Positions 1 through 64,000 of a stretch of DNA of 64,000 nt are shown here, one piece after another. A program made the translations under genes and the position numbers. The DNA lies in contig NZ_CP121473.1 in NCBI RefSeq assembly GCF_033954455.1, positions 4,388,501 to 4,452,500 of the forward strand. The letters run 5' to 3'. Position 1 is the first letter of the stretch; every line of letters starts with the position of its first letter. The notes beneath the pieces are model-generated. The model worked only from the letters and a program-made list of their open reading frames with translations. It did not search any database and was not told where the DNA came from. The stretch comes from Thiorhodovibrio litoralis (GTDB taxonomy: Bacteria; Pseudomonadota; Gammaproteobacteria; Chromatiales; Chromatiaceae).

Positions 1-108
1 GAATCCGTGCGCCTGCAGCAACAGGGCCTCGGCCCCCACCGCGAGCTCGGCTGCGGCCTGTTCATCCCGCACAAAGGCATCGAGGCCGCCGGCCCGACCA
101 AAGGCTGA
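1..108 (+). CDS. cas6: Cas6 family CRISPR endoribonuclease, C-terminal end only
   Basis: The window opens inside a reading frame of 35 codons plus TGA. Its end reads LGCGLFIPHKG after a SVRLQQQGLGPHRE-like stretch. The same arrangement closes the complete Cas6 at 46262-46879 (SIHLQEAGLGGRRKMGCGVFIPWKG region), so the two are homologous at their glycine-rich C-termini. Cas6 cuts the precursor CRISPR transcript within each repeat. The rest of this copy, and any linked cas genes or array, lie outside the window to the left. The family call rests on 26 aligned residues and on internal comparison, so the exact subtype is inferred from the second copy. Confidence 0.7.
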   Translation, partial: ESVRLQQQGLGPHRELGCGLFIPHKGIEAAGPTKG

Positions 109-271
109 CGCGGCAGGCGAGGAAACCGCCACGGCCCCCAAAAAAACGGCATTATCAAAAACCGTGCTGAGAGTGACGCAACTGGCGGCATTAGAATATG
201 ATAAAAAGCTGACCGGCCGGCGACCGGCCGGCGCTTTCGCCTCCGGCAATAACGACAAGAGGATCATCGAC

Positions 272-610
272 ATGGCGATCGAGGTCAATGGCACCAGCAT
301 CGAGACAACCGACAACGGCTTTCTGGTCACTTACACCGACTGGAACGAAGATGTCGCCCGCAAGCTCGCGGAGATCGAGGGCATCGAGCTCACCGAGCAG
401 CACTGGGACGTCATCAACTACTTGCGCGACGAGTACATCAACAACAACCAGAACCAGCCGATGGAGCGCGTCCTGCTGAAAGACATGGGCAAGAAATGGG
501 GCTCCAAACCCAGCAGCAAGGACGTCTACAAACTCTTCCCCCTCGCCCCCACCAAACAGGGCACCAAGATCGCGGGCCTGCCTGCGGTCATGCGCAAAGG
601 CGGCTACTGA
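272..610 (+). CDS. DsrC/TusE-family protein lacking the C-terminal cysteines (RspA-like)
   Basis: A 112-residue protein with the DsrC fold signature: TDWNEDVARKLAEIEGIELT, then HWDVINYLRDEYINNNQ, then a KDMGKKWG and YKLFPLAPTKQG segment. ATG 272 is preceded by AAGAGGA eight bases upstream, so I prefer it over the in-frame upstream codon at 164. DsrC of sulfur oxidisers carries two cysteines on its C-terminal arm and TusE carries one. Here the arm reads KIAGLPAVMRKGGY with none. The protein therefore cannot act as a persulfide or trisulfide carrier through those residues. Cysteine-free homologues have been called RspA and are suspected to be regulatory. It lies alone between the cas6 remnant and an unrelated gene. 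Confidence 0.85.
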   Translation: MAIEVNGTSIETTDNGFLVTYTDWNEDVARKLAEIEGIELTEQHWDVINYLRDEYINNNQNQPMERVLLKDMGKKWGSKPSSKDVYKLFPLAPTKQGTKIAGLPAVMRKGGY

Positions 611-797
611 GCCCCAAACACCCGCCCGGCATCCCATCCCCGGGATTGCCGGTTGCGGGCTTGGCCTGGCCGGTTTCCGCGCCTGCTGGGAACCGCCAAC
701 CTAAGCATGAACAGTGAGCACGGATCCGTAGCCGTCATGGAATCTCACGGCTAAGGCACCGTTTTGTCTATCCAGCGCGACCACCGTCCCTGTCATC

Positions 798-1859
798 ATG
801 CCCATCCGCCTGATCAGCGCCAGCCGGCGCACTGATATTCCGGCTTTTTATGGCGACTGGTTCATGAACCGGGTGCGGGCCGGGTGGTGCGCCGTGCCCA
901 ATCCGTTCAATGCCAGGCAGGTCTCGCGAGTGGAGTTTGTGCCTGGCGAGACGGTGATCGTGTTCTGGACGCGCTGGCCGGCGCCTTTTCTGCGCCATCT
1001 CGATGAGCTGACCGAGCGCGGCTTTGCGTTTTACTTCCTCTATACCCTGGTCGATTATCCGCGCCCGCTCGAGCCTCAGGCACCACTGTGTGACAAAAGC
1101 CTGGCGGTGTTTCGGCGCCTGGCCGAGCGTATTGGCCCGGAGCGGGTGATCTGGCGCTATGACCCCATTGTGCTGAGCGCGGCCATGGATGCCGACTTCC
1201 ATCGTGAGCGCTTCGCGCGTATCGCCCAGCGCTTGCAGGGGTCAACCACGCGGGTGGTGATTAGCATCGCCAATCATTATGCCAAGCTGCGCGGGCGCCT
1301 GCGTGAACTGGCGGCAGCCCATCCCGAGCTGGCTCCGCGCCCTTTCGATGCCGGCGGGGATGGCGGGAACGGTCTTGGTGGCAAGACTGCAAGCCAGGCC
1401 AGCTCGGGCGTGGGGAGCGAGACTGCAAGCAGCGCGGGCAACGCGACTCAGAGCCAGATCGGCCGCGATGGCGCGCTGATCCAGGACCTGGCCCATCTGG
1501 CTGGTGAGCATGGTCTGGAAATTCGCGGCTGCGCGGAGGAATTCGACCTGCGTCGCTGGGGTGTGCAGCCGGGCAAGTGCATCGACGACGAGCTAATCCG
1601 CCGATTGTTCCAGCTGCCGGCGCCGACGCGCAAGGACAAAAGCCAGCGCGCGGTCTGCGGTTGTGTCGAGAGCCGCGATATCGGCATGTACGACAGCTGC
1701 CTGTTTGGCTGCGTCTATTGCTATGCCACCCGCAGTTTTGCCACTGCCCGGCACAATCATGCGCATCATGATCCGCACGCGGAATCGCTGATCGGTGACT
1801 ATCGCGCTCCACCGCCTGTCACGCGCTCCTCCGCGCCGCTCCCTTCGCCAGCGCTGTAA
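798..1859 (+). CDS. DUF1848 family protein with cysteine-rich C-terminus
   Basis: A 353-residue protein starting MPIRLISASRRTDIPAFYGDWF, the typical opening of DUF1848 proteins. The C-terminal part has CGCVESRDIGMYDSC followed by GCVYCYA, a cluster of cysteines of the CxxC kind that could bind an iron-sulfur cluster as in radical-SAM-like proteins; binding is not shown. Residues about 190-230 are a Gly/Ser/Ala-rich low-complexity stretch (GGDGGNGLGG ... ASQASSGVGSETASSAG) that looks inserted between conserved blocks. Function is unknown. It stands alone and does not form an obvious operon with its neighbours. Confidence 0.75.
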   Translation: MPIRLISASRRTDIPAFYGDWFMNRVRAGWCAVPNPFNARQVSRVEFVPGETVIVFWTRWPAPFLRHLDELTERGFAFYFLYTLVDYPRPLEPQAPLCDKSLAVFRRLAERIGPERVIWRYDPIVLSAAMDADFHRERFARIAQRLQGSTTRVVISIANHYAKLRGRLRELAAAHPELAPRPFDAGGDGGNGLGGKTASQASSGVGSETASSAGNATQSQIGRDGALIQDLAHLAGEHGLEIRGCAEEFDLRRWGVQPGKCIDDELIRRLFQLPAPTRKDKSQRAVCGCVESRDIGMYDSCLFGCVYCYATRSFATARHNHAHHDPHAESLIGDYRAPPPVTRSSAPLPSPAL

Positions 1860-1958
1860 CACAATAATCTTACAGTTATGTTAAAACTGCAGCCGTCACC
1901 CAAACCGCGCTGTAGCGCTGCTGTTTTACCAATCGACAAAGCCTCTGCACCTGACCCA

Positions 1959-2480
1959 ATGCCTCGCGAACTTCTCATCATGCGTCACGCCAAATCGGAC
2001 TGGGACGGCGCGGCGCGGCGCGATTTTGACCGGCCACTGGCCAAGCGCGGCAAGCGCGATGCGCCGCGAGTCGGCGCTTGGCTGTATCGCGAGGGGCTGG
2101 TGCCGGATTTGATTCTAAGCTCTCCGGCCGAGCGCGCGCGCGCAACAGTCATCAAGGTGTGCAAGCGCCTGGACATCAACCGCCAGGACATCCAGTGGCA
2201 AGAACAGATCTACGAGGCCGAAACCACCACCCTGCTCGAGCTACTCGGCCAATGCCCGCCGGAGTCCAGCACGGTACTGCTGGTGGGTCACAACCCTGGG
2301 CTCGAGTCGCTGCTGCGCTACCTGACAGATAATGATTTCGACCCGCCCGCTGATGGCAAGTTGCTGCCCACCGCGGCCCTCGCGCGGCTTGAGATGCCAG
2401 CAGATTGGTCGCAACTCGCGCGCGGCTGCGCCAACTTGATCTCCCTGACCCGCCCTAAGCACCTGCCCGACTCGGACTGA
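1959..2480 (+). CDS. sixA: SixA-type phosphohistidine phosphatase
   Basis: A 173-residue histidine-phosphatase-superfamily protein. The catalytic RHG-type motif is [11 protein letters not shown] near the N-terminus, and the second catalytic histidine is in [21 protein letters not shown] is the conserved phosphate-pocket region. I place the start at ATG 1959 ([12 protein letters not shown]), because the 27 residues before it carry no family sequence. SixA removes phosphate from histidines of Hpt domains in phosphorelays. Its 3' end overlaps by 26 bp the 3' end of the convergent hybrid kinase, which carries a C-terminal Hpt domain. That kinase is a plausible substrate, although convergent orientation is weak evidence. 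Confidence 0.88.
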
Positions 2481-5355
2481 GCAGCTCGCGTACCGCCGCC
2501 GCCAGTCGGCTGAACTCGGCCTGCACGGCGCCCGCTAGCGCAGCATCCGCAACCCCCTCAATGCCTTGCTGCTCGATCTTGCTCAAGACAGCGGCCAGGC
2601 GCTCGGCCCCCACATTGGCTGCTGCGCCATACATGGCATGGGCAAGTCGCGCCGTCTCCTGCGGCTCGGCGCACTCGAGGGCATCGCTAAGCGCTGCGAG
2701 CTTGGGCGGTTGATCTTCAACGAAAAGCTCAAGCACCATCCGCGCGTCATCGATCTCGTCGCCGAGTCGCCCCAGCAGCCCATCCCAGTCGAGCACCGGC
2801 TCGACGCCATACTCAGGCTGTCCGCCCGAGCTGCTCGCGTGCTCTGATGTCCCTGCCGCCTGGCGCCTTTGCTGCCCATGCTCTAATTGTTCCAGTGGTG
2901 TGCTCGCGCCATCTGGAGCTTCTGCCGCCAGGGCGCTGCCTCGCTTGCCGTCGGCATGCCCGTTCAGCCCGCCGGCCGGTTCCAACCCGATGCCAAGCCA
3001 GCGACCAAGCACCTCAGCCAGATCCGCCGGTTGCAGAGGCTTGACCAAATAGTCGTTCATACCTGCGGCCAGGCAGCGCTCGCGATAGCCGTGCATGGCG
3101 TGTGCTGTCATGGCGATGATGGGCACCGCCGGCGTTCTTACGCCGTCGCGCGCGGCGCGGATGCGAGCGGTCGCCTCGAAGCCATCCATGCGCGGCATCT
3201 GCACGTCCATCAGCACCAGATCGAAACACTGCTCGCGCAACGCCGCCAGCGCCTCGACGCCGTCACCGACCGTGCGCACCTCAAACCCCAGCCGCGCGAG
3301 CTGCGCCTCGGCAATCTGCTGATTGACCCGATTGTCCTCGGCGAGCAGCACGCGCGCCGGTTGCTGGTCTCTGCCCGACGCGAGCGCAACTGGGGCAAGC
3401 GCCACCGACTCGAGCCGAGGCTCCAAGGGCGCGGCCGCCACTTCCAGCTCGGCGGTGAACCAGAAGGTGGAGCCCTCGTCGGGGCGACTGCTGACGCCGA
3501 CCTCGCCGCCCATCAGCTCCGCGAGCTGTTTGACGATGGCAAGACCCAGCCCGGTGCCGCCAAAGCGACGCGTGGTGGAGGTGTCGACCTGACTGAACTT
3601 GGCAAAGAGCGTGCCGAGCTTGTCCTCGGGGATGCCGATTCCGGTGTCGCTCACCGCCACCCGCAGTCGGACCGGCTGCCCCGGCTCCTCCGGACGCTCT
3701 GTCTGCCCTGTCTGCTCTGGCTGCTCTGGCTGCCCCGGTTGCGCAGAGCCTGGCGCTTCCGCCGCCAGCTCGATGATCACGCGCACCTCACCCTGTTCGG
3801 TGAATTTGATTGCGTTGCCGAGCAGATTGATCAGCACCTGGCGCAGCCGGCCCGGATCGCCGCGCAGATGCGAGGGCACGCGGGTGTCGATTTCCTGATG
3901 CAGCTCGAGCCCCTGGGCACGCGCGCGCGGTTCGAGAATCGCTAGCGCGCTGTGCAGCAGCTCATCGAGCGCGAAGGGCAGTGTTTCCAGGCGCAGGGCG
4001 CCGGCCTCGACCTTGGCGAAGTCGAGAAAATCGTTCACCAGCGCCAGCAGCGCGGTGCCGCAATCGCGAATGGTCTCAACCCGTTGGCACTGCTCCCGCT
4101 CCAAGGCGGACTCCAGCAGCAGGTCAGTCATGCCGATGACGCCATTGAGCGGCGTGCGGATCTCGTGGGTAACATTAGCGAGAAACTCGCTTTTCGCCCG
4201 ATTGGCGCTCTCGGCCTGCTCGGCGAGTTGCGTCACCTGCGCGATGGTGCGTTGCAGTTCGGCATAGGTGCGGGCGTTGGCGATGGCCAGTCCGCACAGA
4301 CTGGCGATGGCCAGCCCGAGGCTGAAATAGCGCGCCCGATACTGCGGAAAGGTAATGCCCCGCACCACGACCATGGCCAGTATCTGCCGAGCGTGGTCGA
4401 TGCGCAGCGCGAAGCCGTCCTGCTCGGGCAGTTCCAGACCGCGGGCATCGAGCCGCTCGAGCAGCGCCTGGAACTCGTCGGTGTCGGCTGCAGACGACGG
4501 CTGGGCATGCACTTGCGCGATACGCCCGTCATGCACCTCGATGAAACTGAGCGAACGACAGCCAAAGAGCATCTGGAACAGCTCATGGATGCGACTGATA
4601 GTGGTCGGCTCATCGGAAATGTCGGTCAGGCGCATCAGCAGGTCCAGCGCCATGGCGTGGTCTGCCACCTTGCGGTTGGCCCCGGCGAGTTCCTCGCGCA
4701 ACCGCGCCTGGGTCTGGCCATGGCGCCAGTCACCAAGCTGTTTGTCGAGAAACAGGCGCAGATAGTCGCGGCCAACAAAGCAGCGCCGCCAGGGCAGCGC
4801 CACATAGTCGGCCATCTCCGCGAGCTGCCCGGCAATGCGCTCATCGGGCGCGGTTTCAAGCCAAACCAGCACGCGCGCGGATTCCTTAAAGAAGGCCCGT
4901 GCCGTGGTCTGATCGAAGCCCCAAGCGCTCAGGTGCTCGCGCCAGTGCAGCAACCAGCCACCGCTTAACAACCAGCCACCGTCCTTAATCTCGCGCGCGA
5001 GCAGATCGGCGCCGGCAAGCATCTCAGTGCAGTGGCGCAAAGGCGCCAGTCCAGGGTTCGCCGCTTGCAGCTCAGGCATGGACGCTGTTGCTTTTGGGCC
5101 CGCGCTGGCACCAGCGCTGGCACTGGTGCTGGTCGCGCAGTCGCAAGCGCCCAGCACCAACCTGTCGGTGCAGCCATCACCATCGGCCTCGAATGCCCGC
5201 TGCGCGATCCGACAGCGCCCGGAGGGCTCCAGGCAGGATGCCGGCTCGGGGATCAGGCGCGCATCCCCGACATCCAACTCGGCCAATGCAGCATTGACGT
5301 CCGCCAAATAGTGGGCGCAGACGTGGATGCAAAGAATGGCGGGAGATGAGGTCAC
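2455..5355 (-). CDS. Hybrid sensor histidine kinase (N-terminal DUF1638-like domain, HisKA, HATPase, REC, Hpt)
   Basis: A 966-residue multidomain kinase. Residues 1-210 resemble the DUF1638 domain that accompanies corrinoid proteins (family call uncertain), and 235-375 are GAF-like. HisKA carries the phospho-acceptor His397 ([12 protein letters not shown]). HATPase runs about 500-640 ([21 protein letters not shown]). REC runs about 668-790 with Asp717 ([13 protein letters not shown]). The C-terminal Hpt ([14 protein letters not shown]) has Tyr where a Lys is usual after the His-x-x pattern. No transmembrane segment is visible, so it is probably cytoplasmic. Residues about 533-562 are a Gln/Pro/Glu-rich insert inside the ATPase domain. 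It lies 60 bp downstream of the methyltransferase gene on the same strand, so it may sense the corrinoid or methylation state. No DNA-binding output is encoded here. Confidence 0.88.
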
Positions 5356-5415
5356 ATCAGCACTCCTGCCGCCTGTGGTAAAGGCGTTGTTCCTTCAAGC
5401 GTCTAACTCAGCGCG

Positions 5416-6528
5416 CTAACCAGAGCCCGAGGTTTTCGATGTGACCCAGTCGAGCGGATAACGTCCCCAGCGCTCGACGGCATCGGCGATGGCGAGCAAG
5501 GTCTCCTCAGGCACCTGAAAGGGAATCTCGCCATGGTTATCGGACAGGATAAAGCCCCCGCCCGGCCCGGCGGCGGCGATGGCCTGCTTGACCGCCTGCT
5601 CGGCGGCGCTCGCGTCCCAGCGGCGCATGGCGATGCCGTTCAGGTTACCGAACAGCGTCAGGCGCCCGGCCGCGGCCTGCTTGAGTTTGCCCAAATCCTC
5701 ATCAGCGCTGACGCCGATCAACGCCGCTCCGGTCGCGGGCAGGTCGTCAATGATACGCAGACAGCGACCGGAGGCGAAGTGGGTCGCCACCGGCCCTTGA
5801 ATCTTGGCGATGGTGCGCACCGCCACCGGCTTGCCCAGACGGCGGAAATCCTCCGGCCGCGAGATGGTCTGGGAGGAGACCGGATCGAAATAGCAAATGG
5901 CCGTGGCTCCGGCCTTGATCTGCGCATTGGCCCAATCGACACAAAACGCCTCGTTGAGTGCCATCAAATGCTCAAACAGCTCAGGGTGCTCCAGCATCAG
6001 CATCAGATAACGCTCGAAGCCGAGCTGCATCACCGGCAGCGAGAAGGGCGACATCACCACACCGATAATGGGCATCTCGCCATCGCGCGCGCGCAGCCCC
6101 GCGATGGCATCGAGCACCCGCTTCAGGTCGGGTGAGTCGGCCACGCGCGGCAGCTGCAGGCGGCGAATGTCCTCGAGATTGCGCACCAAGGGACCACCAC
6201 AACTGGGCGGCCCGTCCTCAATGTAAATCACCTCCGCGCCCCAGGCCTTGGTCTCGATCGCCGCATAGAAAAAGGCGTAATAGCAGTCGTTGCGGTACTT
6301 TGCCCGCATGCGCAGCTGGCCTTCAACCACGTTGCGCGGATCAGCAAAATAGTCGTGAATCGACAGGCCCAGCTCGCGCGCCCCATGCATGGTCAGCAGC
6401 AAAAACAGCGGCACCCGATCCGGCTCGGACTGGCCGATGGTCGTCAGCACCCGTTGCAGGGAGCTCATGGTTCCGGTTCCAGTTCCGGCCTCGGTTCCTG
6501 TCATGGTCTGGCTCGTGATCTGGCTCAT
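5416..6528 (-). CDS. Uroporphyrinogen decarboxylase-like methyltransferase (MtaA/CmuA type)
   Basis: A 370-residue protein of the URO-D/methyltransferase superfamily: IGVVMSPFSLPVMQLGFERYL, a hallmark GNLNG (LTLFGNLNGIAMRR) and GGFILSDNHGEIPFQVPEET near the end. Members linked to a corrinoid protein transfer methyl groups to or from the cobalt. The gene begins with the ATGA overlap (6525-6528) of the corrinoid protein gene, which argues for translational coupling and for this start, although the first 20 residues (TGTEAGTGTGT) are low complexity. The zinc site of MtaA-like enzymes uses a His-x-Cys and a later Cys. Here the matching places read HFASGR and SDNHGE, so a canonical zinc-thiolate site is not evident. 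The methyl donor is unknown. Confidence 0.82.
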   Translation of the reverse strand: MSQITSQTMTGTEAGTGTGTMSSLQRVLTTIGQSEPDRVPLFLLLTMHGARELGLSIHDYFADPRNVVEGQLRMRAKYRNDCYYAFFYAAIETKAWGAEVIYIEDGPPSCGGPLVRNLEDIRRLQLPRVADSPDLKRVLDAIAGLRARDGEMPIIGVVMSPFSLPVMQLGFERYLMLMLEHPELFEHLMALNEAFCVDWANAQIKAGATAICYFDPVSSQTISRPEDFRRLGKPVAVRTIAKIQGPVATHFASGRCLRIIDDLPATGAALIGVSADEDLGKLKQAAAGRLTLFGNLNGIAMRRWDASAAEQAVKQAIAAAGPGGGFILSDNHGEIPFQVPEETLLAIADAVERWGRYPLDWVTSKTSGSG

Positions 6529-7193
6529 CTGGATGCCTCCTCCGCTGCGCGCACCAGGGCCAGCGCATCGGCGGCGGTGGCACCGAAGGCATCGGCACCC
6601 ACCTCATGATAGAGGTTGGGATCAAACCGAAAGGGTGCGCCACCGACCAGAATGCGGGTGCGCTGCCCGGCAGCATCGAGCGCCGCGCGCAGATTCTTCA
6701 CCCGCAGGGCCGACGGCAGCATGAGCACCGACAGCAAAAGCACCTGCACATCATCACGCACCACATGCTCGGCCAGGGTCGCAGCATCGGCGGTGCCATA
6801 ATCGCGCACCCGATAACCGCTTGCGCGCAGTACGGCACACACCATGCGCTTACCGAGCAAATGATAATCATCCAGGGTGGAAATGCCGATCCGCAGCGGC
6901 GGCTTCTCGCTCCCACCATCCGCGCCCCACTCGCTCACTTCTCCGGCCTCAACCGACTTAAACTGCGGCAGCCCGGTGATCAACTCCTCGCACAAACGCC
7001 CACTCATATACACCTGCGACAGCGAAACATCACCCCGCTCCCACTGCTCGCCAATCGACTCCAGCGCCGGCACCACCAACTCGTCGATGGGCGCGAGCGA
7101 ATTGGCAGGGTCCGCACCAGAGACCATTTTCTCGAGCGCCAAACGATCAATCGCGAGCAGCGCATCCACAAAGGCTTTGACAGGGTCGGTCAT
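6525..7193 (-). CDS. Corrinoid (B12-binding) methyltransferase partner protein
   Basis: A 222-residue protein with the two-part layout of cognate corrinoid proteins. An N-terminal helical cap runs over residues 1-90 (LAPIDELVVPALESIGEQWERGDVSLSQVYM). It is followed by a Rossmann-like B12 domain with the D-x-H-x-x-G cobalt-ligand motif (DDYHLLGK) and a later GG pair (LVGGAPF). I chose ATG 7193 because AGGAG lies just upstream and the preceding in-frame residues are not family-like. It is the first gene of the three-gene minus-strand unit with the URO-D-like methyltransferase and the hybrid kinase. It should carry the methyl group on cobalt. Confidence 0.88.
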   Translation of the reverse strand: MTDPVKAFVDALLAIDRLALEKMVSGADPANSLAPIDELVVPALESIGEQWERGDVSLSQVYMSGRLCEELITGLPQFKSVEAGEVSEWGADGGSEKPPLRIGISTLDDYHLLGKRMVCAVLRASGYRVRDYGTADAATLAEHVVRDDVQVLLLSVLMLPSALRVKNLRAALDAAGQRTRILVGGAPFRFDPNLYHEVGADAFGATAADALALVRAAEEASR

Positions 7194-7402
7194 TGCGTTG
7201 GTCTCCTGCGTGGCTTCGCGGACAAAATCATCCGCCCCCGATTCGCGGTTGATGGAAGCTGGCGTGTGGCGTCTCAAGCCTTAAAGAATCAGCTGCGAGA
7301 ATCGCAGCAGCATCTCGCCATCCGCCTTCTCGCACCCTTGTTCACCCTGGACATAGTATCGCAGCTGGGATTCGAGAATCTCCCCGAAGCACCCAACCGG
7401 CG

Positions 7403-8950
7403 TCAGTCGATCCGTTCGACATCGAAGCCCACCAGCTGCCGCTGCTGTTCGCTGAAGGCGATGCCGATCAGAAAAATCGGCTGACCAAGCGCACGGTATT
7501 TGTCGGCATAGCCCTTGTCTTTGATCTGTTGCAAGGCGCTGCCTGCAGGCGAGCGCTCGGCAACCTTGAACTCGAACAGCCAGATTTGGTGGTTGAACTT
7601 GAGCGTCAGGTCGATGCGCCCGTGATGGGTGATATCTTCGGCGATCAGCTCCAGGCCAAGCGCTGCCAGATGGCTGTAGAAGACGCTGGCCCAGTAGCCT
7701 TCGTAATGGGCAATGGGCGTGTTGTCATGCCAATGATGCGGGATGGCGGCGAACAGGCTGTGCAGATGCTCGCGCAGCGGTTCGGGGTCGCCGGCCTGGA
7801 GAATGTCGTAGAGCTGCCCGGACAGTCGGCTGGCCTGGCTGGCGTTGCCGATCAGCGCCTTGGCCAGCACGTTGTTGAGGGCGCTTTGGACTTCCAAGTT
7901 TGGGTAGGTCAGGCGGTAGCGTGCGCGGGCGCCGATGCGTTGCATCTCAGCGAAGGTGAGATAACCGGTCTGCCACAGCAGGGCTTCGGTGGCGATATGA
8001 TCGACATCGAAGCTCGACAGCAGTTCGTCATCGGCGATGGTCTGGGATAGATCGGGGGTGAAAATTCCGCGCTGCATCAGCAGGTCAATCAGCCCGGTGG
8101 GTGAGCCGGTCTCGAACCAGAACGAACGCAGCTCGCGTTCCTGAAACAACAGTAGCAGGTCGAAGGGGTTGTAAACGGCATCGCCCAGCCAGTTGTAACC
8201 GTTGTACCAGCATCGCACTTCATCGCGGTCAAGGTCTTGCCATTCGGGCGCGAAGACCTGTTGCACGTCTTCTTCGGTATAGCCGCACAGCGCCGAGTAG
8301 CCTGCCGAGACGGTGATGTCGCGCAGGTTATTCAGCCCCGAGAACAAACTTACCCGGCTGAACTTGCTTACTCCGGTGATGAAAACAAAGCGCACATCTG
8401 CTTCGCGGTCTTTGATCACGGAGTAGAGATTGCGCAGCCCGTCGCGCAACTCGCGCGCCAGCTCAGGGCAGGTCAGGTTATCAAGGATGGGCTTGTCGTA
8501 TTCATCCACCAGCACCACGGCGCGCTGGCCGCTCTTTTGGCGCGCAAGGCCAATCAGTTCGGCGAGACAGGCTTCCGGCTCTGGCTCGGTGCATTCGACA
8601 TCCAGCCGGGCCATGTTCAGACGCAACTGCTCGCCAATCTTGGTATCAAGCCGCGCGCGAGAGCGCACCACCCCGCCGCCGAAGCTTAAGCGGATAACCG
8701 GGTAGCGCACCGACCAGTCCCAGTCGGCATGAATGGCCAGCCCGCGAAACAGCGGCTCGTTGCCGGCGAACAGCTCACCGATGGTATCGATCAGCAGAGA
8801 TTTGCCGAATCGGCGCGGACGGGATAGAAAGTAAAAGCTGCCCTCGTCAATCAACCGGGCGATAAAGCCGGTTTTATCGACGTAGTAATAATCCTCCTCG
8901 CGCATCTTGGCGAAGGTCTGTATGCCAATAGGCAGTTTGCGGCGAGACAT
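7403..8950 (-). CDS. AAA-ATPase-like protein with C-terminal PD-(D/E)XK nuclease domain (DUF1703 type)
   Basis: About 515 residues. The N-terminus (LPIGIQTFAKMREEDYYYVDKTGFI) and SRPRRFGKSLLIDTI, a P-loop-like motif, are typical of the AAA-ATPase_like family. VVLVDEYDKPI is the Walker B region. The C-terminal 150 residues hold the PD-(D/E)XK_9 domain: GRIDLTLKFNHQIWLFEFKVAERSPAG gives D, then E-x-K. Such proteins are common, often multi-copy, and of unknown role. ATG 8950 is preferred over a GTG two codons upstream. It stands alone between the corrinoid unit and nikR and has no obvious link to either. Confidence 0.85.
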   Translation of the reverse strand: MSRRKLPIGIQTFAKMREEDYYYVDKTGFIARLIDEGSFYFLSRPRRFGKSLLIDTIGELFAGNEPLFRGLAIHADWDWSVRYPVIRLSFGGGVVRSRARLDTKIGEQLRLNMARLDVECTEPEPEACLAELIGLARQKSGQRAVVLVDEYDKPILDNLTCPELARELRDGLRNLYSVIKDREADVRFVFITGVSKFSRVSLFSGLNNLRDITVSAGYSALCGYTEEDVQQVFAPEWQDLDRDEVRCWYNGYNWLGDAVYNPFDLLLLFQERELRSFWFETGSPTGLIDLLMQRGIFTPDLSQTIADDELLSSFDVDHIATEALLWQTGYLTFAEMQRIGARARYRLTYPNLEVQSALNNVLAKALIGNASQASRLSGQLYDILQAGDPEPLREHLHSLFAAIPHHWHDNTPIAHYEGYWASVFYSHLAALGLELIAEDITHHGRIDLTLKFNHQIWLFEFKVAERSPAGSALQQIKDKGYADKYRALGQPIFLIGIAFSEQQRQLVGFDVERID

Positions 8951-9049
8951 GATCACGACCCTGGGGACGCTGTTGATAGAATGCGATCATCAAACAACAG
9001 TGCGAGAAAGTCGAATCTGTTCCCAAATAGAAGGGAAAGGAGGCAAAGG

Positions 9050-9523
9050 TCAGGACATGGGCTCCAGGTGCAAATGCCGCGCTGATCCCTCCGCATCCCC
9101 GTGATTGTGAGCCTGCTCGGAGGTCCTGACCGGTAGCAGGAAGAGTCTGGCATGGCGCACGCCGGTTTCGGCGCTGACCGCATCCGCGAAGGCCCGCACC
9201 CGCTGCGCCGAGCCGCGCAGCACCACGGTCTCCATGCAGTTGTCATGGTCGAGGTGCACATGCAGGGTGGAGACGGCCAGGTCGTGATGATCGTGCGAGA
9301 GCCGGGTCATACGCGCTGCCAGCTCGCGCTGGTGATGGTTGTAGACGTAGGTGAGGGTGGCGAGACAGTCGCTGGCCTCCGGCCGGGCGAGTTCCTCAGC
9401 ACCCAGGCGGTCGCGGATCAAATCCCGCAGTGCCTCGGAGCGATTGTCATAGCCGCGACTCTTGCGATAGGTCTCGAACTGCTCAGCCAGGTCGTCGTTA
9501 ACGGTGATGGTGATTCGCTGCAT
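9050..9523 (-). CDS. nikR: Nickel-responsive transcriptional regulator NikR
   Basis: 157 residues. The N-terminal ribbon-helix-helix DNA-binding domain is MQRITITVNDDLAEQFETYRKSRGYDNRSEALRDLIRDRL. The C-terminal ACT-like domain holds the nickel-site pattern HHDLAVSTLHVHLDHDNCME, with the two histidines and the cysteine of the square-planar site conserved. It represses nickel uptake genes when nickel is bound. It is divergent from cobL with 125 bp between the starts. No nickel transporter lies in the window, and I see no clear NikR palindrome in the gap, so its targets are probably elsewhere. The C-terminal 20 residues are an extension. Confidence 0.93.
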   Translation of the reverse strand: MQRITITVNDDLAEQFETYRKSRGYDNRSEALRDLIRDRLGAEELARPEASDCLATLTYVYNHHQRELAARMTRLSHDHHDLAVSTLHVHLDHDNCMETVVLRGSAQRVRAFADAVSAETGVRHARLFLLPVRTSEQAHNHGDAEGSARHLHLEPMS

Positions 9524-9648
9524 CTTTGGTTTCCGCTCCGCCCGAGTGCATAACTGCCGACAGTGGCCCCGGTATTATGATCGATCTCGCCGTCCGGGTT
9601 GAACCCGAGACTTGCGCGCTCCTTGCGTGCGGAAGCATCATCGGCGCC

Positions 9649-11046
9649 ATGGGCAAAACATCTGGGGAAAACACCCCGTCCCCCTGGCTGACCGTGGTCG
9701 GCATTGGCGAGGACGGCCTGGCCGGACTTGGCGAGGCCGCGCACCTGGCTGTATCGCAAGCCTGGGTGCTGTTCGGCGGCGCGCGTCATCTCGCGATGGT
9801 GCCAAGGCGGGCGGATCGAGCCCGACGCGATGCGATCTCAATGGAAGAGAACCTGCTCGATCAGACCAGACTCGATCAGGCCACGCTCGACCAAGACAGA
9901 ATCGACCGCAAAGGACTCGACGAGAACCGACTCGACCAGAGCAGACCGGACCAAAGCAAGTCGGACCAGATCCGCATCGAATGGCCAAGCCCCTTCTCGG
10001 CCGCGCGCGAGAAGCTGCTCGGCTATCGCGGTCAGCCGGTGGTGGTGCTCGCCAGTGGCGATCCGATGTTTCATGGCGTCGGCGCGACCCTGGCGCGCTG
10101 GTTCGATGTGGGAGAAATGCGGGTGCTGCCCGCGGCCTCGGCGGCATCTCTTGCCGCGGCGCGGCTGGGCTGGGCGCTGCATCGCGTGCGTGTGATCCCG
10201 GCCCACCGCGAGCCGCTCGAGCGCGTGGCTTTGTACCTAGCACCGGCGGCCCGACTGTTGGTCCTGAGTCGCGACGCCGACACCCCGGCAGAACTGGCTG
10301 AACTACTTGTCGCCCGCGGCTATGGCGACAGCCACCTGGTGCGACTTGAGCATCTCGGTGGACCCGAAGAGCGCATACTTGAAGGCCGCGCGCGCGACTG
10401 GTCGCATCCGCCCGGCGCGGCGCTCAATCTGATGGCGGTTGAGTGCCGGGCAGATGCGTCCATTGCCCGCCTGTCGCGCCGCGCCGGACTGCCTGATGAT
10501 GCCTTTGCGCACGACGGACAACTCACCAAGCGCGACATGCGCGCCATCGTGCTCGCGCGCCTGGCGCCCGGGCATGGCGAGCAGTTATGGGATGTCGGCG
10601 CCGGCTGCGGCTCCATCGGCATCGAGTGGCTGCGCGCGGGAAGCCATTGCAAGGCCGTCGCGGTGGAGTCCCATCCAGAACGCTGCGCGCTGATCCGCGC
10701 CAACCGCGCGCGCCTGGGCGTGCCAGAGCTCGACCTGATCGAAGGTCGCGCCCCCGACACCCTGACCGGGCTGGCGGCGCCAGATGCCATCTTCATCGGC
10801 GGCGGTCTAACCCGCCCCGGCGTGGTCGATCGCTGCTGGGAGGCGCTCAAGCCCGGCGGGCGTCTGGTCGCGACGGCAGTGACCTTGGAGAGCGAGCTGG
10901 TGCTGGCACGACTCCGTCAAGACCACGGCGGCGAGCTGATCCGGGTGGCGCTGGCCCAGGCGGCCCCGCTTGGCGGCTTTCAGTCCTGGGAGCCCGCGCG
11001 ACCGCTGACGCTGCTTTGCGTTAGCAAGGTTGTCGAGGCGCATTGA
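9649..11046 (+). CDS. cobL: Precorrin-6Y C5,15-methyltransferase (decarboxylating), CobL
   Basis: Bifunctional enzyme that methylates C5 and C15 and decarboxylates the acetate side chain of precorrin-6Y. The N-terminal CbiE-like tetrapyrrole methylase domain starts WLTVVGIGEDGLAGLG and includes PVVVLASGDPMFHGVG. The C-terminal CbiT-like domain has the SAM motif LWDVGAGCGSIGIEWLRAG and later IFIGGGLT. I chose ATG 9649 (MGKTSGENTP), because the 41 codons upstream to 9526 carry no family sequence. Residues about 67-108 (DNA 9850-9975) are an unusual run of pentapeptides of the form LDQxR (LDQTR, LDQAT, LDQDR, LDENR, LDQSR) inserted between conserved CbiE blocks. It is the first gene of the cobalamin region. 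Confidence 0.93.
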   Translation: MGKTSGENTPSPWLTVVGIGEDGLAGLGEAAHLAVSQAWVLFGGARHLAMVPRRADRARRDAISMEENLLDQTRLDQATLDQDRIDRKGLDENRLDQSRPDQSKSDQIRIEWPSPFSAAREKLLGYRGQPVVVLASGDPMFHGVGATLARWFDVGEMRVLPAASAASLAAARLGWALHRVRVIPAHREPLERVALYLAPAARLLVLSRDADTPAELAELLVARGYGDSHLVRLEHLGGPEERILEGRARDWSHPPGAALNLMAVECRADASIARLSRRAGLPDDAFAHDGQLTKRDMRAIVLARLAPGHGEQLWDVGAGCGSIGIEWLRAGSHCKAVAVESHPERCALIRANRARLGVPELDLIEGRAPDTLTGLAAPDAIFIGGGLTRPGVVDRCWEALKPGGRLVATAVTLESELVLARLRQDHGGELIRVALAQAAPLGGFQSWEPARPLTLLCVSKVVEAH

Positions 11047-11144
11047 TTCGCCTAGCTTGGATCTACCTAACGCTCATGCGTCCTGGCCACCCCGGATGAT
11101 GAATCCATGTGATTCACGCTAATCCGTGATTGCGCAAGCATCGT

Positions 11145-12485
11145 CTAAGCCAATTGCAAGAACAGACTCGCCGCCGCCTCCGGTGCGGACGGAAAGTACA
11201 GATGCAGGTAGCTCGCGCGCACCGGTCCTTGCCAATAGAAGGGTTCCCCCGGCCCGCTACCGGTGCGCCGCAGGCCATGGGTGAGGGGTTCCACCACGGT
11301 GCTCATGCTCGAGTGATGAAAACAATGCCCGCGCAATTCGCCCGCAGGCAATTTCAGCGACTGCATGCCTAGGCCAACCAGTCGCGGCTGCATCCGTGCG
11401 CGTCCCGGCAGCAGACCGACAAGATCGGCACCCGCCCCAGCATGATCGGCCAGATGCTCGAGCAGGTAGAGCATGCCACCGCATTCGGCATAAATCGGAC
11501 GGCCGGCGCCGACATGGGCACGCAAACTCTCTTGCATGGCATGGTTTGCCGCCAAGGCTTCAAGATGCAATTCCGGATAACCGCCCGGCAAATAGAGCGC
11601 ATCGGCCTGGACTCCAGCGTCGGTCAAGGGCGAGAAGAAGTGCAACTCGGCACCGAGCGCGCGCAGCGTGCGCAGGTTAGCCTCGTAGAGGAAGCCGAAG
11701 GCCGCATCCCTGGCAACGGCAATGCGCCGTCCCGCCAACAGGGGTTTGCACGACGGCGCTGTTGGCCCTGGCTGAAAGGCGACCGCGGGTAGCCATTGAT
11801 CAAGCTCGGCACCAAGCTCGGTGTCTTCCACGGTATCTGCCATCGCGGCCAGACGGGTGTCGAGGTCGGCGATTTCCTCTGCCTGCACCAGCCCCAGATG
11901 CCGGCGCGGCAGGGTGGCGCTCTCGGGCAGGCGCGGAAGACTCGCCAGCAGGGGGATGTCCGCTTGCAATCCGGCACGAATCATTTCCCCGTGCCGCACG
12001 CTGCCAACCCGGTTGCCGATGACTCCGGCGAAAGGCAGCCCCGGGCGATACTGACGCAACCCCAATGCCAGCGCGCCGAAGGTCTGGCCCAGCCCGCGCG
12101 CGTCGATCAGCGCGGCGACCGGCACGGCGAAGGTCTCAGCCAGATCCGCCGCCGAGGGCTCGCCATCGAAGAGTCCCATGGCACCCTCGATCAAGATCAG
12201 ATCAGCCTCGGCTGCAGCGGCAAACAGCAACCGCCGACACTCTTCCTCTCCCACCATCCACAGATCCAGCGGCTCGACACCGGTCGTATCGGAGGCTCCG
12301 CTGGCATGCGCCAGAATCATCGGGTCGAGAAAATCTGGTCCAGTCTTGAACACCCGCACCCGCCGCCCGGCGCGGTGGTGGAAGCTCGCCAGCGCCGCGG
12401 TCAGGCTGGTCTTGCCCTGCCCCGAGGCGGTTGCGGCAAGCAGCAGCGCGGGGCAATGGTTTGCCGGGACTGGTTCCGTGGTCAT
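11145..12485 (-). CDS. cobB: Cobyrinate/hydrogenobyrinate a,c-diamide synthase (CobB/CbiA)
   Basis: 446 residues. The N-terminal ATP-binding domain has the P-loop LLAATASGQGKTSLTAAL and VFKTGPDFLDPMI. ALYLPGGYPELHLEAL and YAECGGMLYLLEHL, with the nucleophilic Cys, mark the C-terminal class I glutamine amidotransferase domain. SMSTVVEP is near the end. It amidates the a and c acetate side chains using glutamine and ATP. Since the surrounding pathway is the late-cobalt-insertion route, the natural substrate is probably hydrogenobyrinic acid (CobB). It is encoded against cobL and cobF, so it needs its own promoter, somewhere in the 12486-12717 spacer. Confidence 0.92.
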   Translation of the reverse strand: MTTEPVPANHCPALLLAATASGQGKTSLTAALASFHHRAGRRVRVFKTGPDFLDPMILAHASGASDTTGVEPLDLWMVGEEECRRLLFAAAAEADLILIEGAMGLFDGEPSAADLAETFAVPVAALIDARGLGQTFGALALGLRQYRPGLPFAGVIGNRVGSVRHGEMIRAGLQADIPLLASLPRLPESATLPRRHLGLVQAEEIADLDTRLAAMADTVEDTELGAELDQWLPAVAFQPGPTAPSCKPLLAGRRIAVARDAAFGFLYEANLRTLRALGAELHFFSPLTDAGVQADALYLPGGYPELHLEALAANHAMQESLRAHVGAGRPIYAECGGMLYLLEHLADHAGAGADLVGLLPGRARMQPRLVGLGMQSLKLPAGELRGHCFHHSSMSTVVEPLTHGLRRTGSGPGEPFYWQGPVRASYLHLYFPSAPEAAASLFLQLA

Positions 12486-12493
12486 GGTTTCAT

Positions 12494-12556
12494 GGATCAG
12501 CTGTCAGCGGTTAGCGATCAGATTTCTGGTACTAGGCGCCAGGTTTCGGGTTCTAG
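12494..12556. repeat. Degenerate 7-bp-periodic intergenic repeat
   Basis: The spacer between cobB and cobF reads as successive heptamers such as AGCTGTC, AGCGGTT, AGCGATC, AGATTTC, TGGTACT, AGGCGCC, AGGTTTC, GGGTTCT, AGGGTCA. The units are related but strongly diverged. The same style recurs at 14447-14506 and near 23297-23360. No protein is supported here. Confidence 0.5.
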
Positions 12557-12717
12557 GGTCATCGTCCTGCAGCACAGCACAACGAAAAGACAAAAGCCTG
12601 CAGTCACTGGGCATCGCCTTCTTCGATGGATGACATCAGTTGCTTCTCACTCCTCCCCCCTCACTTCTCGCCAGATGAGTTGCGCCATCAATCGGCGCGG
12701 GCGATGATCGGCGCGCT

Positions 12718-13518
12718 ATGAAAACACTCTCCTTAATTGGCATAGGCCCCGGCGGCCCGGATCTGGTCACTCAGCAGGCCATCGCGGCCATGCGCGCGGT
12801 GGATGTCTTTTTTCTGCTCGACAAGGCCGGGCCTGATGGCAATCACGGCAAAGTGAGCCTGATCGCCGCGCGCGAGGCGATCATGGTACGTTACCTCCAA
12901 CCGGGTCAGTATCGGGTCGTGCATGCCCAAAGCCCAGCGCGCGAACGCGCTACCGATGGCTATCTGGAGGTGGTGCGCGACTGGCACGCACGCAAGCGGG
13001 CGCTCTTTGCCGAGTTGATTGAGCGTGAGCTCGAAGACGGCCAAACCGGCGCGCTACTGATCTGGGGCGATCCGTCGCTCTATGACCAAAGCGTCAGCCT
13101 CTTTGCCGAACTGGCCGCCGAAATGGCTACCGCTAAGGCCCCAGCAACCCCAGAACCCCTGCGCCTTGAAGTGATTCCCGGCCTGACCGCGGTGCAGGTA
13201 CTAACCGCCCGTCATGCCATCCCGCTCAACCGCGTCGGCGAGCCCATTGTCATCACCACCGGCCGCCAGCTCGAACAATGCGATCCAGGCACTGTCGATA
13301 ACACCGTGGTTATGCTCGATGGCCGCGGCGCCTTCCGCCATTGTCTCGGCCAGGGGCTTTTAGTCTACTGGGGCGGCAATCTCGGTACCAACGACGAGGT
13401 CTTGATCGCCGGCCCGCTCGATGCCGTCGCCGACGATATTCTCACCACCCTGGAGCACCTGCGTAAAGAACGCGGCTGGGTGATGGACACCTACCTGTTG
13501 CGCCGGCCACTGCCCTAA
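12718..13518 (+). CDS. cobF: Precorrin-6A synthase (deacetylating), CobF
   Basis: 266 residues, one tetrapyrrole methylase domain. It starts MKTLSLIGIGPGGPDLVT (SAM-binding glycine loop), then GALLIWGDPSLYDQSVSLF and LEVIPGLTAVQVLTARHAIPLN. It ends with GWVMDTYLLRRPLP, which is characteristic of CobF. The enzyme methylates C1 of precorrin-5 and releases acetate. CobF belongs to the oxygen-type pathway; the anaerobic route uses CbiD instead, so this gene identifies the pathway type. It is followed after 171 bp by a Uma2-like gene and then cobH on the same strand. Confidence 0.93.
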   Translation: MKTLSLIGIGPGGPDLVTQQAIAAMRAVDVFFLLDKAGPDGNHGKVSLIAAREAIMVRYLQPGQYRVVHAQSPARERATDGYLEVVRDWHARKRALFAELIERELEDGQTGALLIWGDPSLYDQSVSLFAELAAEMATAKAPATPEPLRLEVIPGLTAVQVLTARHAIPLNRVGEPIVITTGRQLEQCDPGTVDNTVVMLDGRGAFRHCLGQGLLVYWGGNLGTNDEVLIAGPLDAVADDILTTLEHLRKERGWVMDTYLLRRPLP

Positions 13519-13689
13519 CGCTCGTCAGCGAGCCTGCCGCGCTCGCCGGGTCCGGCTGAGGTCCCATACGCCGACCAGCTGGAAGCCGGCCGCCAACGCG
13601 CATGGTATTCTGTCAAAGCATTGGACTATCTCCTTTTGAGCCTCGGGGCCACTACCCCAACCGAACAGTCCCTCACGGAGCAATCGATC

Positions 13690-14418
13690 ATGTCGGTGAC
13701 CGCGGAACAATTCGCACAGCTGATGCCGGCACCCGGACAACTCTTAAGCGACGAGCCGGAAATGGAAAGCAGTCTGCATTATCAGCAGCTCGCCTTGCTG
13801 GTGAGCTGTCTCGAGTGGTATTGGCGCGAACAACAAGATTTTTTCGTCGGCGCCAATCTGACCGTCTATTACAGCCAACAGCAGCTGAAGCATCGCGATT
13901 TTCGCGGACCGGACTTTTTTCTGGTCCGCGACACCGAGCCGACCCAGCGCAAGTCCTGGGTGGTGTGGGAAGAAGGTGGCCGCTATCCGGATTTGATCAT
14001 CGAGCTGCTATCGGATTCAACCGCCACGGTGGATCGCGGCGAGAAAAAAGATCTTTATCAAAATGTTTTCCGCACCCCTGAGTATTTCTGGTTCTCGCCC
14101 GACACCTTGGAATTTGACGGCTTCCGGCTGTTGAACAAGCGCTATCTGCCGATCGCCCCGAATAAGCGCGGCCAACTCTGGAGCAGCGTGCTGGGACTCT
14201 TCTTGGGAATCGCGGATGGGCAGCTGCGCTACTTCGAGCGTTCCGGCGCCCTAGTACCCAGCCTGCCCGAGTCCGTTTTGCGTGAGCGCGCGCTGCTGGA
14301 AGAGGCACGCGCCCGCGTTGCCGAGGAACGGGAACATTTCAAGCGGGAGCACGAGCGCGCCGAGCGGCTCGCCGAGCGCCTGCGCGCCTTGGGCGTCGAC
14401 CTACCACCAGACGCTTGA
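13690..14418 (+). CDS. Uma2 family (DUF820) putative restriction-endonuclease-fold protein
   Basis: 242 residues. The core is typical of Uma2/DUF820: GPDFFLVRDTEPTQRKSWVVWEEGGRYPDLIIELLSDSTATVDRGEKKDLYQ, giving PD-x(n)-E, followed by YFWFSPDTLEFDGFRL. The C-terminus is a charged helix, probably a coiled coil (residues about 195-235, EEARARVAEEREHFKREHERAERLAERLRAL). ATG 13690 has GGAG upstream and starts the family-like sequence. Such genes are numerous in cyanobacteria and purple sulfur bacteria, and their function is unknown. Its place inside a cobalamin gene run looks like insertion of an unrelated gene. Confidence 0.85.
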   Translation: MSVTAEQFAQLMPAPGQLLSDEPEMESSLHYQQLALLVSCLEWYWREQQDFFVGANLTVYYSQQQLKHRDFRGPDFFLVRDTEPTQRKSWVVWEEGGRYPDLIIELLSDSTATVDRGEKKDLYQNVFRTPEYFWFSPDTLEFDGFRLLNKRYLPIAPNKRGQLWSSVLGLFLGIADGQLRYFERSGALVPSLPESVLRERALLEEARARVAEEREHFKREHERAERLAERLRALGVDLPPDA

Positions 14419-14446
14419 TGACTGGCCCCAGCCAGCCCAACTGGCA

Positions 14447-14506
14447 ACTAACGGCCAATCACTAACGGCTAAGCACCAGCGGCCGAGCACTAATGACCGA
14501 TCACTG
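14447..14506. repeat. Degenerate 14-bp (2 x 7) tandem repeat
   Basis: Four units of the form ACTAACGGCCAATC, ACTAACGGCTAAGC, ACCAGCGGCCGAGC and ACTAATGACCGATC follow one another and end at the cobH start codon. Each 14-mer is itself two related heptamers. It replaces a normal ribosome-binding region for cobH. Confidence 0.7.
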
Positions 14507-14507
14507 A

Positions 14508-15152
14508 ATGCACTACCAACGCAACCCCGACGCCATTTACCGCGAATCCTTCGCCATCATCCGTGCCGAAGCGGATCTGTCGCGCATCCCGCCCGATCTC
14601 GAGCCCCTGGCGGTGCGCGTGGCCCATGCCTGCGGTATGCCGAACATCGTCGATGACCTGGAATTCTCCCCCGATGCAGGCACCGCCGGACGCGCGGCGC
14701 TGGAGGCCGGCGCGCCCATCCTGTGCGACAGCCGCATGGTCGCCTATGGCATCACCCGCGCGCGCTTGCCGACGGACAATGCCATCCTCTGTACCTTGGA
14801 TGATCCGCGCGTGCCGGAACTGGCCCGTGAGATGAACAACACCCGCTCCGCCGCCGCACTCGAGCTGTGGCAGGAGCATCTGCAGGGCGCCTTGGTCGCC
14901 ATTGGCAATGCACCGACCGCGCTCTTCCGGCTGCTGGAAATGCTTGATGCCGGCTGCCCGCGCCCGGCGTTGATTCTCGGTTTTCCGGTCGGCTTCGTCG
15001 GCGCGGCCGAGTCCAAGGCCGAGTTGGCGGCCAACAGTCGCGGCATTCCCTTTGTCGCCGTGCGCGGGCGCCGAGGCGGCAGCGCCATGGCTACCGCCGC
15101 CATCAATGCCCTCGGCCGCGACATCCAATATCGCGTTGGGTCCCCAGCCTGA
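14508..15152 (+). CDS. cobH: Precorrin-8X methylmutase, CobH
   Basis: 214 residues. MHYQRNPDAIYRESFAIIRAEADL is the usual N-terminus, and the catalytic histidine is in VRVAHACGMPNIVDDLEFSP. AGAPILCDSRMVAYGITR and LILGFPVGFVGAAESKAEL are conserved core motifs. It moves the C11 methyl group to C12, giving hydrogenobyrinic acid. Its start codon directly follows the 14-bp tandem repeats, so I do not see a clean Shine-Dalgarno. The fused cobI-cobJ reading frame starts 40 bp downstream. Confidence 0.93.
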   Translation: MHYQRNPDAIYRESFAIIRAEADLSRIPPDLEPLAVRVAHACGMPNIVDDLEFSPDAGTAGRAALEAGAPILCDSRMVAYGITRARLPTDNAILCTLDDPRVPELAREMNNTRSAAALELWQEHLQGALVAIGNAPTALFRLLEMLDAGCPRPALILGFPVGFVGAAESKAELAANSRGIPFVAVRGRRGGSAMATAAINALGRDIQYRVGSPA

Positions 15153-15192
15153 CCGAGCATAATCTTCGATCGCGAAGACACAACAGCCGCCG

Positions 15193-15837
15193 ATGCCGGA
15201 ACGCCCGCATCGGCGACAGAAAGACCAACAACCAGAACCACCGGAGCAACAGCTGGAACAACAAACACCACAATCGCAGGCGCATGCGCTCGGTCGCCTG
15301 ACCGGCCTCGGCGTCGGCCCGGGCGACCCCGAGCTGATGACGCTGAAAGCCCTGCGCCTGCTGCGCGCGGCACCGGTGGTGGCCTACTATGCCGCTGAGA
15401 ACAAGCGCGGCAACGCCCTGACCACTGTATCCGAGTACCTGCGCCCGGAGCAGCGGCTGATCCCGCTGATTTATCCGATCACCGGCAAAATCCCGCCCCC
15501 GCCCTACGACTACGAAGGCGTCATGCGCGCCTTCTACGACCAAAGCGCCGAGTCGCTGGCCGAGCACCTGGCCGCCGGCACCGACGTGGCCGTGCTGTGC
15601 GAGGGCGACCCTTTCTTCTACGGCTCATTCATGTACCTGCACGATCGCCTGGTCGGGCGCTTCCCGACCGAAGTCGTCGCCGGCGTCTGCTCGGTGGTGG
15701 CCAGCGCCTCGGCGCTGCGCACCGCTGGTGTATCGCGACCAGAGTATGCTGGTGCTCTCCGGCACCTTACCCGAAGCCGAGCTGCGCCAGCGCCTCGCCG
15801 GCTGCGAAGCGGCCGCGGTGATGAAGCTCGGCACTAA
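15193..15837 (+). CDS. cobI: Precorrin-2 C20-methyltransferase CobI, N-terminal two thirds, frameshifted
   Basis: After a Gln/Pro-rich 30-residue leader the frame carries Cob[76 protein letters not shown] and [16 protein letters not shown]. The family sequence continues in the +1 frame from about 15717 as [22 protein letters not shown], so everything this frame reads after about 15720 is unrelated. Restoring two bases (a second CG in CTGCGCACCG, 15715-15724) gives [11 protein letters not shown]. The break is either a real CG-dinucleotide deletion or a sequencing error. CobI methylates C20 of precorrin-2. Confidence 0.85.
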
Positions 15838-17143
15838 CTTCGCCAAGGTGCGCCGGGTCATCGAGCAACTCGGCCTGCTCGAGCGCGCGCGCTATGTCGA
15901 GCGCGCCACCATGAGCGAAGAACGCATCCGCGCGCTGCCGGAGATCGAGCCCAAAAGCGTGCCTTATTTCGCCATGATCCTGATTCCTGGCGAGACCTGG
16001 CCCGCGATTAAATCTGGCGCCGCGCTGGTGCCGGTGACCAGCCCCGAGGAACAGCTCGAAGTGATGGCGGACGCGGCTTACCCCGATGCCATCAAACCAG
16101 ATGAGCTAAATCCAAAAGCACCGGAAACCGCTGAGCTGAACCCCATCGAACCACATTCGCACGCACCAGTAGTGCAGGACGAGGGGAGCGACTATCAGAC
16201 GCTGCAGGCATCCACCACCACGCAAGCCGCGCCTTCGCTGCAGCGGTCGGCCAGCCCCAAAGGTCGACTTGCGGTGGTGGGCTTGGGCCCCGGCGCCCCG
16301 GAATGGCTCACACCCGAGGCACACGCCGCTATCGAACAGGCCGAGGACATTCTCGGCTATGAAACCTATCTCCGCCTGGCCGAAACGCTGAAGGGTCCCT
16401 TTCGACCCGATCAGCGAGTGATGCCATCGGACAATCGCCAGGAGCTCGAGCGCGCCCGTACCGCGCTGGAACTGGCCGCCAGCGGGCGGCGAGTGGTGCT
16501 GCTGTCCTCTGGAGACCCCGGCATTTTTGCCATGGCCAGCGCGGTGCTCGAGGCCCTCGACAGCCGCCCGTTACCCGAGCGCAACCCGGCGGCCCAAGAC
16601 CAAGGTCAAGACCAAAAACAGACCCAAGAGCAGAGCCAAGAACAACTGCGCAACCCAGCTTCGAACCCGATGGCGAATCCAACGTGGAATCCCGCTTGGC
16701 AAGAGGTCCCACTCGAGATTCTGCCCGGCATCTCCGCCGCCCAAGCATTGGCCGCGCGCGTCGGCGCCCCCCTCGGCCATGACTTTTGCGTGCTGTCACT
16801 ATCCGACAACCTCAAACCCTGGGATGTGATCGAGCGACGCCTGCGCCTGGCGGCGGAGGCCGACCTGGTCATCGCGCTCTACAACCCACGCTCGCGCGCT
16901 CGCCCCGATGCCCTCGGTCAAGCACTCGACATCCTGCGCGCCCTGAAAGCCCCCACCACTCCGGTCGCGCTCGGCCATGACATCGGCCGCGCCGACGAGC
17001 GCACCCGGGTGCTGACGCTCGCCGCGCTGGACCCGCAGGACGTCGACATGCGCACCGTGCTGATCATCGGTTCATCTGGCACCCGCACCTTTCCCGGCAC
17101 GGCCGGCGACGACTGGGTCTATACGCCGCGTTGGTCTCTTTAG
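15728..17143 (+). CDS. cobJ: CobI C-terminal part fused to precorrin-3B C17-methyltransferase CobJ
   Basis: Continues CobI in the shifted frame: [62 protein letters not shown] variable linker of about 80 residues follows, then complete Cob[91 protein letters not shown] and [19 protein letters not shown]. CobJ methylates C17 and contracts the ring. CobI-CobJ fusions are known. A Gln/Asn/Pro-rich insert of about 45 residues ([16 protein letters not shown] region, 16590-16700) interrupts the CobJ domain after SGDPGIF. If the frameshift is real, this half could only be made by reinitiation, for example at GTG 15728. Confidence 0.85.
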
Positions 17144-17163
17144 CGGCGCCGCGATTCGCTGTT

Positions 17164-17934
17164 TCACATCTCGCCGAGCCAATCCAGCGCCTCGGCGACC
17201 GTGGCAACGGTGGGCAGTGGCGGACGCGGTGGGCGCTCGCGCATGATGACCTGAACACCGAGCTCGCGCGCTGCCGTTAGCTTCGCGGCAGCGCCATCGC
17301 CGCCGCTGTTCCGGCAGACGATGGTGTCGATCTGGTGGTCGCGCAGGAGTTTGAGTTCCTGGTCCAACCCAAAAGGGCCACGGGCAACCAAGAGCTCGGC
17401 TGCGACAAAGGGCGGCATGGGATCAGGGCGGGTCACGGTGCGCGCCAGAAACCAGGTATAGGTCAGCGTGCTGAAGGGGGCCAGCTCGCGCGCACCCAGC
17501 GCCAGCAAGACCCGGCGCGCGCCCTGCGCTTTCAGCACGGCGATTGCCTGATCCCAATCGGCTACCGGATACCATTGATCGCCCGGTTGCGGCATCCAGG
17601 CCGGGCGCTCCAGACGCAGCAACGGGGTTTTTTTGTTTCCCGGCGCCCCCTCGCAGGCCAGCGCGGCATGCTGGCCCATGGTGTCGGCGAAGGGATGGGT
17701 CGCATCCACAACGGCATCGATGTCACGCTCTCGCAAGAATGCGCGCAGGCCATCGACGCCACCGAAACCGCCGATACGGGTCTCACCGACCGGGGTGCGC
17801 GGATGCTCGGTGCGCCCGGCCAGCGAACTGATGGGATGAAACCGCGTCTGATCAACCAGGGCTTCAGCCAAGAGATACCCCTCGGTCACGCCACCAAGGA
17901 TCAACACTCTTCGCGGCAGCTTGTTCGCCTTCAT
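17164..17934 (-). CDS. cobK: Precorrin-6A reductase, CobK
   Basis: 256 residues. The Rossmann-like start RRVLILGGVTEGYLLAEAL, then GGFGGVDGLRAFLRERDIDAVVDATHPFADTMGQHAA, RRVLLALGARELAPF and DTIVCRNSGGDGAAAKLTAARELGVQVIMRERPPRP are all CobK/CbiJ signatures. It reduces precorrin-6A to precorrin-6B/6Y with NADPH. ATG 17934 is preferred over a TTG three codons upstream. It is convergent with cobIJ, with 20 bp between the stop codons, and is followed upstream on the same strand by the two cobZ genes. Confidence 0.92.
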   Translation of the reverse strand: MKANKLPRRVLILGGVTEGYLLAEALVDQTRFHPISSLAGRTEHPRTPVGETRIGGFGGVDGLRAFLRERDIDAVVDATHPFADTMGQHAALACEGAPGNKKTPLLRLERPAWMPQPGDQWYPVADWDQAIAVLKAQGARRVLLALGARELAPFSTLTYTWFLARTVTRPDPMPPFVAAELLVARGPFGLDQELKLLRDHQIDTIVCRNSGGDGAAAKLTAARELGVQVIMRERPPRPPLPTVATVAEALDWLGEM

Positions 17935-18093
17935 ACTGGACAACTCTCAAAGACGCACTCGCAGCGGGTTTTTGTCACCAACCAGACCTTGGTCAACACC
18001 TGAACCAGCATACCTTCTTCTCCCGCTTATGGGCGCTCGCGTGGCGAGCTCTATACCGAAACAACTTTAGGATTCAGCTCGTTCGCAAGCGCG

Positions 18094-19275
18094 TTATCCG
18101 CGACGGCTGGTGTCCGCATCGATGTTCCTTTGCTCCAGCCGCAACCGCAGCACGGCCAGCAGCCGATAACCGGCATGGACGAATTTGCTGGCCGGCAGCA
18201 GCAGAAAAAACCCGTAGACGAAACCCAGATGCGCGAGCAGCAACAGGCCCATGGCCGAGGTTCCGCGCCAGACCAACAGCGCCAGTCCGCTCAGCACCAC
18301 GGCCAGCAGCCACAGGGTTGCCGAAATCTCGCCACCCTTTCGCTCCGGCGCCAACGCCAGCGGATTGGTTCGCCGCCGCAGCCACCAGAGACCGAGCGCA
18401 CTCGCCAGCATCAATAGACCGCCAACCAAGCCAAGCACCACAGGCAGACTGCCTATCGGATAGGGCGCCACGCGTTCCAGGACGTGATGCCAGAAAGCGG
18501 CCACCACAGTGGCGGCGAAGCAGCACAAGAACCCGAGTACCAGCAACTGGTGCAACCACCGCCGTGCCGGCGCGAGCGGGGAGTGGGAGTCGGTGCAGCC
18601 CGCACCGCCGCCATCGAGATGTCGCAGGCTCGCGAGATCCCACAGCACAGCGCTCAGCCCAGACCAAGTCAGTCGCACTGCGGGTCGCCCGCCGCCAATC
18701 GCTCGCCAAAAGCGCACCAAACTGACTCCGATTGACAGCAATGCCCAGCCGAGCGTCGCCACACCCAGACACACCATCAGCGGAAAGGGCACGATGCGGT
18801 AAAAGCCGCCTGGCCCCAGCGCAGGCTGGGTCAATTGCGACCAGGGCAGCCACCAAAACCCCATCAGCAAGGGCACAATCATTGCCAAGAAAAGTTTCAA
18901 GAACAGCGCGAAATCTGCCTTTGACCCTAAAACCATACCTGCTCTCATCAGCCTGGCCAATGGTTTCGGCCAGACGTAATCGGCATAGTCCAGCCAGCGC
19001 AGCCGCTCCAGGGTGCGCGGCACATTCACGCCGAAAGCATGTGGTGGCGCGTACTGGCAGGATTCCAGGCAATTGCGACAGGCGTGGCAGAGGTGCGCCA
19101 GATAGCTCAGGTCGCCCCTGTGCGGTGCCGGGCGCTCACGCGCGGCGTCGAATACCGGGCAAAAACCGTTGCAATAGCCGCAGATGTTGCAGATCGCGAG
19201 TATCCGTTGCGCTTCTGTTGCTGCTGCGGATGCATCCACCGCGGCGCCCTCGACAACAGGCTCAGCCGCGGACAT
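18094..19275 (-). CDS. cobZ: CobZ membrane/iron-sulfur subunit (TcuB/CitB-like)
   Basis: 393 residues. The N-terminus carries two four-cysteine clusters, CNICGYCNGFCPVF and CHACRNCLESCQYAPPHAF, expected to bind two [4Fe-4S] clusters. Several hydrophobic segments follow (about residues 130-150, 165-190, 255-275, 290-315, 325-350), with histidines suited to haem ligation. This is the TcuB/CitB fold. In Rhodobacter-type phototrophs CobZ is one polypeptide combining the flavoprotein and this part, and it replaces CobG as precorrin-3B synthase. Here the two parts are separate genes overlapping by 14 bp. The window holds no cobG, and the cobalamin context favours CobZ over tricarballylate metabolism. 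Confidence 0.8.
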   Translation of the reverse strand: MSAAEPVVEGAAVDASAAATEAQRILAICNICGYCNGFCPVFDAARERPAPHRGDLSYLAHLCHACRNCLESCQYAPPHAFGVNVPRTLERLRWLDYADYVWPKPLARLMRAGMVLGSKADFALFLKLFLAMIVPLLMGFWWLPWSQLTQPALGPGGFYRIVPFPLMVCLGVATLGWALLSIGVSLVRFWRAIGGGRPAVRLTWSGLSAVLWDLASLRHLDGGGAGCTDSHSPLAPARRWLHQLLVLGFLCCFAATVVAAFWHHVLERVAPYPIGSLPVVLGLVGGLLMLASALGLWWLRRRTNPLALAPERKGGEISATLWLLAVVLSGLALLVWRGTSAMGLLLLAHLGFVYGFFLLLPASKFVHAGYRLLAVLRLRLEQRNIDADTSRRG

Positions 19276-20884
19276 GGCGCGCGGCCTCCTCCCCCGCGAG
19301 AACGCCAAACACCTGGCCGATAGTCAGCATCAGGCCCGATAGATAGCCTTGCGGACAGAGATTGGGCGCCATCAGGGTGCCGGCTGCGAACAGGTTGGCG
19401 ATCGGCTCACCGCTGCTCAACTGCACCCGCGCACGCGCATCGACGGCCAATCCATGGTAGGTAAAGGTCAGCCCCGGGCGCATCGGGTAAGCGGCGAAGG
19501 GCGGCGTGTCCAGCGCTCGGGCCGGGCCGGTGCGAGGTGGGTCCAGGGGCGCATGGGTGCTCCCATCTGGGTGCAAATCCCGGTGCGAATCAGTTGGAAA
19601 CACCGAGTGCGGGGGCAACTCCAGGTGCGAGTGCAGGTCCGGGCGCAAGGAGTCATCACCGAAGGAACTGCGCATCGCGGCATTGTAGGTCAGCCAGGTG
19701 CGTTCGAGCTCAGCTGCATCCATCCCAATCTGCCGCGCAAGCCCCTGCAGATCGGGTGCGACCAGCGGCGGGTAGAGCGCCGCCGGCACCTCCCGAAGTG
19801 CCGCGGCATCCAACAGCAAATAACCGATCTGCCCTGGGTAGTCGGCCAACCGCTGGCCCCAACGCGCATAGCGCGTCGAGCCCCGGTCCGCGCCCTCGTC
19901 GTGCCGACGCAACCCATCGCGGTCCACCACCATGCCCTGCGGCATGCCGCGGATACGGGTGACAATGCCGCCGTCAGCCGGCGGCGACCGCGCATCCACC
20001 GCGACGAGATACAGGCGACTGGGATCACCTACCGCCTGGGCACCGGCCGCCAGTAGTTCGATCAGTAGCTTGCCGTGCGCCTCCGGCGTACCCCGGTTGA
20101 TGAACCCCTCCACCCGCTCGCCGCAATGTTGGCGCAGCCAATCAGGATTGCCTTGGGCACCGCCGCAGGCCAATACCACGGCATCCGGGGTCAAGGTTTC
20201 GCTGGTCAACTTCGGGGCCTGTTCCGGAGGATGTTCCGGGGCCGGCTCCAGGACCAGTTCTTGGGGCAACTCCAGCGACGACCTTCCTGGGACACCACCC
20301 GACTCAGCCGCTTGGCCCGTCAGTCCCGACGCACTGGACTGGCCCGACTGACCCGAAGTACCTGACTGGCTCGAAGATCGCAGCTCGATACTTGCCAGCC
20401 GGTTGCCGCGCAGGCAGGGTCGATTCGCCACGCACCCGTAGCGAACATCCACCCCCAGGCGCTCGGCCTGCGCATAGAGCGCATTGACCATTGCCTGACC
20501 GCCACCAAGTAAAAAGGCCGTTTTGCGCGAGAATGGCAGTGTTCCCCGGTTGCGCTCTTGCAGTGCCACGCCGGAATCTAGCAGCCAGCGCGGAGCCGCG
20601 CGCGAACGCTCGATCAGCAAGCGCGTCAGGGCCGCATCTCCCGTGCCGGCAGTCGCACGCGCAAGATCCTCGGTGAACTCATCGGCCTGATAGCGCTCAG
20701 GCACCAGGGCACTTGGCTGATCATGACAGAAGCGAAAATTGCGCCCATGCCGGCTGTTGCCACCACGGCGCCAGCGCGGTGCGCTCTCGACCAGCAGGAC
20801 TCGCGCACCCGCACGCCGCGCGCTGATAGCCGCGCAGAGTCCGGCAATACCGCCACCGACAACCAGGACCTGAGGACCCTTCAT
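19262..20884 (-). CDS. cobZ: CobZ flavoprotein subunit (TcuA-like), precorrin-3B synthase component
   Basis: 540 residues starting MKGPQVLVVGGGIAGLCAAISARRAGARVLLVES, an FAD-binding dinucleotide fold, followed by GGNSRHGRNFRF, a signature of the TcuA/CobZ branch of the fumarate reductase/succinate dehydrogenase flavoprotein superfamily. PYPM-like (FAAYPMRPGLTFTYHGLAVD) and the C-terminal NLFAAGTLMAPNLCPQGYLSGLMLTIGQVFG close the FAD site. Two low-complexity stretches interrupt it: a Ser/Gly/Gln/Glu/Pro-rich one (DNA about 20220-20380) and a His/Asp/Pro-rich one (about 19500-19640). It should act with the overlapping iron-sulfur subunit to oxidise precorrin-3A. The start is ATG 20884, and it faces cobM across a 169-bp gap. 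Confidence 0.82.
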   Translation of the reverse strand: MKGPQVLVVGGGIAGLCAAISARRAGARVLLVESAPRWRRGGNSRHGRNFRFCHDQPSALVPERYQADEFTEDLARATAGTGDAALTRLLIERSRAAPRWLLDSGVALQERNRGTLPFSRKTAFLLGGGQAMVNALYAQAERLGVDVRYGCVANRPCLRGNRLASIELRSSSQSGTSGQSGQSSASGLTGQAAESGGVPGRSSLELPQELVLEPAPEHPPEQAPKLTSETLTPDAVVLACGGAQGNPDWLRQHCGERVEGFINRGTPEAHGKLLIELLAAGAQAVGDPSRLYLVAVDARSPPADGGIVTRIRGMPQGMVVDRDGLRRHDEGADRGSTRYARWGQRLADYPGQIGYLLLDAAALREVPAALYPPLVAPDLQGLARQIGMDAAELERTWLTYNAAMRSSFGDDSLRPDLHSHLELPPHSVFPTDSHRDLHPDGSTHAPLDPPRTGPARALDTPPFAAYPMRPGLTFTYHGLAVDARARVQLSSGEPIANLFAAGTLMAPNLCPQGYLSGLMLTIGQVFGVLAGEEAARHVRG

Positions 20885-21053
20885 GCTGTTCGAATCCGCA
20901 CGCTGATACCATTGCGCCACCACGGCCATCTTGATGCCGACCGCAACAACTCGATCCCAGGGCTACTGCCTGCTTCGATTAAGATGACAACTACAAGCTC
21001 CAGAGCCGTCGGCACCCTTCGCTCTTTCAATGACACGAGATAAAGGCACATTC

Positions 21054-21839
21054 ATGGGCAAACTCTGGTTTATCGGTGCAGGCCCCGGCGCGGCCGACTT
21101 GCTGACAGTGCGCGCGACCCGTCTGCTGGGAGAAGCCGGCGCGGTGCTCTACACCGGCTCCCTGGTCGCCGGGGCCGCGTTGCAATGGGCCGGGCCGGAC
21201 TGCGAGATCGCGGATTCCAAAGGCATGGACCTGAGCGAAGTGCGCGCCTGGTTGCTCGAGCGCCTTGGCCAGCATCAGACCGTCGTGCGTCTGCAGACCG
21301 GTGACCCGACCCTCTACGGCGTCATCCCCGAGCTCGCGCGACCGCTTGATGCCGCCGGCATCGAGATCGGCATCGTGCCGGGCGTTTCCTCGGCCATGGC
21401 CGCCGCAGCAGCAGCCGGCGAGAGCCTGACGCTGCCGGAAGTCACCCAAAGCGTGATCTTCACCCGCCTGGCCAGCCGCACACCCATGCCAGCGTCTGAA
21501 TCCTTTGCCGATCTGGCTCGGCATGGCTGCACCCTGTGCATTTTCCTGTCCATCGACCGCATCGAAGAAGTGGTTGCCGAGCTGCGCCGCGCCGGCTGGG
21601 CGGAAGACGCGCCCGTGGTGGTCGCGCACAAGGTCAGCTGGCCGGATGAAGAACGCATCCTGCGCGGCACCCTGGCCGACATCGCCGCCGAATGCCGCGC
21701 CGCCGGTATTGATCGTCAGGCCCTGATCCTGGTCAGCCCGGCGCTGGGCGCGCGCGACCGGGCTGGGGATGACCGGGTTTCCAAGCTCTATGATGCCGCC
21801 TTTCCGCGGCGTTTCCGCCAAAACAGGCTCTCGCGCTAA
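21054..21839 (+). CDS. cobM: Precorrin-4 C11-methyltransferase, CobM
   Basis: 261 residues, a tetrapyrrole methylase: GKLWFIGAGPGAADLLTVRATRLLGEAGAVLYTGSLV, VVRLQTGDPTLYGVIPELARPLDAAGIEIGIVPGVSSAMAAAAAAG and VVVAHKVSWPDEERILRGTLADIA. It methylates C11 of precorrin-4 to give precorrin-5. I start at ATG 21054, where the family sequence begins; an ATG eight codons earlier is possible. The TAA stop overlaps the stop of the convergent light-harvesting transporter by four bases (CTAA at 21836-21839). Confidence 0.93.
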   Translation: MGKLWFIGAGPGAADLLTVRATRLLGEAGAVLYTGSLVAGAALQWAGPDCEIADSKGMDLSEVRAWLLERLGQHQTVVRLQTGDPTLYGVIPELARPLDAAGIEIGIVPGVSSAMAAAAAAGESLTLPEVTQSVIFTRLASRTPMPASESFADLARHGCTLCIFLSIDRIEEVVAELRRAGWAEDAPVVVAHKVSWPDEERILRGTLADIAAECRAAGIDRQALILVSPALGARDRAGDDRVSKLYDAAFPRRFRQNRLSR

Positions 21840-23287
21840 AGCATCTCTGAAATACCGAACTTTTTCTCCCCGCCCTGGGCCGTATCCAGTTTGGGCTGGT
21901 TCTTTTTAAACAACAGCGGGAAGACCACCACCAGGGTGGCGAGCAGCAGGATGATTTCCAGGTAATAGACCACACCATAGCTGAACGCGGGGCCGGACAT
22001 GTCCGAACCGATCCAGCCCTCCTCGACCATGAAACTCGCGATATCGCGAATGGTGCCGCCGAGGAAAATAGCCCCGCCTTGAGCTGTGGCCTGGACCGCG
22101 CCCCAGGCGCCAAGCGCAAGGCCGCTGTGGCCGCCGTGCGCCAGACCCATGGCCGCGGTCAGGGTGCCGACGGCGAACAGACCGCCGCCGAAGCCGATCA
22201 ACCAGGCGCCGGTGCGGAATAGCCAAGGCATGTCGAGCGTGCCAGCAACAATCACGGCCACGAAGGCGAAGACACCCAGCGCCGCGCCAACCATGGCGAA
22301 CCGGTTAGGATCGCCGCCACGGGTCAGCAACCAGCCGGCCAGCGAGAAGGCGATCAGGGTGCCGCCAGCCCAGATGGCGGTCAGCAGGGTGGTCTGGGAG
22401 ACCGTCAGGCCCAGCACCTCGCCGCCGTAGGGCTCGAGCAGGATATCCTGCATGCTGAACGCGGCAGTGCCCAAGCCGACGGCGATAAGCAGCCGCGCGG
22501 CGTAGCGGTCTTCGACAAAGGCCTTCCAGCTCGAGGAGAACTTGGGCGCACGAATGCGGCTGGCAGCGCGTTTTGAATCAATGGCTTCCTGACGCCAGAG
22601 AGCGGTCAGATTCAGGAAAATTGTCAGGCCTGCGGTGCCTTGAATGACCTGAATCAGCTTTACTTGGGTGAAATCGCGCAGCAGCAGACCGTAAATGACC
22701 GCACTGAGCAGCATGCCGACCAGCAGGGTGACATAGAGCAGGGCCACCACCCGCGGGCGCGTATCCTTGGGCGCCAGATCGGTGGCCAGGGCCAGGCCTG
22801 CGGTCTGGGTGGTATGCAGCCCGGCGCCAACCAGCAGGAAGGCTGCGGCGGCGGCGATATAGCCCAGGATCGCCATATTGTTGCCCTCGGCAGACATCAG
22901 CAGCAGGGCGAAGGGCATGAAGGCAAAACCGCCAAATTGCAGCAACGTTCCCCACCAGATGTAGGGCACCCGCCGCAGGCCGAAGGCGGAGTGGTGATAA
23001 TCCGATCGATGGCCGATCAGGGCTCGCAGGGGCGCAAACACCAGTGGCAAGGCGACCATCAGGCTCACCAGCCACACCGGCATGCCCAACTCCACCACCA
23101 TGACCCGGTTGAGGGTGCCGTTCAGCAACACGATCGCAGCGCCGACCGAAATCTGAAACAGCGACAAGCGCAGCAGCCGTGGCAGCGGCAGATCATCAGT
23201 GGCCGCGTCTGCAAAGGGCAGAAAGCGGATCAGAAGCTGCATGCCGATCTGTTTGAGGTCGTCAATCGGGGATCTATTCGTAGCCAT
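21836..23287 (-). CDS. PucC/LhaA-type BCD family MFS transporter (light-harvesting complex assembly)
   Basis: 483 residues with about 12 hydrophobic segments. The sequence DYHHSAFGLRRVPYIWWGTLLQFGGFAFMPFALL, the GLALATDLAPKDTRPRVVALLYV loop and FSMQDILLEPYGGEVLGLTVSQTT are typical of the PucC/LhaA/Bch2 group of inner-membrane proteins. These help assemble light-harvesting complexes or deliver bacteriochlorophyll. It lies downstream of bchF-bchN-bchB on the same strand, where related phototrophs have bchH-bchL-bchM-lhaA. I therefore favour LhaA over Bch2 or PucC, but sequence reading alone does not separate them. The 154-bp gap before it contains short CCAGTGG-type repeats and may hold a separate promoter. 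Confidence 0.85.
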   Translation of the reverse strand: MATNRSPIDDLKQIGMQLLIRFLPFADAATDDLPLPRLLRLSLFQISVGAAIVLLNGTLNRVMVVELGMPVWLVSLMVALPLVFAPLRALIGHRSDYHHSAFGLRRVPYIWWGTLLQFGGFAFMPFALLLMSAEGNNMAILGYIAAAAAFLLVGAGLHTTQTAGLALATDLAPKDTRPRVVALLYVTLLVGMLLSAVIYGLLLRDFTQVKLIQVIQGTAGLTIFLNLTALWRQEAIDSKRAASRIRAPKFSSSWKAFVEDRYAARLLIAVGLGTAAFSMQDILLEPYGGEVLGLTVSQTTLLTAIWAGGTLIAFSLAGWLLTRGGDPNRFAMVGAALGVFAFVAVIVAGTLDMPWLFRTGAWLIGFGGGLFAVGTLTAAMGLAHGGHSGLALGAWGAVQATAQGGAIFLGGTIRDIASFMVEEGWIGSDMSGPAFSYGVVYYLEIILLLATLVVVFPLLFKKNQPKLDTAQGGEKKFGISEML

Positions 23288-23296
23288 TTCTGTCGC

Positions 23297-23360
23297 TAGT
23301 GGGTCAGTGGTTGGTGATGATGCCAGTGGTTGATGGCGCCAGTGGCTGGTAACGCGCGCT
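23297..23360. repeat. Short degenerate CAGTGG-type repeats between bchB and the transporter gene
   Basis: The spacer contains GTCAGTGGTTGGTG, GCCAGTGGTTGATG and GCCAGTGGCTGGTA within about 60 bp. These are related to the heptamer-style repeats in the cobalamin spacers. No gene is supported here. Confidence 0.45.
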
Positions 23361-23441
23361 GCGCAGGATAACCAGTGAGTCGTCGTCGCTTCTAACCAAT
23401 GCTGAATGACGCCGCCCTGATGCAGAGGCGGGCAAACAGGC

Positions 23442-25103
23442 TCAGCGCCCGAAGTGGGCTTTCGCTTCGTAAAGGGTATCGATGCTTATTTCGGTCAGCC
23501 CGCGCTCGCGGGCGAAATTCTCGGTGTTACGCCTTGCCTTGCCGCGCACGAAAAACGGGATCTTGCGCAGTTCTTTCTCGGCATCCGGTTCCCAGCGCAA
23601 CGCGGTGGGATCACTCGGGGTGGGATCACTCGGGGCGGGATCGCTCGGGGCGGGATCGCCCGGAGCCGAATCATTCGGGCCAGGCGCTTTAGCCGCAGCG
23701 GCGGCGCCCGGAGCAGCAGCATCGGGCTCGCCAACTTCAGCCGACTGCACCGCGCGCGCGGGTGCGGCAACTTCGCCGTCGTTGAATTCGACATCCTCGC
23801 GGAACATGGTAATCAGATGTTCTTCCAGGCCCATCATCAGCGGATGCACCCAGGTGTCGAAGATCACATTGGCCCCTTCGAAGCCCATCTGCGGTGCATA
23901 GCGAGCAGGGAAGTCCTGCACATGCACGGGTGATGAGATCACGGCGCAAGGAATGCCAAGCCGCTTGGCGATATGCCGCTCCATCTGGGTGCCCAGCACC
24001 AGCTCGGGATGCAGCTCGGCCACCCGCGCCTCGACCGCCAGGTAGTCGTCGGTGATCAAGGCCTCGACGCCGATGTCCTCGGCCAGCGCGCGCAGCTCGC
24101 GCGCGAACTCGCGGCTATAGGTGCCAAGCCCGACCACATCGAAGCCGAGCTCTTCGCGGGCCATGCGCGCCGCGGCCATGACATGGGTGGCATCGCCGAA
24201 AATGAACACCCGCTTGCCGGTGAGATAAGTGGAGTCCACCGAGCGCGAGAACCACGGCAGCCTAGTGCGGGCTTGCGCCAGGGCTGGTGCGGGATCGAGA
24301 CCAGCCAAACGCGCCACTTCGAAGACAAAATCCCGCGTCGCGCCGACACCAATGGGGACAGTGCGCACCCTGGGTTGCTTGAACATGCGCTCAAGCCAGA
24401 CGCAGGTGCTGTGCGCTATCTCCGGATACAGGCAGATATTGAAGTCGGCCTCGGGGATGCGCGCCAGATCGGCGGGCGTGGCGCCGGCCGGAGCGACCAG
24501 ATGCACATCCACACCAAGCGTATCGAGCAACTTGGTCACCTCGATCACATCGTCGCGGCAGCGGAAGCCGAGCGCGGTCGGCCCAAGCAGATTGGCGCGC
24601 GGGCGCCGGCCCTCTGCCTTGGCGCGCGCGGAAGGATCACCGGCGCCCTGCGGCACCGGGCGGCCATTCAGCAGGCTGCGCACCAGCTGATGGAAGGTCT
24701 CGCTCGCGCCCCAGGCCTCCTTGCGCGTGAAGGCGGGCAGCTCGAGCGAAATCACTGGAATATCAAACCCCATGCCCTCTGCCAGGGCACCCGGCTGATC
24801 CTGCAGCAGCTCCGCCGTGCAGGCCTCGCCGACCAGCAACGCCTGGGGCTTGAAGCGCTCGACCGTCTCGGCCAGGCGCGTCTTGACCAGCTGCGCGGTA
24901 TCGCCGCCCAGATCGCGGGCCTGAAAGCCGGTGTAACTGACCGGCGGACGTCCCGCCGAGCGGGCGATCATAGTAAATAGCAGATCGGCATAGCTGTCGC
25001 CCAGAGGCGCGTGCAGCACCAGATGCACAGCCTCCATTGAGGCGGCAATGCGCATGGCGCCGATGTGCGGGGGGCCTTCGTAGGTCCAGACGGTAAGTTC
25101 CAT
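23442..25103 (-). CDS. bchB: Light-independent protochlorophyllide reductase subunit B
   Basis: 553 residues: [46 protein letters not shown] is the diagnostic N-terminus and [19 protein letters not shown] carries the conserved Cys. [18 protein letters not shown] and [31 protein letters not shown] follow. With BchN it forms the NB component that reduces ring D of protochlorophyllide in the dark, fed by BchL. A roughly 60-residue Ala/Pro/Asp/Ser-rich insert with SDPTPSDPT-like units (DNA about 23600-23760) separates the body from the conserved C-terminal domain ([26 protein letters not shown]). It follows bchN by 12 bp. Confidence 0.96.
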
Positions 25104-25115
25104 GGTGCCTGCTCC

Positions 25116-26887
<1,772 letters not shown>

Positions 26888-27497
26888 AACGCTATGGCTC
26901 GGTGGTCAGCACAAATCAGCCCGTTACTTTACCAGACATGGGGCCTGTGGGGTGACGCCCGTGACAGGAGATTTCGCGCCATCACGCGGAATCATTCTTC
27001 GCGAAGGCCCGGGTCGATGAACAATTTCGGAAAAATTATGCCCCGACCCGGCCTATGTCAACTATACTTAACGTAAACAGGACTTGACAGATAGTGAGCC
27101 CGGGTTTTACTAATTCACGCGGAATCTTTGCCGAGGCGGCGCACACCGCCTTGGCAGAGCCGTTGCCGCAGCCGGTGTTTGACTGCGGCTTAACGCGTTA
27201 CAAACCCGCTACGAACCATCACGCCATTGCTCGCCATGACTGGCTCTCAGCCTTGGCGCGAGAACTCTCAAGCGGCCGTGCGCACAATCGCAACAAACCT
27301 TAGACCACTTAAGATCCTCAGGACGGCCCCATGTCGCAGCGACGGCGCATCTCCTTGCTGTCACAAGGTAAACCGCGCAACCCGCCACGCGCCCATTTTG
27401 CCGGCGCCCGTTTTGCCGGCGCCCGTTTTGCTCGCGCCCATTCTGCGCAACGACCGCGCCGGGCGGGCTCGCTGGCGCCTGACCTTACGGCGGACTG
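26888..27497. promoter_or_regulatory. Divergent bchF / ppsR intergenic regulatory region
   Basis: No convincing gene lies in these 610 bp. Visible elements are an inverted repeat, CGGGTCG (27010-27016) with CGACCCG (27044-27050), and a possible TGT-N12-ACR site at 27056-27073. A tandem of about four 15-bp units of the type CGCCCGTTTTGCCGG lies at about 27390-27440, just before ppsR. The position between the pigment operon and the gene for its redox repressor suggests joint control of both sides. Confidence 0.6.
27056..27073. promoter_or_regulatory. Candidate PpsR/CrtJ operator half-match
   Basis: TGT, twelve bases, then ACG. The PpsR/CrtJ consensus is TGT-N12-ACA, so one base differs. PpsR usually binds two such sites cooperatively, and I did not find a second clean copy in this interval. 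Confidence 0.3.
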
Positions 27498-28934
27498 GTG
27501 AAATTGTTTGACGCTCCGGAATCAGCCCTGGGGGATCTGGGCACAGAAGCCGCGGCAGAGCTGATCGCCGCGGCATCCGACATCGCGCTCATTCTCGACA
27601 ACGAGGGGCGCGTGCTCGACCTCGCCTTCGGCAACGACGAACTCTCGGCCCAGATCGGCGACTGGATCGGCATGGACTGGGCCGATACCGTCACCAGCGA
27701 CAGTCGCGACAAAGTCGAGCTACTTCTCAGCAGCGCCCGCGCCGACGAGCAGCCCCCGCACTGGGACCAGGTCGAGCACGTCGCGCTGAGCGGCGACGAG
27801 CTTCCCGTTCGCTATTGCGCCGCCAGTCTGGGCAATCGCCATCGCATCGTCGCGGTCGGTCGCAGCCAGCAGGGAATGGCTGCACTGCAACAGCGCCTGG
27901 TCGACGCCCAGCAGTCGCTAGAGCGTGACTACTGGCGCCTGCGCCAGCTCGAGACCCGCTACCGGCTGCTGTTCCGTTCCATGTCGGAGGCGATTCTGAT
28001 CGTCGACCCCGGCAACGGCAAGATCGTCGAGGCCAACCCCGCCGCCAGCCTGCTGCTCGCGGCAGACTCCCGCAAGCTGGTCGGGCGCGCGTTCCCCGAG
28101 GGTTTCGACGCCACCGGCACCGAGGCCATCAAGTCCCTGCTCGCCGGCGTGCGCTCGGCCGGGCGCAGCGCCGACGTGCGCGCGCGCCTGACCGAGCGCG
28201 ATATCGAATTCCTCATATCCGCTGCCCCGGTGCGCCAGGAGAACGCCACCCTGCTGCTGGTGCGCCTGTCACCGGTGGAGACCGAGAGCAACACCAGCAT
28301 GGCCGGCGAGCCGCGCTCGCGGCTGTTCAAGATGCTGGAAAACGCCCCTGACGGCGTGGTTATTACCCGCCAGGACGGGCGTATCCTGAGCGCCAACAAC
28401 GCGTTTCTGGAGCTCGCCCAACTCTCGACCGAAGAGCAGGTGCGCGGTGAATCGCTCGATCGCTGGCTCGGGCGCCCGGGCGTGGACCTGAATGTTCTGA
28501 TTGCGAACCTGCGCCAACACGGTGCCGTGCGTCTGTTCGCAACCAGCATACGCAGCGACTATGGCAGTTCGAGCGAGGTCGAGATTTCCGCCGTAGCGGT
28601 GCAAAATGCCGACCAGCCCAGCTTTGGCTTTATCATCCGTAATGTCGACCGGCGGGTCTCCGCCGGCGGCTCGCCCGGACGCGCCCTGCCCCGCTCGGTC
28701 GAGCAGCTCACCGAACTGGTCGGGAGAGTCCCGCTGAAGGAAGTGGTGCGCGAATCGACCGACATGATCGAGCGCCTGTGCATCGAGGCCGCACTGGAGC
28801 TGACCGGTGACAACCGCGCCTCCGCCGCCGAACTGCTGGGCTTGAGTCGCCAGAGTCTGTACGTCAAACTCCGCCGTTACGGCCTCAGTGAATCCGGTAG
28901 CGAATCCGGAGCCGAGCACGCAACCGAGCACTAA
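27498..28934 (+). CDS. ppsR: PpsR/CrtJ transcriptional repressor of photosynthesis genes
   Basis: 478 residues with PAS domains (about 20-130, 155-270, 285-390). They include ADTVTSDSRDKVELLL, YRLLFRSMSEAILIVDPGNGKIVEANPAA and FKMLENAPDGVVITRQDGRILSANNAFL. A Q-linker region with a coiled coil (MAALQQRLVDAQQSLERDYW) and a Fis-type helix-turn-helix at the end (CIEAALELTGDNRASAAELLGLSRQSLYVKLRRYGL) complete it. This is the PpsR/CrtJ layout, a redox-responsive repressor of bch, crt and light-harvesting genes. The start is GTG 27498 with a weak ribosome site. I see no cysteine in the helix-turn-helix itself (RASAAELLGLSRQSLYV), so redox sensing by the known HTH cysteine of CrtJ is doubtful here. 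It is followed closely by bchG and bchP. Confidence 0.93.
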   Translation: MKLFDAPESALGDLGTEAAAELIAAASDIALILDNEGRVLDLAFGNDELSAQIGDWIGMDWADTVTSDSRDKVELLLSSARADEQPPHWDQVEHVALSGDELPVRYCAASLGNRHRIVAVGRSQQGMAALQQRLVDAQQSLERDYWRLRQLETRYRLLFRSMSEAILIVDPGNGKIVEANPAASLLLAADSRKLVGRAFPEGFDATGTEAIKSLLAGVRSAGRSADVRARLTERDIEFLISAAPVRQENATLLLVRLSPVETESNTSMAGEPRSRLFKMLENAPDGVVITRQDGRILSANNAFLELAQLSTEEQVRGESLDRWLGRPGVDLNVLIANLRQHGAVRLFATSIRSDYGSSSEVEISAVAVQNADQPSFGFIIRNVDRRVSAGGSPGRALPRSVEQLTELVGRVPLKEVVRESTDMIERLCIEAALELTGDNRASAAELLGLSRQSLYVKLRRYGLSESGSESGAEHATEH

Positions 28935-28950
28935 CAAGACCCACGCCCCC

Positions 28951-29874
28951 ATGTCCGAAGCCAGCAGTCCACCCTCACAAGTACCAACACAAACCAAACC
29001 AAACCGCATCAAACTAGCCGATGTGCTGGAGTTCATGCACCCGATCACCTGGTTCCCGCCGATGTGGGCCTTTACCTGCGGGGTGGTGTCCTCTGGCCAG
29101 CCGATCCTGACCAATATCCTGGTGCTGATCGCCGGCGTCATCCTGGCCGGGCCGCTTCTGTGCGCCACCAGCCAGGCGGTGAATGACTGGTTCGACCGTC
29201 ATGTCGATGCCATCAATGAGCCCGACCGGCCGATTCCCTCCGGGCGCATTCCGGGGCGCTGGGGGCTTTATATCGCCATCATCTGGTCGGTAATGTCGCT
29301 GCTTTGGTCGCTGTGGCTTGGCCCCTGGGTCATAGTCGCGACCTTGCTTGGCATCGCGCTCGCCTGGGCCTACAGCGCCCCGCCGGCACGGCTGAAGCAA
29401 AACGGCTGGTGGGGCAACGCCGCCGTCGGTTTTTCATACGAGGGCCTGGCCTGGGTCACGGGCACCGCCGTGATGCTTGGCGGTATGATGCCGGACTGGC
29501 GCAGCCTGACATTGGCCTTTCTCTACAGCGTCGGCGCCCATGGCATTATGACGCTGAACGACTTCAAAGCGATCGAAGGGGACAAACAACTCGGCGTGCG
29601 CTCCCTGCCGGTGCAGCTCGGCCCTGATCGCGCCGCACAGCTGGCCAGCATCGTGATGTTGGTTCCGCAAATCATCGTGGTTGCGCTGCTGTTCAGCTGG
29701 AGCCAGCCTTGGCATGCCCTGGCAGTCAGCGTGCTGGTTGCCATTCAAGGCGCTATGATGCTGCGCTTCGTGAAAGCCCCGATCGAGCGCGCCACCTGGC
29801 TCAGCGCCTTCGGCGTGACGGTTTATGTCAGCGGCATGATGATCAGCGCCTTCGCCTCGCGCGCGCTGGTTTAG
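28951..29874 (+). CDS. bchG: Bacteriochlorophyll/chlorophyll synthase, BchG
   Basis: 307 residues, a UbiA-superfamily prenyltransferase with seven to nine membrane segments. The first aspartate-rich motif is NDWFDRHVDAINEPDRPIPSGRIPG and the second is LNDFKAIEGDKQLGVRSLPVQLG. The WFPPMWAFTCGVVSSG start is typical of BchG/ChlG. It esterifies bacteriochlorophyllide with geranylgeranyl or phytyl diphosphate in the inner membrane. I prefer ATG 28951, just after ppsR ends; an ATG at 28888 would overlap ppsR. It lies with ppsR upstream and bchP downstream, a known phototroph arrangement. Confidence 0.95.
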   Translation: MSEASSPPSQVPTQTKPNRIKLADVLEFMHPITWFPPMWAFTCGVVSSGQPILTNILVLIAGVILAGPLLCATSQAVNDWFDRHVDAINEPDRPIPSGRIPGRWGLYIAIIWSVMSLLWSLWLGPWVIVATLLGIALAWAYSAPPARLKQNGWWGNAAVGFSYEGLAWVTGTAVMLGGMMPDWRSLTLAFLYSVGAHGIMTLNDFKAIEGDKQLGVRSLPVQLGPDRAAQLASIVMLVPQIIVVALLFSWSQPWHALAVSVLVAIQGAMMLRFVKAPIERATWLSAFGVTVYVSGMMISAFASRALV

Positions 29875-29929
29875 CAGGCCGGAATCGATCAAAACACTCC
29901 AACTAACAACCACTGAACACCGAAAAACA

Positions 29930-31174
29930 ATGCCCGAGCTCCAAACCTACGACGTCGTCGTGATCGGCGGCGGCCCTGCTGGCGCCACGGCGGCGACCGA
30001 TCTCGCCCGTCGCGGGCGTTCTGTGCTGCTGCTGGACCGTCCCGGGCGCATCAAGCCTTGCGGTGGGGCGATTCCGCCCATTGCCATCTCTGAATTCGAG
30101 ATTCCCGACGAGCAGCTGGTCGCAAAGATCAACTCCGCGCGCATGGTGGCGCCGAGCGAGCGCCACGTCGATATGCCCATCAACGGCGGCTATGTCGGCA
30201 TGGTTGACCGCGCCCCCTTCGACGAATGGCTGCGCGAGCGTGCCGCTGCTGCCGGTGCCACCCGGCGCAATGGCAGCTATCAGCGCATTGATCGCGACAG
30301 CGACGGCACGGCCATCGTCCACTTCCAGCCCGAGGAAGCAGGCAGCAAGACCGAGGCCAAACCGGCGCCCGAGCAGGTGCGCGCGCGCGCCATTATCGGT
30401 GCCGATGGAGCCATGTCGCGCGTGGCAAAGGACTGCGTACCCGGCGCCAAGGAGTTGCCGCATGTCGCGGCCTATCATGAGATCGTTCGCTCGCCGGACG
30501 CGGGCCATGCGGACTTCGACCCCAGCCGCTGCGATGTCTACTACCAGGGCAAAATCTCACCGGACTTCTACGGCTGGGTCTTTCCCCATGGCGAGACCAC
30601 CAGCGTTGGCGTCGGCACCGAGCTAAAGGGCTTTTCGCTCAAACAGGCCACCGCCGATCTGCGCAAGGCCGCCGGGCTTGAGGACTGCGAGACCCTGCGC
30701 TGCGAGGGCGCCCCCATTCCGCTGCATCCGCTGAAGAAATGGGACAATGATCGCGATCTGGTGCTGGCTGGCGACGCAGCCGGCGTGGTCGCCCCCGCCT
30801 CGGGCGAAGGCATCTACTATGCTCTGACCGGAGGGCGCCTCGCGGCCGACGCGGTCGAGCAGTTTCTGATCACCGGCGATGCCAAGGCTTTGGCCAGCGC
30901 CCGCAAGCGTTTTATGAAGGCCCACGGGCGGGTGTTCTGGATTCTCGGCATCATGCAGCGCTTCTGGTACAAGAGCGACAAGCGCCGCGAGCGCTTCGTC
31001 AGCCTGTGCGACGACCCGGACATCCAGCATCTGACCTGGGAAGCCTATATGCACAAGCGCTTGGTGCGCGCCAAACCCGCGGCGCACCTGCGTATTTTTC
31101 TTAAAGACACAGCCCATCTGCTCGGCCTGACCAAGGCATGGAAGGGCGGCGAGGACAAGGCCCCGAAGACTTGA
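29930..31174 (+). CDS. bchP: Geranylgeranyl reductase, BchP
   Basis: 414 residues: YDVVVIGGGPAGATAATDLARRGRSVLLLDRPGRIKPCGGAIPPIAI is the FAD-binding start plus the CGG motif of geranylgeranyl reductases. YYQGKISPDFYGWVFPHGETTSVGVG and LVLAGDAAGVVAPASGEGIYYALTGGRLAADAV follow. It reduces three double bonds of the geranylgeranyl tail of bacteriochlorophyll to phytyl. The bchG stop lies 55 bp upstream, and the spacer again contains CTAACAACCACTGAACACC-like short repeats. Confidence 0.95.
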   Translation: MPELQTYDVVVIGGGPAGATAATDLARRGRSVLLLDRPGRIKPCGGAIPPIAISEFEIPDEQLVAKINSARMVAPSERHVDMPINGGYVGMVDRAPFDEWLRERAAAAGATRRNGSYQRIDRDSDGTAIVHFQPEEAGSKTEAKPAPEQVRARAIIGADGAMSRVAKDCVPGAKELPHVAAYHEIVRSPDAGHADFDPSRCDVYYQGKISPDFYGWVFPHGETTSVGVGTELKGFSLKQATADLRKAAGLEDCETLRCEGAPIPLHPLKKWDNDRDLVLAGDAAGVVAPASGEGIYYALTGGRLAADAVEQFLITGDAKALASARKRFMKAHGRVFWILGIMQRFWYKSDKRRERFVSLCDDPDIQHLTWEAYMHKRLVRAKPAAHLRIFLKDTAHLLGLTKAWKGGEDKAPKT

Positions 31175-31191
31175 CAGGACCCGCCTGCCTA

Positions 31192-31345
31192 AGGCTCATA
31201 GTGAGCCCCTGCCGGGGAGGGTGAAGCTGCTGCTGTTTCACGGTCACGCTCATGGTGAGGCACCTCCCGGAGGGTAAAGCTGCTCTTTCACGTTTAGGCT
31301 GATGGTCCCGGCCACCCCGGAGGGTGTAAGCTACTGTTCCACAGC
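31192..31345. repeat. Three tandem degenerate ~52-bp units, each with a hairpin
   Basis: Units begin near 31192, 31244 and 31295. Each contains GGCTCATRGTGAG-like sequence, then a GGAGGGT box, then a potential stem of the type GTGAAGCTGCTG...TTTCAC (31221-31241 in unit 1, 31274-31291 in unit 2, 31325-31342 weaker in unit 3). They sit between bchP and the small membrane protein gene. They may be a REP-like element, an attenuator or an mRNA-stabilising structure; the function is not known. Confidence 0.6.
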
Positions 31346-31381
31346 AACCCCAGTCAGTCGCAGCACAGTCAGTCACATCAA

Positions 31382-31666
31382 ATGGAAAGCCTTTTCGCCA
31401 GCGGCCGCATCATCGACCCCATCTTGATCATGGTGTTGGTGGAAGCTGTTGTGCTGTGGCTTTTGCACCGCGCCACCGGGCGCGGGCCGGGACTCAAACC
31501 CCTGTTGCCGCTGCTCGCATCGGGTTTCCTGCTGCTGCTCGCCGTGCGCGCCGCGCTGGTGCAGGCGCCCTGGCCGCTGATCGCGCTGCCGCTCGCGGCA
31601 GCTTTGCTTACTCACATCCTTGATCTGCTCCTGCGCTGGCCGCGCAAACACCCATCCCGGCAATAA
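31382..31666 (+). CDS. Small membrane protein of unknown function
   Basis: 94 residues with about three hydrophobic segments (IIDPILIMVLVEAVVLWLLH, LLPLLASGFLLLLAVRAALV, WPLIALPLAAALLTHILDLLL) and a basic C-terminus. I do not recognise a named family with certainty. Its TAA stop overlaps the ATG of the following GGDEF-EAL gene (TAATG at 31664-31668), so the two are probably translated together, which suggests a membrane partner for that protein. The start ATG 31382 follows the three-unit repeat region. Confidence 0.65.
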   Translation: MESLFASGRIIDPILIMVLVEAVVLWLLHRATGRGPGLKPLLPLLASGFLLLLAVRAALVQAPWPLIALPLAAALLTHILDLLLRWPRKHPSRQ

Positions 31667-34290
31667 TGGCTTCTCCCCCGTCTCAGTCGCCGACGGCTTC
31701 GCATCGAGCCAACGAGCAGCGCTTCCGCACCCTGGTGGAAGTCAATCAAGTGGCCATCATGGAACTCGACACCCAGGGTCGCTTCCGCTACGCCAATCCG
31801 GCCGCCTGCCGGATGCTGGGCTATACCCACGAACGCCTCGTCCAAATGGAGGTCGCGGATCTGCTGCCGGCCGAGGAGGCCGAGCAGTTGCACCGGGATA
31901 TGGCCTACTTTGTCGCCGAGCAGCCCGAACCCTTCACCTATACCAACCACAACCGCACCGGGGACGGGCGTTGGATCGAGGTGCAGGTCGACTGGAACTA
32001 CCTGCGCGATGACAGCGGCGCGGTGATTGGTTTCGTCAGCATTTCCTCTGACATCACCGCCTTTCGACTGTCGCAGCGGTTGCTCGACGGGCGCAATGCC
32101 GTCCTAGAGCAACTCGCCCGTGGCGCGCCGCTGGAAGAAATGCTGCGCGCCATTGTCGATTACAGCCAGGACATCATGCGCGATGCCTGGATCTCCATCC
32201 ATCTGCTCGACGCCGAATGCGGCCAGTTGCATTCTGCCATCAGCAGTCGGTTGCCAAGCAGCTACCTGCAAGCTGTCGAAGGCGTGCGCATCGGCCCCAA
32301 TGTTGGTTCCTGCGGTCACGCCGCTTTCACCGGCGAACGCACCATCGCGAGCGACCTGCGCAGCGACCCGAAGTGGGACGGCTATCGCGACCTGGTCCTG
32401 CCGCTGGGATTGCTCGCCTGCTGGTCGGAACCCATCCTCGGACGCGATGGACAAGTGCTTGGCACCTTTGCCATTTACCTGCCGGACGCGCGCGCGCCCG
32501 AGCCCGCTGACCTGCAACTCATCGCATCCGCGGCTGAACTAGCGAGTATCGTGATTGAGCACCAGGAGGACGCCAACGCCCGCAAAGTTGCCGAGGAGCG
32601 CGCCCAACTGCTGCTGAATTCCACGGTCGAGGGTATCTTTGGTATCGACCTCGATGAACGCATCAGCTTTGCTAATCCGTCAACGGCGCGCCTGCTTGGT
32701 GGATCCGCCGAGGCGCTCACCACCGCTGACCTCATTGGTCGCGATCCGCATGCCCTGTTTCACTATGCCAACGCCGCTGGCGAGCCGCTGCCGCGCTCGG
32801 AATGCCGCATGCTGCGCGCGGCGCGCGAAGCTTGCCAGCAACATGTGAGTGACGAGGTGTTCTGGCGGCTGGACGGCAGCGCCTTTCCGGTCGAGTACTG
32901 GGCCATGCCCGTGTATCATGACGGGCGGGTCACCGGCGCGGTTGTCACCTTCCATGACATCAGCGAACGGCGTCGCGCCGAGCGTGAGATCGAGCATCTG
33001 GCCTTCCATGATCCCCTGACCGGCCTGCCTAACCGGGCGCTGTTTCGCGAAACCCTTAGCCACGCCCATGCCAATTTTCTGCGCCAGGGCCGTCCTTTTG
33101 CGCTGCACATGCTCGATCTTGATCACTTCAAGGATGTCAACGACACCCTTGGGCATCCAGTTGGCGATCAACTCCTGTGCGCGGTGGGTGCTCGTATTAC
33201 AGATCTGCTACGCGCCAGCGATACCCTGGCCCGTCTCGGCGGCGATGAATTCGCCCTGCTGCAGGAAAACATCCAAACCTCTGACGATGCCGCGCGACTG
33301 GCGAGCAAGATTATCGAAGCGCTGAACCAGGAATTCCATATCGATCAGCACCCGCTGCGCATCAATACCAGCATCGGCATTCTGATTGCCAGCCGCGATG
33401 ACTCTAATGTTGATGAAATGATTGGTCGCGCCGATGCCGCCCTGTACCGAGCTAAGGCCGCCGGTCGCGGCACTCTGGCCTTTTTTGAGAGCGAGTTGGC
33501 TCGCCATCTGCAACAGGAGATGGAGATTGTCAACGCACTGTCTGAAGCCTTGCAGCAAGAGCGCATCCAGGTTTATTACCAGCCCCAATTCAACCTGGCC
33601 GACGCCAGCTTGGTCGGGATAGAGGCGCTGATGCGCTGGGACCATCCGACACGCGGCATGCTGAAGCCGGCAGAGTTTTTTGCCGTGGCGGACAAACGCG
33701 GCCTGCTGCGCGATCTCGCCAATGCCGCCATGATGCAGGCATGCAAACAGGCCGGTGCCTGGCGGGATGCTGGCCTGGACTACAATCAGATTGCGGTCAA
33801 TCTGTGCGCGCGGCAACTCAACCACCCGCATTTCGTCACCGACACCAAACGCATCTTAGAGACCACCGGTGTTGCCCCCGAGAGCCTGACGCTGGAGCTG
33901 ACCGAAAGCCTGCTCAGCCAGGCCGACGATCATGCGCAACAGAAGCTGCGTGAACTCGCGGAGCTTGGCGTTCAATTCGCCGTCGATGATTTTGGCTCTG
34001 GCTTCTCCTCGCTGCGCCATTTGTCCGACTTGCCGGTCGCCAAGCTCAAGCTCGACCGCAGCCTGGTTACCAGCCTGCCTGAACAGCGCGACGCGGCAGA
34101 AATCGTCAAAGCCAGCATCGCGCTCGGTAAGGCGCTGAACTTCACCATCCTTGCCGAGGGTGTCGAAACCCCGAGCCAGGCTGAATTTCTGCACGCCCAC
34201 GGCTGCGATCAGGCGCAAGGCTTTTTCTACGCCGTTCCAGCCGCCGCCAGCACCATAGAAAAAGACTGGCTGCGCCGCCCGGCCCCTTAA
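31666..34290 (+). CDS. PAS-GAF-PAS-GGDEF-EAL cyclic-di-GMP turnover protein
   Basis: 874 residues. A PAS domain (about 15-135, FRTLVEVNQVAIMELDTQGRFRYANPAACRMLGY) and a GAF domain (about 150-300) come first. A second PAS (about 305-430) precedes GGDEF (about 440-600, with an intact active site in LGGDEFALL) and EAL (about 615-865). The EAL domain has IEALMRWDHPTRG, ELTESLL and VDDFGSGFSSLRHL, so metal-binding residues look intact. Both cyclase and phosphodiesterase activities are possible. No transmembrane segment is visible, so it is a soluble sensor. Preceded by a coupled small membrane gene and followed after 26 bp by the chemosensory operon, it may set the c-di-GMP level the downstream system acts on. 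Confidence 0.9.
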   Translation: MASPPSQSPTASHRANEQRFRTLVEVNQVAIMELDTQGRFRYANPAACRMLGYTHERLVQMEVADLLPAEEAEQLHRDMAYFVAEQPEPFTYTNHNRTGDGRWIEVQVDWNYLRDDSGAVIGFVSISSDITAFRLSQRLLDGRNAVLEQLARGAPLEEMLRAIVDYSQDIMRDAWISIHLLDAECGQLHSAISSRLPSSYLQAVEGVRIGPNVGSCGHAAFTGERTIASDLRSDPKWDGYRDLVLPLGLLACWSEPILGRDGQVLGTFAIYLPDARAPEPADLQLIASAAELASIVIEHQEDANARKVAEERAQLLLNSTVEGIFGIDLDERISFANPSTARLLGGSAEALTTADLIGRDPHALFHYANAAGEPLPRSECRMLRAAREACQQHVSDEVFWRLDGSAFPVEYWAMPVYHDGRVTGAVVTFHDISERRRAEREIEHLAFHDPLTGLPNRALFRETLSHAHANFLRQGRPFALHMLDLDHFKDVNDTLGHPVGDQLLCAVGARITDLLRASDTLARLGGDEFALLQENIQTSDDAARLASKIIEALNQEFHIDQHPLRINTSIGILIASRDDSNVDEMIGRADAALYRAKAAGRGTLAFFESELARHLQQEMEIVNALSEALQQERIQVYYQPQFNLADASLVGIEALMRWDHPTRGMLKPAEFFAVADKRGLLRDLANAAMMQACKQAGAWRDAGLDYNQIAVNLCARQLNHPHFVTDTKRILETTGVAPESLTLELTESLLSQADDHAQQKLRELAELGVQFAVDDFGSGFSSLRHLSDLPVAKLKLDRSLVTSLPEQRDAAEIVKASIALGKALNFTILAEGVETPSQAEFLHAHGCDQAQGFFYAVPAAASTIEKDWLRRPAP

Positions 34291-34316
34291 TGACCCCTCA
34301 ATGAAATAGCCCCGCG

Positions 34317-36230
34317 ATGTTCAAGAACCAAAGTCTTTCCATCAAGCGCCTGTTTCTGCTGTTGGCCATCGCTGGTACCCTGCTCGCGGTGCTGCTGCTG
34401 GCAGCCATTTGGAAAGCCAACCAGGCGCAAACCGAACTGGCGCAGGTCTATGAGCAGCGCTATCACTCTTATCTGCTCGCCGATCAGCTGCGCCAAAGCT
34501 CGGACGACCTCACCCGCATGGCCCGTACCTACGTGGTTACCGGTGATCCGGAGTTCGAGCGTCAGTACTGGGAGGTCTTGGCCATTCGCAATGGCGAGCA
34601 CCCCAGGCCCCAGCACTACGAGCGCATTTACTGGGATTTTGTCGCAGCGGGCGACCAGCAGCCGCGCCCGGATGGCGACACCATCGCCCTGCGCGAGCTG
34701 ATGCGCCGCGCCGGTTTTACCGAGGATGAGTTTGCCAAACTGGCCGAGGCACAGGCCAATTCCGATGCCCTTGTGGACACGGAAATGGTCGCCATGAATG
34801 CGATGAAAGGCCGCTATCGTGACAACAGCGGCAATTTCGCTCAGCAGGGTGAGCCTGATCCCGAGCTGGCCCGGCGCTTGATGCACGACAAGGACTATCA
34901 CGCCTTTAAGGCGCGCATCATGAAGCCGGTCGATGAGTTCTTCGTGCTGCTTGATGCGCGCACCAGCCAGGCCGTGGCCGAGGCCCAGCAACGCAGCCAA
35001 GCGGCCTATCAGCAGGTTATCGCGCTGGTCAGCCTGACTCTGTTGCTGGGCACTCTGGTGCTCTTTTTGCTCTATCGCTGGCTGCGCGGGCAACTCGGCG
35101 GAGAGCCGGCCTATGTGCGCGGCATTGTCGAGACCATTGCCGATGGCGATCTACAGGCGCCCATCAAGCGCCGTGCGCGCGACCACGACAGCCTGCTTGC
35201 GGCCATGGCAAGCATGCGCGCCAGCCTGGCCAAGATGCTCGGCGACATCGACAGCCATGCCGGACAGTTGACCGACTCGGCCGAGCGCCTGGCCGACACC
35301 GCCGGCATCATCGCCCGCTCTGGCGAAATGCGCATCGGGGCCAATCAGTCCATCGCCGCAGCCGTGGAGGAGATGTCCTCATCGGTGGCCGAAATTACCT
35401 CCACCATGGAAGAACTCTCGGCCTCTTCCACCCAGATTGCCGACCATTCCCAGGCGGTGGTGGATGTCGCCAGCCGCACTCTGGCCAGCAGCCGCGCCGG
35501 CACCCAGGCCATGCACCAACTGCTCGCGCGCATGGCGGAGATTCGCACCGACAACCAGAAGAGCCTGGATGAAATCCTGGCACTCGGCCAGCGCTCGAAA
35601 GAAATCGGCAAATTTATGGACCTGATCGACGCGGTGGCGGATCAGACCAAACTCATCGCTTTCAACGCCGCGCTTGAGGCATCCAGCGCCGGGGATGCTG
35701 GCAAGCGCTTCTCGGTGGTGGCGAGTGAAATCCGCCGCCTGGCCGACAGTGTGTCCGAGTCGACGCGCGAGATTGAAGGCAAAATGCTGGACATTCAAGA
35801 CACCATCGCCCGCCTGGTGGTGACCTCGGAAAAAAGCTCCACCACCATCGCCGCCGGTCTGGCGAGCAGCGAATCCACCGCCGCCATTCTCGATGAGCTG
35901 GAACAGGCCGCAGATCAGACCACAGGAGCGGCACAAAAGATCTCTCTTTCCACCCAGCAGCAAAAAACCGCCAGCGCCCAGGTGGTGCAGGCGCTGCATG
36001 AGATCGCCGAGGCCAGCACGCATACATCGAGCGCGGTGACCGGGATTTCGGAGATCAGCGCCACGCTTTTATCCATGGCCCAAACGCTGCGCGCGCTCTT
36101 TAAGCGCTTTAAGTTTGCGCGCGCCGAGATCCGCAGCGACGTCCTTATGGACACCGGCATGGACGCCGGCATGGACACGGGCAGCGACACTGGTATTGAC
36201 ACTGGCGGCAACAGCGGCAGCACCACCTGA
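34317..36230 (+). CDS. Methyl-accepting chemotaxis-type receptor
   Basis: 637 residues. TM1 is near residues 12-33 (LFLLLAIAGTLLAVLLLAAI), a periplasmic region of about 195 residues follows, and TM2 is near 235-255 (VIALVSLTLLLGTLVLFLLY). HAMP and a cytoplasmic signalling domain complete it. The hairpin tip reads VADQTKLIAFNAALEASSAGDAGKRFSVVASEIRRLADS, a variant close to receptors of alternative-function systems rather than flagellar ones. No C-terminal CheR-tethering pentapeptide is present; instead the tail has DTGMDAGMDTGSDTG-like repeats. It is the first receptor gene of the che cluster, with cheB starting 13 bp downstream. Confidence 0.9.
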   Translation: MFKNQSLSIKRLFLLLAIAGTLLAVLLLAAIWKANQAQTELAQVYEQRYHSYLLADQLRQSSDDLTRMARTYVVTGDPEFERQYWEVLAIRNGEHPRPQHYERIYWDFVAAGDQQPRPDGDTIALRELMRRAGFTEDEFAKLAEAQANSDALVDTEMVAMNAMKGRYRDNSGNFAQQGEPDPELARRLMHDKDYHAFKARIMKPVDEFFVLLDARTSQAVAEAQQRSQAAYQQVIALVSLTLLLGTLVLFLLYRWLRGQLGGEPAYVRGIVETIADGDLQAPIKRRARDHDSLLAAMASMRASLAKMLGDIDSHAGQLTDSAERLADTAGIIARSGEMRIGANQSIAAAVEEMSSSVAEITSTMEELSASSTQIADHSQAVVDVASRTLASSRAGTQAMHQLLARMAEIRTDNQKSLDEILALGQRSKEIGKFMDLIDAVADQTKLIAFNAALEASSAGDAGKRFSVVASEIRRLADSVSESTREIEGKMLDIQDTIARLVVTSEKSSTTIAAGLASSESTAAILDELEQAADQTTGAAQKISLSTQQQKTASAQVVQALHEIAEASTHTSSAVTGISEISATLLSMAQTLRALFKRFKFARAEIRSDVLMDTGMDAGMDTGSDTGIDTGGNSGSTT

Positions 36231-36243
36231 ACGGCTCCAGCCC

Positions 36244-37293
36244 ATGAGCATCCGGGTGCTGATCGTCGATGACAGCCCGCTTGCGCGGGGTCTGTTGCGC
36301 GCCATCCTCGAGCGCGAGCCGGATATCGAGGTAGTCGGCGAGGCCACCGACGGTTACCGTGCGGTTGATCTGGCACGTGAGCTGCGCCCGAGCCTGGTGA
36401 CCATGGATATGGAAATGCCGGGCTTGCATGGCCTGGATGCCATTGCCAAGATCATGCGCACCAAGGCGCTGCCGATTCTGGTGGTGAGCAACGTCGAGGA
36501 TGCCGCCACCGCCTGCGAGGCGCTCAATCGCGGCGCGCTCGATGTGATTGCCAAACCTGACGACAGCGAGGCCAGGGTCGCGGCCTTCATCGCCAAGGTG
36601 CGCCTGCTGGCCGGCATGGTAGTTGCCACCCGTTGGCGAGCCCCGCAAGCCCAGCGCCAAATAGCACAAGAACCCAAGGCTTCACCCACCCGGCGTCCCT
36701 CACCAGCGCCCCCTCAGGCCTCTGCCCGGTCAAGACTGGTGGCCATCGCCGCCTCAACCGGCGGCCCCCAGGCGCTGGCCACCATTCTCTCGGCGCTGCC
36801 GGCCGACTGCCCGGCGACGGTGCTCATCGCCCAGCACATCGCTGAGGGCTTCAGTGCCGGTCTGGCGCAATGGCTGTCGCTGAGTTCGCGCCTGCCGGTG
36901 CAACTGGCCAGGGACGGTGAAACGCCCCGCAGTGGTCAGGTCTATCTATCCCCGTCGGAGCACAATCTGGCCCTCAGCGCTGGCGGGCGCTTGGAGTTGC
37001 GTCCGCGCACTGCCAGCGACATCTACCACCCAAACTGCGATTTGCTGCTGTGCTCGGTGGCCGAGGTAGCCGGCCCGCGAGCAATCGGCTTGATTCTCAC
37101 CGGCATGAGCAGCGACGGCGCCCTGGGCATGGCGCATATCCGCGCCCATGGCGGCCTGACTCTGGCCCAGGACGAGGCCAGCTCGGTGGTCTATGGCATG
37201 AACCGGGTGGCGATTGAGGCTGGCGCCATCGATCGGGTTCTGCCGCTGGCCCAGCTTGGCGCCAGCATTGATCGCGCAGTGCGGGCCGCGTGA
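36244..37293 (+). CDS. cheB: Protein-glutamate methylesterase CheB
   Basis: 349 residues. The N-terminal receiver domain is SIRVLIVDDSPLARGLLRAIL, with the phospho-acceptor Asp in LVTMDMEMPGLHGLDAI. The C-terminal methylesterase has the catalytic Ser in VAIAASTGGPQAL, His in IAQHIAEGFSAGLAQWL and Asp in LTGMSSDGALGM. It removes methyl groups from, and deamidates, the receptor. ATG 36244 starts the receiver sequence. The stop codon overlaps the cheR start (TGATG at 37291-37295). Confidence 0.95.
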   Translation: MSIRVLIVDDSPLARGLLRAILEREPDIEVVGEATDGYRAVDLARELRPSLVTMDMEMPGLHGLDAIAKIMRTKALPILVVSNVEDAATACEALNRGALDVIAKPDDSEARVAAFIAKVRLLAGMVVATRWRAPQAQRQIAQEPKASPTRRPSPAPPQASARSRLVAIAASTGGPQALATILSALPADCPATVLIAQHIAEGFSAGLAQWLSLSSRLPVQLARDGETPRSGQVYLSPSEHNLALSAGGRLELRPRTASDIYHPNCDLLLCSVAEVAGPRAIGLILTGMSSDGALGMAHIRAHGGLTLAQDEASSVVYGMNRVAIEAGAIDRVLPLAQLGASIDRAVRAA

Positions 37294-38846
37294 TGAAAGC
37301 GCTTGAACTCGACGCCTTCAAAACCCTGGTGCGCGAGCACTTCGGTCTCGTCTTCGAGCAGCAGACCCAGAGCAAGCTCGCCGGCGCTCTTGCCAAACGC
37401 ATGGCCGCCTGCGAGCTACATCTGCCACGCGCCTATGCCGCGCGCCTGCGCGCTGATGCAGCTGAGCGCCAGGCGCTGGTCAATCTGCTCACGGTGAACG
37501 AGACCTATTTTTTTCGCGAGCCCGAGCAACTGCGGCTGCTGATCCAACGTCTGATACCGCGCCGACTGACTGTGCGTGCAGACGGCGCCAAGGTGCGCCT
37601 GTTGAGCGCCGGCTGCTCCTCGGGCGAGGAAGTCTATTCGCTGATCATGCTGCTGACCGAGGTCTACGGCGAGCGCACGCCCGAGTTGTTTGAGGTGATG
37701 GGTGGCGACATCGACAGTGCCACTCTGGAGAAAGCCCGCGCCGGGCGCTATGGGCGCTTTTCCTTTCGCGGTGTCAGCGCCGAGCGCCAGACGCGGTTTT
37801 TCCTGCCCAGCGGCTCTGGCTACCAGGTGCGGGACGGTATTCTCGCTCAGGCACGCTTCGTACCGCTGAATCTGAGCGCGCCGCCGGCCAGCCTGGGCCG
37901 GTTCGATTGTATTTTGTATCGCAATGTCTCCATCTACTTTGACGAGCCCACGCGCGAGCGGGTGCTGCGCAATCTGATCCGGCTGCTGAAGCCCGAGGGC
38001 TACTTGATCATCGGCAGCTCCGAGACTCTGGGCAACGACATTGGTCTGCTGGAACTGGTCCAGGAAGACGGCCTGTTTTATTTCATCAACCGCAGCTGCG
38101 GCGAGAGCGACAGGCCGGTATCCAAGAGCGCGGCTGGGGCTCTGGTCACTGACGATTTCCGACCGCCGCGCCCGCCAGACCCACCAACCCCACCAACCCC
38201 GCAACCCGCGGCACAAAGGGCCAGGCCGCTTGCCGCAGCGCCCGCGAGCCCGGCTGCTCCGGTCCAGCCCACGCCACCGACACCCGCCAAGCCAGCGCCT
38301 ATGACGGTCGGTTCCCAGCCGCCTGCCGCGCCATGGCCACTCGACCCGGTGCAGCAGTTGATTGCCGAGCAGCGCTTCGACGAAGCGCTGGCTACGGTTG
38401 GCGAGCGGCTCGTGCAGGCCCCGGCGGATGCCGATGCCCTGCTGCTCAGCGCCTATCTGCTGCTTGAGCGCCGCCAGTTCGACGCGGCCGAGGAGCAAGT
38501 CCGCCAGGTGCTCGAACAGCAGCCCTGGCTCACCGATGCCTGGCTACTGCAGGGGCTCATCAACAAATGGCGCGAGCAAGCGGACCCGGCAGTGGCGGCT
38601 TTTAAGCGCGCGATTTACATCCAGCCAGACTGCTGGCCCGCGCATTTTCATCTCGGCGATCTTTACCGCGCCCGAGGTGATGGCGCGCAGGCCGGGCGCG
38701 CCTGGTCCGCCGTTGCGCGGCTGCTGGCAGCTGAACCACCGCCGGCCAGCGGTCTGCGCCTTCGCGTTCTGGAACCGCCCGCCAAGATGGCCCGCTATCT
38801 GTGCGAGCGGCATCTGGCGCCCGAGCGGGAACCGAGGCCGAGCTAG
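37293..38846 (+). CDS. cheR: Chemotaxis methyltransferase CheR with C-terminal TPR region (WspC-like)
   Basis: 517 residues. The CheR domain (about 1-270) contains VNETYFFREPEQLRLL, VRLLSAGCSSGEEVYSLIMLL (SAM site) and FDCILYRNVSIYFDEPTRERVLRNL. An approximately 80-residue Pro/Ala-rich linker (PPRPPDPPTPPTPQP) leads to tetratricopeptide-type repeats (about 360-490: RFDEALATVGERLVQAPADADAL, QFDAAEEQVRQVLEQQPWLTDA, DPAVAAFKRAIYIQPDCWPAHFHLGDLYRARGD). CheR-TPR proteins such as WspC belong to alternative chemosensory systems. It methylates the receptor using SAM. cheA begins two bases after its stop. Confidence 0.93.
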   Translation: MKALELDAFKTLVREHFGLVFEQQTQSKLAGALAKRMAACELHLPRAYAARLRADAAERQALVNLLTVNETYFFREPEQLRLLIQRLIPRRLTVRADGAKVRLLSAGCSSGEEVYSLIMLLTEVYGERTPELFEVMGGDIDSATLEKARAGRYGRFSFRGVSAERQTRFFLPSGSGYQVRDGILAQARFVPLNLSAPPASLGRFDCILYRNVSIYFDEPTRERVLRNLIRLLKPEGYLIIGSSETLGNDIGLLELVQEDGLFYFINRSCGESDRPVSKSAAGALVTDDFRPPRPPDPPTPPTPQPAAQRARPLAAAPASPAAPVQPTPPTPAKPAPMTVGSQPPAAPWPLDPVQQLIAEQRFDEALATVGERLVQAPADADALLLSAYLLLERRQFDAAEEQVRQVLEQQPWLTDAWLLQGLINKWREQADPAVAAFKRAIYIQPDCWPAHFHLGDLYRARGDGAQAGRAWSAVARLLAAEPPPASGLRLRVLEPPAKMARYLCERHLAPEREPRPS

Positions 38847-38848
38847 CC

Positions 38849-41050
38849 ATGGCCATCGACCGGAGCAAATTTATCGGCCGCTTTGTCGAGGAAGCACGCG
38901 ACCATCTGGTGCGCCTCGACCGCGGCCTGGCGGAAATGGCCCAGGGCAGCGCGGGCGAGGGGATCACTGCCAGCGAGATCGATGCCCTGTTTCGCTCCGC
39001 GCACACCATCAAGGGCTCGGCGCGCATGCTGAGACTCTTGCCCATCTGCGACACCGCCCATGCCATCGAAGACCTGCTCGGCGCCTTCCGCAGCCGACAG
39101 GTGCAAGCGGATGCCGGGTTGAGCGCACTGCTGCAGCGCGGCGTCGATGCCATTGCCAGCGCGGTCGATCAGCTCGACCGCCAGCCCGATCCGGACGCCT
39201 TGGCGCCGGCGGATGCCGGGCTGTGCGCAGCCCTGAGTGCCGCCGCGACCCCGGGGGATGCTCCCCGACCGGCCGCTCCGGCAGCCAACCAGACGTCCGA
39301 GCGGGCCGCAACCCAAGAGGCAAAAGCAGCTTCGGCTCCGGCGTCAGCACCGACTCCGGCTCCAGCGGCCCCACCCACTTCCGGCCTGTCGGACAGCGAC
39401 ACCCTGCGCGTGCGCCTCGACCATCTCGACGGGTTGATCCGCCTGATGGGCGAGATCATCGCCCAGCACGACCGATTGCGACTGCGCCCGGATGAAGCCC
39501 GGCGCATCGCCCGGGGTGCCGAGGCCGAGATCGCGCCGGCCTGCGAGGCCTTCGCCCACAGCCTGCGCGAGGATGTGCAGGACCAGGAGGTGCTGATCCG
39601 CGAGCTGCATGACCGCGCGCTGGCGCTGCGCATGCTGCCCTTGTCGATTCTGTTCGAGCCCGCAGCGCGCAATCTGCGCCAACTTGCCCGCTCGCTCGGC
39701 AAAGAGGTGCGCTGCACCATCACGGGCGACGCCATTTCCCTCGACCGCCAGTTGATTGATGAGCTGGCCGATCCCCTGCTGCACCTGCTGCGCAATGCCG
39801 TGGACCACGGGCTCGAACCGCCGGATGAACGTCAGGCTGCCGGCAAGCCCGCCAGCGGTTCTGTGCGACTCGAAGCACGCCGGGATGGGCGCTGGGTGGA
39901 GATCACCATTCGCGACGACGGCCGCGGCATTAATGTCGCCGCGGCCCGCGACAAGGCCATTCGCAAGGGCTTGCTGAGCGCCGAGCAGGCGGGCACGGCT
40001 AGCGACAGCGAGATTGTCGATCTGATCTTCACCCCCGGCTTCTCCACCAGCGCGCTGATTACTGATATCTCCGGGCGCGGCGTGGGCATGGACGTGGTCA
40101 AGTCCATTGTGCTCGACCGCCTGCAGGGCAGTATTCAGGTCGACAACCGCCCCGGTCTGGGCGCGACCTTTCGCCTGCGCCTACCCCTGTCTCTGGCCAT
40201 CATGCGGGTGCTCTTGATCGAGGCCGGGGGCGAGACACTGGGGTTTCTTGCCCAGCATGTGGCGGAAATCCTGCGCCTTTCGCGCGACAGCCTGCTCGAG
40301 GTGGCCGAGCGGCGCGCGGTTATCGTGCGCAATGAATTCGTCCCTGTCATGCCGCTTGCCGAGTTGCTCAATCCCGCGTTTAAGGTCGCGCCCGCAACTG
40401 CAACCGCAGCGGAGGCGAGCCCCCAAGTCTTGCTGGTCATCCTGCGCATCGGCCAGGAGAAACTCGCACTTGAGGTCGATGTGCTCCGCGACGAGCGCGA
40501 TCTGGTGGTCAAGCCGGTGCCTGAACATCTGCGTCACCTGCATCTGGTCTCAGGCTTTGTCAGCAGTGGCGCGCTGGCGGTGGTCAGCGTGTTGCACGCG
40601 CCCGCAGTGCTCGATCTGGCCGCGCGCGCCCGTGGTCAGTCGGTCAGCGACGGTGCCCGGACAATGGCTACAGCAGGCGAGCGTGTCAATCGCCTGCTGG
40701 TGGTGGACGATTCCCTGAACACCCGGGAAATCGAAAAGGACGTACTCCAAGCCCATGGTTACAGCGTCACCCTGGCCGAGGACGGCATTGACGGCCTGCA
40801 CAAGGCCATGCGGGAGCAATTCGATGCCGTGTTGACCGATGTGGAAATGCCGCGCATGGATGGCTTTACCCTGACCGAGCGCCTGCGCGCGCTTGACGCC
40901 TACCAGGCGACGCCCATTGTGATCGTCACCTCGCGCGAGAAGGAAGAAGACCGCCAGCGCGGTCTGCGCGTCGGCGCCGATGCCTATATCGTGAAAGGGG
41001 ACTTCGACCAGAGCAATCTGATCGGCACCCTGCGCGCGCTGCTTGGCTGA
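38849..41050 (+). CDS. cheA: Hybrid chemotaxis kinase CheA with C-terminal receiver
   Basis: 733 residues. Hpt domain with the phospho-acceptor His in FRSAHTIKGSARML (about residue 52), then an Ala/Pro-rich linker without an evident CheY-binding P2 domain. Dimerisation and ATPase domains follow (LLHLLRNAVDHGLEPP, ITIRDDGRGINVAAARDKA, DISGRGVGMDVVKS). The CheW-like domain is about 490-600. A REC domain about 612-732 has RLLVVDDSLNTREIEKDVL and Asp in AVLTDVEMPRMDG. CheA-REC is the WspE/ChpA-like architecture, in which the receiver often acts as sink or regulator. The kinase probably phosphorylates the downstream receiver proteins, including the GGDEF protein. Confidence 0.94.
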   Translation: MAIDRSKFIGRFVEEARDHLVRLDRGLAEMAQGSAGEGITASEIDALFRSAHTIKGSARMLRLLPICDTAHAIEDLLGAFRSRQVQADAGLSALLQRGVDAIASAVDQLDRQPDPDALAPADAGLCAALSAAATPGDAPRPAAPAANQTSERAATQEAKAASAPASAPTPAPAAPPTSGLSDSDTLRVRLDHLDGLIRLMGEIIAQHDRLRLRPDEARRIARGAEAEIAPACEAFAHSLREDVQDQEVLIRELHDRALALRMLPLSILFEPAARNLRQLARSLGKEVRCTITGDAISLDRQLIDELADPLLHLLRNAVDHGLEPPDERQAAGKPASGSVRLEARRDGRWVEITIRDDGRGINVAAARDKAIRKGLLSAEQAGTASDSEIVDLIFTPGFSTSALITDISGRGVGMDVVKSIVLDRLQGSIQVDNRPGLGATFRLRLPLSLAIMRVLLIEAGGETLGFLAQHVAEILRLSRDSLLEVAERRAVIVRNEFVPVMPLAELLNPAFKVAPATATAAEASPQVLLVILRIGQEKLALEVDVLRDERDLVVKPVPEHLRHLHLVSGFVSSGALAVVSVLHAPAVLDLAARARGQSVSDGARTMATAGERVNRLLVVDDSLNTREIEKDVLQAHGYSVTLAEDGIDGLHKAMREQFDAVLTDVEMPRMDGFTLTERLRALDAYQATPIVIVTSREKEEDRQRGLRVGADAYIVKGDFDQSNLIGTLRALLG

Positions 41051-41174
41051 CAGTGACGCGCATGATCGCAACCCGCCGGCGCGCCCTGACAACTGGTCCT
41101 ACAACACCAAAGCCGGCATGGTATCTTGCACTGATCAGCCGCACTGCCGCCTGCGTGCGCAGGAGTCCCCCCAA

Positions 41175-41543
41175 ATGCACATTCTGATTGTCGATGATGA
41201 CCCGCTGGCCGCTGAACTCTCGGCCGCCATCCTCCAGGCTGCGGGCTACCAGACCCTGGTCGCCGAGCAGGCGCTGGATGCACTCGAACAGCTCGAGGCC
41301 AATCCGGACCTGGATGTGGTCGTCAGCGACATGCACATGCCGCTGATGAACGGCATTGAATTCTTCGCCGAAGTGCGCGAGCGCGGCTATCCCTGTCGCT
41401 TTATTCTGCTCACCGGCGACGCGCCTGAGGAACTGCAAACACAGCAACCGGGGCTCGATGCCTGCCTGCTGAAAGACTTCAGCCTCGAACACAGCTTGCC
41501 GCGACTCGTTGCCGAACTGACCGCCAGCCGCCACGAAGCCTGA
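41175..41543 (+). CDS. Stand-alone response receiver (CheY-like)
   Basis: 122 residues comprising a single REC domain: HILIVDDDPLAAELSAAILQAAGY, the phospho-acceptor Asp in VVVSDMHMPLMNGIEFF, Thr in ILLTGDAPEE and the conserved Lys in CLLKDFSLEH. AGGAG at 41161-41165 supports ATG 41175. It follows cheA by about 120 bp and precedes cheW, so it is a probable CheA target, but flagellar-motor binding cannot be judged. Confidence 0.88.
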   Translation: MHILIVDDDPLAAELSAAILQAAGYQTLVAEQALDALEQLEANPDLDVVVSDMHMPLMNGIEFFAEVRERGYPCRFILLTGDAPEELQTQQPGLDACLLKDFSLEHSLPRLVAELTASRHEA

Positions 41544-41551
41544 GCTTGCCC

Positions 41552-42094
41552 ATGTCTGGTCCCAGCCTCGATGACATTCTGGCCGAGCGGCACAGCAGCC
41601 TTGCCTCCGGCGCCAGTCAGGCGGGCGAGGTTGTGGATGTGGATGAGCCCGTCGTCAAGCTGGTGATCTTCACCCTGGCTGACCAGACATTCGCCTTGCC
41701 TGGTCAACAGATTCGCGAAATACTCGCCGCCCCCTGGGTCTATCAGGTGCCGGGCGCGCCTGCGGCGCTTGAGGGGGTGATCAGCGTGCGCGGTGAGATC
41801 GAATCCGTTCTCTGCCTGCGTAATCTGCTGCAACTGCCAGCAACCAACCCTGAGAAAATGGCAGTGCTCTTGACGCGCGGCGCCCGCCTGCAAACCGGCT
41901 TGCGCGTCGATGAAGTCATTGACCTATGCGACCAGCCCGAGAGCGCCCTGCAGCCGGCGCCAGACACACTGCCAGATAATCTGCGTCCGTACGTGCGCCA
42001 CCTGACCCGCCTTGGCGAGCGCGGCGTGAGCCTGCTTGATCTCGACAGCCTGCTGGCGGCCTACAGCAAGAATGTTGCCCACAAAGCCGCTTGA
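41552..42094 (+). CDS. cheW: CheW-type coupling protein
   Basis: 180 residues. A CheW domain runs from about residue 35 (LVIFTLADQTFALPGQQIREILAAPWVYQVPGAPAALEGVISVRGEIESVLCLRNLL), and the end contains RHLTRLGERGVSLLDLDSLLA. It links the receptor and CheA. ATG 41552 is chosen over TTG 41546. It is followed by a second, much more divergent CheW-like gene, matching the two coupling proteins of Wsp-type systems. Confidence 0.88.
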   Translation: MSGPSLDDILAERHSSLASGASQAGEVVDVDEPVVKLVIFTLADQTFALPGQQIREILAAPWVYQVPGAPAALEGVISVRGEIESVLCLRNLLQLPATNPEKMAVLLTRGARLQTGLRVDEVIDLCDQPESALQPAPDTLPDNLRPYVRHLTRLGERGVSLLDLDSLLAAYSKNVAHKAA

Positions 42095-42115
42095 GCAAGG
42101 CGCCGCTGCCAATCC

Positions 42116-42595
42116 ATGAGCGCCCTTGACTTGGTGCTGTGCCGGGCCGCCGGTCACTGCTTCGGCTTTGAAGCTGCCCTGGTGCGCCAGGCCCAGAACT
42201 GTGGCTCGGCTGCGGTTACAAGTCTCGAGACCTGCCTGGGCCTGCCTGAAGATGGAACACAAGACCGCCATCTGCTAAGCCTGCGCGGTTGCAATGGCGA
42301 CTGGACTGTCGATGTTGCCGGACCACTAGAATTAACCAGTCTGCCGTTCAGCCACATTCATCCACTGCCACCGCTGCTCGCCCTGCAACCGCCGCTCCCC
42401 GGCCTGCGAGCGCTCGCCCTTGTGCCGCCAGAAGAGCCAAAAGCTCCAAGAGCTCCGCAAGCGCCTGACGCGCGGCTGATTCTGCTGCTCGACCCCCGCA
42501 CTCTGGCACTGCGGGCCAGCAACAATTCGCTAACCGCAGTAGGCTACAATGATGCTCTATCTTCCGACTCTCCTGAACCGTGCCAGCGCTCTTGA
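42116..42595 (+). CDS. Divergent CheW-like protein
   Basis: 159 residues, weakly resembling a CheW domain: LVLCRAAGHCFGFEAALVRQ at the start (compare FALPGQQIREI), LLSLRGCNGDWTVDVAGPLELTSLPFSHIHPLPPLL in the middle and ARLILLLDPRTLAL near the end, where CheW proteins have their final beta strand. The similarity is marginal and rests partly on position between cheW and the GGDEF output gene. It could be the second coupling protein of the system or a degenerating copy. Confidence 0.55.
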   Translation: MSALDLVLCRAAGHCFGFEAALVRQAQNCGSAAVTSLETCLGLPEDGTQDRHLLSLRGCNGDWTVDVAGPLELTSLPFSHIHPLPPLLALQPPLPGLRALALVPPEEPKAPRAPQAPDARLILLLDPRTLALRASNNSLTAVGYNDALSSDSPEPCQRS

Positions 42596-42666
42596 TCCCA
42601 GTCCCCCGAAGAGCCAATCCGTTCGATTCATAGAAAACGCCCCCAGGCTAGCCAAAAACAACCAGA

Positions 42667-44424
42667 ATGACGGCTCAAGATCAGTCCCCCAGTGATCAGT
42701 CCCCCAGTGATCACTCCTCCGATGGTCAGTCTCTAGAAGCCATCAAGGCCCGCCTGCGCCAGAGCTTTGTCGAAGGGCTGCCAGCGCGCATCGCGCAATG
42801 TCGCGTCGATATTGCTGCCATCAATGCGCACGGCACTGCTGAACAGGATCGTCTGGCGGCGCTGAAGCGTCTGCATCTCAGCTTTCACACACTCAAGGGC
42901 TCGGGCGCCTCCCTCGGCCTCAGCACACTCGCGCAACTTGCGGAACCGGCCGAAAAGGCGGTGCAAGGGGTGCTGAAACAAACGCCAGTTAAAGAGCGGG
43001 AATCCTTGCGCAAACTGGAGCGCACCCTCACACCCCAGCTCGACGCCATCGAGCGGGCGATTCTCAGTCAGATGGCCAGGCCACCGAGTGCGCCGGATGC
43101 CGCGGACGCGAAAGCCGCATCCGTCGCCGCCCGCGCCGACCCACACCAGCGCGATCACCGCATGGTCTATCTGTGCGACGATGATCCGCATCAACTGCAG
43201 CAACTGGCCAATCAACTCGCCTGCTTTGGCTATCCGCTGAAAGCCTTCAGTCGGCTCGACGCGCTCAAGGCGGCCGTTCTCGAGCAAACGCCCGCCGCTG
43301 TGGTGATCGACATCGTCTTCCCCGAGGGCGAAAACGCCGGCCCGGAAATGCTCGCCGAGCTGCGCCCGCAGCTCAATACCCAGATACCGGCTATTTTCAT
43401 CTCCAGCCGCGATGATTTCAGCGCCCGACTGCGCAGCGTGCGGGCCGGCTCAAGCGCCTTCTGCCCCAAGCCGGTGAACATCCCGGAGATGGTCGAGTTT
43501 CTCGATCACCTGACCAACCCCGCGGCGCCCGAGCAGTTTAATGTGCTGATCGTCGATGACGAACCCGAACTGGCCCGGCTGCATGCCGCGACGCTTGAGA
43601 GCGCGGGCATGATCTGCCAGGTCGTTACGGCGCCCGAGGATGTCCTCAGCGTGCTCGAACGCTTCCGTGCCGATCTGGTGCTGATGGATCTGCACATGCC
43701 GGACTGCTCCGGCCAGGAACTCGCCAGCATGCTGCGCCAGATTCCTGGCTACGTCAGCCTGCCGATCATTTTTTTGTCATCCGAAACCAATCAGGAACGC
43801 CAGTTCCAGGCCCTGCAAGCCGGCGCCGATGGCTTTCTGGTCAAACCCATCGAACCACGCCGTCTGGTCGACGAGGTGCGGCTGCGGGCCGAGCGCATGC
43901 GCACGCTACGCTCCCTGATGGTGCGCGACAGCCTGACCGGCCTGTTCAACCACAACACCATCCTGCAATTTCTTGAACTGGCCGTCGCCAACGCCCGCCG
44001 CAACACCAGTCCGCTGTGCTTTGCCATGATCGACGTCGACCACTTCAAGCTGGTCAATGATACCCACGGTCACCCTGCCGGCGATCACGTTCTCATGGCT
44101 TTAAGTCGCACCCTGCGTCTACGCCTGCGCGACTCCGACTCCATCGGCCGCTACGGCGGCGAAGAATTCGCCGTCGTACTCAACGACACTGGACTAAAGG
44201 ACGCGACCGAACTCCTCGACGCCCTGCGCACCGACTTCTCGCGCATCCAATTCCAGGCAAACGGCCAGAAGTTCAGCTGCACCTTCAGCGCCGGCATCGC
44301 CACCTTCCCCAATTGCCCCGACCCCCGCCGACTGACCGAAACCGCCGATCACGCGCTCTACAATGCGAAACACGCCGGGCGCAACCAGGTCACCACATTA
44401 GTGTGCGATGGCCTCGAGCGCTGA
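42667..44424 (+). CDS. Hpt-REC-REC-GGDEF diguanylate cyclase, probable output of the che cluster
   Basis: 585 residues. A Ser/Asp/Gln repeat leader (SPSDQSPSDHSSDGQS) comes first, then an Hpt-like domain with LHLSFHTLKGSGASLG. REC1 (about 160-280, MVYLCDDDPHQLQQL, Asp in VVIDIVFPEG) and REC2 (about 292-410, VLIVDDEPELARL, Asp in LVLMDLHMPDCSG) follow. GGDEF is about 415-580 with GGEEF (RYGGEEFAVVLND) and a conserved IDVDHFKLVND metal site. GGEEF is catalytically competent in many cyclases. In Wsp systems the output is a single REC-GGDEF (WspR). Here an Hpt and a second receiver are added, so it may be fed by the CheA relay. Confidence 0.9.
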   Translation: MTAQDQSPSDQSPSDHSSDGQSLEAIKARLRQSFVEGLPARIAQCRVDIAAINAHGTAEQDRLAALKRLHLSFHTLKGSGASLGLSTLAQLAEPAEKAVQGVLKQTPVKERESLRKLERTLTPQLDAIERAILSQMARPPSAPDAADAKAASVAARADPHQRDHRMVYLCDDDPHQLQQLANQLACFGYPLKAFSRLDALKAAVLEQTPAAVVIDIVFPEGENAGPEMLAELRPQLNTQIPAIFISSRDDFSARLRSVRAGSSAFCPKPVNIPEMVEFLDHLTNPAAPEQFNVLIVDDEPELARLHAATLESAGMICQVVTAPEDVLSVLERFRADLVLMDLHMPDCSGQELASMLRQIPGYVSLPIIFLSSETNQERQFQALQAGADGFLVKPIEPRRLVDEVRLRAERMRTLRSLMVRDSLTGLFNHNTILQFLELAVANARRNTSPLCFAMIDVDHFKLVNDTHGHPAGDHVLMALSRTLRLRLRDSDSIGRYGGEEFAVVLNDTGLKDATELLDALRTDFSRIQFQANGQKFSCTFSAGIATFPNCPDPRRLTETADHALYNAKHAGRNQVTTLVCDGLER

Positions 44425-44471
44425 ATACGGCGTACTGATGCGATGGTATCTGGTCGATTTGCTGTCTTGTC

Positions 44472-44712
44472 TTAGCTGCCTCTGCGCGCCGAACTCTCAG
44501 AGCATTGCGGCAGCCAGTCCTCAAGGCTCAGCTCAGGTACGCGCTTGAACTCGCGGGTATTGTTGGTTACCAGCACCGCGTCTTCCGCCACCGCATGGGC
44601 AGCGATCAACAGGTGCATATTGCCGATCGGAGTTCCCGAGCGTTGCAGATGCACGCGAAGACCGACCCCGGATCACAAAGCTGCAAGTGTTGGTGTCAAG
44701 CATCCATATCAT
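44472..44712 (-). pseudogene. vapC: VapC-type PIN toxin, internally deleted and frameshifted
   Basis: The first 17 codons (from ATG 44712: MIWMLDTNTCSFVIRGR) are a typical VapC start with the first PIN aspartate. The sequence then jumps frame to VHLQRSGTPIGNMHLLIAAHAVAEDAVLVTNNTREFKRVPELSLEDWL, a normal VapC end with the later acidic residues. About 80 codons of the middle, including a catalytic acidic residue, are missing. The start overlaps the vapB stop, as in intact modules. The toxin cannot be functional as read. Confidence 0.85.
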
Positions 44713-44941
44713 GGAAACAATCCCGATCCTGTGGTGGCTCTTGACCCCGATCCGCCAGGAAGTCTTCGGGAGTTTTGCTTCGCTTGGCGAAAAAGTCATC
44801 CCAGCCTTTGGGCTTTTCGCGCAATACCAAAGCATCGCCGATGCGTTCGATGAAGACTTCGTTACCCTTCATGCGGAACTCAGCTGGCAGGCGAACAGCC
44901 TGGCTGCGACCATTCATAAAGAGCTTGGCAGTAGCGGCCAT
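44696..44941 (-). CDS. vapB: VapB-type antitoxin (AbrB/SpoVT fold)
   Basis: 81 residues: TAKLFMNGRSQAVRLPAEFRMKGNEVFIERIGDALVLREKPKGWDDFFA, the swapped-hairpin DNA-binding start of VapB/VagC antitoxins, followed by a toxin-binding tail. It appears complete although its partner vapC is destroyed, so it may persist as an orphan regulator. It lies at the left edge of the CRISPR-Cas island. Confidence 0.9.
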   Translation of the reverse strand: MAATAKLFMNGRSQAVRLPAEFRMKGNEVFIERIGDALVLREKPKGWDDFFAKRSKTPEDFLADRGQEPPQDRDCFHDMDA

Positions 44942-45174
44942 CGAAATATTCTCCCAGGATGCAGTGGGTCAATGGTATATATCAAAAGTATAGACCAGCA
45001 TCAACGGGTGCGCGGTGCTGCCAGAGACAAGTGACGCGTGCCGGCTTTTCTCGTCAGGACGGTTTGGAGTTACCGGGGAAATATTCCGAGAGCTAATATC
45101 CTCCCATACACGAATTTTCCAGTTCGTTTCAGATACTATCGACGCGGGACTCATGAAGAGGATAAGTCGCCGCT

Positions 45175-46137
45175 ATGAACCGAGCAGAGCGTATCTACCG
45201 CGTCCACGCCTTACTGCGGGACAAGCCGCGTTCCTTTGAGCAAATGCGTCGGGACCTGGAAGTATCCCGAGCCACCTTAGTGCGTGACCTCGGTTACATG
45301 AAGGACTTTATGAGGGCGCCGATCGAGTACCACCGCGCCAGCAATTGTTATCGTTACCAAGCATCGTCCAGTTTCGAGCTGCCCGGGCTCTGGCTCAATG
45401 AGAGCGAGTTGTACGCACTGCTCGCCAGCGAGCGGCTACTGGACTTGGTGCAGCCAGGTCTGCTGGCACCCTATCTCGGCCCGCTGCGCGCCCGCCTGCG
45501 CAGCCTTCTGTCCCAGAGCGGGCACACTGCCGATACCGTCAGTGAGCGCATTTTGTTGCAGCCCATCGCCGCGCGCCGGACCGAGGCGTACCGCTTTGGC
45601 GTCGTTGCCGGTGCGCTGCTTGAAGCTAAGCGGCTCGACATCCGTTATCACGCGCGCACCCAAGATCACGAAAGTCGCCGCATCGTCCATCCACAGCGGC
45701 TGGTGCGTTATCGGGACAACTGGTACTTGGTCGCCGAGTGCGAGCAAGCACAGGCACTGCGCATCTTCTCGCTCGACCGAATCACACAGGCCGAACAGTT
45801 GTCAGGCGGGGCATATCAGCTGGACGCGCAAACACTCGAGCGCTTCCTCGGCGCCAGCTTCGGCATCTTCTCCGGAACGGCGACCGCCTGGGCGGTGCTG
45901 CGCTTCAGCCCACTGGCATCCCGCTGGGTGGCTGACGAGATCTGGCACCCCGAGCAGATCGGCCAATGGCGCTCCGGACACTACGAGCTGCAGGTGCCGT
46001 ACTCCGATCCACGCGAACTCCTCATGGACATCCTCAAGTACGGGCCGGACGTGGAAGTCATCGCGCCACCCGCGTTGCGGGATGCGGTTGCCGATCGGTT
46101 GCGCCGCGCGGCAGCCACCTACGCTCCGGATGACTGA
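45175..46137 (+). CDS. WYL-domain transcriptional regulator next to the cas operon
   Basis: 320 residues. The N-terminal winged helix-turn-helix is MNRAERIYRVHALLRDKPRSFEQMRRDLEVSRATLVRDLGYMKDF. The WYL domain has the motif at NWYLVAECEQAQALRIFSLDRI, and a C-terminal WCX-like part follows (YELQVPYSDPRELLMDILKYGPDVEVIAPPALRDAV). WYL regulators sense ligands, often nucleic-acid-derived, and commonly control CRISPR and other defence genes. It ends 124 bp before cas6 on the same strand and probably regulates the cas operon. Confidence 0.88.
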   Translation: MNRAERIYRVHALLRDKPRSFEQMRRDLEVSRATLVRDLGYMKDFMRAPIEYHRASNCYRYQASSSFELPGLWLNESELYALLASERLLDLVQPGLLAPYLGPLRARLRSLLSQSGHTADTVSERILLQPIAARRTEAYRFGVVAGALLEAKRLDIRYHARTQDHESRRIVHPQRLVRYRDNWYLVAECEQAQALRIFSLDRITQAEQLSGGAYQLDAQTLERFLGASFGIFSGTATAWAVLRFSPLASRWVADEIWHPEQIGQWRSGHYELQVPYSDPRELLMDILKYGPDVEVIAPPALRDAVADRLRRAAATYAPDD

Positions 46138-46261
46138 CCGCCCTGTCTCATGAATCGCAAAAATTTTCTCACTGGCTCAGTCTCTGAGCCACTTAGTATG
46201 TTAGAACACTCTCCCAAGACGGCTCCGCGCCGGCCATCGACCCGCCAAGGAGGTATTCTCG

Positions 46262-46879
46262 ATGTCGCAAGGCGACACAACAACAGGCAATCAGACCATT
46301 GAGACGAGTTTTCGCGTCAATGGCGACACGCTTCCAGCCGACCACGGCTACGCACTTTATGCCGCCCTTGCGCATTTGCCCACGGTTGGACCCTTGCTGC
46401 ATGCCAGTGAGCAGGTCGCCATCCAACTGATCCGCGGTCAATACGCCGGTGACGGACAGCTCAAACTCACGAGCCAAAGCCGTCTGCGGGTGCGCATCCC
46501 AGCCGCTTCTCTCCCCAATATCCTGCCGCTGGCTGGACAGTCAATCCTGATCGTTGGCCAGACGCTGCGCATCGGCGTTCCGCAAACCAGCTTGCTCAGA
46601 CCAGCTGTCGCCCTCTACGCCCATTTGGTCACAACCCGCAATGGCCAGGACGAAGCGCGCTTCGACGCGGAAATCAGCAACCAGCTTGAGCACCTGGGCA
46701 TTCAGGGTAAGCCGACGCGGGGCAAGAGGCGGATTTTCCGCGTCAAGGATAAACGTGTCGTCGCTCACTCGCTGCTGGTTTCCGAGTTGACCGCATCGGA
46801 GTCCATCCACTTGCAAGAGGCGGGGCTCGGCGGGCGGCGGAAGATGGGGTGTGGGGTGTTCATCCCCTGGAAGGGATAG
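46262..46879 (+). CDS. cas6: Cas6 CRISPR endoribonuclease, Myxan-type
   Basis: 205 residues. VNGDTLPADHGYALYAALAHLPTVGPLLHASEQVAIQLIRG, then SRLRVRIPAASLPNILPLAGQSILI, then the glycine-rich end EAGLGGRRKMGCGVFIPWKG, match the Cas6 group annotated with Myxan/Dev-type systems. DHGY near residue 25 supplies a possible catalytic His. It should cut each repeat at the 3' base of the ATGCC-GAAA-GGCGT hairpin, leaving an 8-nt 5' handle ending GAGCAC. GGAGG lies 10 bases upstream of the ATG. It is the first gene of the cas operon, seven bases before cas3. Confidence 0.9.
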   Translation: MSQGDTTTGNQTIETSFRVNGDTLPADHGYALYAALAHLPTVGPLLHASEQVAIQLIRGQYAGDGQLKLTSQSRLRVRIPAASLPNILPLAGQSILIVGQTLRIGVPQTSLLRPAVALYAHLVTTRNGQDEARFDAEISNQLEHLGIQGKPTRGKRRIFRVKDKRVVAHSLLVSELTASESIHLQEAGLGGRRKMGCGVFIPWKG

Positions 46880-46885
46880 ACGCCG

Positions 46886-49210
46886 ATGCTTCTTGCAAAA
46901 AAGGCACCCCAAGACGGTCTCGGCGCGAAATCTCTACTCGATCATTCGTGCGAAGTTCTGCAAGCCGCCGAATCGCTGTTCAGCGATGGCGAACAGCCTT
47001 CAGCGCTCGGTTTCGCCTGGCTCAGGTTCTTTCGGCTAGATGCTGATCGATGGTCACAATTCCGCGACAACCTAACGGCCAGCGCGCTTCTTCATGACAT
47101 TGGTAAGGCCAATGACGGTTTCCAGGGCGCGATGACCGGCCGTGGCGAGCAAATCGTCCGTCATGAGCATCTGAGCGCCATCATGCTCGGCTTGCCGGCC
47201 ATGAGCGCGTGGTTAGCCGGCAATTCTCTGCTGCAGCACGACGCCATCCTCAGCGCGGTCGCCTGCCATCACCTGAAGGCGAGTCCTCGTCCGCCAAAGT
47301 ACGCCGGATACCCGTCTTTTGGCGAACGCTATGTTCAGCAGAATCTTCTGGCAATCAATGAACCAGAAGAAGTCCATGAACTACTGAGCGTTGTCGCCAA
47401 GCGCCTTGGGCTATCACCGCCACCCGTGCTGCCGTCGCCGTGGAGCTTCGATGGCTCCGGTGGTGAGGACTTTGACCAGCGGGCGAGAGAAACCGCCGGC
47501 ATCTTGAACCGCATTCGCGTTCGGGGCGACTTGTTCGTACCAGCCTTGAAAGCGGCGTTGATCGCCGCCGACGCGGCTGGCTCAGGCTTGCCGCGCGAGG
47601 GCCATGACATCAGTTCCTGGATCGCGAGCGTCTTTAGAACATCGCCACTCAAGGCGCAAGACATTGACAACGCGGTCTTGCAGCCGCGCAAGGCGGAGAT
47701 TGAGGTGCGTCGCCGGACGAAAGATCCGCACTTCAGCTTCCGGTATCAGGACTTTCAAGAGCGCGCCACGGAACTCCCCGATCGCGCATTGCTGCTTGCC
47801 TCCTGCGGTGCCGGAAAGACCGTCGCCGCTTGGCGCTGGATTGGTGCTCGGCTCGATCATCGACCGGCCAGCCGCGCCATTTTTCTCTACCCGACTCGCG
47901 CAACCGCGACCGAAGGCTTCAAGGATTATGTGTCGCATGCCCCCGAGGCCGCGACCTTGCTTAGCGGCACGGCTGGTTTCGAGTTGCAAGGCATGTTCGA
48001 TAACCCCGATGACCCTCGCAGCGAGCGGAGTTACGAGACCGACGCGCGCCTGTTCGCGATTGGCGTCTGGGAGAAGCGGTTGTTCAGCGCCACCGTCGAT
48101 CAGTTCCTGAGCTTTATGCAACAGACCTACGCTAGCGCCTGCTTGCTCCCGGTGCTGGTGGACAGTGTCGTCGTCATCGACGAAATCCACAGTTTCGATG
48201 CTGGTCTCTTCTCGACGCTGATTCGATTTCTGCAGGCATTTGATTTGCCAGTGCTCTGCATGACAGCGAGTCTCCCCGCGCGGCGTCGCCAGGAACTGGA
48301 GCAACTTGGGTTCACAGTTTATCCACAGGATCTCGCCGAATTCCGTGATCTCCAGAATCGAGCGCAAACGCCCCGCTATCAGGTGCATCGTCTTGACAGC
48401 AAAGCGTCCGCCATAGGCATCGTCGAGGATGCGCTGCAACAAGGAAAACGCGTGCTTTGGGTTGTCAACAGTGTCGACCGCTGTCAAGGGCTCGCGCAAT
48501 CCCTCTCGCGCCACCAGCCCATCTGTTACCACAGCCGCTTTCGGCTCGAAGACCGCAACGCTCGCCATCGCGAGTTGATTCGTCGCTTCGCCGATGAGGA
48601 CAGCGGTGCCTTGCTGGCCATCACCACCCAAGTTTGCGAAATGAGTCTGGACCTTGATGCCGATGTTCTGATCAGCGAGATCGCGCCCATCACCGCACTG
48701 ATCCAGCGCATGGGCCGGTGCAATCGCCATCTGAAGACTGATCGCGCTCTTGGCGCCGTCTACCTCTATGCCCCCGAGAACGAGCGCCCTTATACCAAGG
48801 AAGAAATCAGCGCCGCGCAGCGTTTCCTCGACGACATCATCAGCGAGAGCGCGATCGACCAAGCCGGCCTCGAAGCCCTGCTCGAAGAGCACACCCGCCT
48901 TGATGCCCGGGAACGCCGACAGCTTGCGACTTTTCTTGACGACGGCGGCTGGGCCAGGGGCGGCGCGGAAGCCCTGCGCGGCGGAGAGGACTTCACCGCG
49001 CCGGCGGTATTGGATGTCGATCTGGAGTCCGGTCGCTGGCGGCCGGGCGCTGTCGGGATCATCGTCCCAGTTCCGCGCTGGCCGGCGAAACTCGCGCAAC
49101 ACGACAAACGCTTGCCGCGTTATCTGCGGCGCGCGCCCGCTACCCACTACTCGGAAAGCCTCGGCTTCTGCAAAGCCCCCATGGATGACTCTCAAGGAGC
49201 GCTTCGATGA
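46886..49210 (+). CDS. cas3: Cas3 HD nuclease-helicase
   Basis: 774 residues. The HD nuclease domain is about 1-235: LLDHSCEVLQAA, ASALLHDIGKANDGF, RHEHLSAIML and VACHHLK. The superfamily 2 helicase follows: Walker A ASCGAGKT, Walker B DEIH in VVIDEIHSFDAG, motif III TASLPA, motif V AITTQVCEMSLDLDADVLIS and motif VI QRMGRCNR. It unwinds and degrades DNA marked by the interference complex. All motifs look intact. Its stop overlaps the cas8 start (ATGA at 49207-49210). A 545-codon open frame on the other strand is a shadow. Confidence 0.95.
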   Translation: MLLAKKAPQDGLGAKSLLDHSCEVLQAAESLFSDGEQPSALGFAWLRFFRLDADRWSQFRDNLTASALLHDIGKANDGFQGAMTGRGEQIVRHEHLSAIMLGLPAMSAWLAGNSLLQHDAILSAVACHHLKASPRPPKYAGYPSFGERYVQQNLLAINEPEEVHELLSVVAKRLGLSPPPVLPSPWSFDGSGGEDFDQRARETAGILNRIRVRGDLFVPALKAALIAADAAGSGLPREGHDISSWIASVFRTSPLKAQDIDNAVLQPRKAEIEVRRRTKDPHFSFRYQDFQERATELPDRALLLASCGAGKTVAAWRWIGARLDHRPASRAIFLYPTRATATEGFKDYVSHAPEAATLLSGTAGFELQGMFDNPDDPRSERSYETDARLFAIGVWEKRLFSATVDQFLSFMQQTYASACLLPVLVDSVVVIDEIHSFDAGLFSTLIRFLQAFDLPVLCMTASLPARRRQELEQLGFTVYPQDLAEFRDLQNRAQTPRYQVHRLDSKASAIGIVEDALQQGKRVLWVVNSVDRCQGLAQSLSRHQPICYHSRFRLEDRNARHRELIRRFADEDSGALLAITTQVCEMSLDLDADVLISEIAPITALIQRMGRCNRHLKTDRALGAVYLYAPENERPYTKEEISAAQRFLDDIISESAIDQAGLEALLEEHTRLDARERRQLATFLDDGGWARGGAEALRGGEDFTAPAVLDVDLESGRWRPGAVGIIVPVPRWPAKLAQHDKRLPRYLRRAPATHYSESLGFCKAPMDDSQGALR

Positions 49211-50892
49211 GTGCCGCACCCAAAGCCCAAGAAACCAGCCTGAGACTCGATTACGACTTGCTCGATCTGCCGACCGCGCAGCACAAGGCGGGTCTCGCCG
49301 GTCTGCTGCTTCATCTGCGCAGTTTGGAGGAGCGCGATATCGAGGGCCGACCCGAGATTGATGAGATCGAGCCGCTGTCGGCGTCCATCCGTGTCAGTCA
49401 GAAGAGTCTGCAAGTGCTCTTCGATGATTTGTTCGCAGCAGCTTATGAGCGCAAGGAAGTCAAGGAAAAGTACAAAGACCAAACTCCCTTGGATGAGATT
49501 GTCGTTACGGTAGAACGAGGCGGAAAAGAGTTTAAAGAAAAACGATTCGTCTATGAAGAGCTTCGACCCACGGGGCATGTGCTCGCGCATTGGCTCAAGG
49601 ACGGTAAAGAAAGCTCCTGGCATGCGCTTTGGCGAAATATGCTTTGGAGCGTCTTGCGCGCGCAAGACAGAACCCGAATTGAATATATAGCCCGCGTTGA
49701 TGCTCAGCCAGTCAGTTTCGTTGGCAAGCTCTGGGCTAGCTTGGTCAAGGTCGAGAAACAGAGGGCAAAAGGAGGCTTCGTAACGAGTTCCATCGCCGGC
49801 TCTGTCTTAATCGGTGCGCAGGCAAAGAACGCGGAACAGATTGCGTTCGTTGGGCGCGTCGAGCAAAACCTGCTTCTGTATTTCTGGCAATGGGCAGCTC
49901 CTTTATTTGTGCCCAGAGCTATAGAACTGCGCACTAAAGAATGGAAGGACTCCGGCTACCTCATCGTCATCCCGGAAGTTGCCGATCTCGTCGACTTTCT
50001 CGAAGACATGGAGCACTTCTGGCGTGACCGCGATCCCGCGCGGACAGGCTATCGCCCCACGGAATCGCTGATCGACCTCCCTGAAGAAGGTGGTCTGGAA
50101 TTCCTGCACCAACTGACCAAGCGACGGATCGAACAGGCAGGATTTCTCCGCTCCATACACGCGCTAGAGCTGTATCACCAGGAAAAGAAAGGCAATAACG
50201 TTCGGCAACACGCCGCCGAGCGCCTGCTACCCGATCAGCGCATGTTGCGGAGCTACGAAGAGATACGGGGTGATCGGCGCCAGCATCCGCTTTTCAAGCG
50301 CTTGCTAATCAGCAATCTCGTGCGCGGTGACCCCTGGTTTCATGGCGCGGAGATACTCTTCGAACGCTATCCGCTCGAATACTTCATCCATCGACCCGAA
50401 ACGCCGCGCGGGCGTTTTTTCGGCACAGACGCGCGCGCCCGGTTCAAGATGACGATTACAGACTTGGAAAAGAGGGAAAACCACATGCAGCCCATACCGA
50501 CGGACGAGGCACTGCAACGGCTGATCTTCCGGCTGATTCGTAACTATGTCGACAAGCGCACGCGCGACCGTGGCGGGATCAGCGACAAAAAGTTCGAGGA
50601 ACTTGCCGAGACCGAGAAGAAGAAATACCGCGACACCAAGCCCAAGGTCGCGTCCACGGCGTTCTTGGCACTCCGTGGGCGGCGCGAGCAGGACATCGCC
50701 GAGTACGTGACCGGCACGCTCGCCTCCGTGGGCTTTTACCAGAGCGAGGACGACTTCCTCTTGCTGAGCGAGCAGCTGATCCATGACCCCGACAAGGTGA
50801 AGAATCTCGCCATGCTCGCGCTATCCGCCCACTCCTGGGTCGGACGCGAGCAAAACGAGGGTGCCGAGCCCCAACCCACCGCCAATGCCTGA
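49207..50892 (+). CDS. cas8: Cas8 large subunit, Myxan-type (Cmx8)
   Basis: 561 residues. LRLDYDLLDLPTAQHKAGLAGLLLHLRSLEER is the recognisable start of the Cas8a1/Cmx8 proteins of Myxan-type systems. SWHALWRNMLWSVLRAQDRTRIEYIAR, the central RGDPWFHGAEILFERYPLEYFIH and ALQRLIFRLIRNYVDKRTRDRGG follow. The large subunit recognises the protospacer-adjacent motif and recruits Cas3. The length is as expected, with no internal stop. cas7 begins 19 bp after its stop, with AAGGAG in between. Confidence 0.87.
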   Translation: MSAAPKAQETSLRLDYDLLDLPTAQHKAGLAGLLLHLRSLEERDIEGRPEIDEIEPLSASIRVSQKSLQVLFDDLFAAAYERKEVKEKYKDQTPLDEIVVTVERGGKEFKEKRFVYEELRPTGHVLAHWLKDGKESSWHALWRNMLWSVLRAQDRTRIEYIARVDAQPVSFVGKLWASLVKVEKQRAKGGFVTSSIAGSVLIGAQAKNAEQIAFVGRVEQNLLLYFWQWAAPLFVPRAIELRTKEWKDSGYLIVIPEVADLVDFLEDMEHFWRDRDPARTGYRPTESLIDLPEEGGLEFLHQLTKRRIEQAGFLRSIHALELYHQEKKGNNVRQHAAERLLPDQRMLRSYEEIRGDRRQHPLFKRLLISNLVRGDPWFHGAEILFERYPLEYFIHRPETPRGRFFGTDARARFKMTITDLEKRENHMQPIPTDEALQRLIFRLIRNYVDKRTRDRGGISDKKFEELAETEKKKYRDTKPKVASTAFLALRGRREQDIAEYVTGTLASVGFYQSEDDFLLLSEQLIHDPDKVKNLAMLALSAHSWVGREQNEGAEPQPTANA

Positions 50893-50911
50893 CACACAAG
50901 GAGCCAATGTG

Positions 50912-51322
50912 ATGAACCTCTTCGCCACTATTCTGACCTATACCGCGCCAAGCGCCAACTATCGCGGGGAGTCCGCGGAGAACCGCGCGGTCATTCAGAA
51001 GATCACCAAGGACCGCTTCGAGCACGCCATCATCAGCCCAGAAGCCATGCGCAATGCCGTCCGTGAATGTCTGCGGCGGTTCGGCTTGCCGAGCAACCGC
51101 GAACGCCTCGATGACGAAGAGCAATTGGCTGTCCGTTTTACGGACTACCCCGACCCTGATCGTTTTGCCGATGACTTCTTCATGGGTTGGCTGGTCGCTG
51201 CCAGCGGCAAGGACCGCAAGAGCATTCTGGAGAACCTCAAAAAGGCCGGCAGAGACCCGGATAGCTTCCACTTCAAGCGCGATTCGATCCTGCGCATGAA
51301 CATGGCCGTCGCCCTGGAACCT
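50912..51322 (+). pseudogene. cas7: Cas7 (DevR/Cst2-like), 5' part, interrupted by an IS110-family element
   Basis: ATG 50912 has AAGGAG upstream. The 137 codons carry MNLFATILTYTAPSANYRGESAENRAVIQKITKDRFEHAIISPEAMRNAVRECLRR and end SILRMNMAVALEP at the element border. Joining codon CCT (51320-51322) to TAC (53129-53131) gives MAVALEPYRHDSVFTQSP, the expected continuation in DevR-type Cas7, in frame. As it stands the frame runs into the element and stops at 51382 after 20 foreign residues. Cas7 forms the backbone that holds the crRNA, so loss of it should abolish interference. Confidence 0.9.
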
Positions 51323-51683
51323 TCTATGAGGCGTGCTCTGTCAAGCCCTTTTGAAAGCCTTGTCCGATTCAGTACCGTCTAGCAAATCAGAACGTTACAG
51401 TCGTTCCCGCATTGCATGAGCGCGCAAATCGGCCGATCCGCCGCGCTTCTCTCTCCCCGAAGGGGCGGGCGTGGTTCATCGAAACGCTCGCGCATGGCAA
51501 GGCCGTCGGGCGCTGTTCAGAGGCTTGCAAATCGCGTGATCACTCACCTTGAATCGTCACAGATGCATTGGATCTCCTTGGCGATGGCGGCCGTTTAGTC
51601 AGCGCGTTTTGCTCGGTGTCATGGGCATGGCGAGCGTTGTGACAGCCATGGGTTGTCTCGGTTTGAAAGCCGACGGATTCTGT

Positions 51684-51835
51684 GCGAATCCGCTCCACCT
51701 TCTATCCGTGCCGGGAAGCCCGGTCACCTGAAATTGCATGCGATGTTCGCCGCTGAAACCGATTAAAAAGGAAAGCGCCCCTTCTTTTAAAACGGCATGA
51801 CCAGGGGTCAGCCCAGGTTCCAGTCGGGCGCTTTC
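51684..51835 (-). ncRNA. Candidate bridge RNA of the IS110-family element
   Basis: Two stem-loops lie downstream of the transposase. The first has a 10-bp stem, GAAAGCGCCC (51771-51780) with GGGCGCTTTC (51826-51835), an inner hairpin (794-802 with 806-813 in the 51 kb series), and an internal loop. On the minus strand that loop reads CTGGAACCT (51823-51815), identical to the cas7 target left of the junction (51314-51322), core CT included. The second has CCGGGAAGCCCGG (51711-51723) inside a GCGAA/TTCGC stem (51684-51688, 51746-51750). On the minus strand it reads ATAGAAG (51705-51699), the exact complement of core plus element end CTTCTAT (51321-51327). The opposite guide halves match poorly. 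The transcribed strand and outer limits are inferred. Confidence 0.6.
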
Positions 51836-51935
51836 GACAACCTTGACCGTGATCCGTCGCGTTGCTCTCTCCTCGGGCGTTGGCGCTGTGCTTGGCCGTT
51901 GGGGGTAACTGGATGTCTTCCGCGGGCGGCGGGCC

Positions 51936-53063
51936 TTAGCCGGCTTTGAGCACCGCGCCGTCTGGGATCTCGCCCTGTTCGAGATAGCGCCACAAGGCGA
52001 TGAGCAGCTTGCGCGCCAGGGCGACGATGCCGATGCGACGCATGCGTTTGCCGCCGGTGGCAAAGCGCTCGCGGTACCAGCGGCTCAGGGCGCTGTCAGG
52101 CTGATAGCGCAACCACAGCCAGGACAGTTCAACCATGAGCGCGCGGATGCGCCGGTTGCCGGCCTTGCTGATGCCTTGGTCGCGCTGATCATCACCGCTC
52201 GCATAGGGCGTGGGGGTGAGCCCGGCACAGGCGGCCAGCTGCTGGCGATTGCGAAAGCCGCGCCAGCTGAAGAATTCCATGACCAAGATCCAGCTCGAAA
52301 CCCAGCCGATGCCTTTGAGCTCGAGCATGCGTGCGACTTGCTGGTGGGAGACGTCGGTGGCTTGCTCGACGCGGCGCTTTTGTTCTTGCTCGATGGCGCG
52401 GATTTGCTCATCAGCCAAGCAATAGCGCTGGTATTCGCGGCGGATCTCTTCTTTGAGGTCGGCGCCAAGGGGCTCGCCGGTGGCGGTGCACAAGTGATCG
52501 AGAGTATCGATGACGGTGTCGTTGAGACGCTCGATGACGAGACCCTGGGCGATGAAGAGCGATTTGATTCGGGAGCTGTGGGCGCCACGTTCGCGGATCA
52601 GTCGCTCGCGCTCGCGGTTCAGCCGCATCCGATCCTCGGCCCCGGCACTGGGGACGTTCACCACCGCGAGGGCTTTTTTCTCTCCGCCAAGATACCGCAT
52701 GAGCTGCACCAGCAGCGCTTCGACGTCGACCCGGTCGGTCTTCACGCGCCGCTTCTTGCGGTTGACCTGAATGCTGGCCGAGTCGACCACGCGGCTGTGA
52801 ATCCCCCAGGATTCCAATGTACGATGAATCCAGAATCCATCCCGGCCGGCTTCGTAAACGCTTTCAATGACACAATCCGCGCTGAGTCCAAGCTTCCCCT
52901 TGGCGATCTCGATCTGCTCGTGCAAGGCGGGAAGATCGCGCGCTTCGATGGTCTTGATGCGGATCTTCTCGCCGTTGCTGAAGCCCAGCTTCCAGGTTTT
53001 GTTGCTCAGCTCAAGGGCCAGATAGAGGGTGGTCTTCGGCGTTTGGACAGCGGCAGTGGTCAT
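51936..53063 (-). CDS. IS110-family transposase (DEDD recombinase)
   Basis: 375 residues. The N-terminal RuvC-like DEDD domain has LYLALELSNKTWKLGFSNG, with Glu in place of the usual first Asp (family members commonly read GIDVS/ALD), then CVIESVYEAGRDGFWIHRTL and VKTDRVDVEALL. The C-terminal transposase_20 domain has ELKGIGWVSSWILVMEFFSWRGFRNRQQLAACAGLTPTPYASGDDQRDQGISKAGNRRIRALMVELSWLWLRYQP, with the conserved serine expected in the GISKAGN segment. It is full length. The protein acts with an RNA guide to exchange strands at a short core. It lies opposite to the cas operon. Confidence 0.93.
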   Translation of the reverse strand: MTTAAVQTPKTTLYLALELSNKTWKLGFSNGEKIRIKTIEARDLPALHEQIEIAKGKLGLSADCVIESVYEAGRDGFWIHRTLESWGIHSRVVDSASIQVNRKKRRVKTDRVDVEALLVQLMRYLGGEKKALAVVNVPSAGAEDRMRLNRERERLIRERGAHSSRIKSLFIAQGLVIERLNDTVIDTLDHLCTATGEPLGADLKEEIRREYQRYCLADEQIRAIEQEQKRRVEQATDVSHQQVARMLELKGIGWVSSWILVMEFFSWRGFRNRQQLAACAGLTPTPYASGDDQRDQGISKAGNRRIRALMVELSWLWLRYQPDSALSRWYRERFATGGKRMRRIGIVALARKLLIALWRYLEQGEIPDGAVLKAG

Positions 53064-53128
53064 GTTCGGTCTCCTCGTGGCTCGGGGTTAATGTCGAGGC
53101 TTAGACTTGGATGGCCTACATAGTTTCT

Positions 53129-53665
53129 TACCGCCACGATTCCGTCTTCACGCAATCCCCAGCGCAAATTGACAGCCCATGGAAGAACGCGGACAGCAGC
53201 CAACTGCTCCACCGCGAAACCGCCTACACGGCTTTTCAGTACCCCTTCGCGCTTAATCTCGAGGACTGCCGCTCCAAGCCTGACTGGACACGCGCGCTTT
53301 TGAGAGCCATCGGAGAGCTCAATGATGTCGCCGGCAACCATGCCCGCAGCTACTTTGAGATGGCTCCCGCTTCCATCGTAATCCGATTGACCGAGCAACT
53401 CGTCGCTGGCCACGAGACTTATGGGTTCCGTATTCAGAATGGTCAGCATCAACTGCCAGAAATCGTCGACGGGATTCTCGCCGGAGACTATCCCGGCGCT
53501 GAGTTCCTGCTGGGCGGCCAACTAGTTAAGGAAATGACCGAGGATCAGGCGCAAGCCTTGGCGGACAAGGGCGTCACACTCGACCGGAATCCGCGGCGCT
53601 TGTTGTTGACAGCGGCTGATCGCGCGGGCTTCCCGGCGCCATCGGCAAACGCCAACCAGGCGTGA
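53129..53665 (+). pseudogene. cas7: Cas7 (DevR/Cst2-like), 3' part after the IS element
   Basis: 178 codons plus stop: YRHDSVFTQSPAQIDSPWKNADSSQLLHRETAYTAFQYPFALNLEDC, then DWTRALLRAIGELNDVAGNHARSYFEMAPASIVIRLTEQ and a C-terminal helical part. The restored Cas7 would have 315 residues, a normal length for the DevR/Cst2 group. An ATG inside the element end at 53111 (MAYIVS) lies in frame with this half, so a truncated C-terminal fragment might be made, but it would lack the N-terminal half of the RRM-like core. Confidence 0.9.
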
Positions 53666-53672
53666 GGCAACC

Positions 53673-54359
53673 ATGCTCTGGCTTTACATCCAAGCGCCTT
53701 TCGCGGTCTTTCGCACCTTCACGGCCGGAAGCTTTCGGCCAAGCGCGCCTTTCATGCCCCCCTCGGCCGCCTACGGATTGCTGCTGAATCTGGCCAGCAT
53801 CGAAATGCGCCACGACGACGGCAAGTCACCCATGACGCTCATCGCCGAAGATATCCCCGAGGCCGAGATTGCACTCGGCGCGGTCTCGCAGCCCGGGCGC
53901 CATAGCCTTTATCAGCAGCTTCACAATTACCCGGTCGGCAATAGCGGAGCGAAACATGCGCCCGCGTGCAAGGGCAACAAGTACAACATCACGCCGGCGC
54001 GGCGCGCCTTTCTCTCTGGCCTCCGCGCCAGCGTTGGTCTGCGCGGCAACGATACCCTGGCTGATCGGATTCAGACGGGATTGAGCGGCCAGGGATCGCG
54101 CGAATACGGTCTGCCCTTTCTGGGCGACAACAATTTCCTCCCTGATCGAATTGATGTCTTGCCCGAGCCCCGAGCGGCTCGATGGCTGGTGCCAATGCAG
54201 CCCGAGGATCAACTCGAGCCGGGTGAAGAACCCATGCGACTGACGCTCTCGATTGATCGGGCTGACATGTCCAAGACGTCTAGCCAGCTCTACCGCATGG
54301 AGGCCGAGTGCTCCAAAACAGTGCCTGAACGTGCCTGGTCGCGGGTTGGCCCCAGCTGA
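53673..54359 (+). CDS. cas5: Cas5 (DevS/Cmx5-like)
   Basis: 228 residues. The N-terminus MLWLYIQAPFAVFRTFTAGSFRPSAPFMPPSAAYGLLLNLASIE is the Cas5 start, with the usual F-R-x-G/P-pattern. PEAEIALGAVSQPGRHSLYQQLHNYPVG and REYGLPFLGDNNFLPDRIDVL follow. Cas5 caps the 5' handle of the crRNA in the interference complex. It begins seven bases after the cas7 stop. It would be transcribed from upstream only if transcription passes through the element, so it and the downstream adaptation genes may now depend on an element promoter or an internal one. Confidence 0.88.
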   Translation: MLWLYIQAPFAVFRTFTAGSFRPSAPFMPPSAAYGLLLNLASIEMRHDDGKSPMTLIAEDIPEAEIALGAVSQPGRHSLYQQLHNYPVGNSGAKHAPACKGNKYNITPARRAFLSGLRASVGLRGNDTLADRIQTGLSGQGSREYGLPFLGDNNFLPDRIDVLPEPRAARWLVPMQPEDQLEPGEEPMRLTLSIDRADMSKTSSQLYRMEAECSKTVPERAWSRVGPS

Positions 54360-54454
54360 CCCGGAACTCCCCTTCTGTCCGCATGAATTTCTGACACGGA
54401 CTGGCAAAGGGTTCTGACCATCCTTTTGCGCGCAAACCGACAAGGTGCTCCGGG

Positions 54455-56089
54455 ATGTCCACAACAACCGATTCGCCGCCCCCCATCCGCGTCATGGCCT
54501 TGCACGCGCTGGCCTACTGCGAGCGGCTGTTCTATCTCGAAGAGGTCGAGGAAATTCGGCTTGCGGATCATCGCGTTTATGCCGGGCGCACCTTGCATGA
54601 CGATCTCGATGCCGAAGGCGAATGGACCAGCGTCACGCTGGAAAGCGAACGCCTGGGTATCAAGGGCAAGATGGACTATGTCCGCTACCGTGACGGTGCC
54701 ATCTGCCCCTATGAGCACAAGCGCGGACGCTCGCGCGGCAGCGAGGCATGGGCCTCGGACCGGCTTCAACTCACAGCGTATGCCGCCTTGCTCGCGGAAC
54801 ATCTTGGCCGCGAGGTGCCAGAGGGGCGCATCCGTTATCATGCCAACAACACCACGGTGCGAGTGCGGATTGATGCGGACGCCCTCGCCGAGCTGAAGCG
54901 GGCGATTGAGCGCGCAAGGGAATTGTCCGCCGCGATCGACCGCCCGCCCATCTGCACCAATGAGAATCTCTGCGCACGCTGCTCGCTCGCGCCCGTTTGC
55001 CTGCCGGAAGAAGAACGTCTGCTCGCAACGGATGTAGGCGATGCCGAGGCGACCAAGCCACAAAGGCTATTTCCGGCCGATGACGAGCGCATTGTCCTGC
55101 ATGTCACGGAGGCCGGGACCCGGCTTGGCAAGCGTGGCGAGCAAATCCTGGTGACGCCGCGCGACGGAGACGAATCCACCTACCCAGCCAAACATCTCGC
55201 CGCGCTCGTTCTGCACGGCGCGGTGCAAATCAGCGCCCAACTCATTCAGTTCGCGGCCGCCAACAAGATTGCCGTGCATTGGCTCAGTGGTGGTGGCACC
55301 TATATCGGCGGACTGCAACCATCTGGGGGCGTGCAACGACGGCTGCGCCAATATCGGGGGCTGGAAGACAGCAGCCAGCGCGACACCCTCACCCAACAGC
55401 TGATTCGCGCCAAGGTCCAAAACCAACTGGGCTTTCTGATCCGTGGCGCGCGCAACCGCGGCAAGCTCGAGACCCTTGCGCCACAACTGGACGCCTTGCG
55501 CGCCAGCCTGCGTGGGCTCGAGCGCGACCGGGGCGCCGATGCCTGGCGCGGACATGAAGGCATGGCTGGCCGGCACTATTTCAGCGCCTTGCGGCAGTTG
55601 ATCGACCCGGAGCAAAGCTTGATGGCCTTTGTCGACCGCAATCGACGGCCGCCGCGCGATCCCTTCAACGCCGCGCTCAGCTTCGGTTACAGCCTGCTTT
55701 ACCGCGACATGCTTGCCGCCATCCTAGCCGTCGGCTTGGACCCAGCACTCGGATTTTTTCATGCACCGCGCAGCAGCGCCTACCCGCTTGCACTCGACCT
55801 GATGGAACTCTTCCGCGTCACGCTCTGGGACATGCCCTTGATCGGCTCCATCAACCGCCGCCAATGGACTGAAGAGCACTTTTCCATCACCCCCAAGCAG
55901 GTCTGGCTATCCGCCGCTGGTCGCAAACTCGCCATCGGTCTCTACGAAGAGCGCAAGCAAGAGACGTGGCGACATCCGGTGCTCCAATATTCCCTCAGCT
56001 ATGCGCGCGCCATCGAGTTGGAGGTTCGGCTGCTGGAGAAGGAATGGAGCGGCGCACCCGGGCTCTTCGCCCGCATGAGGCTGCGCTGA
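54455..56089 (+). CDS. cas4-cas1: Cas4-Cas1 fusion, spacer acquisition
   Basis: 544 residues. The Cas4 part (about 1-195) is a PD-(D/E)XK exonuclease with iron-sulfur cysteines: HALAYCERLFYLEEV, YEHKRGRS (E-x-K) and LCARCSLAPVC. The Cas1 part (about 205-544) has VTEAGTRLGKRGEQILV at its start. Active-site residues are Glu in RGHEGMAGRHYFSAL, His in LGFFHAPRSSAYPLALDLMELFR and the Asp/Glu in the latter. Fused Cas4-Cas1 selects and trims prespacers for PAM and integrates them at the leader-proximal repeat. All key residues are present, so adaptation may still work. Its stop overlaps the cas2 start (ATGA region, 56087-56091). Confidence 0.95.
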   Translation: MSTTTDSPPPIRVMALHALAYCERLFYLEEVEEIRLADHRVYAGRTLHDDLDAEGEWTSVTLESERLGIKGKMDYVRYRDGAICPYEHKRGRSRGSEAWASDRLQLTAYAALLAEHLGREVPEGRIRYHANNTTVRVRIDADALAELKRAIERARELSAAIDRPPICTNENLCARCSLAPVCLPEEERLLATDVGDAEATKPQRLFPADDERIVLHVTEAGTRLGKRGEQILVTPRDGDESTYPAKHLAALVLHGAVQISAQLIQFAAANKIAVHWLSGGGTYIGGLQPSGGVQRRLRQYRGLEDSSQRDTLTQQLIRAKVQNQLGFLIRGARNRGKLETLAPQLDALRASLRGLERDRGADAWRGHEGMAGRHYFSALRQLIDPEQSLMAFVDRNRRPPRDPFNAALSFGYSLLYRDMLAAILAVGLDPALGFFHAPRSSAYPLALDLMELFRVTLWDMPLIGSINRRQWTEEHFSITPKQVWLSAAGRKLAIGLYEERKQETWRHPVLQYSLSYARAIELEVRLLEKEWSGAPGLFARMRLR

Positions 56090-56397
56090 TGACACACGAT
56101 CTGGAGCATGCCGAAAAGCGCTGGTACCTCGTCAGTTACGATATTCGCGACCCCAAGCGCTGGCGCCGAGCCTACAAGACCTTGCAAGGCCACGGCGAGC
56201 GCATTCAATATTCACTCTTCCGCTGCCGCCTCTCGCGGACCGAGAAAGAAGCATTGCGCTGGGAACTGCAACAGATCCTCAGCCAGGAAGACGATCTGAT
56301 GTTTGTCCACCTGTGCCCGGGCTGTGCGGCTGGCGTCCAGGAAAAGGGCAAGGATACGGGCTGGAGCAAAGCACCGACTCGCTATGAAGTACTGTGA
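56089..56397 (+). CDS. cas2: Cas2 integration-complex protein
   Basis: 102 residues. KRWYLVSYDIRDPKRWRRAYKTLQGHGERIQYSLFRCRLSRTEKEALRWEL is a typical ferredoxin-fold Cas2 with the conserved Asp in SYDI. DDLMFVHLCPGC follows. It forms the integration complex with Cas1. ATG 56089 overlaps the cas4-cas1 stop, which fixes the start. It is the last gene of the operon, and the CRISPR leader begins right after. Confidence 0.95.
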   Translation: MTHDLEHAEKRWYLVSYDIRDPKRWRRAYKTLQGHGERIQYSLFRCRLSRTEKEALRWELQQILSQEDDLMFVHLCPGCAAGVQEKGKDTGWSKAPTRYEVL

Positions 56398-56633
56398 TTG
56401 CATGGACCTGGCGGTGGACCTGCCCCAATTTGCCCCATAGATCCTTAACAGCTGATTTATCATAGAAAACTGGCCGACGCTTCGGTCTAAGATACTTGCT
56501 GCATGCAATCAATTGAATCTACTCATGGATTTTCCCGCTTTGACAACCTGCTTGCGAATGCAACTGCATGCGTGCCAGGATCATGCAAACAAGCAGCAAA
56601 AATCTCACAAAAACAGTATCATGTAAAGTGGCG
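56398..56633 (+). promoter_or_regulatory. CRISPR leader
   Basis: The 236 bp between cas2 and the first repeat are noticeably more AT-rich than their surroundings and carry no gene. They include a TTGACA-like box at about 56538 and short palindromic GCATGC/GCATGCAAT sequences. Since the degenerate repeats lie at the far right of the array, this side is the leader and acquisition end, with transcription rightwards. Confidence 0.75.
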
Positions 56634-59584
56634 GTCCATTCATCCGTGATGCCGAAAGGCGTTGAGCACGCTGGCGACGATGTAGAAATCAATCGGGTTC
56701 GCTTGTCCATTCATCCGTGATGCCGAAAGGCGTTGAGCACAGCCGGTTTGTGCCGTCGATGTCGCGGGCTTCGTGTCCATTCATCCGTGATGCCGAAAGG
56801 CGTTGAGCACGCATTAGGCACTTGCGTCGACCTCATCGCCTCCAAAGGTCCATTCATCCGTGATGCCGAAAGGCGTTGAGCACAGGGGGAGATTCCGATT
56901 ATCCCCGATCTGGGAGAACGTCCATTCATCCGTGATGCCGAAAGGCGTTGAGCACCAAATAGCGGCGACTGTGCGCGCTCTGGTGGAGTCGTCCATTCAT
57001 CCGTGATGCCGAAAGGCGTTGAGCACCTACGGTCGAGGTGCCGACATGGAAAATCGTTGGGGGTCCATTCATCCGTGATGCCGAAAGGCGTTGAGCACCG
57101 ATATCGAAGGTGAGAAAGTAACAGCGTTTACCGGTCCATTCATCCGTGATGCCGAAAGGCGTTGAGCACAATATGCAGTTCTTACTATTCAAGAACCGAC
57201 ACGGGTCCATTCATCCGTGATGCCGAAAGGCGTTGAGCACCGGTCGCGGAAGACCCGGACGCAGTGATTGCCACCCGTCCATTCATCCGTGATGCCGAAA
57301 GGCGTTGAGCACACTATGGACCATCTTTTATCGCGGATGTCGTTGAGTCCATTCATCCGTGATGCCGAAAGGCGTTGAGCACGTCAACACCAGCGCGCGC
57401 GATGGGATGGCGTCGGGAGTCCATTCATCCGTGATGCCGAAAGGCGTTGAGCACATCCTAACCCATCGCGAGCGTTCGATCGGCGTCCATGTCCATTCAT
57501 CCGTGATGCCGAAAGGCGTTGAGCACCGGGCTACCTAACCGATCTGGTTGCAGGCTATAGCGGTCCATTCATCCGTGATGCCGAAAGGCGTTGAGCACTG
57601 GAAAGCTCAGGGGCCGCCCCCCTGCGGTTTCGAGTCCATTCATCCGTGATGCCGAAAGGCGTTGAGCACGCCGCATCGCACGCTTACAAGGCGCTGGATT
57701 GGACGTCCATTCATCCGTGATGCCGAAAGGCGTTGAGCACATTCAAAAGGAAAATCCAGAATGTCGAGATGTCGAGGTCCATTCATCCGTGATGCCGAAA
57801 GGCGTTGAGCACAATAAGCGCATGTCCAAAGCACTTTGGATTCTGAGCAGTCCATTCATCCGTGATGCCGAAAGGCGTTGAGCACGCGGGTATGGCGTAT
57901 GGCAGCGCTATGGCAGAGGGTCCATTCATCCGTGATGCCGAAAGGCGTTGAGCACTCGGTCGGTGCGTCCGGTGCGGTCTGCATAACGGCGTCCATTCAT
58001 CCGTGATGCCGAAAGGCGTTGAGCACTGCCCGGTCAGGCTGGCGAGTTGTTCGGCGATGTGTCCATTCATCCGTGATGCCGAAAGGCGTTGAGCACATCG
58101 TCTGTTTTGTCTGGGTTTTTTGAATTCTTGGGTCCATTCATCCGTGATGCCGAAAGGCGTTGAGCACTAATGCGCGTGGCCCTGGATAGCTATTGCAAAC
58201 GGTCCATTCATCCGTGATGCCGAAAGGCGTTGAGCACGGCTTGGCGGTGCCGGCGGGTTTATAGCCGGTGAGTCCATTCATCCGTGATGCCGAAAGGCGT
58301 TGAGCACTCCAGGGCGCCACTGAGGATGGCGGTGTCGATAAAGGTCCATTCATCCGTGATGCCGAAAGGCGTTGAGCACCCATGGCCGTCGCAGTCGGTG
58401 GCCGTGACGGTATAGTCCATTCATCCGTGATGCCGAAAGGCGTTGAGCACAGCGAAGACGCGATCCTGTTCGTTCCTGCCGGGCGTCCATTCATCCGTGA
58501 TGCCGAAAGGCGTTGAGCACGTGTTAGGGCCAGGGCCTGCCAGTCATGAGGATCTGTCCATTCATCCGTGATGCCGAAAGGCGTTGAGCACTGGGCGGCA
58601 GCGGCCAGGATGAGGGCGCTGGCTTGGTCCATTCATCCGTGATGCCGAAAGGCGTTGAGCACTGCGCAGCCATGCTCGCTGCGACCTTGGCGGCGACGTC
58701 CATTCATCCGTGATGCCGAAAGGCGTTGAGCACCACACCGCGTGCTGCCCCAGGAGACCAGCAAGGAGGCTGTCCATTCATCCGTGATGCCGAAAGGCGT
58801 TGAGCACACCGCCAGGCCGGTCGACCGATCACGCTCGAGGGCGTCCATTCATCCGTGATGCCGAAAGGCGTTGAGCACACTCGACGCAAGGAGAGGAAAG
58901 GAAAGGAAAGGAAAAGTCCATTCATCCGTGATGCCGAAAGGCGTTGAGCACCCCATCTATCAGCGTCCCGGCTCTCCCACCTGGTGGAGTCCATTCATCC
59001 GTGATGCCGAAAGGCGTTGAGCACCCATGAACCGAGCGGGCCTGAACCAATCTGAACTTGGCGTCCATTCATCCGTGATGCCGAAAGGCGTTGAGCACTT
59101 CCAGCAGAAGTTCTCTATCGCTGGTGTACAGGTCCATTCATCCGTGATGCCGAAAGGCGTTGAGCACGGTGCGGATCACAGGGAGGCGGCATTGGGTCGC
59201 GGCGTCCATTCATCCGTGATGCCGAAAGGCGTTGAGCACGCGTAGCACCCCATCGGGCATCCCCGTGGAGATGAGTCCATTCATCCGTGATGCCGAAAGG
59301 CGTTGAGCACCCAACCGCCAGTCTGAACTGGATGCCGCACAAGCAGGTCCATTCATCCGTGATGCCGAAAGGCGTTGAGCACCGGGAACCGATGGATCGG
59401 CTCACAAGTCGGCAGCAGTCCATTCATCCGTGTTGCCGAAAGGCGTTGAGCACCGGTGATCACATCTCCACTCGCCAGCCAGTCGGCCCAGTCCATTCAT
59501 CCGTGATGCCAAAAGGCGTTGAGCACTCCTGGTGCGCAACGTCGTCGCCACCGGCATCCTCCCGTCCATTCATCCGTGATGCCG
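56634..59584 (+). CRISPR. CRISPR array, 41 full 36-bp repeats plus a terminal 21-bp partial repeat, 41 spacers
   Basis: The repeat begins GTCCATTC and ends GTTGAGCAC. It contains the hairpin ATGCC-GAAA-GGCGT, suited to Cas6. Spacers are mostly 34-38 bp (mean period about 71.5 bp). Thirty-nine repeats appear identical. Deviations occur only at the right end: repeat 40 (59418) has TGTTGCC for TGATGCC, repeat 41 (59491) has GCCAAAAGG for GCCGAAAGG, and the last (59564-59584) stops after GATGCCG. This gives the polarity: newest spacers on the left by the leader, oldest on the right. No spacer appears duplicated by eye. Confidence 0.98.
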
Positions 59585-59591
59585 TCACCGC

Positions 59592-59978
59592 TCAGTCATC
59601 GAGCGTTTGACCGCCCCCGACCTGCTGCTGCATCGCGTCGAGATAGTCGTCCATCTCCTGAATGCTGGCGAAGATGCTCAAAGACGGCAAGGCATTGATG
59701 ATATCGAACACCTTGCGAACCGGCGGCTGCAAATGCATGAAACTGACCTTACCGTCGATGGCCTTCATGTCCTTCTTGGCCTTTAACAGCACGCGGATTC
59801 CTGCGCTGCTGATGTAGTTCAGTTTCTCCAGATCAAGAACCATCAGATGCGGCTGCTGTGCGATTACTTCATCGATCTGCCGCTCAAAACCCGGCGCCGT
59901 ATCCGAATTGAGCGAACCTTCCGGGTAGACGATGTAGGCATTGTCTCCCCTGGATTTCACGCTGACGCTAAAGCTCAT
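59592..59978 (-). CDS. STAS-domain protein (anti-sigma factor antagonist type)
   Basis: 128 residues. SVKSRGDNAYIVYPEGSLNSDTAPGFERQIDEVIAQQPHLMVLDLEKLNYISSAGIRVLLKAKKDMKA is the STAS fold, with the phosphorylatable serine in YISSAGIRVLL. Such proteins switch partners with anti-sigma kinases. No kinase or phosphatase partner is next to it. ATG 59978 is preceded by a GAGGATAATAAT-like ribosome region. Its 3' end lies only seven bases from the truncated last CRISPR repeat. Confidence 0.9.
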   Translation of the reverse strand: MSFSVSVKSRGDNAYIVYPEGSLNSDTAPGFERQIDEVIAQQPHLMVLDLEKLNYISSAGIRVLLKAKKDMKAIDGKVSFMHLQPPVRKVFDIINALPSLSIFASIQEMDDYLDAMQQQVGGGQTLDD

Positions 59979-60096
59979 ATTATTATCCTCGCCGACAAGG
60001 CCGGCGGTTGATGAAGCCACAACCACAAGGTGCCGAGATCCAAAGGTACAGGCAGGGATCCCAGGCATCCGGCACGAACTCAATCGTCCGCACGAA

Positions 60097-60363
60097 TCAG
60101 TCACCACCCGCATCGAGCAGCGTGCGCGGTTGCGCTTGACCGGCGCGCTCCTGTTCGATGGCGTGGGCCAGCGCCCGGGCATTGGCGGGCGTCGAGAGCA
60201 GATGCAGGGTTTCCATCTGGCTGTTGTAGTGTGCCGGTGACATGACCACCGCATCGCCTTCAGCGTCGCGGCGGCTGATAATGGTGACATCGACATCGCG
60301 CACCACGGTATCCAGCACGGTTTTCAAGGCATTGCGCGCATTGGAATAGGTGATGACGTTCAT
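60097..60363 (-). CDS. Phd/YefM-type antitoxin, no toxin beside it
   Basis: 88 residues: MNVITYSNARNALKTVLDTVVRDVDVTIISRRDAEGDAVVMSPAHYNSQMETLHLLSTPANARAL is a typical YefM antitoxin. In YefM-YoeB modules the toxin follows directly. Here the 118 bp downstream hold no YoeB/Txe-like frame, and the STAS gene comes next. ATG 60363 is preferred to a GTG two codons upstream. It may be an orphan transcriptional repressor left after toxin loss. Confidence 0.88.
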   Translation of the reverse strand: MNVITYSNARNALKTVLDTVVRDVDVTIISRRDAEGDAVVMSPAHYNSQMETLHLLSTPANARALAHAIEQERAGQAQPRTLLDAGGD

Positions 60364-60403
60364 AACCACTCCGATCTGTACAAATGATTGATCAAGTGTA
60401 GCA

Positions 60404-60620
60404 TCACTCCATCACGATCCGTACCTTGGCCGGGTCCTTGCCCTTGGTGAGCTGACCATCGGCATCAAGCAGGTCATTCGCCTGGACTGGATGCAGCGCA
60501 CGGCCAACTTACTGCTGGCTGTCTTGGATGCCAAAGCGATTCGTATGAAATTGCACGAGGCACTCAACAGAAAGGCGTGCAGCTCGTTCTGCCCGAATAT
60601 CTCCCGATTCGGTCGTTAGG
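60404..60620. other. Remnants of unidentified genes
   Basis: In the 362-bp gap between the two antitoxin genes I see two short protein-like fragments without starts. On the minus strand, 60404-60484 ends NDLLDADGQLTKGKDPAKVRIVME and stop. On the plus strand, about 60472-60618 reads VIRLDWMQRTANLLLAVLDAKAIRMKLHEALNRK before it degenerates to a stop. Both look like pieces of real proteins. I cannot name the families with confidence. The rest of the gap holds nothing I can support apart from the GGAGG preceding the next gene. Confidence 0.4.
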
Positions 60621-60725
60621 GCGGTAAACTCTCAACCTCCCAGGCAGCAACGACTGAGGGAGCCCTCTGCACGGGCGAGCTGCGCGAAAAAGGGCTTGGG
60701 CATTGACCAATGGAGGAAACCAACC

Positions 60726-61031
60726 ATGTCAACCATTTCGCTTCAGGAGGCTCGGGCGACGCTGCCGGATCTCCTCCACCATTTGATGCCCGGCGAGGAG
60801 GTTAGGATCATCGAGAATGGTCGGATCCTTGGCCGCTTGTTACCGGGTGAGGCGCCGTCTGTCAAGCAGCCTCGATCACTGGACTCAACGAAAGCATCCG
60901 CCGCTGATATTGCGCCAGACTCCGGCGCCACAAACCGTCTGCGTCTGCCTCCTGGCCTTGGGAAGGGGTACATCACCATTGTCGCGGACGACGATGAACA
61001 TCTCACCGATTTCGCGGACTATATGCCGTGA
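60726..61031 (+). CDS. Phd-like antitoxin of a type II module
   Basis: 101 residues: MSTISLQEARATLPDLLHHLMPGEEVRIIENGRILGRLLPGEAP is the Phd/YefM-type N-terminus usual for antitoxins paired with PIN toxins. It is followed by a variable toxin-binding tail. GGAGG lies about 10 bases before ATG 60726. The stop overlaps the start of a PIN toxin remnant (GTGA at 61028-61031), the normal arrangement of such pairs. Confidence 0.87.
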   Translation: MSTISLQEARATLPDLLHHLMPGEEVRIIENGRILGRLLPGEAPSVKQPRSLDSTKASAADIAPDSGATNRLRLPPGLGKGYITIVADDDEHLTDFADYMP

Positions 61032-61084
61032 GGCTATTGCTGGATACTCGCGCGATGTATTGGTCCTTTAGGCCGTTTCTGTAG
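61028..61084 (+). pseudogene. PIN-domain (VapC-like) toxin, truncated after about 12 codons
   Basis: From GTG 61028 the frame reads VRLLLDTRAMYW, the standard first strand of PIN toxins with the catalytic Asp (LLLDTxA). It then runs into unrelated sequence and stops at 61084. The rest of the toxin is missing, and the RND pump gene ends at the next base. The deletion junction must lie near 61064. Confidence 0.8.
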
Positions 61085-64000
61085 TCAACCCGTCGCGGTA
61101 CGAATCCACTCCACCCGCTTGCGCATCGCGCCGTAGTAGACCACCGGGATAACGACCAAGGTCAGCAGGGTGGAGACGAACAGGCCGAAGAGCAGCGATA
61201 CCGCAAGCCCGGCGAAGATGGGATCGCTGAGCAGAAACATGGCGCCGGCCATGGCCGAGATGGCGGTGAGTACGATAGGTTTGGCGCGCACCACGGCTGA
61301 GTTCACTACAGCTTCCTCGAAGGCCATGCCATCGCGCACCGAGAGGTTGATGAAGTCAACCAGCAGGATGGAGTTGCGCACGATGATGCCGGCCAGGGCG
61401 ATCATGCCGATCATGCTGGTAGCGGTGAACTGGGTGCCAAGCAGCGCATGTCCGGGCAGGATGCCGATGATGGTGAGCGGAATGGGTGCCATGATGATCA
61501 GTGGGACCAGGTAGCTGCGGAACTGGCCCACCACCAGGAGATAAATCAGCACCAGTCCGACGCCATAGGCGAGTCCCATGTCACGGAAGGTCTCGTAGGT
61601 GATCTGCCATTCGCCATCCCACTTGAGACTGAACTCATAAGGATTTTCCGGCGCATCGGTGTACCACTGCGTCAGCCCGAGAGAGTCGGTCAGAGCGCTG
61701 GCGATGGCGAACATGCCGTAGAGTGGGCTGTCGGCGCGACCGGCCATGTCGCCGGTCACATAGACCACCGGCAGCAGGTCCTTGTGATACACGCTTGCGC
61801 TGCGCTCGGTGTCGAGCACTGTGACAATTTCCGACAGTGGCACCAGGTGGTTGTCCTGAGAGCGCACCCGCAGCGCCAGCACCTGGTCGAGATCGGCCTT
61901 GTCGACCTCGGAATACTCGACGCGAATGGGCACCGCGTATTTCACATTGGCCCCGTGCAGGTAGCTCATGTCCTCGCCGTCGAGCACCGTGGCCAGTGCC
62001 TCGGTGATGCTGCTCTGCGCCACTCCGAGCCGTGCGGCCTTGGCGCGATCAACCACCAGCACCAGCTTGTCGGCCGGGTATTCGACCGAGTCATCGACAT
62101 CGACGATGTCTGTCGTGCCCTCAAATTGCGCGCGCACCTGACGTGCGATCTCGATCTGTCCCGGGTATTCGATCCCATAGACCTCTGCCACCAGGGGCGC
62201 GAGCACCGGCGGACCAGGCGGGATCTCGACAATCTTGGCGTTGCCATCGAAGCCCCGCGCGATCTCTTGCAGGGGTTCGCGCACGGCGAGCGCGATCTCA
62301 TGACTGGCGCGCTCGCGATCCTCTTTCGCGGTCAGATTGACCTGAATATCGCCTAGGTGCGCGCCCTCGCGCAGATAGTACTGGCGCACCAGACCGTTGA
62401 AGTTAATGGGCGCGGCCGTGCCGGTGTAGACCTGATAATCGGTGACCTCGGGGACGCTTTCCAGATACTCGCCCATGGCGCCAAGCACCCGCGCGGTCTG
62501 CTCCAAGCTAGTGCCCTCGGGCATATCGAGGACCACCTGAAATTCGCTCTTGTTATCAAAGGGGAGCATTTTCAGGATCACCGCCTGGCTGACCACCAGG
62601 GACAGCGACAAGCCAATGAGCACCAGAATGCCGCCGAGCAGCAGCCAGCGGTTACGCTTGCCCTTGCCGCCGAGCAGGAAGGGGCTGATCAGGCGGTTGA
62701 ACAGCCGTTGTAACCGATTGTCTGGCTTTGTCTCGCTCTCATGTTCTTGATCGCTGGTGGTCAGCACGCCGGAGGTGCTAGCGAACTTGGGCGCGAGGAT
62801 CTTGTAGGTCAGCCAGGGCGTGAACACAAAGGCCACCACCTGGGAAATTAACATGCCGATGGATGCATTGATGGGGATGGGGGTCATGTAGGGCCCCATC
62901 AGGCCGCTGACGAAGGCCATGGGTAGCAGGGCGGCAATCACCGTGAAGGTGGCCAGAATGGTGGGGTTGCCGACCTCATCGACCGCGCGCGGGATGGCTT
63001 CGAGCAGCTTTTTGCCACCCATGGCCAGATGGCGGTGGATGTTTTCCACCACCACGATGGCATCATCGACCAAAATGCCGATGGAAAAAATCAGCGCAAA
63101 CAGCGACACCCGGTTGAGCGTGAAGCCCCAGGCCCAGGAGGCGAAGAGCGTCAGCGACAGGGTGACAATGACCGCAGCTCCGACAATCAGGCCCTCACGC
63201 CAGCCCAGCGCGAGCATCACCAGAGCGACCACTGAAAGTGTCGCAAAGATCAATTCATGGATCAGCCGACTGGCCTTGGCATCGGCGGTGTCGCCATAGT
63301 CGCGGGTGATCAGCACCTCGACGCCTTCGGGGATGAAGGTGCCCTGCAGTTGCTCGAAGCGCTCGGTGACCGCCTCGGCGATCTGCACGGCATTGGTACC
63401 CGCCTGCTTGGCCAGGGCGATGGTCACCGCCGGGGTGGTGCCGGCCAGTTCCAGATCGCGGCTCGCGGCGTCCGGCCCGGCACCGAGCCACACATAGACG
63501 TCCGGGAAGGCCGGCCCGCGCTCCACCTTGGCGACATCGCGCAGGTAGACCGGGCGTCCCTCATGCAGGCCCACCACCAGATCGGCAATCTGCTCGGGGG
63601 AGGTCAGAAAGGTGCCGGCCTGGACTTCGATCTCGCGATTGTCGGCGGTCACGGTGATGTCGTCGCGAATCAGATTATTGGCTTGAAGCGCGCGGCGCAG
63701 GTCGCTTAAGTCAATCCCAAAGCCGGTCAACGCCTGGGGATCGAGCAGCACATGCACGATCTGATCCGGCGCGCCGAGCGTGTAGATATCACGGGTTCCG
63801 GGCACGCGCTTGAGTTCCTGCTCGATGGCATGGGCGACCTGGCCGAGTTCAAAGGCGCCAATATCAGGGTTCTGTGACCACAGGGTCGCGGTCACAATGG
63901 GCACATCGTCGATTCCCTTGGGCTTGACGATGGGCGGGCCGACGCCCAGATTGGGCGGCAGCCAGTCCTCATTAGCAAACACCTTGCTGAACAGGCGCAC
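61085..64000 (-). CDS. RND-family efflux transporter (AcrB/VexF-like), C-terminal 971 residues
   Basis: The frame is open to the window edge, so the N-terminus and start lie to the right. Visible features: a periplasmic porter region (VLLDPQALTGFGIDLSDLRRALQANNL), the TM4 proton-relay motif GILVDDAIVVVENIHRHLA, the second large periplasmic loop and a final TM bundle (GIIVRNSILLVDFINLSVRDG). The protein ends VVYYGAMRKRVEWIRTATG. It exports substrates by proton exchange in the inner membrane together with an adaptor and an outer-membrane channel, which would be encoded outside the window. The substrate cannot be told from this. Confidence 0.93.
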   Translation of the reverse strand: MRLFSKVFANEDWLPPNLGVGPPIVKPKGIDDVPIVTATLWSQNPDIGAFELGQVAHAIEQELKRVPGTRDIYTLGAPDQIVHVLLDPQALTGFGIDLSDLRRALQANNLIRDDITVTADNREIEVQAGTFLTSPEQIADLVVGLHEGRPVYLRDVAKVERGPAFPDVYVWLGAGPDAASRDLELAGTTPAVTIALAKQAGTNAVQIAEAVTERFEQLQGTFIPEGVEVLITRDYGDTADAKASRLIHELIFATLSVVALVMLALGWREGLIVGAAVIVTLSLTLFASWAWGFTLNRVSLFALIFSIGILVDDAIVVVENIHRHLAMGGKKLLEAIPRAVDEVGNPTILATFTVIAALLPMAFVSGLMGPYMTPIPINASIGMLISQVVAFVFTPWLTYKILAPKFASTSGVLTTSDQEHESETKPDNRLQRLFNRLISPFLLGGKGKRNRWLLLGGILVLIGLSLSLVVSQAVILKMLPFDNKSEFQVVLDMPEGTSLEQTARVLGAMGEYLESVPEVTDYQVYTGTAAPINFNGLVRQYYLREGAHLGDIQVNLTAKEDRERASHEIALAVREPLQEIARGFDGNAKIVEIPPGPPVLAPLVAEVYGIEYPGQIEIARQVRAQFEGTTDIVDVDDSVEYPADKLVLVVDRAKAARLGVAQSSITEALATVLDGEDMSYLHGANVKYAVPIRVEYSEVDKADLDQVLALRVRSQDNHLVPLSEIVTVLDTERSASVYHKDLLPVVYVTGDMAGRADSPLYGMFAIASALTDSLGLTQWYTDAPENPYEFSLKWDGEWQITYETFRDMGLAYGVGLVLIYLLVVGQFRSYLVPLIIMAPIPLTIIGILPGHALLGTQFTATSMIGMIALAGIIVRNSILLVDFINLSVRDGMAFEEAVVNSAVVRAKPIVLTAISAMAGAMFLLSDPIFAGLAVSLLFGLFVSTLLTLVVIPVVYYGAMRKRVEWIRTATG

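Follow-up and report, generated by a model that had tools for sequence, protein, structure and literature searches.

Gene content of the locus

The window, meaning the whole 64,000-nucleotide stretch of the Thiorhodovibrio litoralis genome that was analysed, contains a run of chemosensory genes transcribed in the same direction (Table 1). A preliminary description of this DNA had listed a receptor, CheB, CheR with TPR repeats, CheA with a receiver, a lone receiver, two CheW-type proteins and a diguanylate cyclase, all of which were confirmed from the translations and by Pfam. It had also placed a small membrane protein and a GGDEF-EAL protein upstream; both are there, but the small ORF precedes position 31666, where the system had been said to begin. 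The stop codon of this ORF overlaps the start of the GGDEF-EAL gene at that position, as read from the junction sequence, and a Pfam search with its product found no match. Several program-listed ORFs begin too early; better-fitting starts are the ATG codons at 36244 (CheB), 38849 (CheA), 41175 (lone receiver) and 41552 (CheW). Pfam matched no P2 domain in CheA. The protein P0009 matched nothing in Pfam and NCBIfam searches; profile comparison identified it as a degenerate CheW with 97% probability, and the best 18 Foldseek rows for its fold are each a CheW or CheA entry.

The output cyclase had been described as bearing an Hpt domain and a second receiver, both absent from WspR, and this is borne out by Pfam (Hpt 4.5e-8, two receivers, GGDEF 3.6e-41) and by a structure model (mean pLDDT 86) in which a four-helix Hpt is followed by two receivers and GGDEF. 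The protein is intact at the GGEEF motif, the RxxD inhibitory site (I-site), the Hpt histidine and the aspartates of both receivers.

Table 1. Genes of the operon and domains of the output cyclase (window coordinates)
Feature	Position	Strand	Basis and remarks
Small hydrophobic membrane ORF, 94 aa	31382..31666	+	junction sequence, hydropathy
PAS-GAF-PAS-GGDEF-EAL protein	31666..34290	+	Pfam; GGDEF and EAL motifs intact; accessory
Chemoreceptor (MCP), periplasmic helical sensor region	34317..36230	+	MCPsignal 4e-30 (Pfam)
CheB, REC and CheB_methylest	36244..37293	+	Pfam
CheR methyltransferase, C-terminal TPR repeats	37290..38846	+	Pfam; start GTG 37290 or ATG 37293
CheA: Hpt, H-kinase_dim, HATPase_c, CheW, C-terminal Response_reg	38849..41050	+	Pfam
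Stand-alone receiver (CheY-like), proposed relay intermediate or sink	41175..41543	+	Pfam
CheW	41552..42094	+	Pfam
Degenerate CheW (CheW3; P0009)	42116..42595	+	profile comparison and fold
Hpt-REC-REC-GGDEF diguanylate cyclase (output)	42667..44424	+	Pfam, structure model
Hpt of cyclase, residues 23-137, His74, Lys77	42733..43077	+	
First receiver of cyclase, Asp215	43156..43530	+	
Second receiver of cyclase, Asp341	43534..43896	+	
GGDEF domain; GGEEF residues 497-501, RxxD inhibitory site 488-491	43897..44397	+	

Relationship to Halomonas chemosensory cluster 2

The operon, which probably serves an alternative function, is a chemosensory system of a kind already published as "chemosensory cluster 2" of Halomonas titanicae KHS3, with the same kind of cluster in other Proteobacteria (Gasperotti et al. 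2018, PMC5907407). The parts given there are one receptor, CheB, CheR-TPR, CheA-REC without P2, a CheY-like receiver, an Hpt-REC-REC-GGDEF cyclase, CheW2 and a degenerate CheW3, and the authors leave open what the cluster does. The window matches this parts list in full, including the lone receiver, the degenerate CheW3 and the cyclase, and it keeps another trait of the Halomonas cluster, the phosphoacceptors in the cyclase Hpt and both cyclase receivers. Its CheA is 51% identical to that of Halomonas sp. PA16-9, the Halomonas representative used here, and the signalling part of its receptor 57% identical. It differs in having another receptor sensor region, in the small membrane ORF and GGDEF-EAL gene that lead the operon, and in gene order: the Halomonas cyclase stands before the CheW genes, whereas the window reads MCP-CheB-CheR-CheA-REC-CheW-CheW3-cyclase. 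The strict order MCP-CheB-CheR-CheA-REC-cyclase-CheW2-CheW3 was found in 31 of 37 other loci, and the window departs from it; strict order was not treated as defining, because the authors also term permuted and altered clusters cluster 2-like (PMC5907407).

A search of the open-access literature found no paper with the string "Hpt-REC-REC-GGDEF" and recognised no experimental follow-up of the Halomonas cluster, most subscription journals lying outside that literature. Such work may exist, because a later paper reportedly concerns the binding of purines to the receptor of Halomonas cluster 2.

In a CheA tree built from 12 cluster-2 loci with selected references, the cluster-2 proteins, those of the window and Halomonas sp. 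PA16-9 included, form one clade (12/12 rows, SH-aLRT 99), and the Wsp rows form a separate clade (support 100). Grouping with flagellar systems, which the preliminary description had named as the outcome that would speak against it, was rejected for a clade with rows labelled F6 and F3 (AU p 4.7e-7); the flagellar rows were of these two types alone, labelled by gene order or taxon. Neither a joint clade of cluster 2 and Wsp (AU p 0.118) nor one of cluster 2 and a CheW-CheR-CheW-MCP-CheA-CheB group (AU p 0.125) was rejected. An association of CheR-TPR with a multidomain response regulator has been reported for the ACF (alternative cellular function) class (PMC3447774), and Pfam finds both members of this pair in the window. 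CheA matches at E <= 1e-110 occur in 35 of 210 genomes of the order, counting the window's, and all belong to one family, in which this described cyclic di-GMP chemosensory kind is frequent.

Several features mark the window's genus. The cyclase comes last in the cluster in its three genomes, and among the clusters compared only these three have the leading GGDEF-EAL gene with the small protein at this place, the two being fused in a sister species (a 970-aa ORF); 11 of 31 standard-order relatives have an EAL-domain gene as the first modelled one after the cluster. The periplasmic helical sensor region of the receptor is likewise confined to this genus among the clusters compared, with no second match elsewhere in the window's genome. 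In a joint tree built without L312, L313, L318 and L319, the three genomes branch outside a clade of 27 rows from their own family (support 100), a placement flagged, together with that of Halomonas sp. PA16-9, for long branches meeting; the cluster may have been gained laterally. PpsR-type sites (TGT-N12-ACA) were considered as a link to neighbouring genes and set aside: the raw count is six in the window, and none lies in 31172-31381.

Hpt-bearing cyclases with and without CheA

The 38 chemosensory loci yielded 36 cyclase rows, no whole row being available from Halomonas sp. PA16-9 (cyclase split in the record) or from L313 (contig end). The Hpt histidine, a lysine three residues after it (H+3), both receiver aspartates, GGEEF and RxxD are invariant in all 36, which amount to far fewer independent cases because they form one clade in the cyclase tree and belong mostly to a single family. 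Relatives retain both the Hpt and the additional receiver, which are no chance feature. Elsewhere in the system, the aspartates of the lone receiver and of the CheA receiver are each kept in 37/37 loci, and the CheA Hpt histidine in 35/35 rows reaching that site (L313 is cut).

What is new is the context of the cyclase among the wider Hpt-REC-REC-GGDEF proteins, many of which stand behind histidine kinases. Besides the window, 54 places with related cyclases were found in the class, of which the best 40 were taken and the 14 lowest left out; the 40 non-chemosensory rows compared with the chemosensory cyclases include a REC-REC-GGDEF ORF without Hpt (the second ORF of L068) and a short ORF (L096). 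CheA is not adjacent in 39 of the 40. In 19 of these 39 loci the cyclase comes after a HisKA kinase and then a lone receiver, 15 by a model-based count and four (L067, L080, L089, L097) from annotation, all confirmed by Pfam. The kinases have HisKA and HATPase_c in 19/19 cases and a receiver in 13/19 (hybrid kinases), so that in six trios the lone receiver is the sole receiver outside the cyclase. Another 17 of the 39 have no lone receiver immediately upstream. Receptor genes lie near four (L062, L075, L076, L083), and some CheA-less loci may for this reason still answer to a chemosensory array.

The kinase operons, among them a paralogous locus (G000:C1:2378600-2398100), share with the window the cyclase architecture and the adjacent lone receiver, but a PAS/GAF HisKA kinase takes the place of CheA at their front end, and their cyclases are placed outside the chemosensory clade. 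Their Hpt domains mostly have Ala, Ser or Thr at H+3, in contrast to the chemosensory ones; overall, Lys at this position is found in 36/36 chemosensory cyclase Hpts and 2/36 others. When scored against a profile of 140 CheA P1 domains, chemosensory cyclase Hpts averaged 42.2 bits, kinase-associated ones (n=19) 26.0 and others (n=17) 28.8; with H+3 masked, the means were 36.3, 26.3 and 28.4, respectively. A Glu at H+22 was rejected as a CheA-specific mark, Glu or Asp being present in 35/36 chemosensory and 35/36 other His-bearing Hpts.

Movement of the lone receiver and cyclase as one cassette was also considered. Profiles of the lone receivers of chemosensory and kinase operons matched at 28 bits, compared with 36-40 against hybrid-kinase receivers, CheA-REC and the second cyclase receiver. 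In a receiver tree built on thinned rows, holding the two sets of lone receivers together gained 24 likelihood units over a poor free search, and controls gained 30 (with flagellar CheY) and 26 (with CheA-REC). Shared movement cannot be claimed because the lone receivers are not specially alike and the tree tests failed to place them. Hpt proteins beside other ACF-like CheAs were likewise dropped as support for a relay: that of L247 matches Hpt weakly (0.00086, short of the curated cut-off) and shows no phosphoacceptor histidine in the matched part, and that of L248 has an Hpt without an accompanying Pfam receiver match.

A predicted phosphorelay to cyclic di-GMP

The operon is ordinary in kind, a rearranged relative of the Halomonas cluster, and it is useful as a testable relay. 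Phosphate is predicted, with a probability of about 0.6, to pass from the CheA histidine to a receiver aspartate, then to the Hpt histidine of the cyclase and finally to a cyclase receiver aspartate, controlling cyclic di-GMP. A receptor array with CheW, degenerate CheW and CheA-REC, adapted by CheR-TPR and CheB, would thereby act through the Hpt-REC-REC-GGDEF cyclase. CheA would first phosphorylate either the lone receiver or its own; the aspartate of that receiver would then phosphorylate the cyclase Hpt, and the Hpt a cyclase receiver, most likely the second one, beside GGDEF. The phosphorylated receiver would presumably allow pairing of the GGDEF domains and with it cyclic di-GMP synthesis, subject to product inhibition at the I-site; in this genus, removal or tuning of the product could be a task of the GGDEF-EAL protein, which is coupled and membrane-anchored. 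The relay idea stands, with indirect support from the kinase-REC-cyclase operons: because many such cyclases stand behind histidine kinases, a concrete, testable order of transfer can be proposed. Two points weigh against it: the receiver of CheA makes the lone receiver formally dispensable, and 17 CheA-less loci have none just upstream.

The preliminary description had called the system Wsp-like in a different gene order. The order does differ: the window lacks the MCP-CheW-CheR-CheW-CheA-CheB-WspR arrangement seen in L238-L240. The likeness holds for an alternative-function pathway that resembles Wsp and ends in a diguanylate cyclase, but the system is not Wsp, to judge from its gene order, its output, its receptor tip and its extra lone receiver. 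It shares with the WspABCDEFR system of Pseudomonas a receptor, two CheW proteins, CheR-TPR, CheA-REC, CheB and a receiver-coupled cyclase, and cyclic di-GMP is the likely output of both; WspR, however, is REC-GGDEF without Hpt, and Wsp has no lone receiver. A Burkholderia variant of Wsp is described as ending instead in the hybrid kinase WspH (PMC8552884). The common parts list and the unrejected joint CheA clade would suit an ordinary Wsp system whose genes have been reordered and whose added domains are inconsequential, yet this is very improbable given the two separate CheA clades, the different receptor tip, the conservation of the lone receiver and Hpt, and identities to Wsp counterparts of 26-27% for the receptor and 31-32% for CheA, well below those to Halomonas. 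The window's receptor may belong to the 40H length class, which is a trait of the Halomonas kind of cluster: it aligns with WspA and its relatives around the hairpin without class-size gaps, but with a one-sided insertion of about 15 residues.

A direct transfer would have a precedent in WspE, which phosphorylates the receiver-GGDEF protein WspR (PMC10333796). CheA would then phosphorylate the cyclase receiver, and the Hpt would serve a branch or back-transfer to the lone receiver as a sink or second output, the branched relay of the preliminary description. Because all acceptors are invariant, a branch fits equally with a chain; the 19 CheA-less loci that place a like cyclase behind a kinase and lone receiver, an arrangement typical of forward relays, make the branch the less likely of the two. 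Less likely still is a route that skips any intermediate receiver, on which the CheA kinase domain would phosphorylate the cyclase Hpt itself, using it as a surrogate P1 in trans. The higher P1-profile scores and the lysine at H+3 point that way, but the single clade of chemosensory cyclases means that these changes were one event, the acidic residue at H+22 fails to separate the groups, and Ypd1, an ordinary relay Hpt, has a lysine at H+3 as well; its receiver interface is reported to include K67, G68 and Q86 (H+3, H+4 and H+22; PMC6341664).

The preferred multistep relay may be given a fuller form, in which four steps run through the lone receiver and the arrangement arose once, when a CheA system recruited the cyclase of a (hybrid) histidine kinase and its Hpt then shifted to a CheA-P1-like state with Lys at H+3; the odds of this fall slightly short of even. 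If the four-step relay is true, cyclic di-GMP would be under a Spo0F-like logic that differs from the direct transfer of WspE to WspR. Any such relay, if real, would let receptor arrays act on cyclic di-GMP through a further step of integration that Wsp does not have. An Hpt phosphorelay likewise controls a receiver-GGDEF cyclase in CdgK-CdgS of Anabaena, where a HK-REC-Hpt-REC(DGC) order is reported from mutants and from in vitro transfer within CdgK; there the hybrid kinase carries the Hpt and the cyclase does not, and the system is not chemosensory (PMC9927289). The window's cyclase has the receiver-GGDEF fold in common with PleD and DgcR, but these have no Hpt. The second receiver of PleD is an adaptor, whereas the phosphoacceptor aspartate is kept in both receivers of the window's cyclase.

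Composition and identity of the operon

Ten successive genes with gaps of at most 124 bases and several overlaps form the chemosensory operon. The preliminary description had named its parts from a receptor to an Hpt-REC-REC-GGDEF diguanylate cyclase, and domain matches, a profile comparison and structure models bear this list out. The second CheW-type protein (CheW3) had no match in Pfam or NCBIfam searches; its alignment (30 sequences) matched that of the adjoining CheW with a probability of 97%, and the 18 best solved-structure matches of its model (29 sequences, mean pLDDT 81.6) are CheW and CheA entries. The cyclase model (mean pLDDT 86.1) has an N-terminal four-helix bundle, two receivers and a GGDEF domain; DgcR, PleD and WspR are among its best solved matches, in a fold comparison that barely tests the Hpt and first receiver.

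Features of the operon and its surroundings
Feature	Coordinates	Strand	Remarks
PAS-PAS-Fis-type regulator, UbiA prenyltransferase, FAD/geranylgeranyl-reductase-like protein	27498-31174		directly upstream of operon
Operon	31382-44424	+	small membrane ORF, PAS-GAF-PAS-GGDEF-EAL protein, receptor, CheB, CheR-TPR, CheA with C-terminal receiver, lone receiver, CheW, CheW-like protein, Hpt-REC-REC-GGDEF cyclase
PAS-GAF-PAS-GGDEF-EAL protein (P0002)	31666-34290	+	
Receptor	34317-36230	+	C-terminal tail of low complexity, rich in Asp/Thr/Gly
CheW3	42116-42595	+	degenerate CheW
Cyclase	42667-44424	+	
WYL-domain regulator, then CRISPR genes Cas6, Cas3, Cas8b	45175-54359		type I-B models
ORF	50861-51382		flanks IS110 element
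IS110-family transposase	51939-53063	-	within CRISPR gene region
ORF	53111-53665		flanks IS110 element

The operon is of a kind already known, described as chemosensory cluster 2 of Halomonas titanicae KHS3, with which it shares its parts, the degenerate CheW3 included; the arrangement in the window's genus is a variant of it. The cluster 2 paper reports 83 cyclases of identical architecture, a strict gene order round 16 of the 18 best matches that it could examine, altered orders that are mostly circular permutations, and clusters in several proteobacterial orders including Chromatiales (PMC5907407).

The earlier reading of the system as Wsp-like stands as to its outline of working, but the operon does not belong to Wsp, because its gene order and output differ; low identities and a receptor tip unlike that of WspA also argue against membership. 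With two Pseudomonas operons whose Wsp gene order was checked (L239, L240), the window's receptor shares 26-27% identity, its CheA 31-32% and its cyclase 34%; with Halomonas sp. PA16-9 these figures rise to 57% (47% covered), 51% and 53% (REC-REC-GGDEF piece), respectively. In a CheA kinase-core tree of 51 rows, one branch (SH-aLRT 99) sets the 12 cluster 2 rows apart from all others, another (SH-aLRT 100) splits off five rows with Wsp gene order, and rows that we take to be F6 and F3 from gene order and taxon are placed elsewhere. Clades uniting cluster 2 with Wsp (AU p 0.118) or with a CheW-CheR-CheW-MCP-CheA-CheB group (AU p 0.125) were not rejected; one uniting it with the F6- and F3-labelled rows was (AU p 4.7e-7).

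Distribution and variation of the cluster

CheA matches at E <= 1e-110 occur in 35 of 210 genomes of the order (the window's genome counted) and 13 of 61 genera, all 35 genomes being marked as the window's family. In the even class sample of 274 genomes, matches of this strength are confined to the window's genome and G232. Both Halomonas sp. PA16-9 (accession NZ_CP040452.1) and a contig of the Desulfuromonadaceae have the cluster as well. Besides the window, 37 loci were compared: 34 from the order-wide CheA search, PA16-9 (L287), G232 (L058) and the Desulfuromonadaceae contig (L098). The order MCP-CheB-CheR-CheA-REC-cyclase-CheW-CheW3 is found in 31 of them, three of which (L287, L312, L318) have one gene recorded as two ORFs; the order of the window is found in two, both of the same genus, and that of L098 is a circular permutation of the main order. 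Two of the 37 loci end at contig edges, one of which fits the main order. CheB and CheW3 were not found at L058, where transposase-like ORFs separate the lone receiver from the cyclase; G460 (L289) likewise has putative transposase ORFs, which part CheW3 from its cyclase.

All three genomes of the genus place the cyclase gene downstream of CheW3, with the GGDEF-EAL gene and small ORF at the head of the operon. Because the sister species G461 carries these two joined in frame as a single 970-aa ORF, the comparison suggests that the small protein is a membrane anchor of the GGDEF-EAL enzyme. The sensor region of the receptor in this genus has no counterpart in the other clusters compared, nor elsewhere in the window's genome. 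Where HAMP joins the signalling helices, the receptors of the genus and PA16-9 have in common a stretch of ~15 residues that is absent from the other aligned cluster 2 receptors.

Among the 31 standard-order loci, 11 have an EAL-domain gene as the first one modelled after CheW3: at eight of these a GGDEF-EAL protein follows directly, and at the other three (L292, L300, L306) it comes after an EAL-only or short ORF. These neighbours come from a few lineages, and their likeness to P0002 is only generic (about 35-42% over the GGDEF-EAL part). A cyclic di-GMP enzyme adjoining the cluster thus recurs, with no orthology implied.

The cyclase family and the probable route of phosphate

Cyclase matches at E <= 1e-60 occur in 45 of the 274 genomes of the class sample. 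Outside the window, 54 places match; among the best 40 of these, the stretch taken contains CheA only once (G232). In the cluster 2 paper, by contrast, the 18 best matches examined were nearly all chemosensory, with samples and queries that differ from ours. Receptor genes are nearby in four of the 39 CheA-less loci (L062, L075, L076, L083). L083 (G162, 11486-15152) has a REC-REC-GGDEF relative that looks Hpt-less, with a receptor gene ~50 bases downstream and no CheA nearby. At 22 of the 39 loci the cyclase gene is immediately preceded by that of a lone receiver, which itself directly follows a kinase gene at 19 of those 22. Each of the 19 kinases matches HisKA and HATPase_c in Pfam, and 13 also match a receiver; for the six without one at the threshold used, the lone receiver is therefore the trio's sole receiver apart from those of the cyclase. 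The window's genome itself has a second Hpt-REC-REC-GGDEF cyclase (L097, G000:C1:2378600-2398100), following a hybrid histidine kinase of 1296 aa and a lone receiver. In a cyclase tree of 76 rows, one branch (SH-aLRT 98) separates the 36 chemosensory rows from the rest. Unrooted, the tree holds one change of context and leaves its direction unset; under a midpoint root, used for drawing only, it reads as a single recruitment of a kinase-type cyclase by a chemosensory system.

The Hpt histidine, the lysine at +3, both receiver aspartates, GGEEF and the I-site show no variation across the chemosensory cyclases (36 of 36), counts that are not independent as these form one clade. The 40 other cyclase rows retain the Hpt histidine in 36 cases, the aspartate of the first receiver in 31 and that of the second in 38, a difference that points to the second receiver, beside GGDEF, as the acceptor on which output probably depends most. 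The lone receiver and the CheA receiver each keep the phosphoacceptor aspartate at 37 of 37 loci. The closest tested precedent found for such a relay is CdgK-CdgS of Anabaena, in which a kinase-borne Hpt feeds a receiver-GGDEF cyclase (PMC9927289). Together, acceptor conservation, the six receiver-less kinases and this precedent favour an order in which phosphoryl groups would pass from CheA to a receiver, then to the Hpt and on to a receiver, and the kinase-operon context of the cyclase family sharpens this relay hypothesis into testable form. Direct phosphorylation of the cyclase Hpt by CheA would also fit: chemosensory Hpts match the CheA P1 profile more closely (mean 42.2 bits) than those of other cyclases (26.0 and 28.8). 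As to the favoured relay through a receiver, the lone receivers of chemosensory and kinase operons have no special relatedness by profile and trees fail to place them, an acidic residue at H+22 is uninformative on cyclase Hpt type, and proteins with an Hpt encoded beside other ACF-like systems give the relay no support.

Neighbouring genes and other clusters of the genome

Two near-identical further chemosensory clusters (L244 and L245, G000:C1 ~2.37 and 1.69 Mb) encode a triple-CheW protein (CheW-CheW-CheW), and no receiver was found in their CheAs. Upstream of the operon, the regulator is presumably PpsR-like and the genes are, we assume, akin to bacteriochlorophyll genes; the other two genomes of the genus also have the reductase-like gene ahead of the operon. 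In the CRISPR region downstream, a Cas5 match falls just below its cut-off, and the ORFs flanking the IS110 element read like pieces of what may be one interrupted gene.
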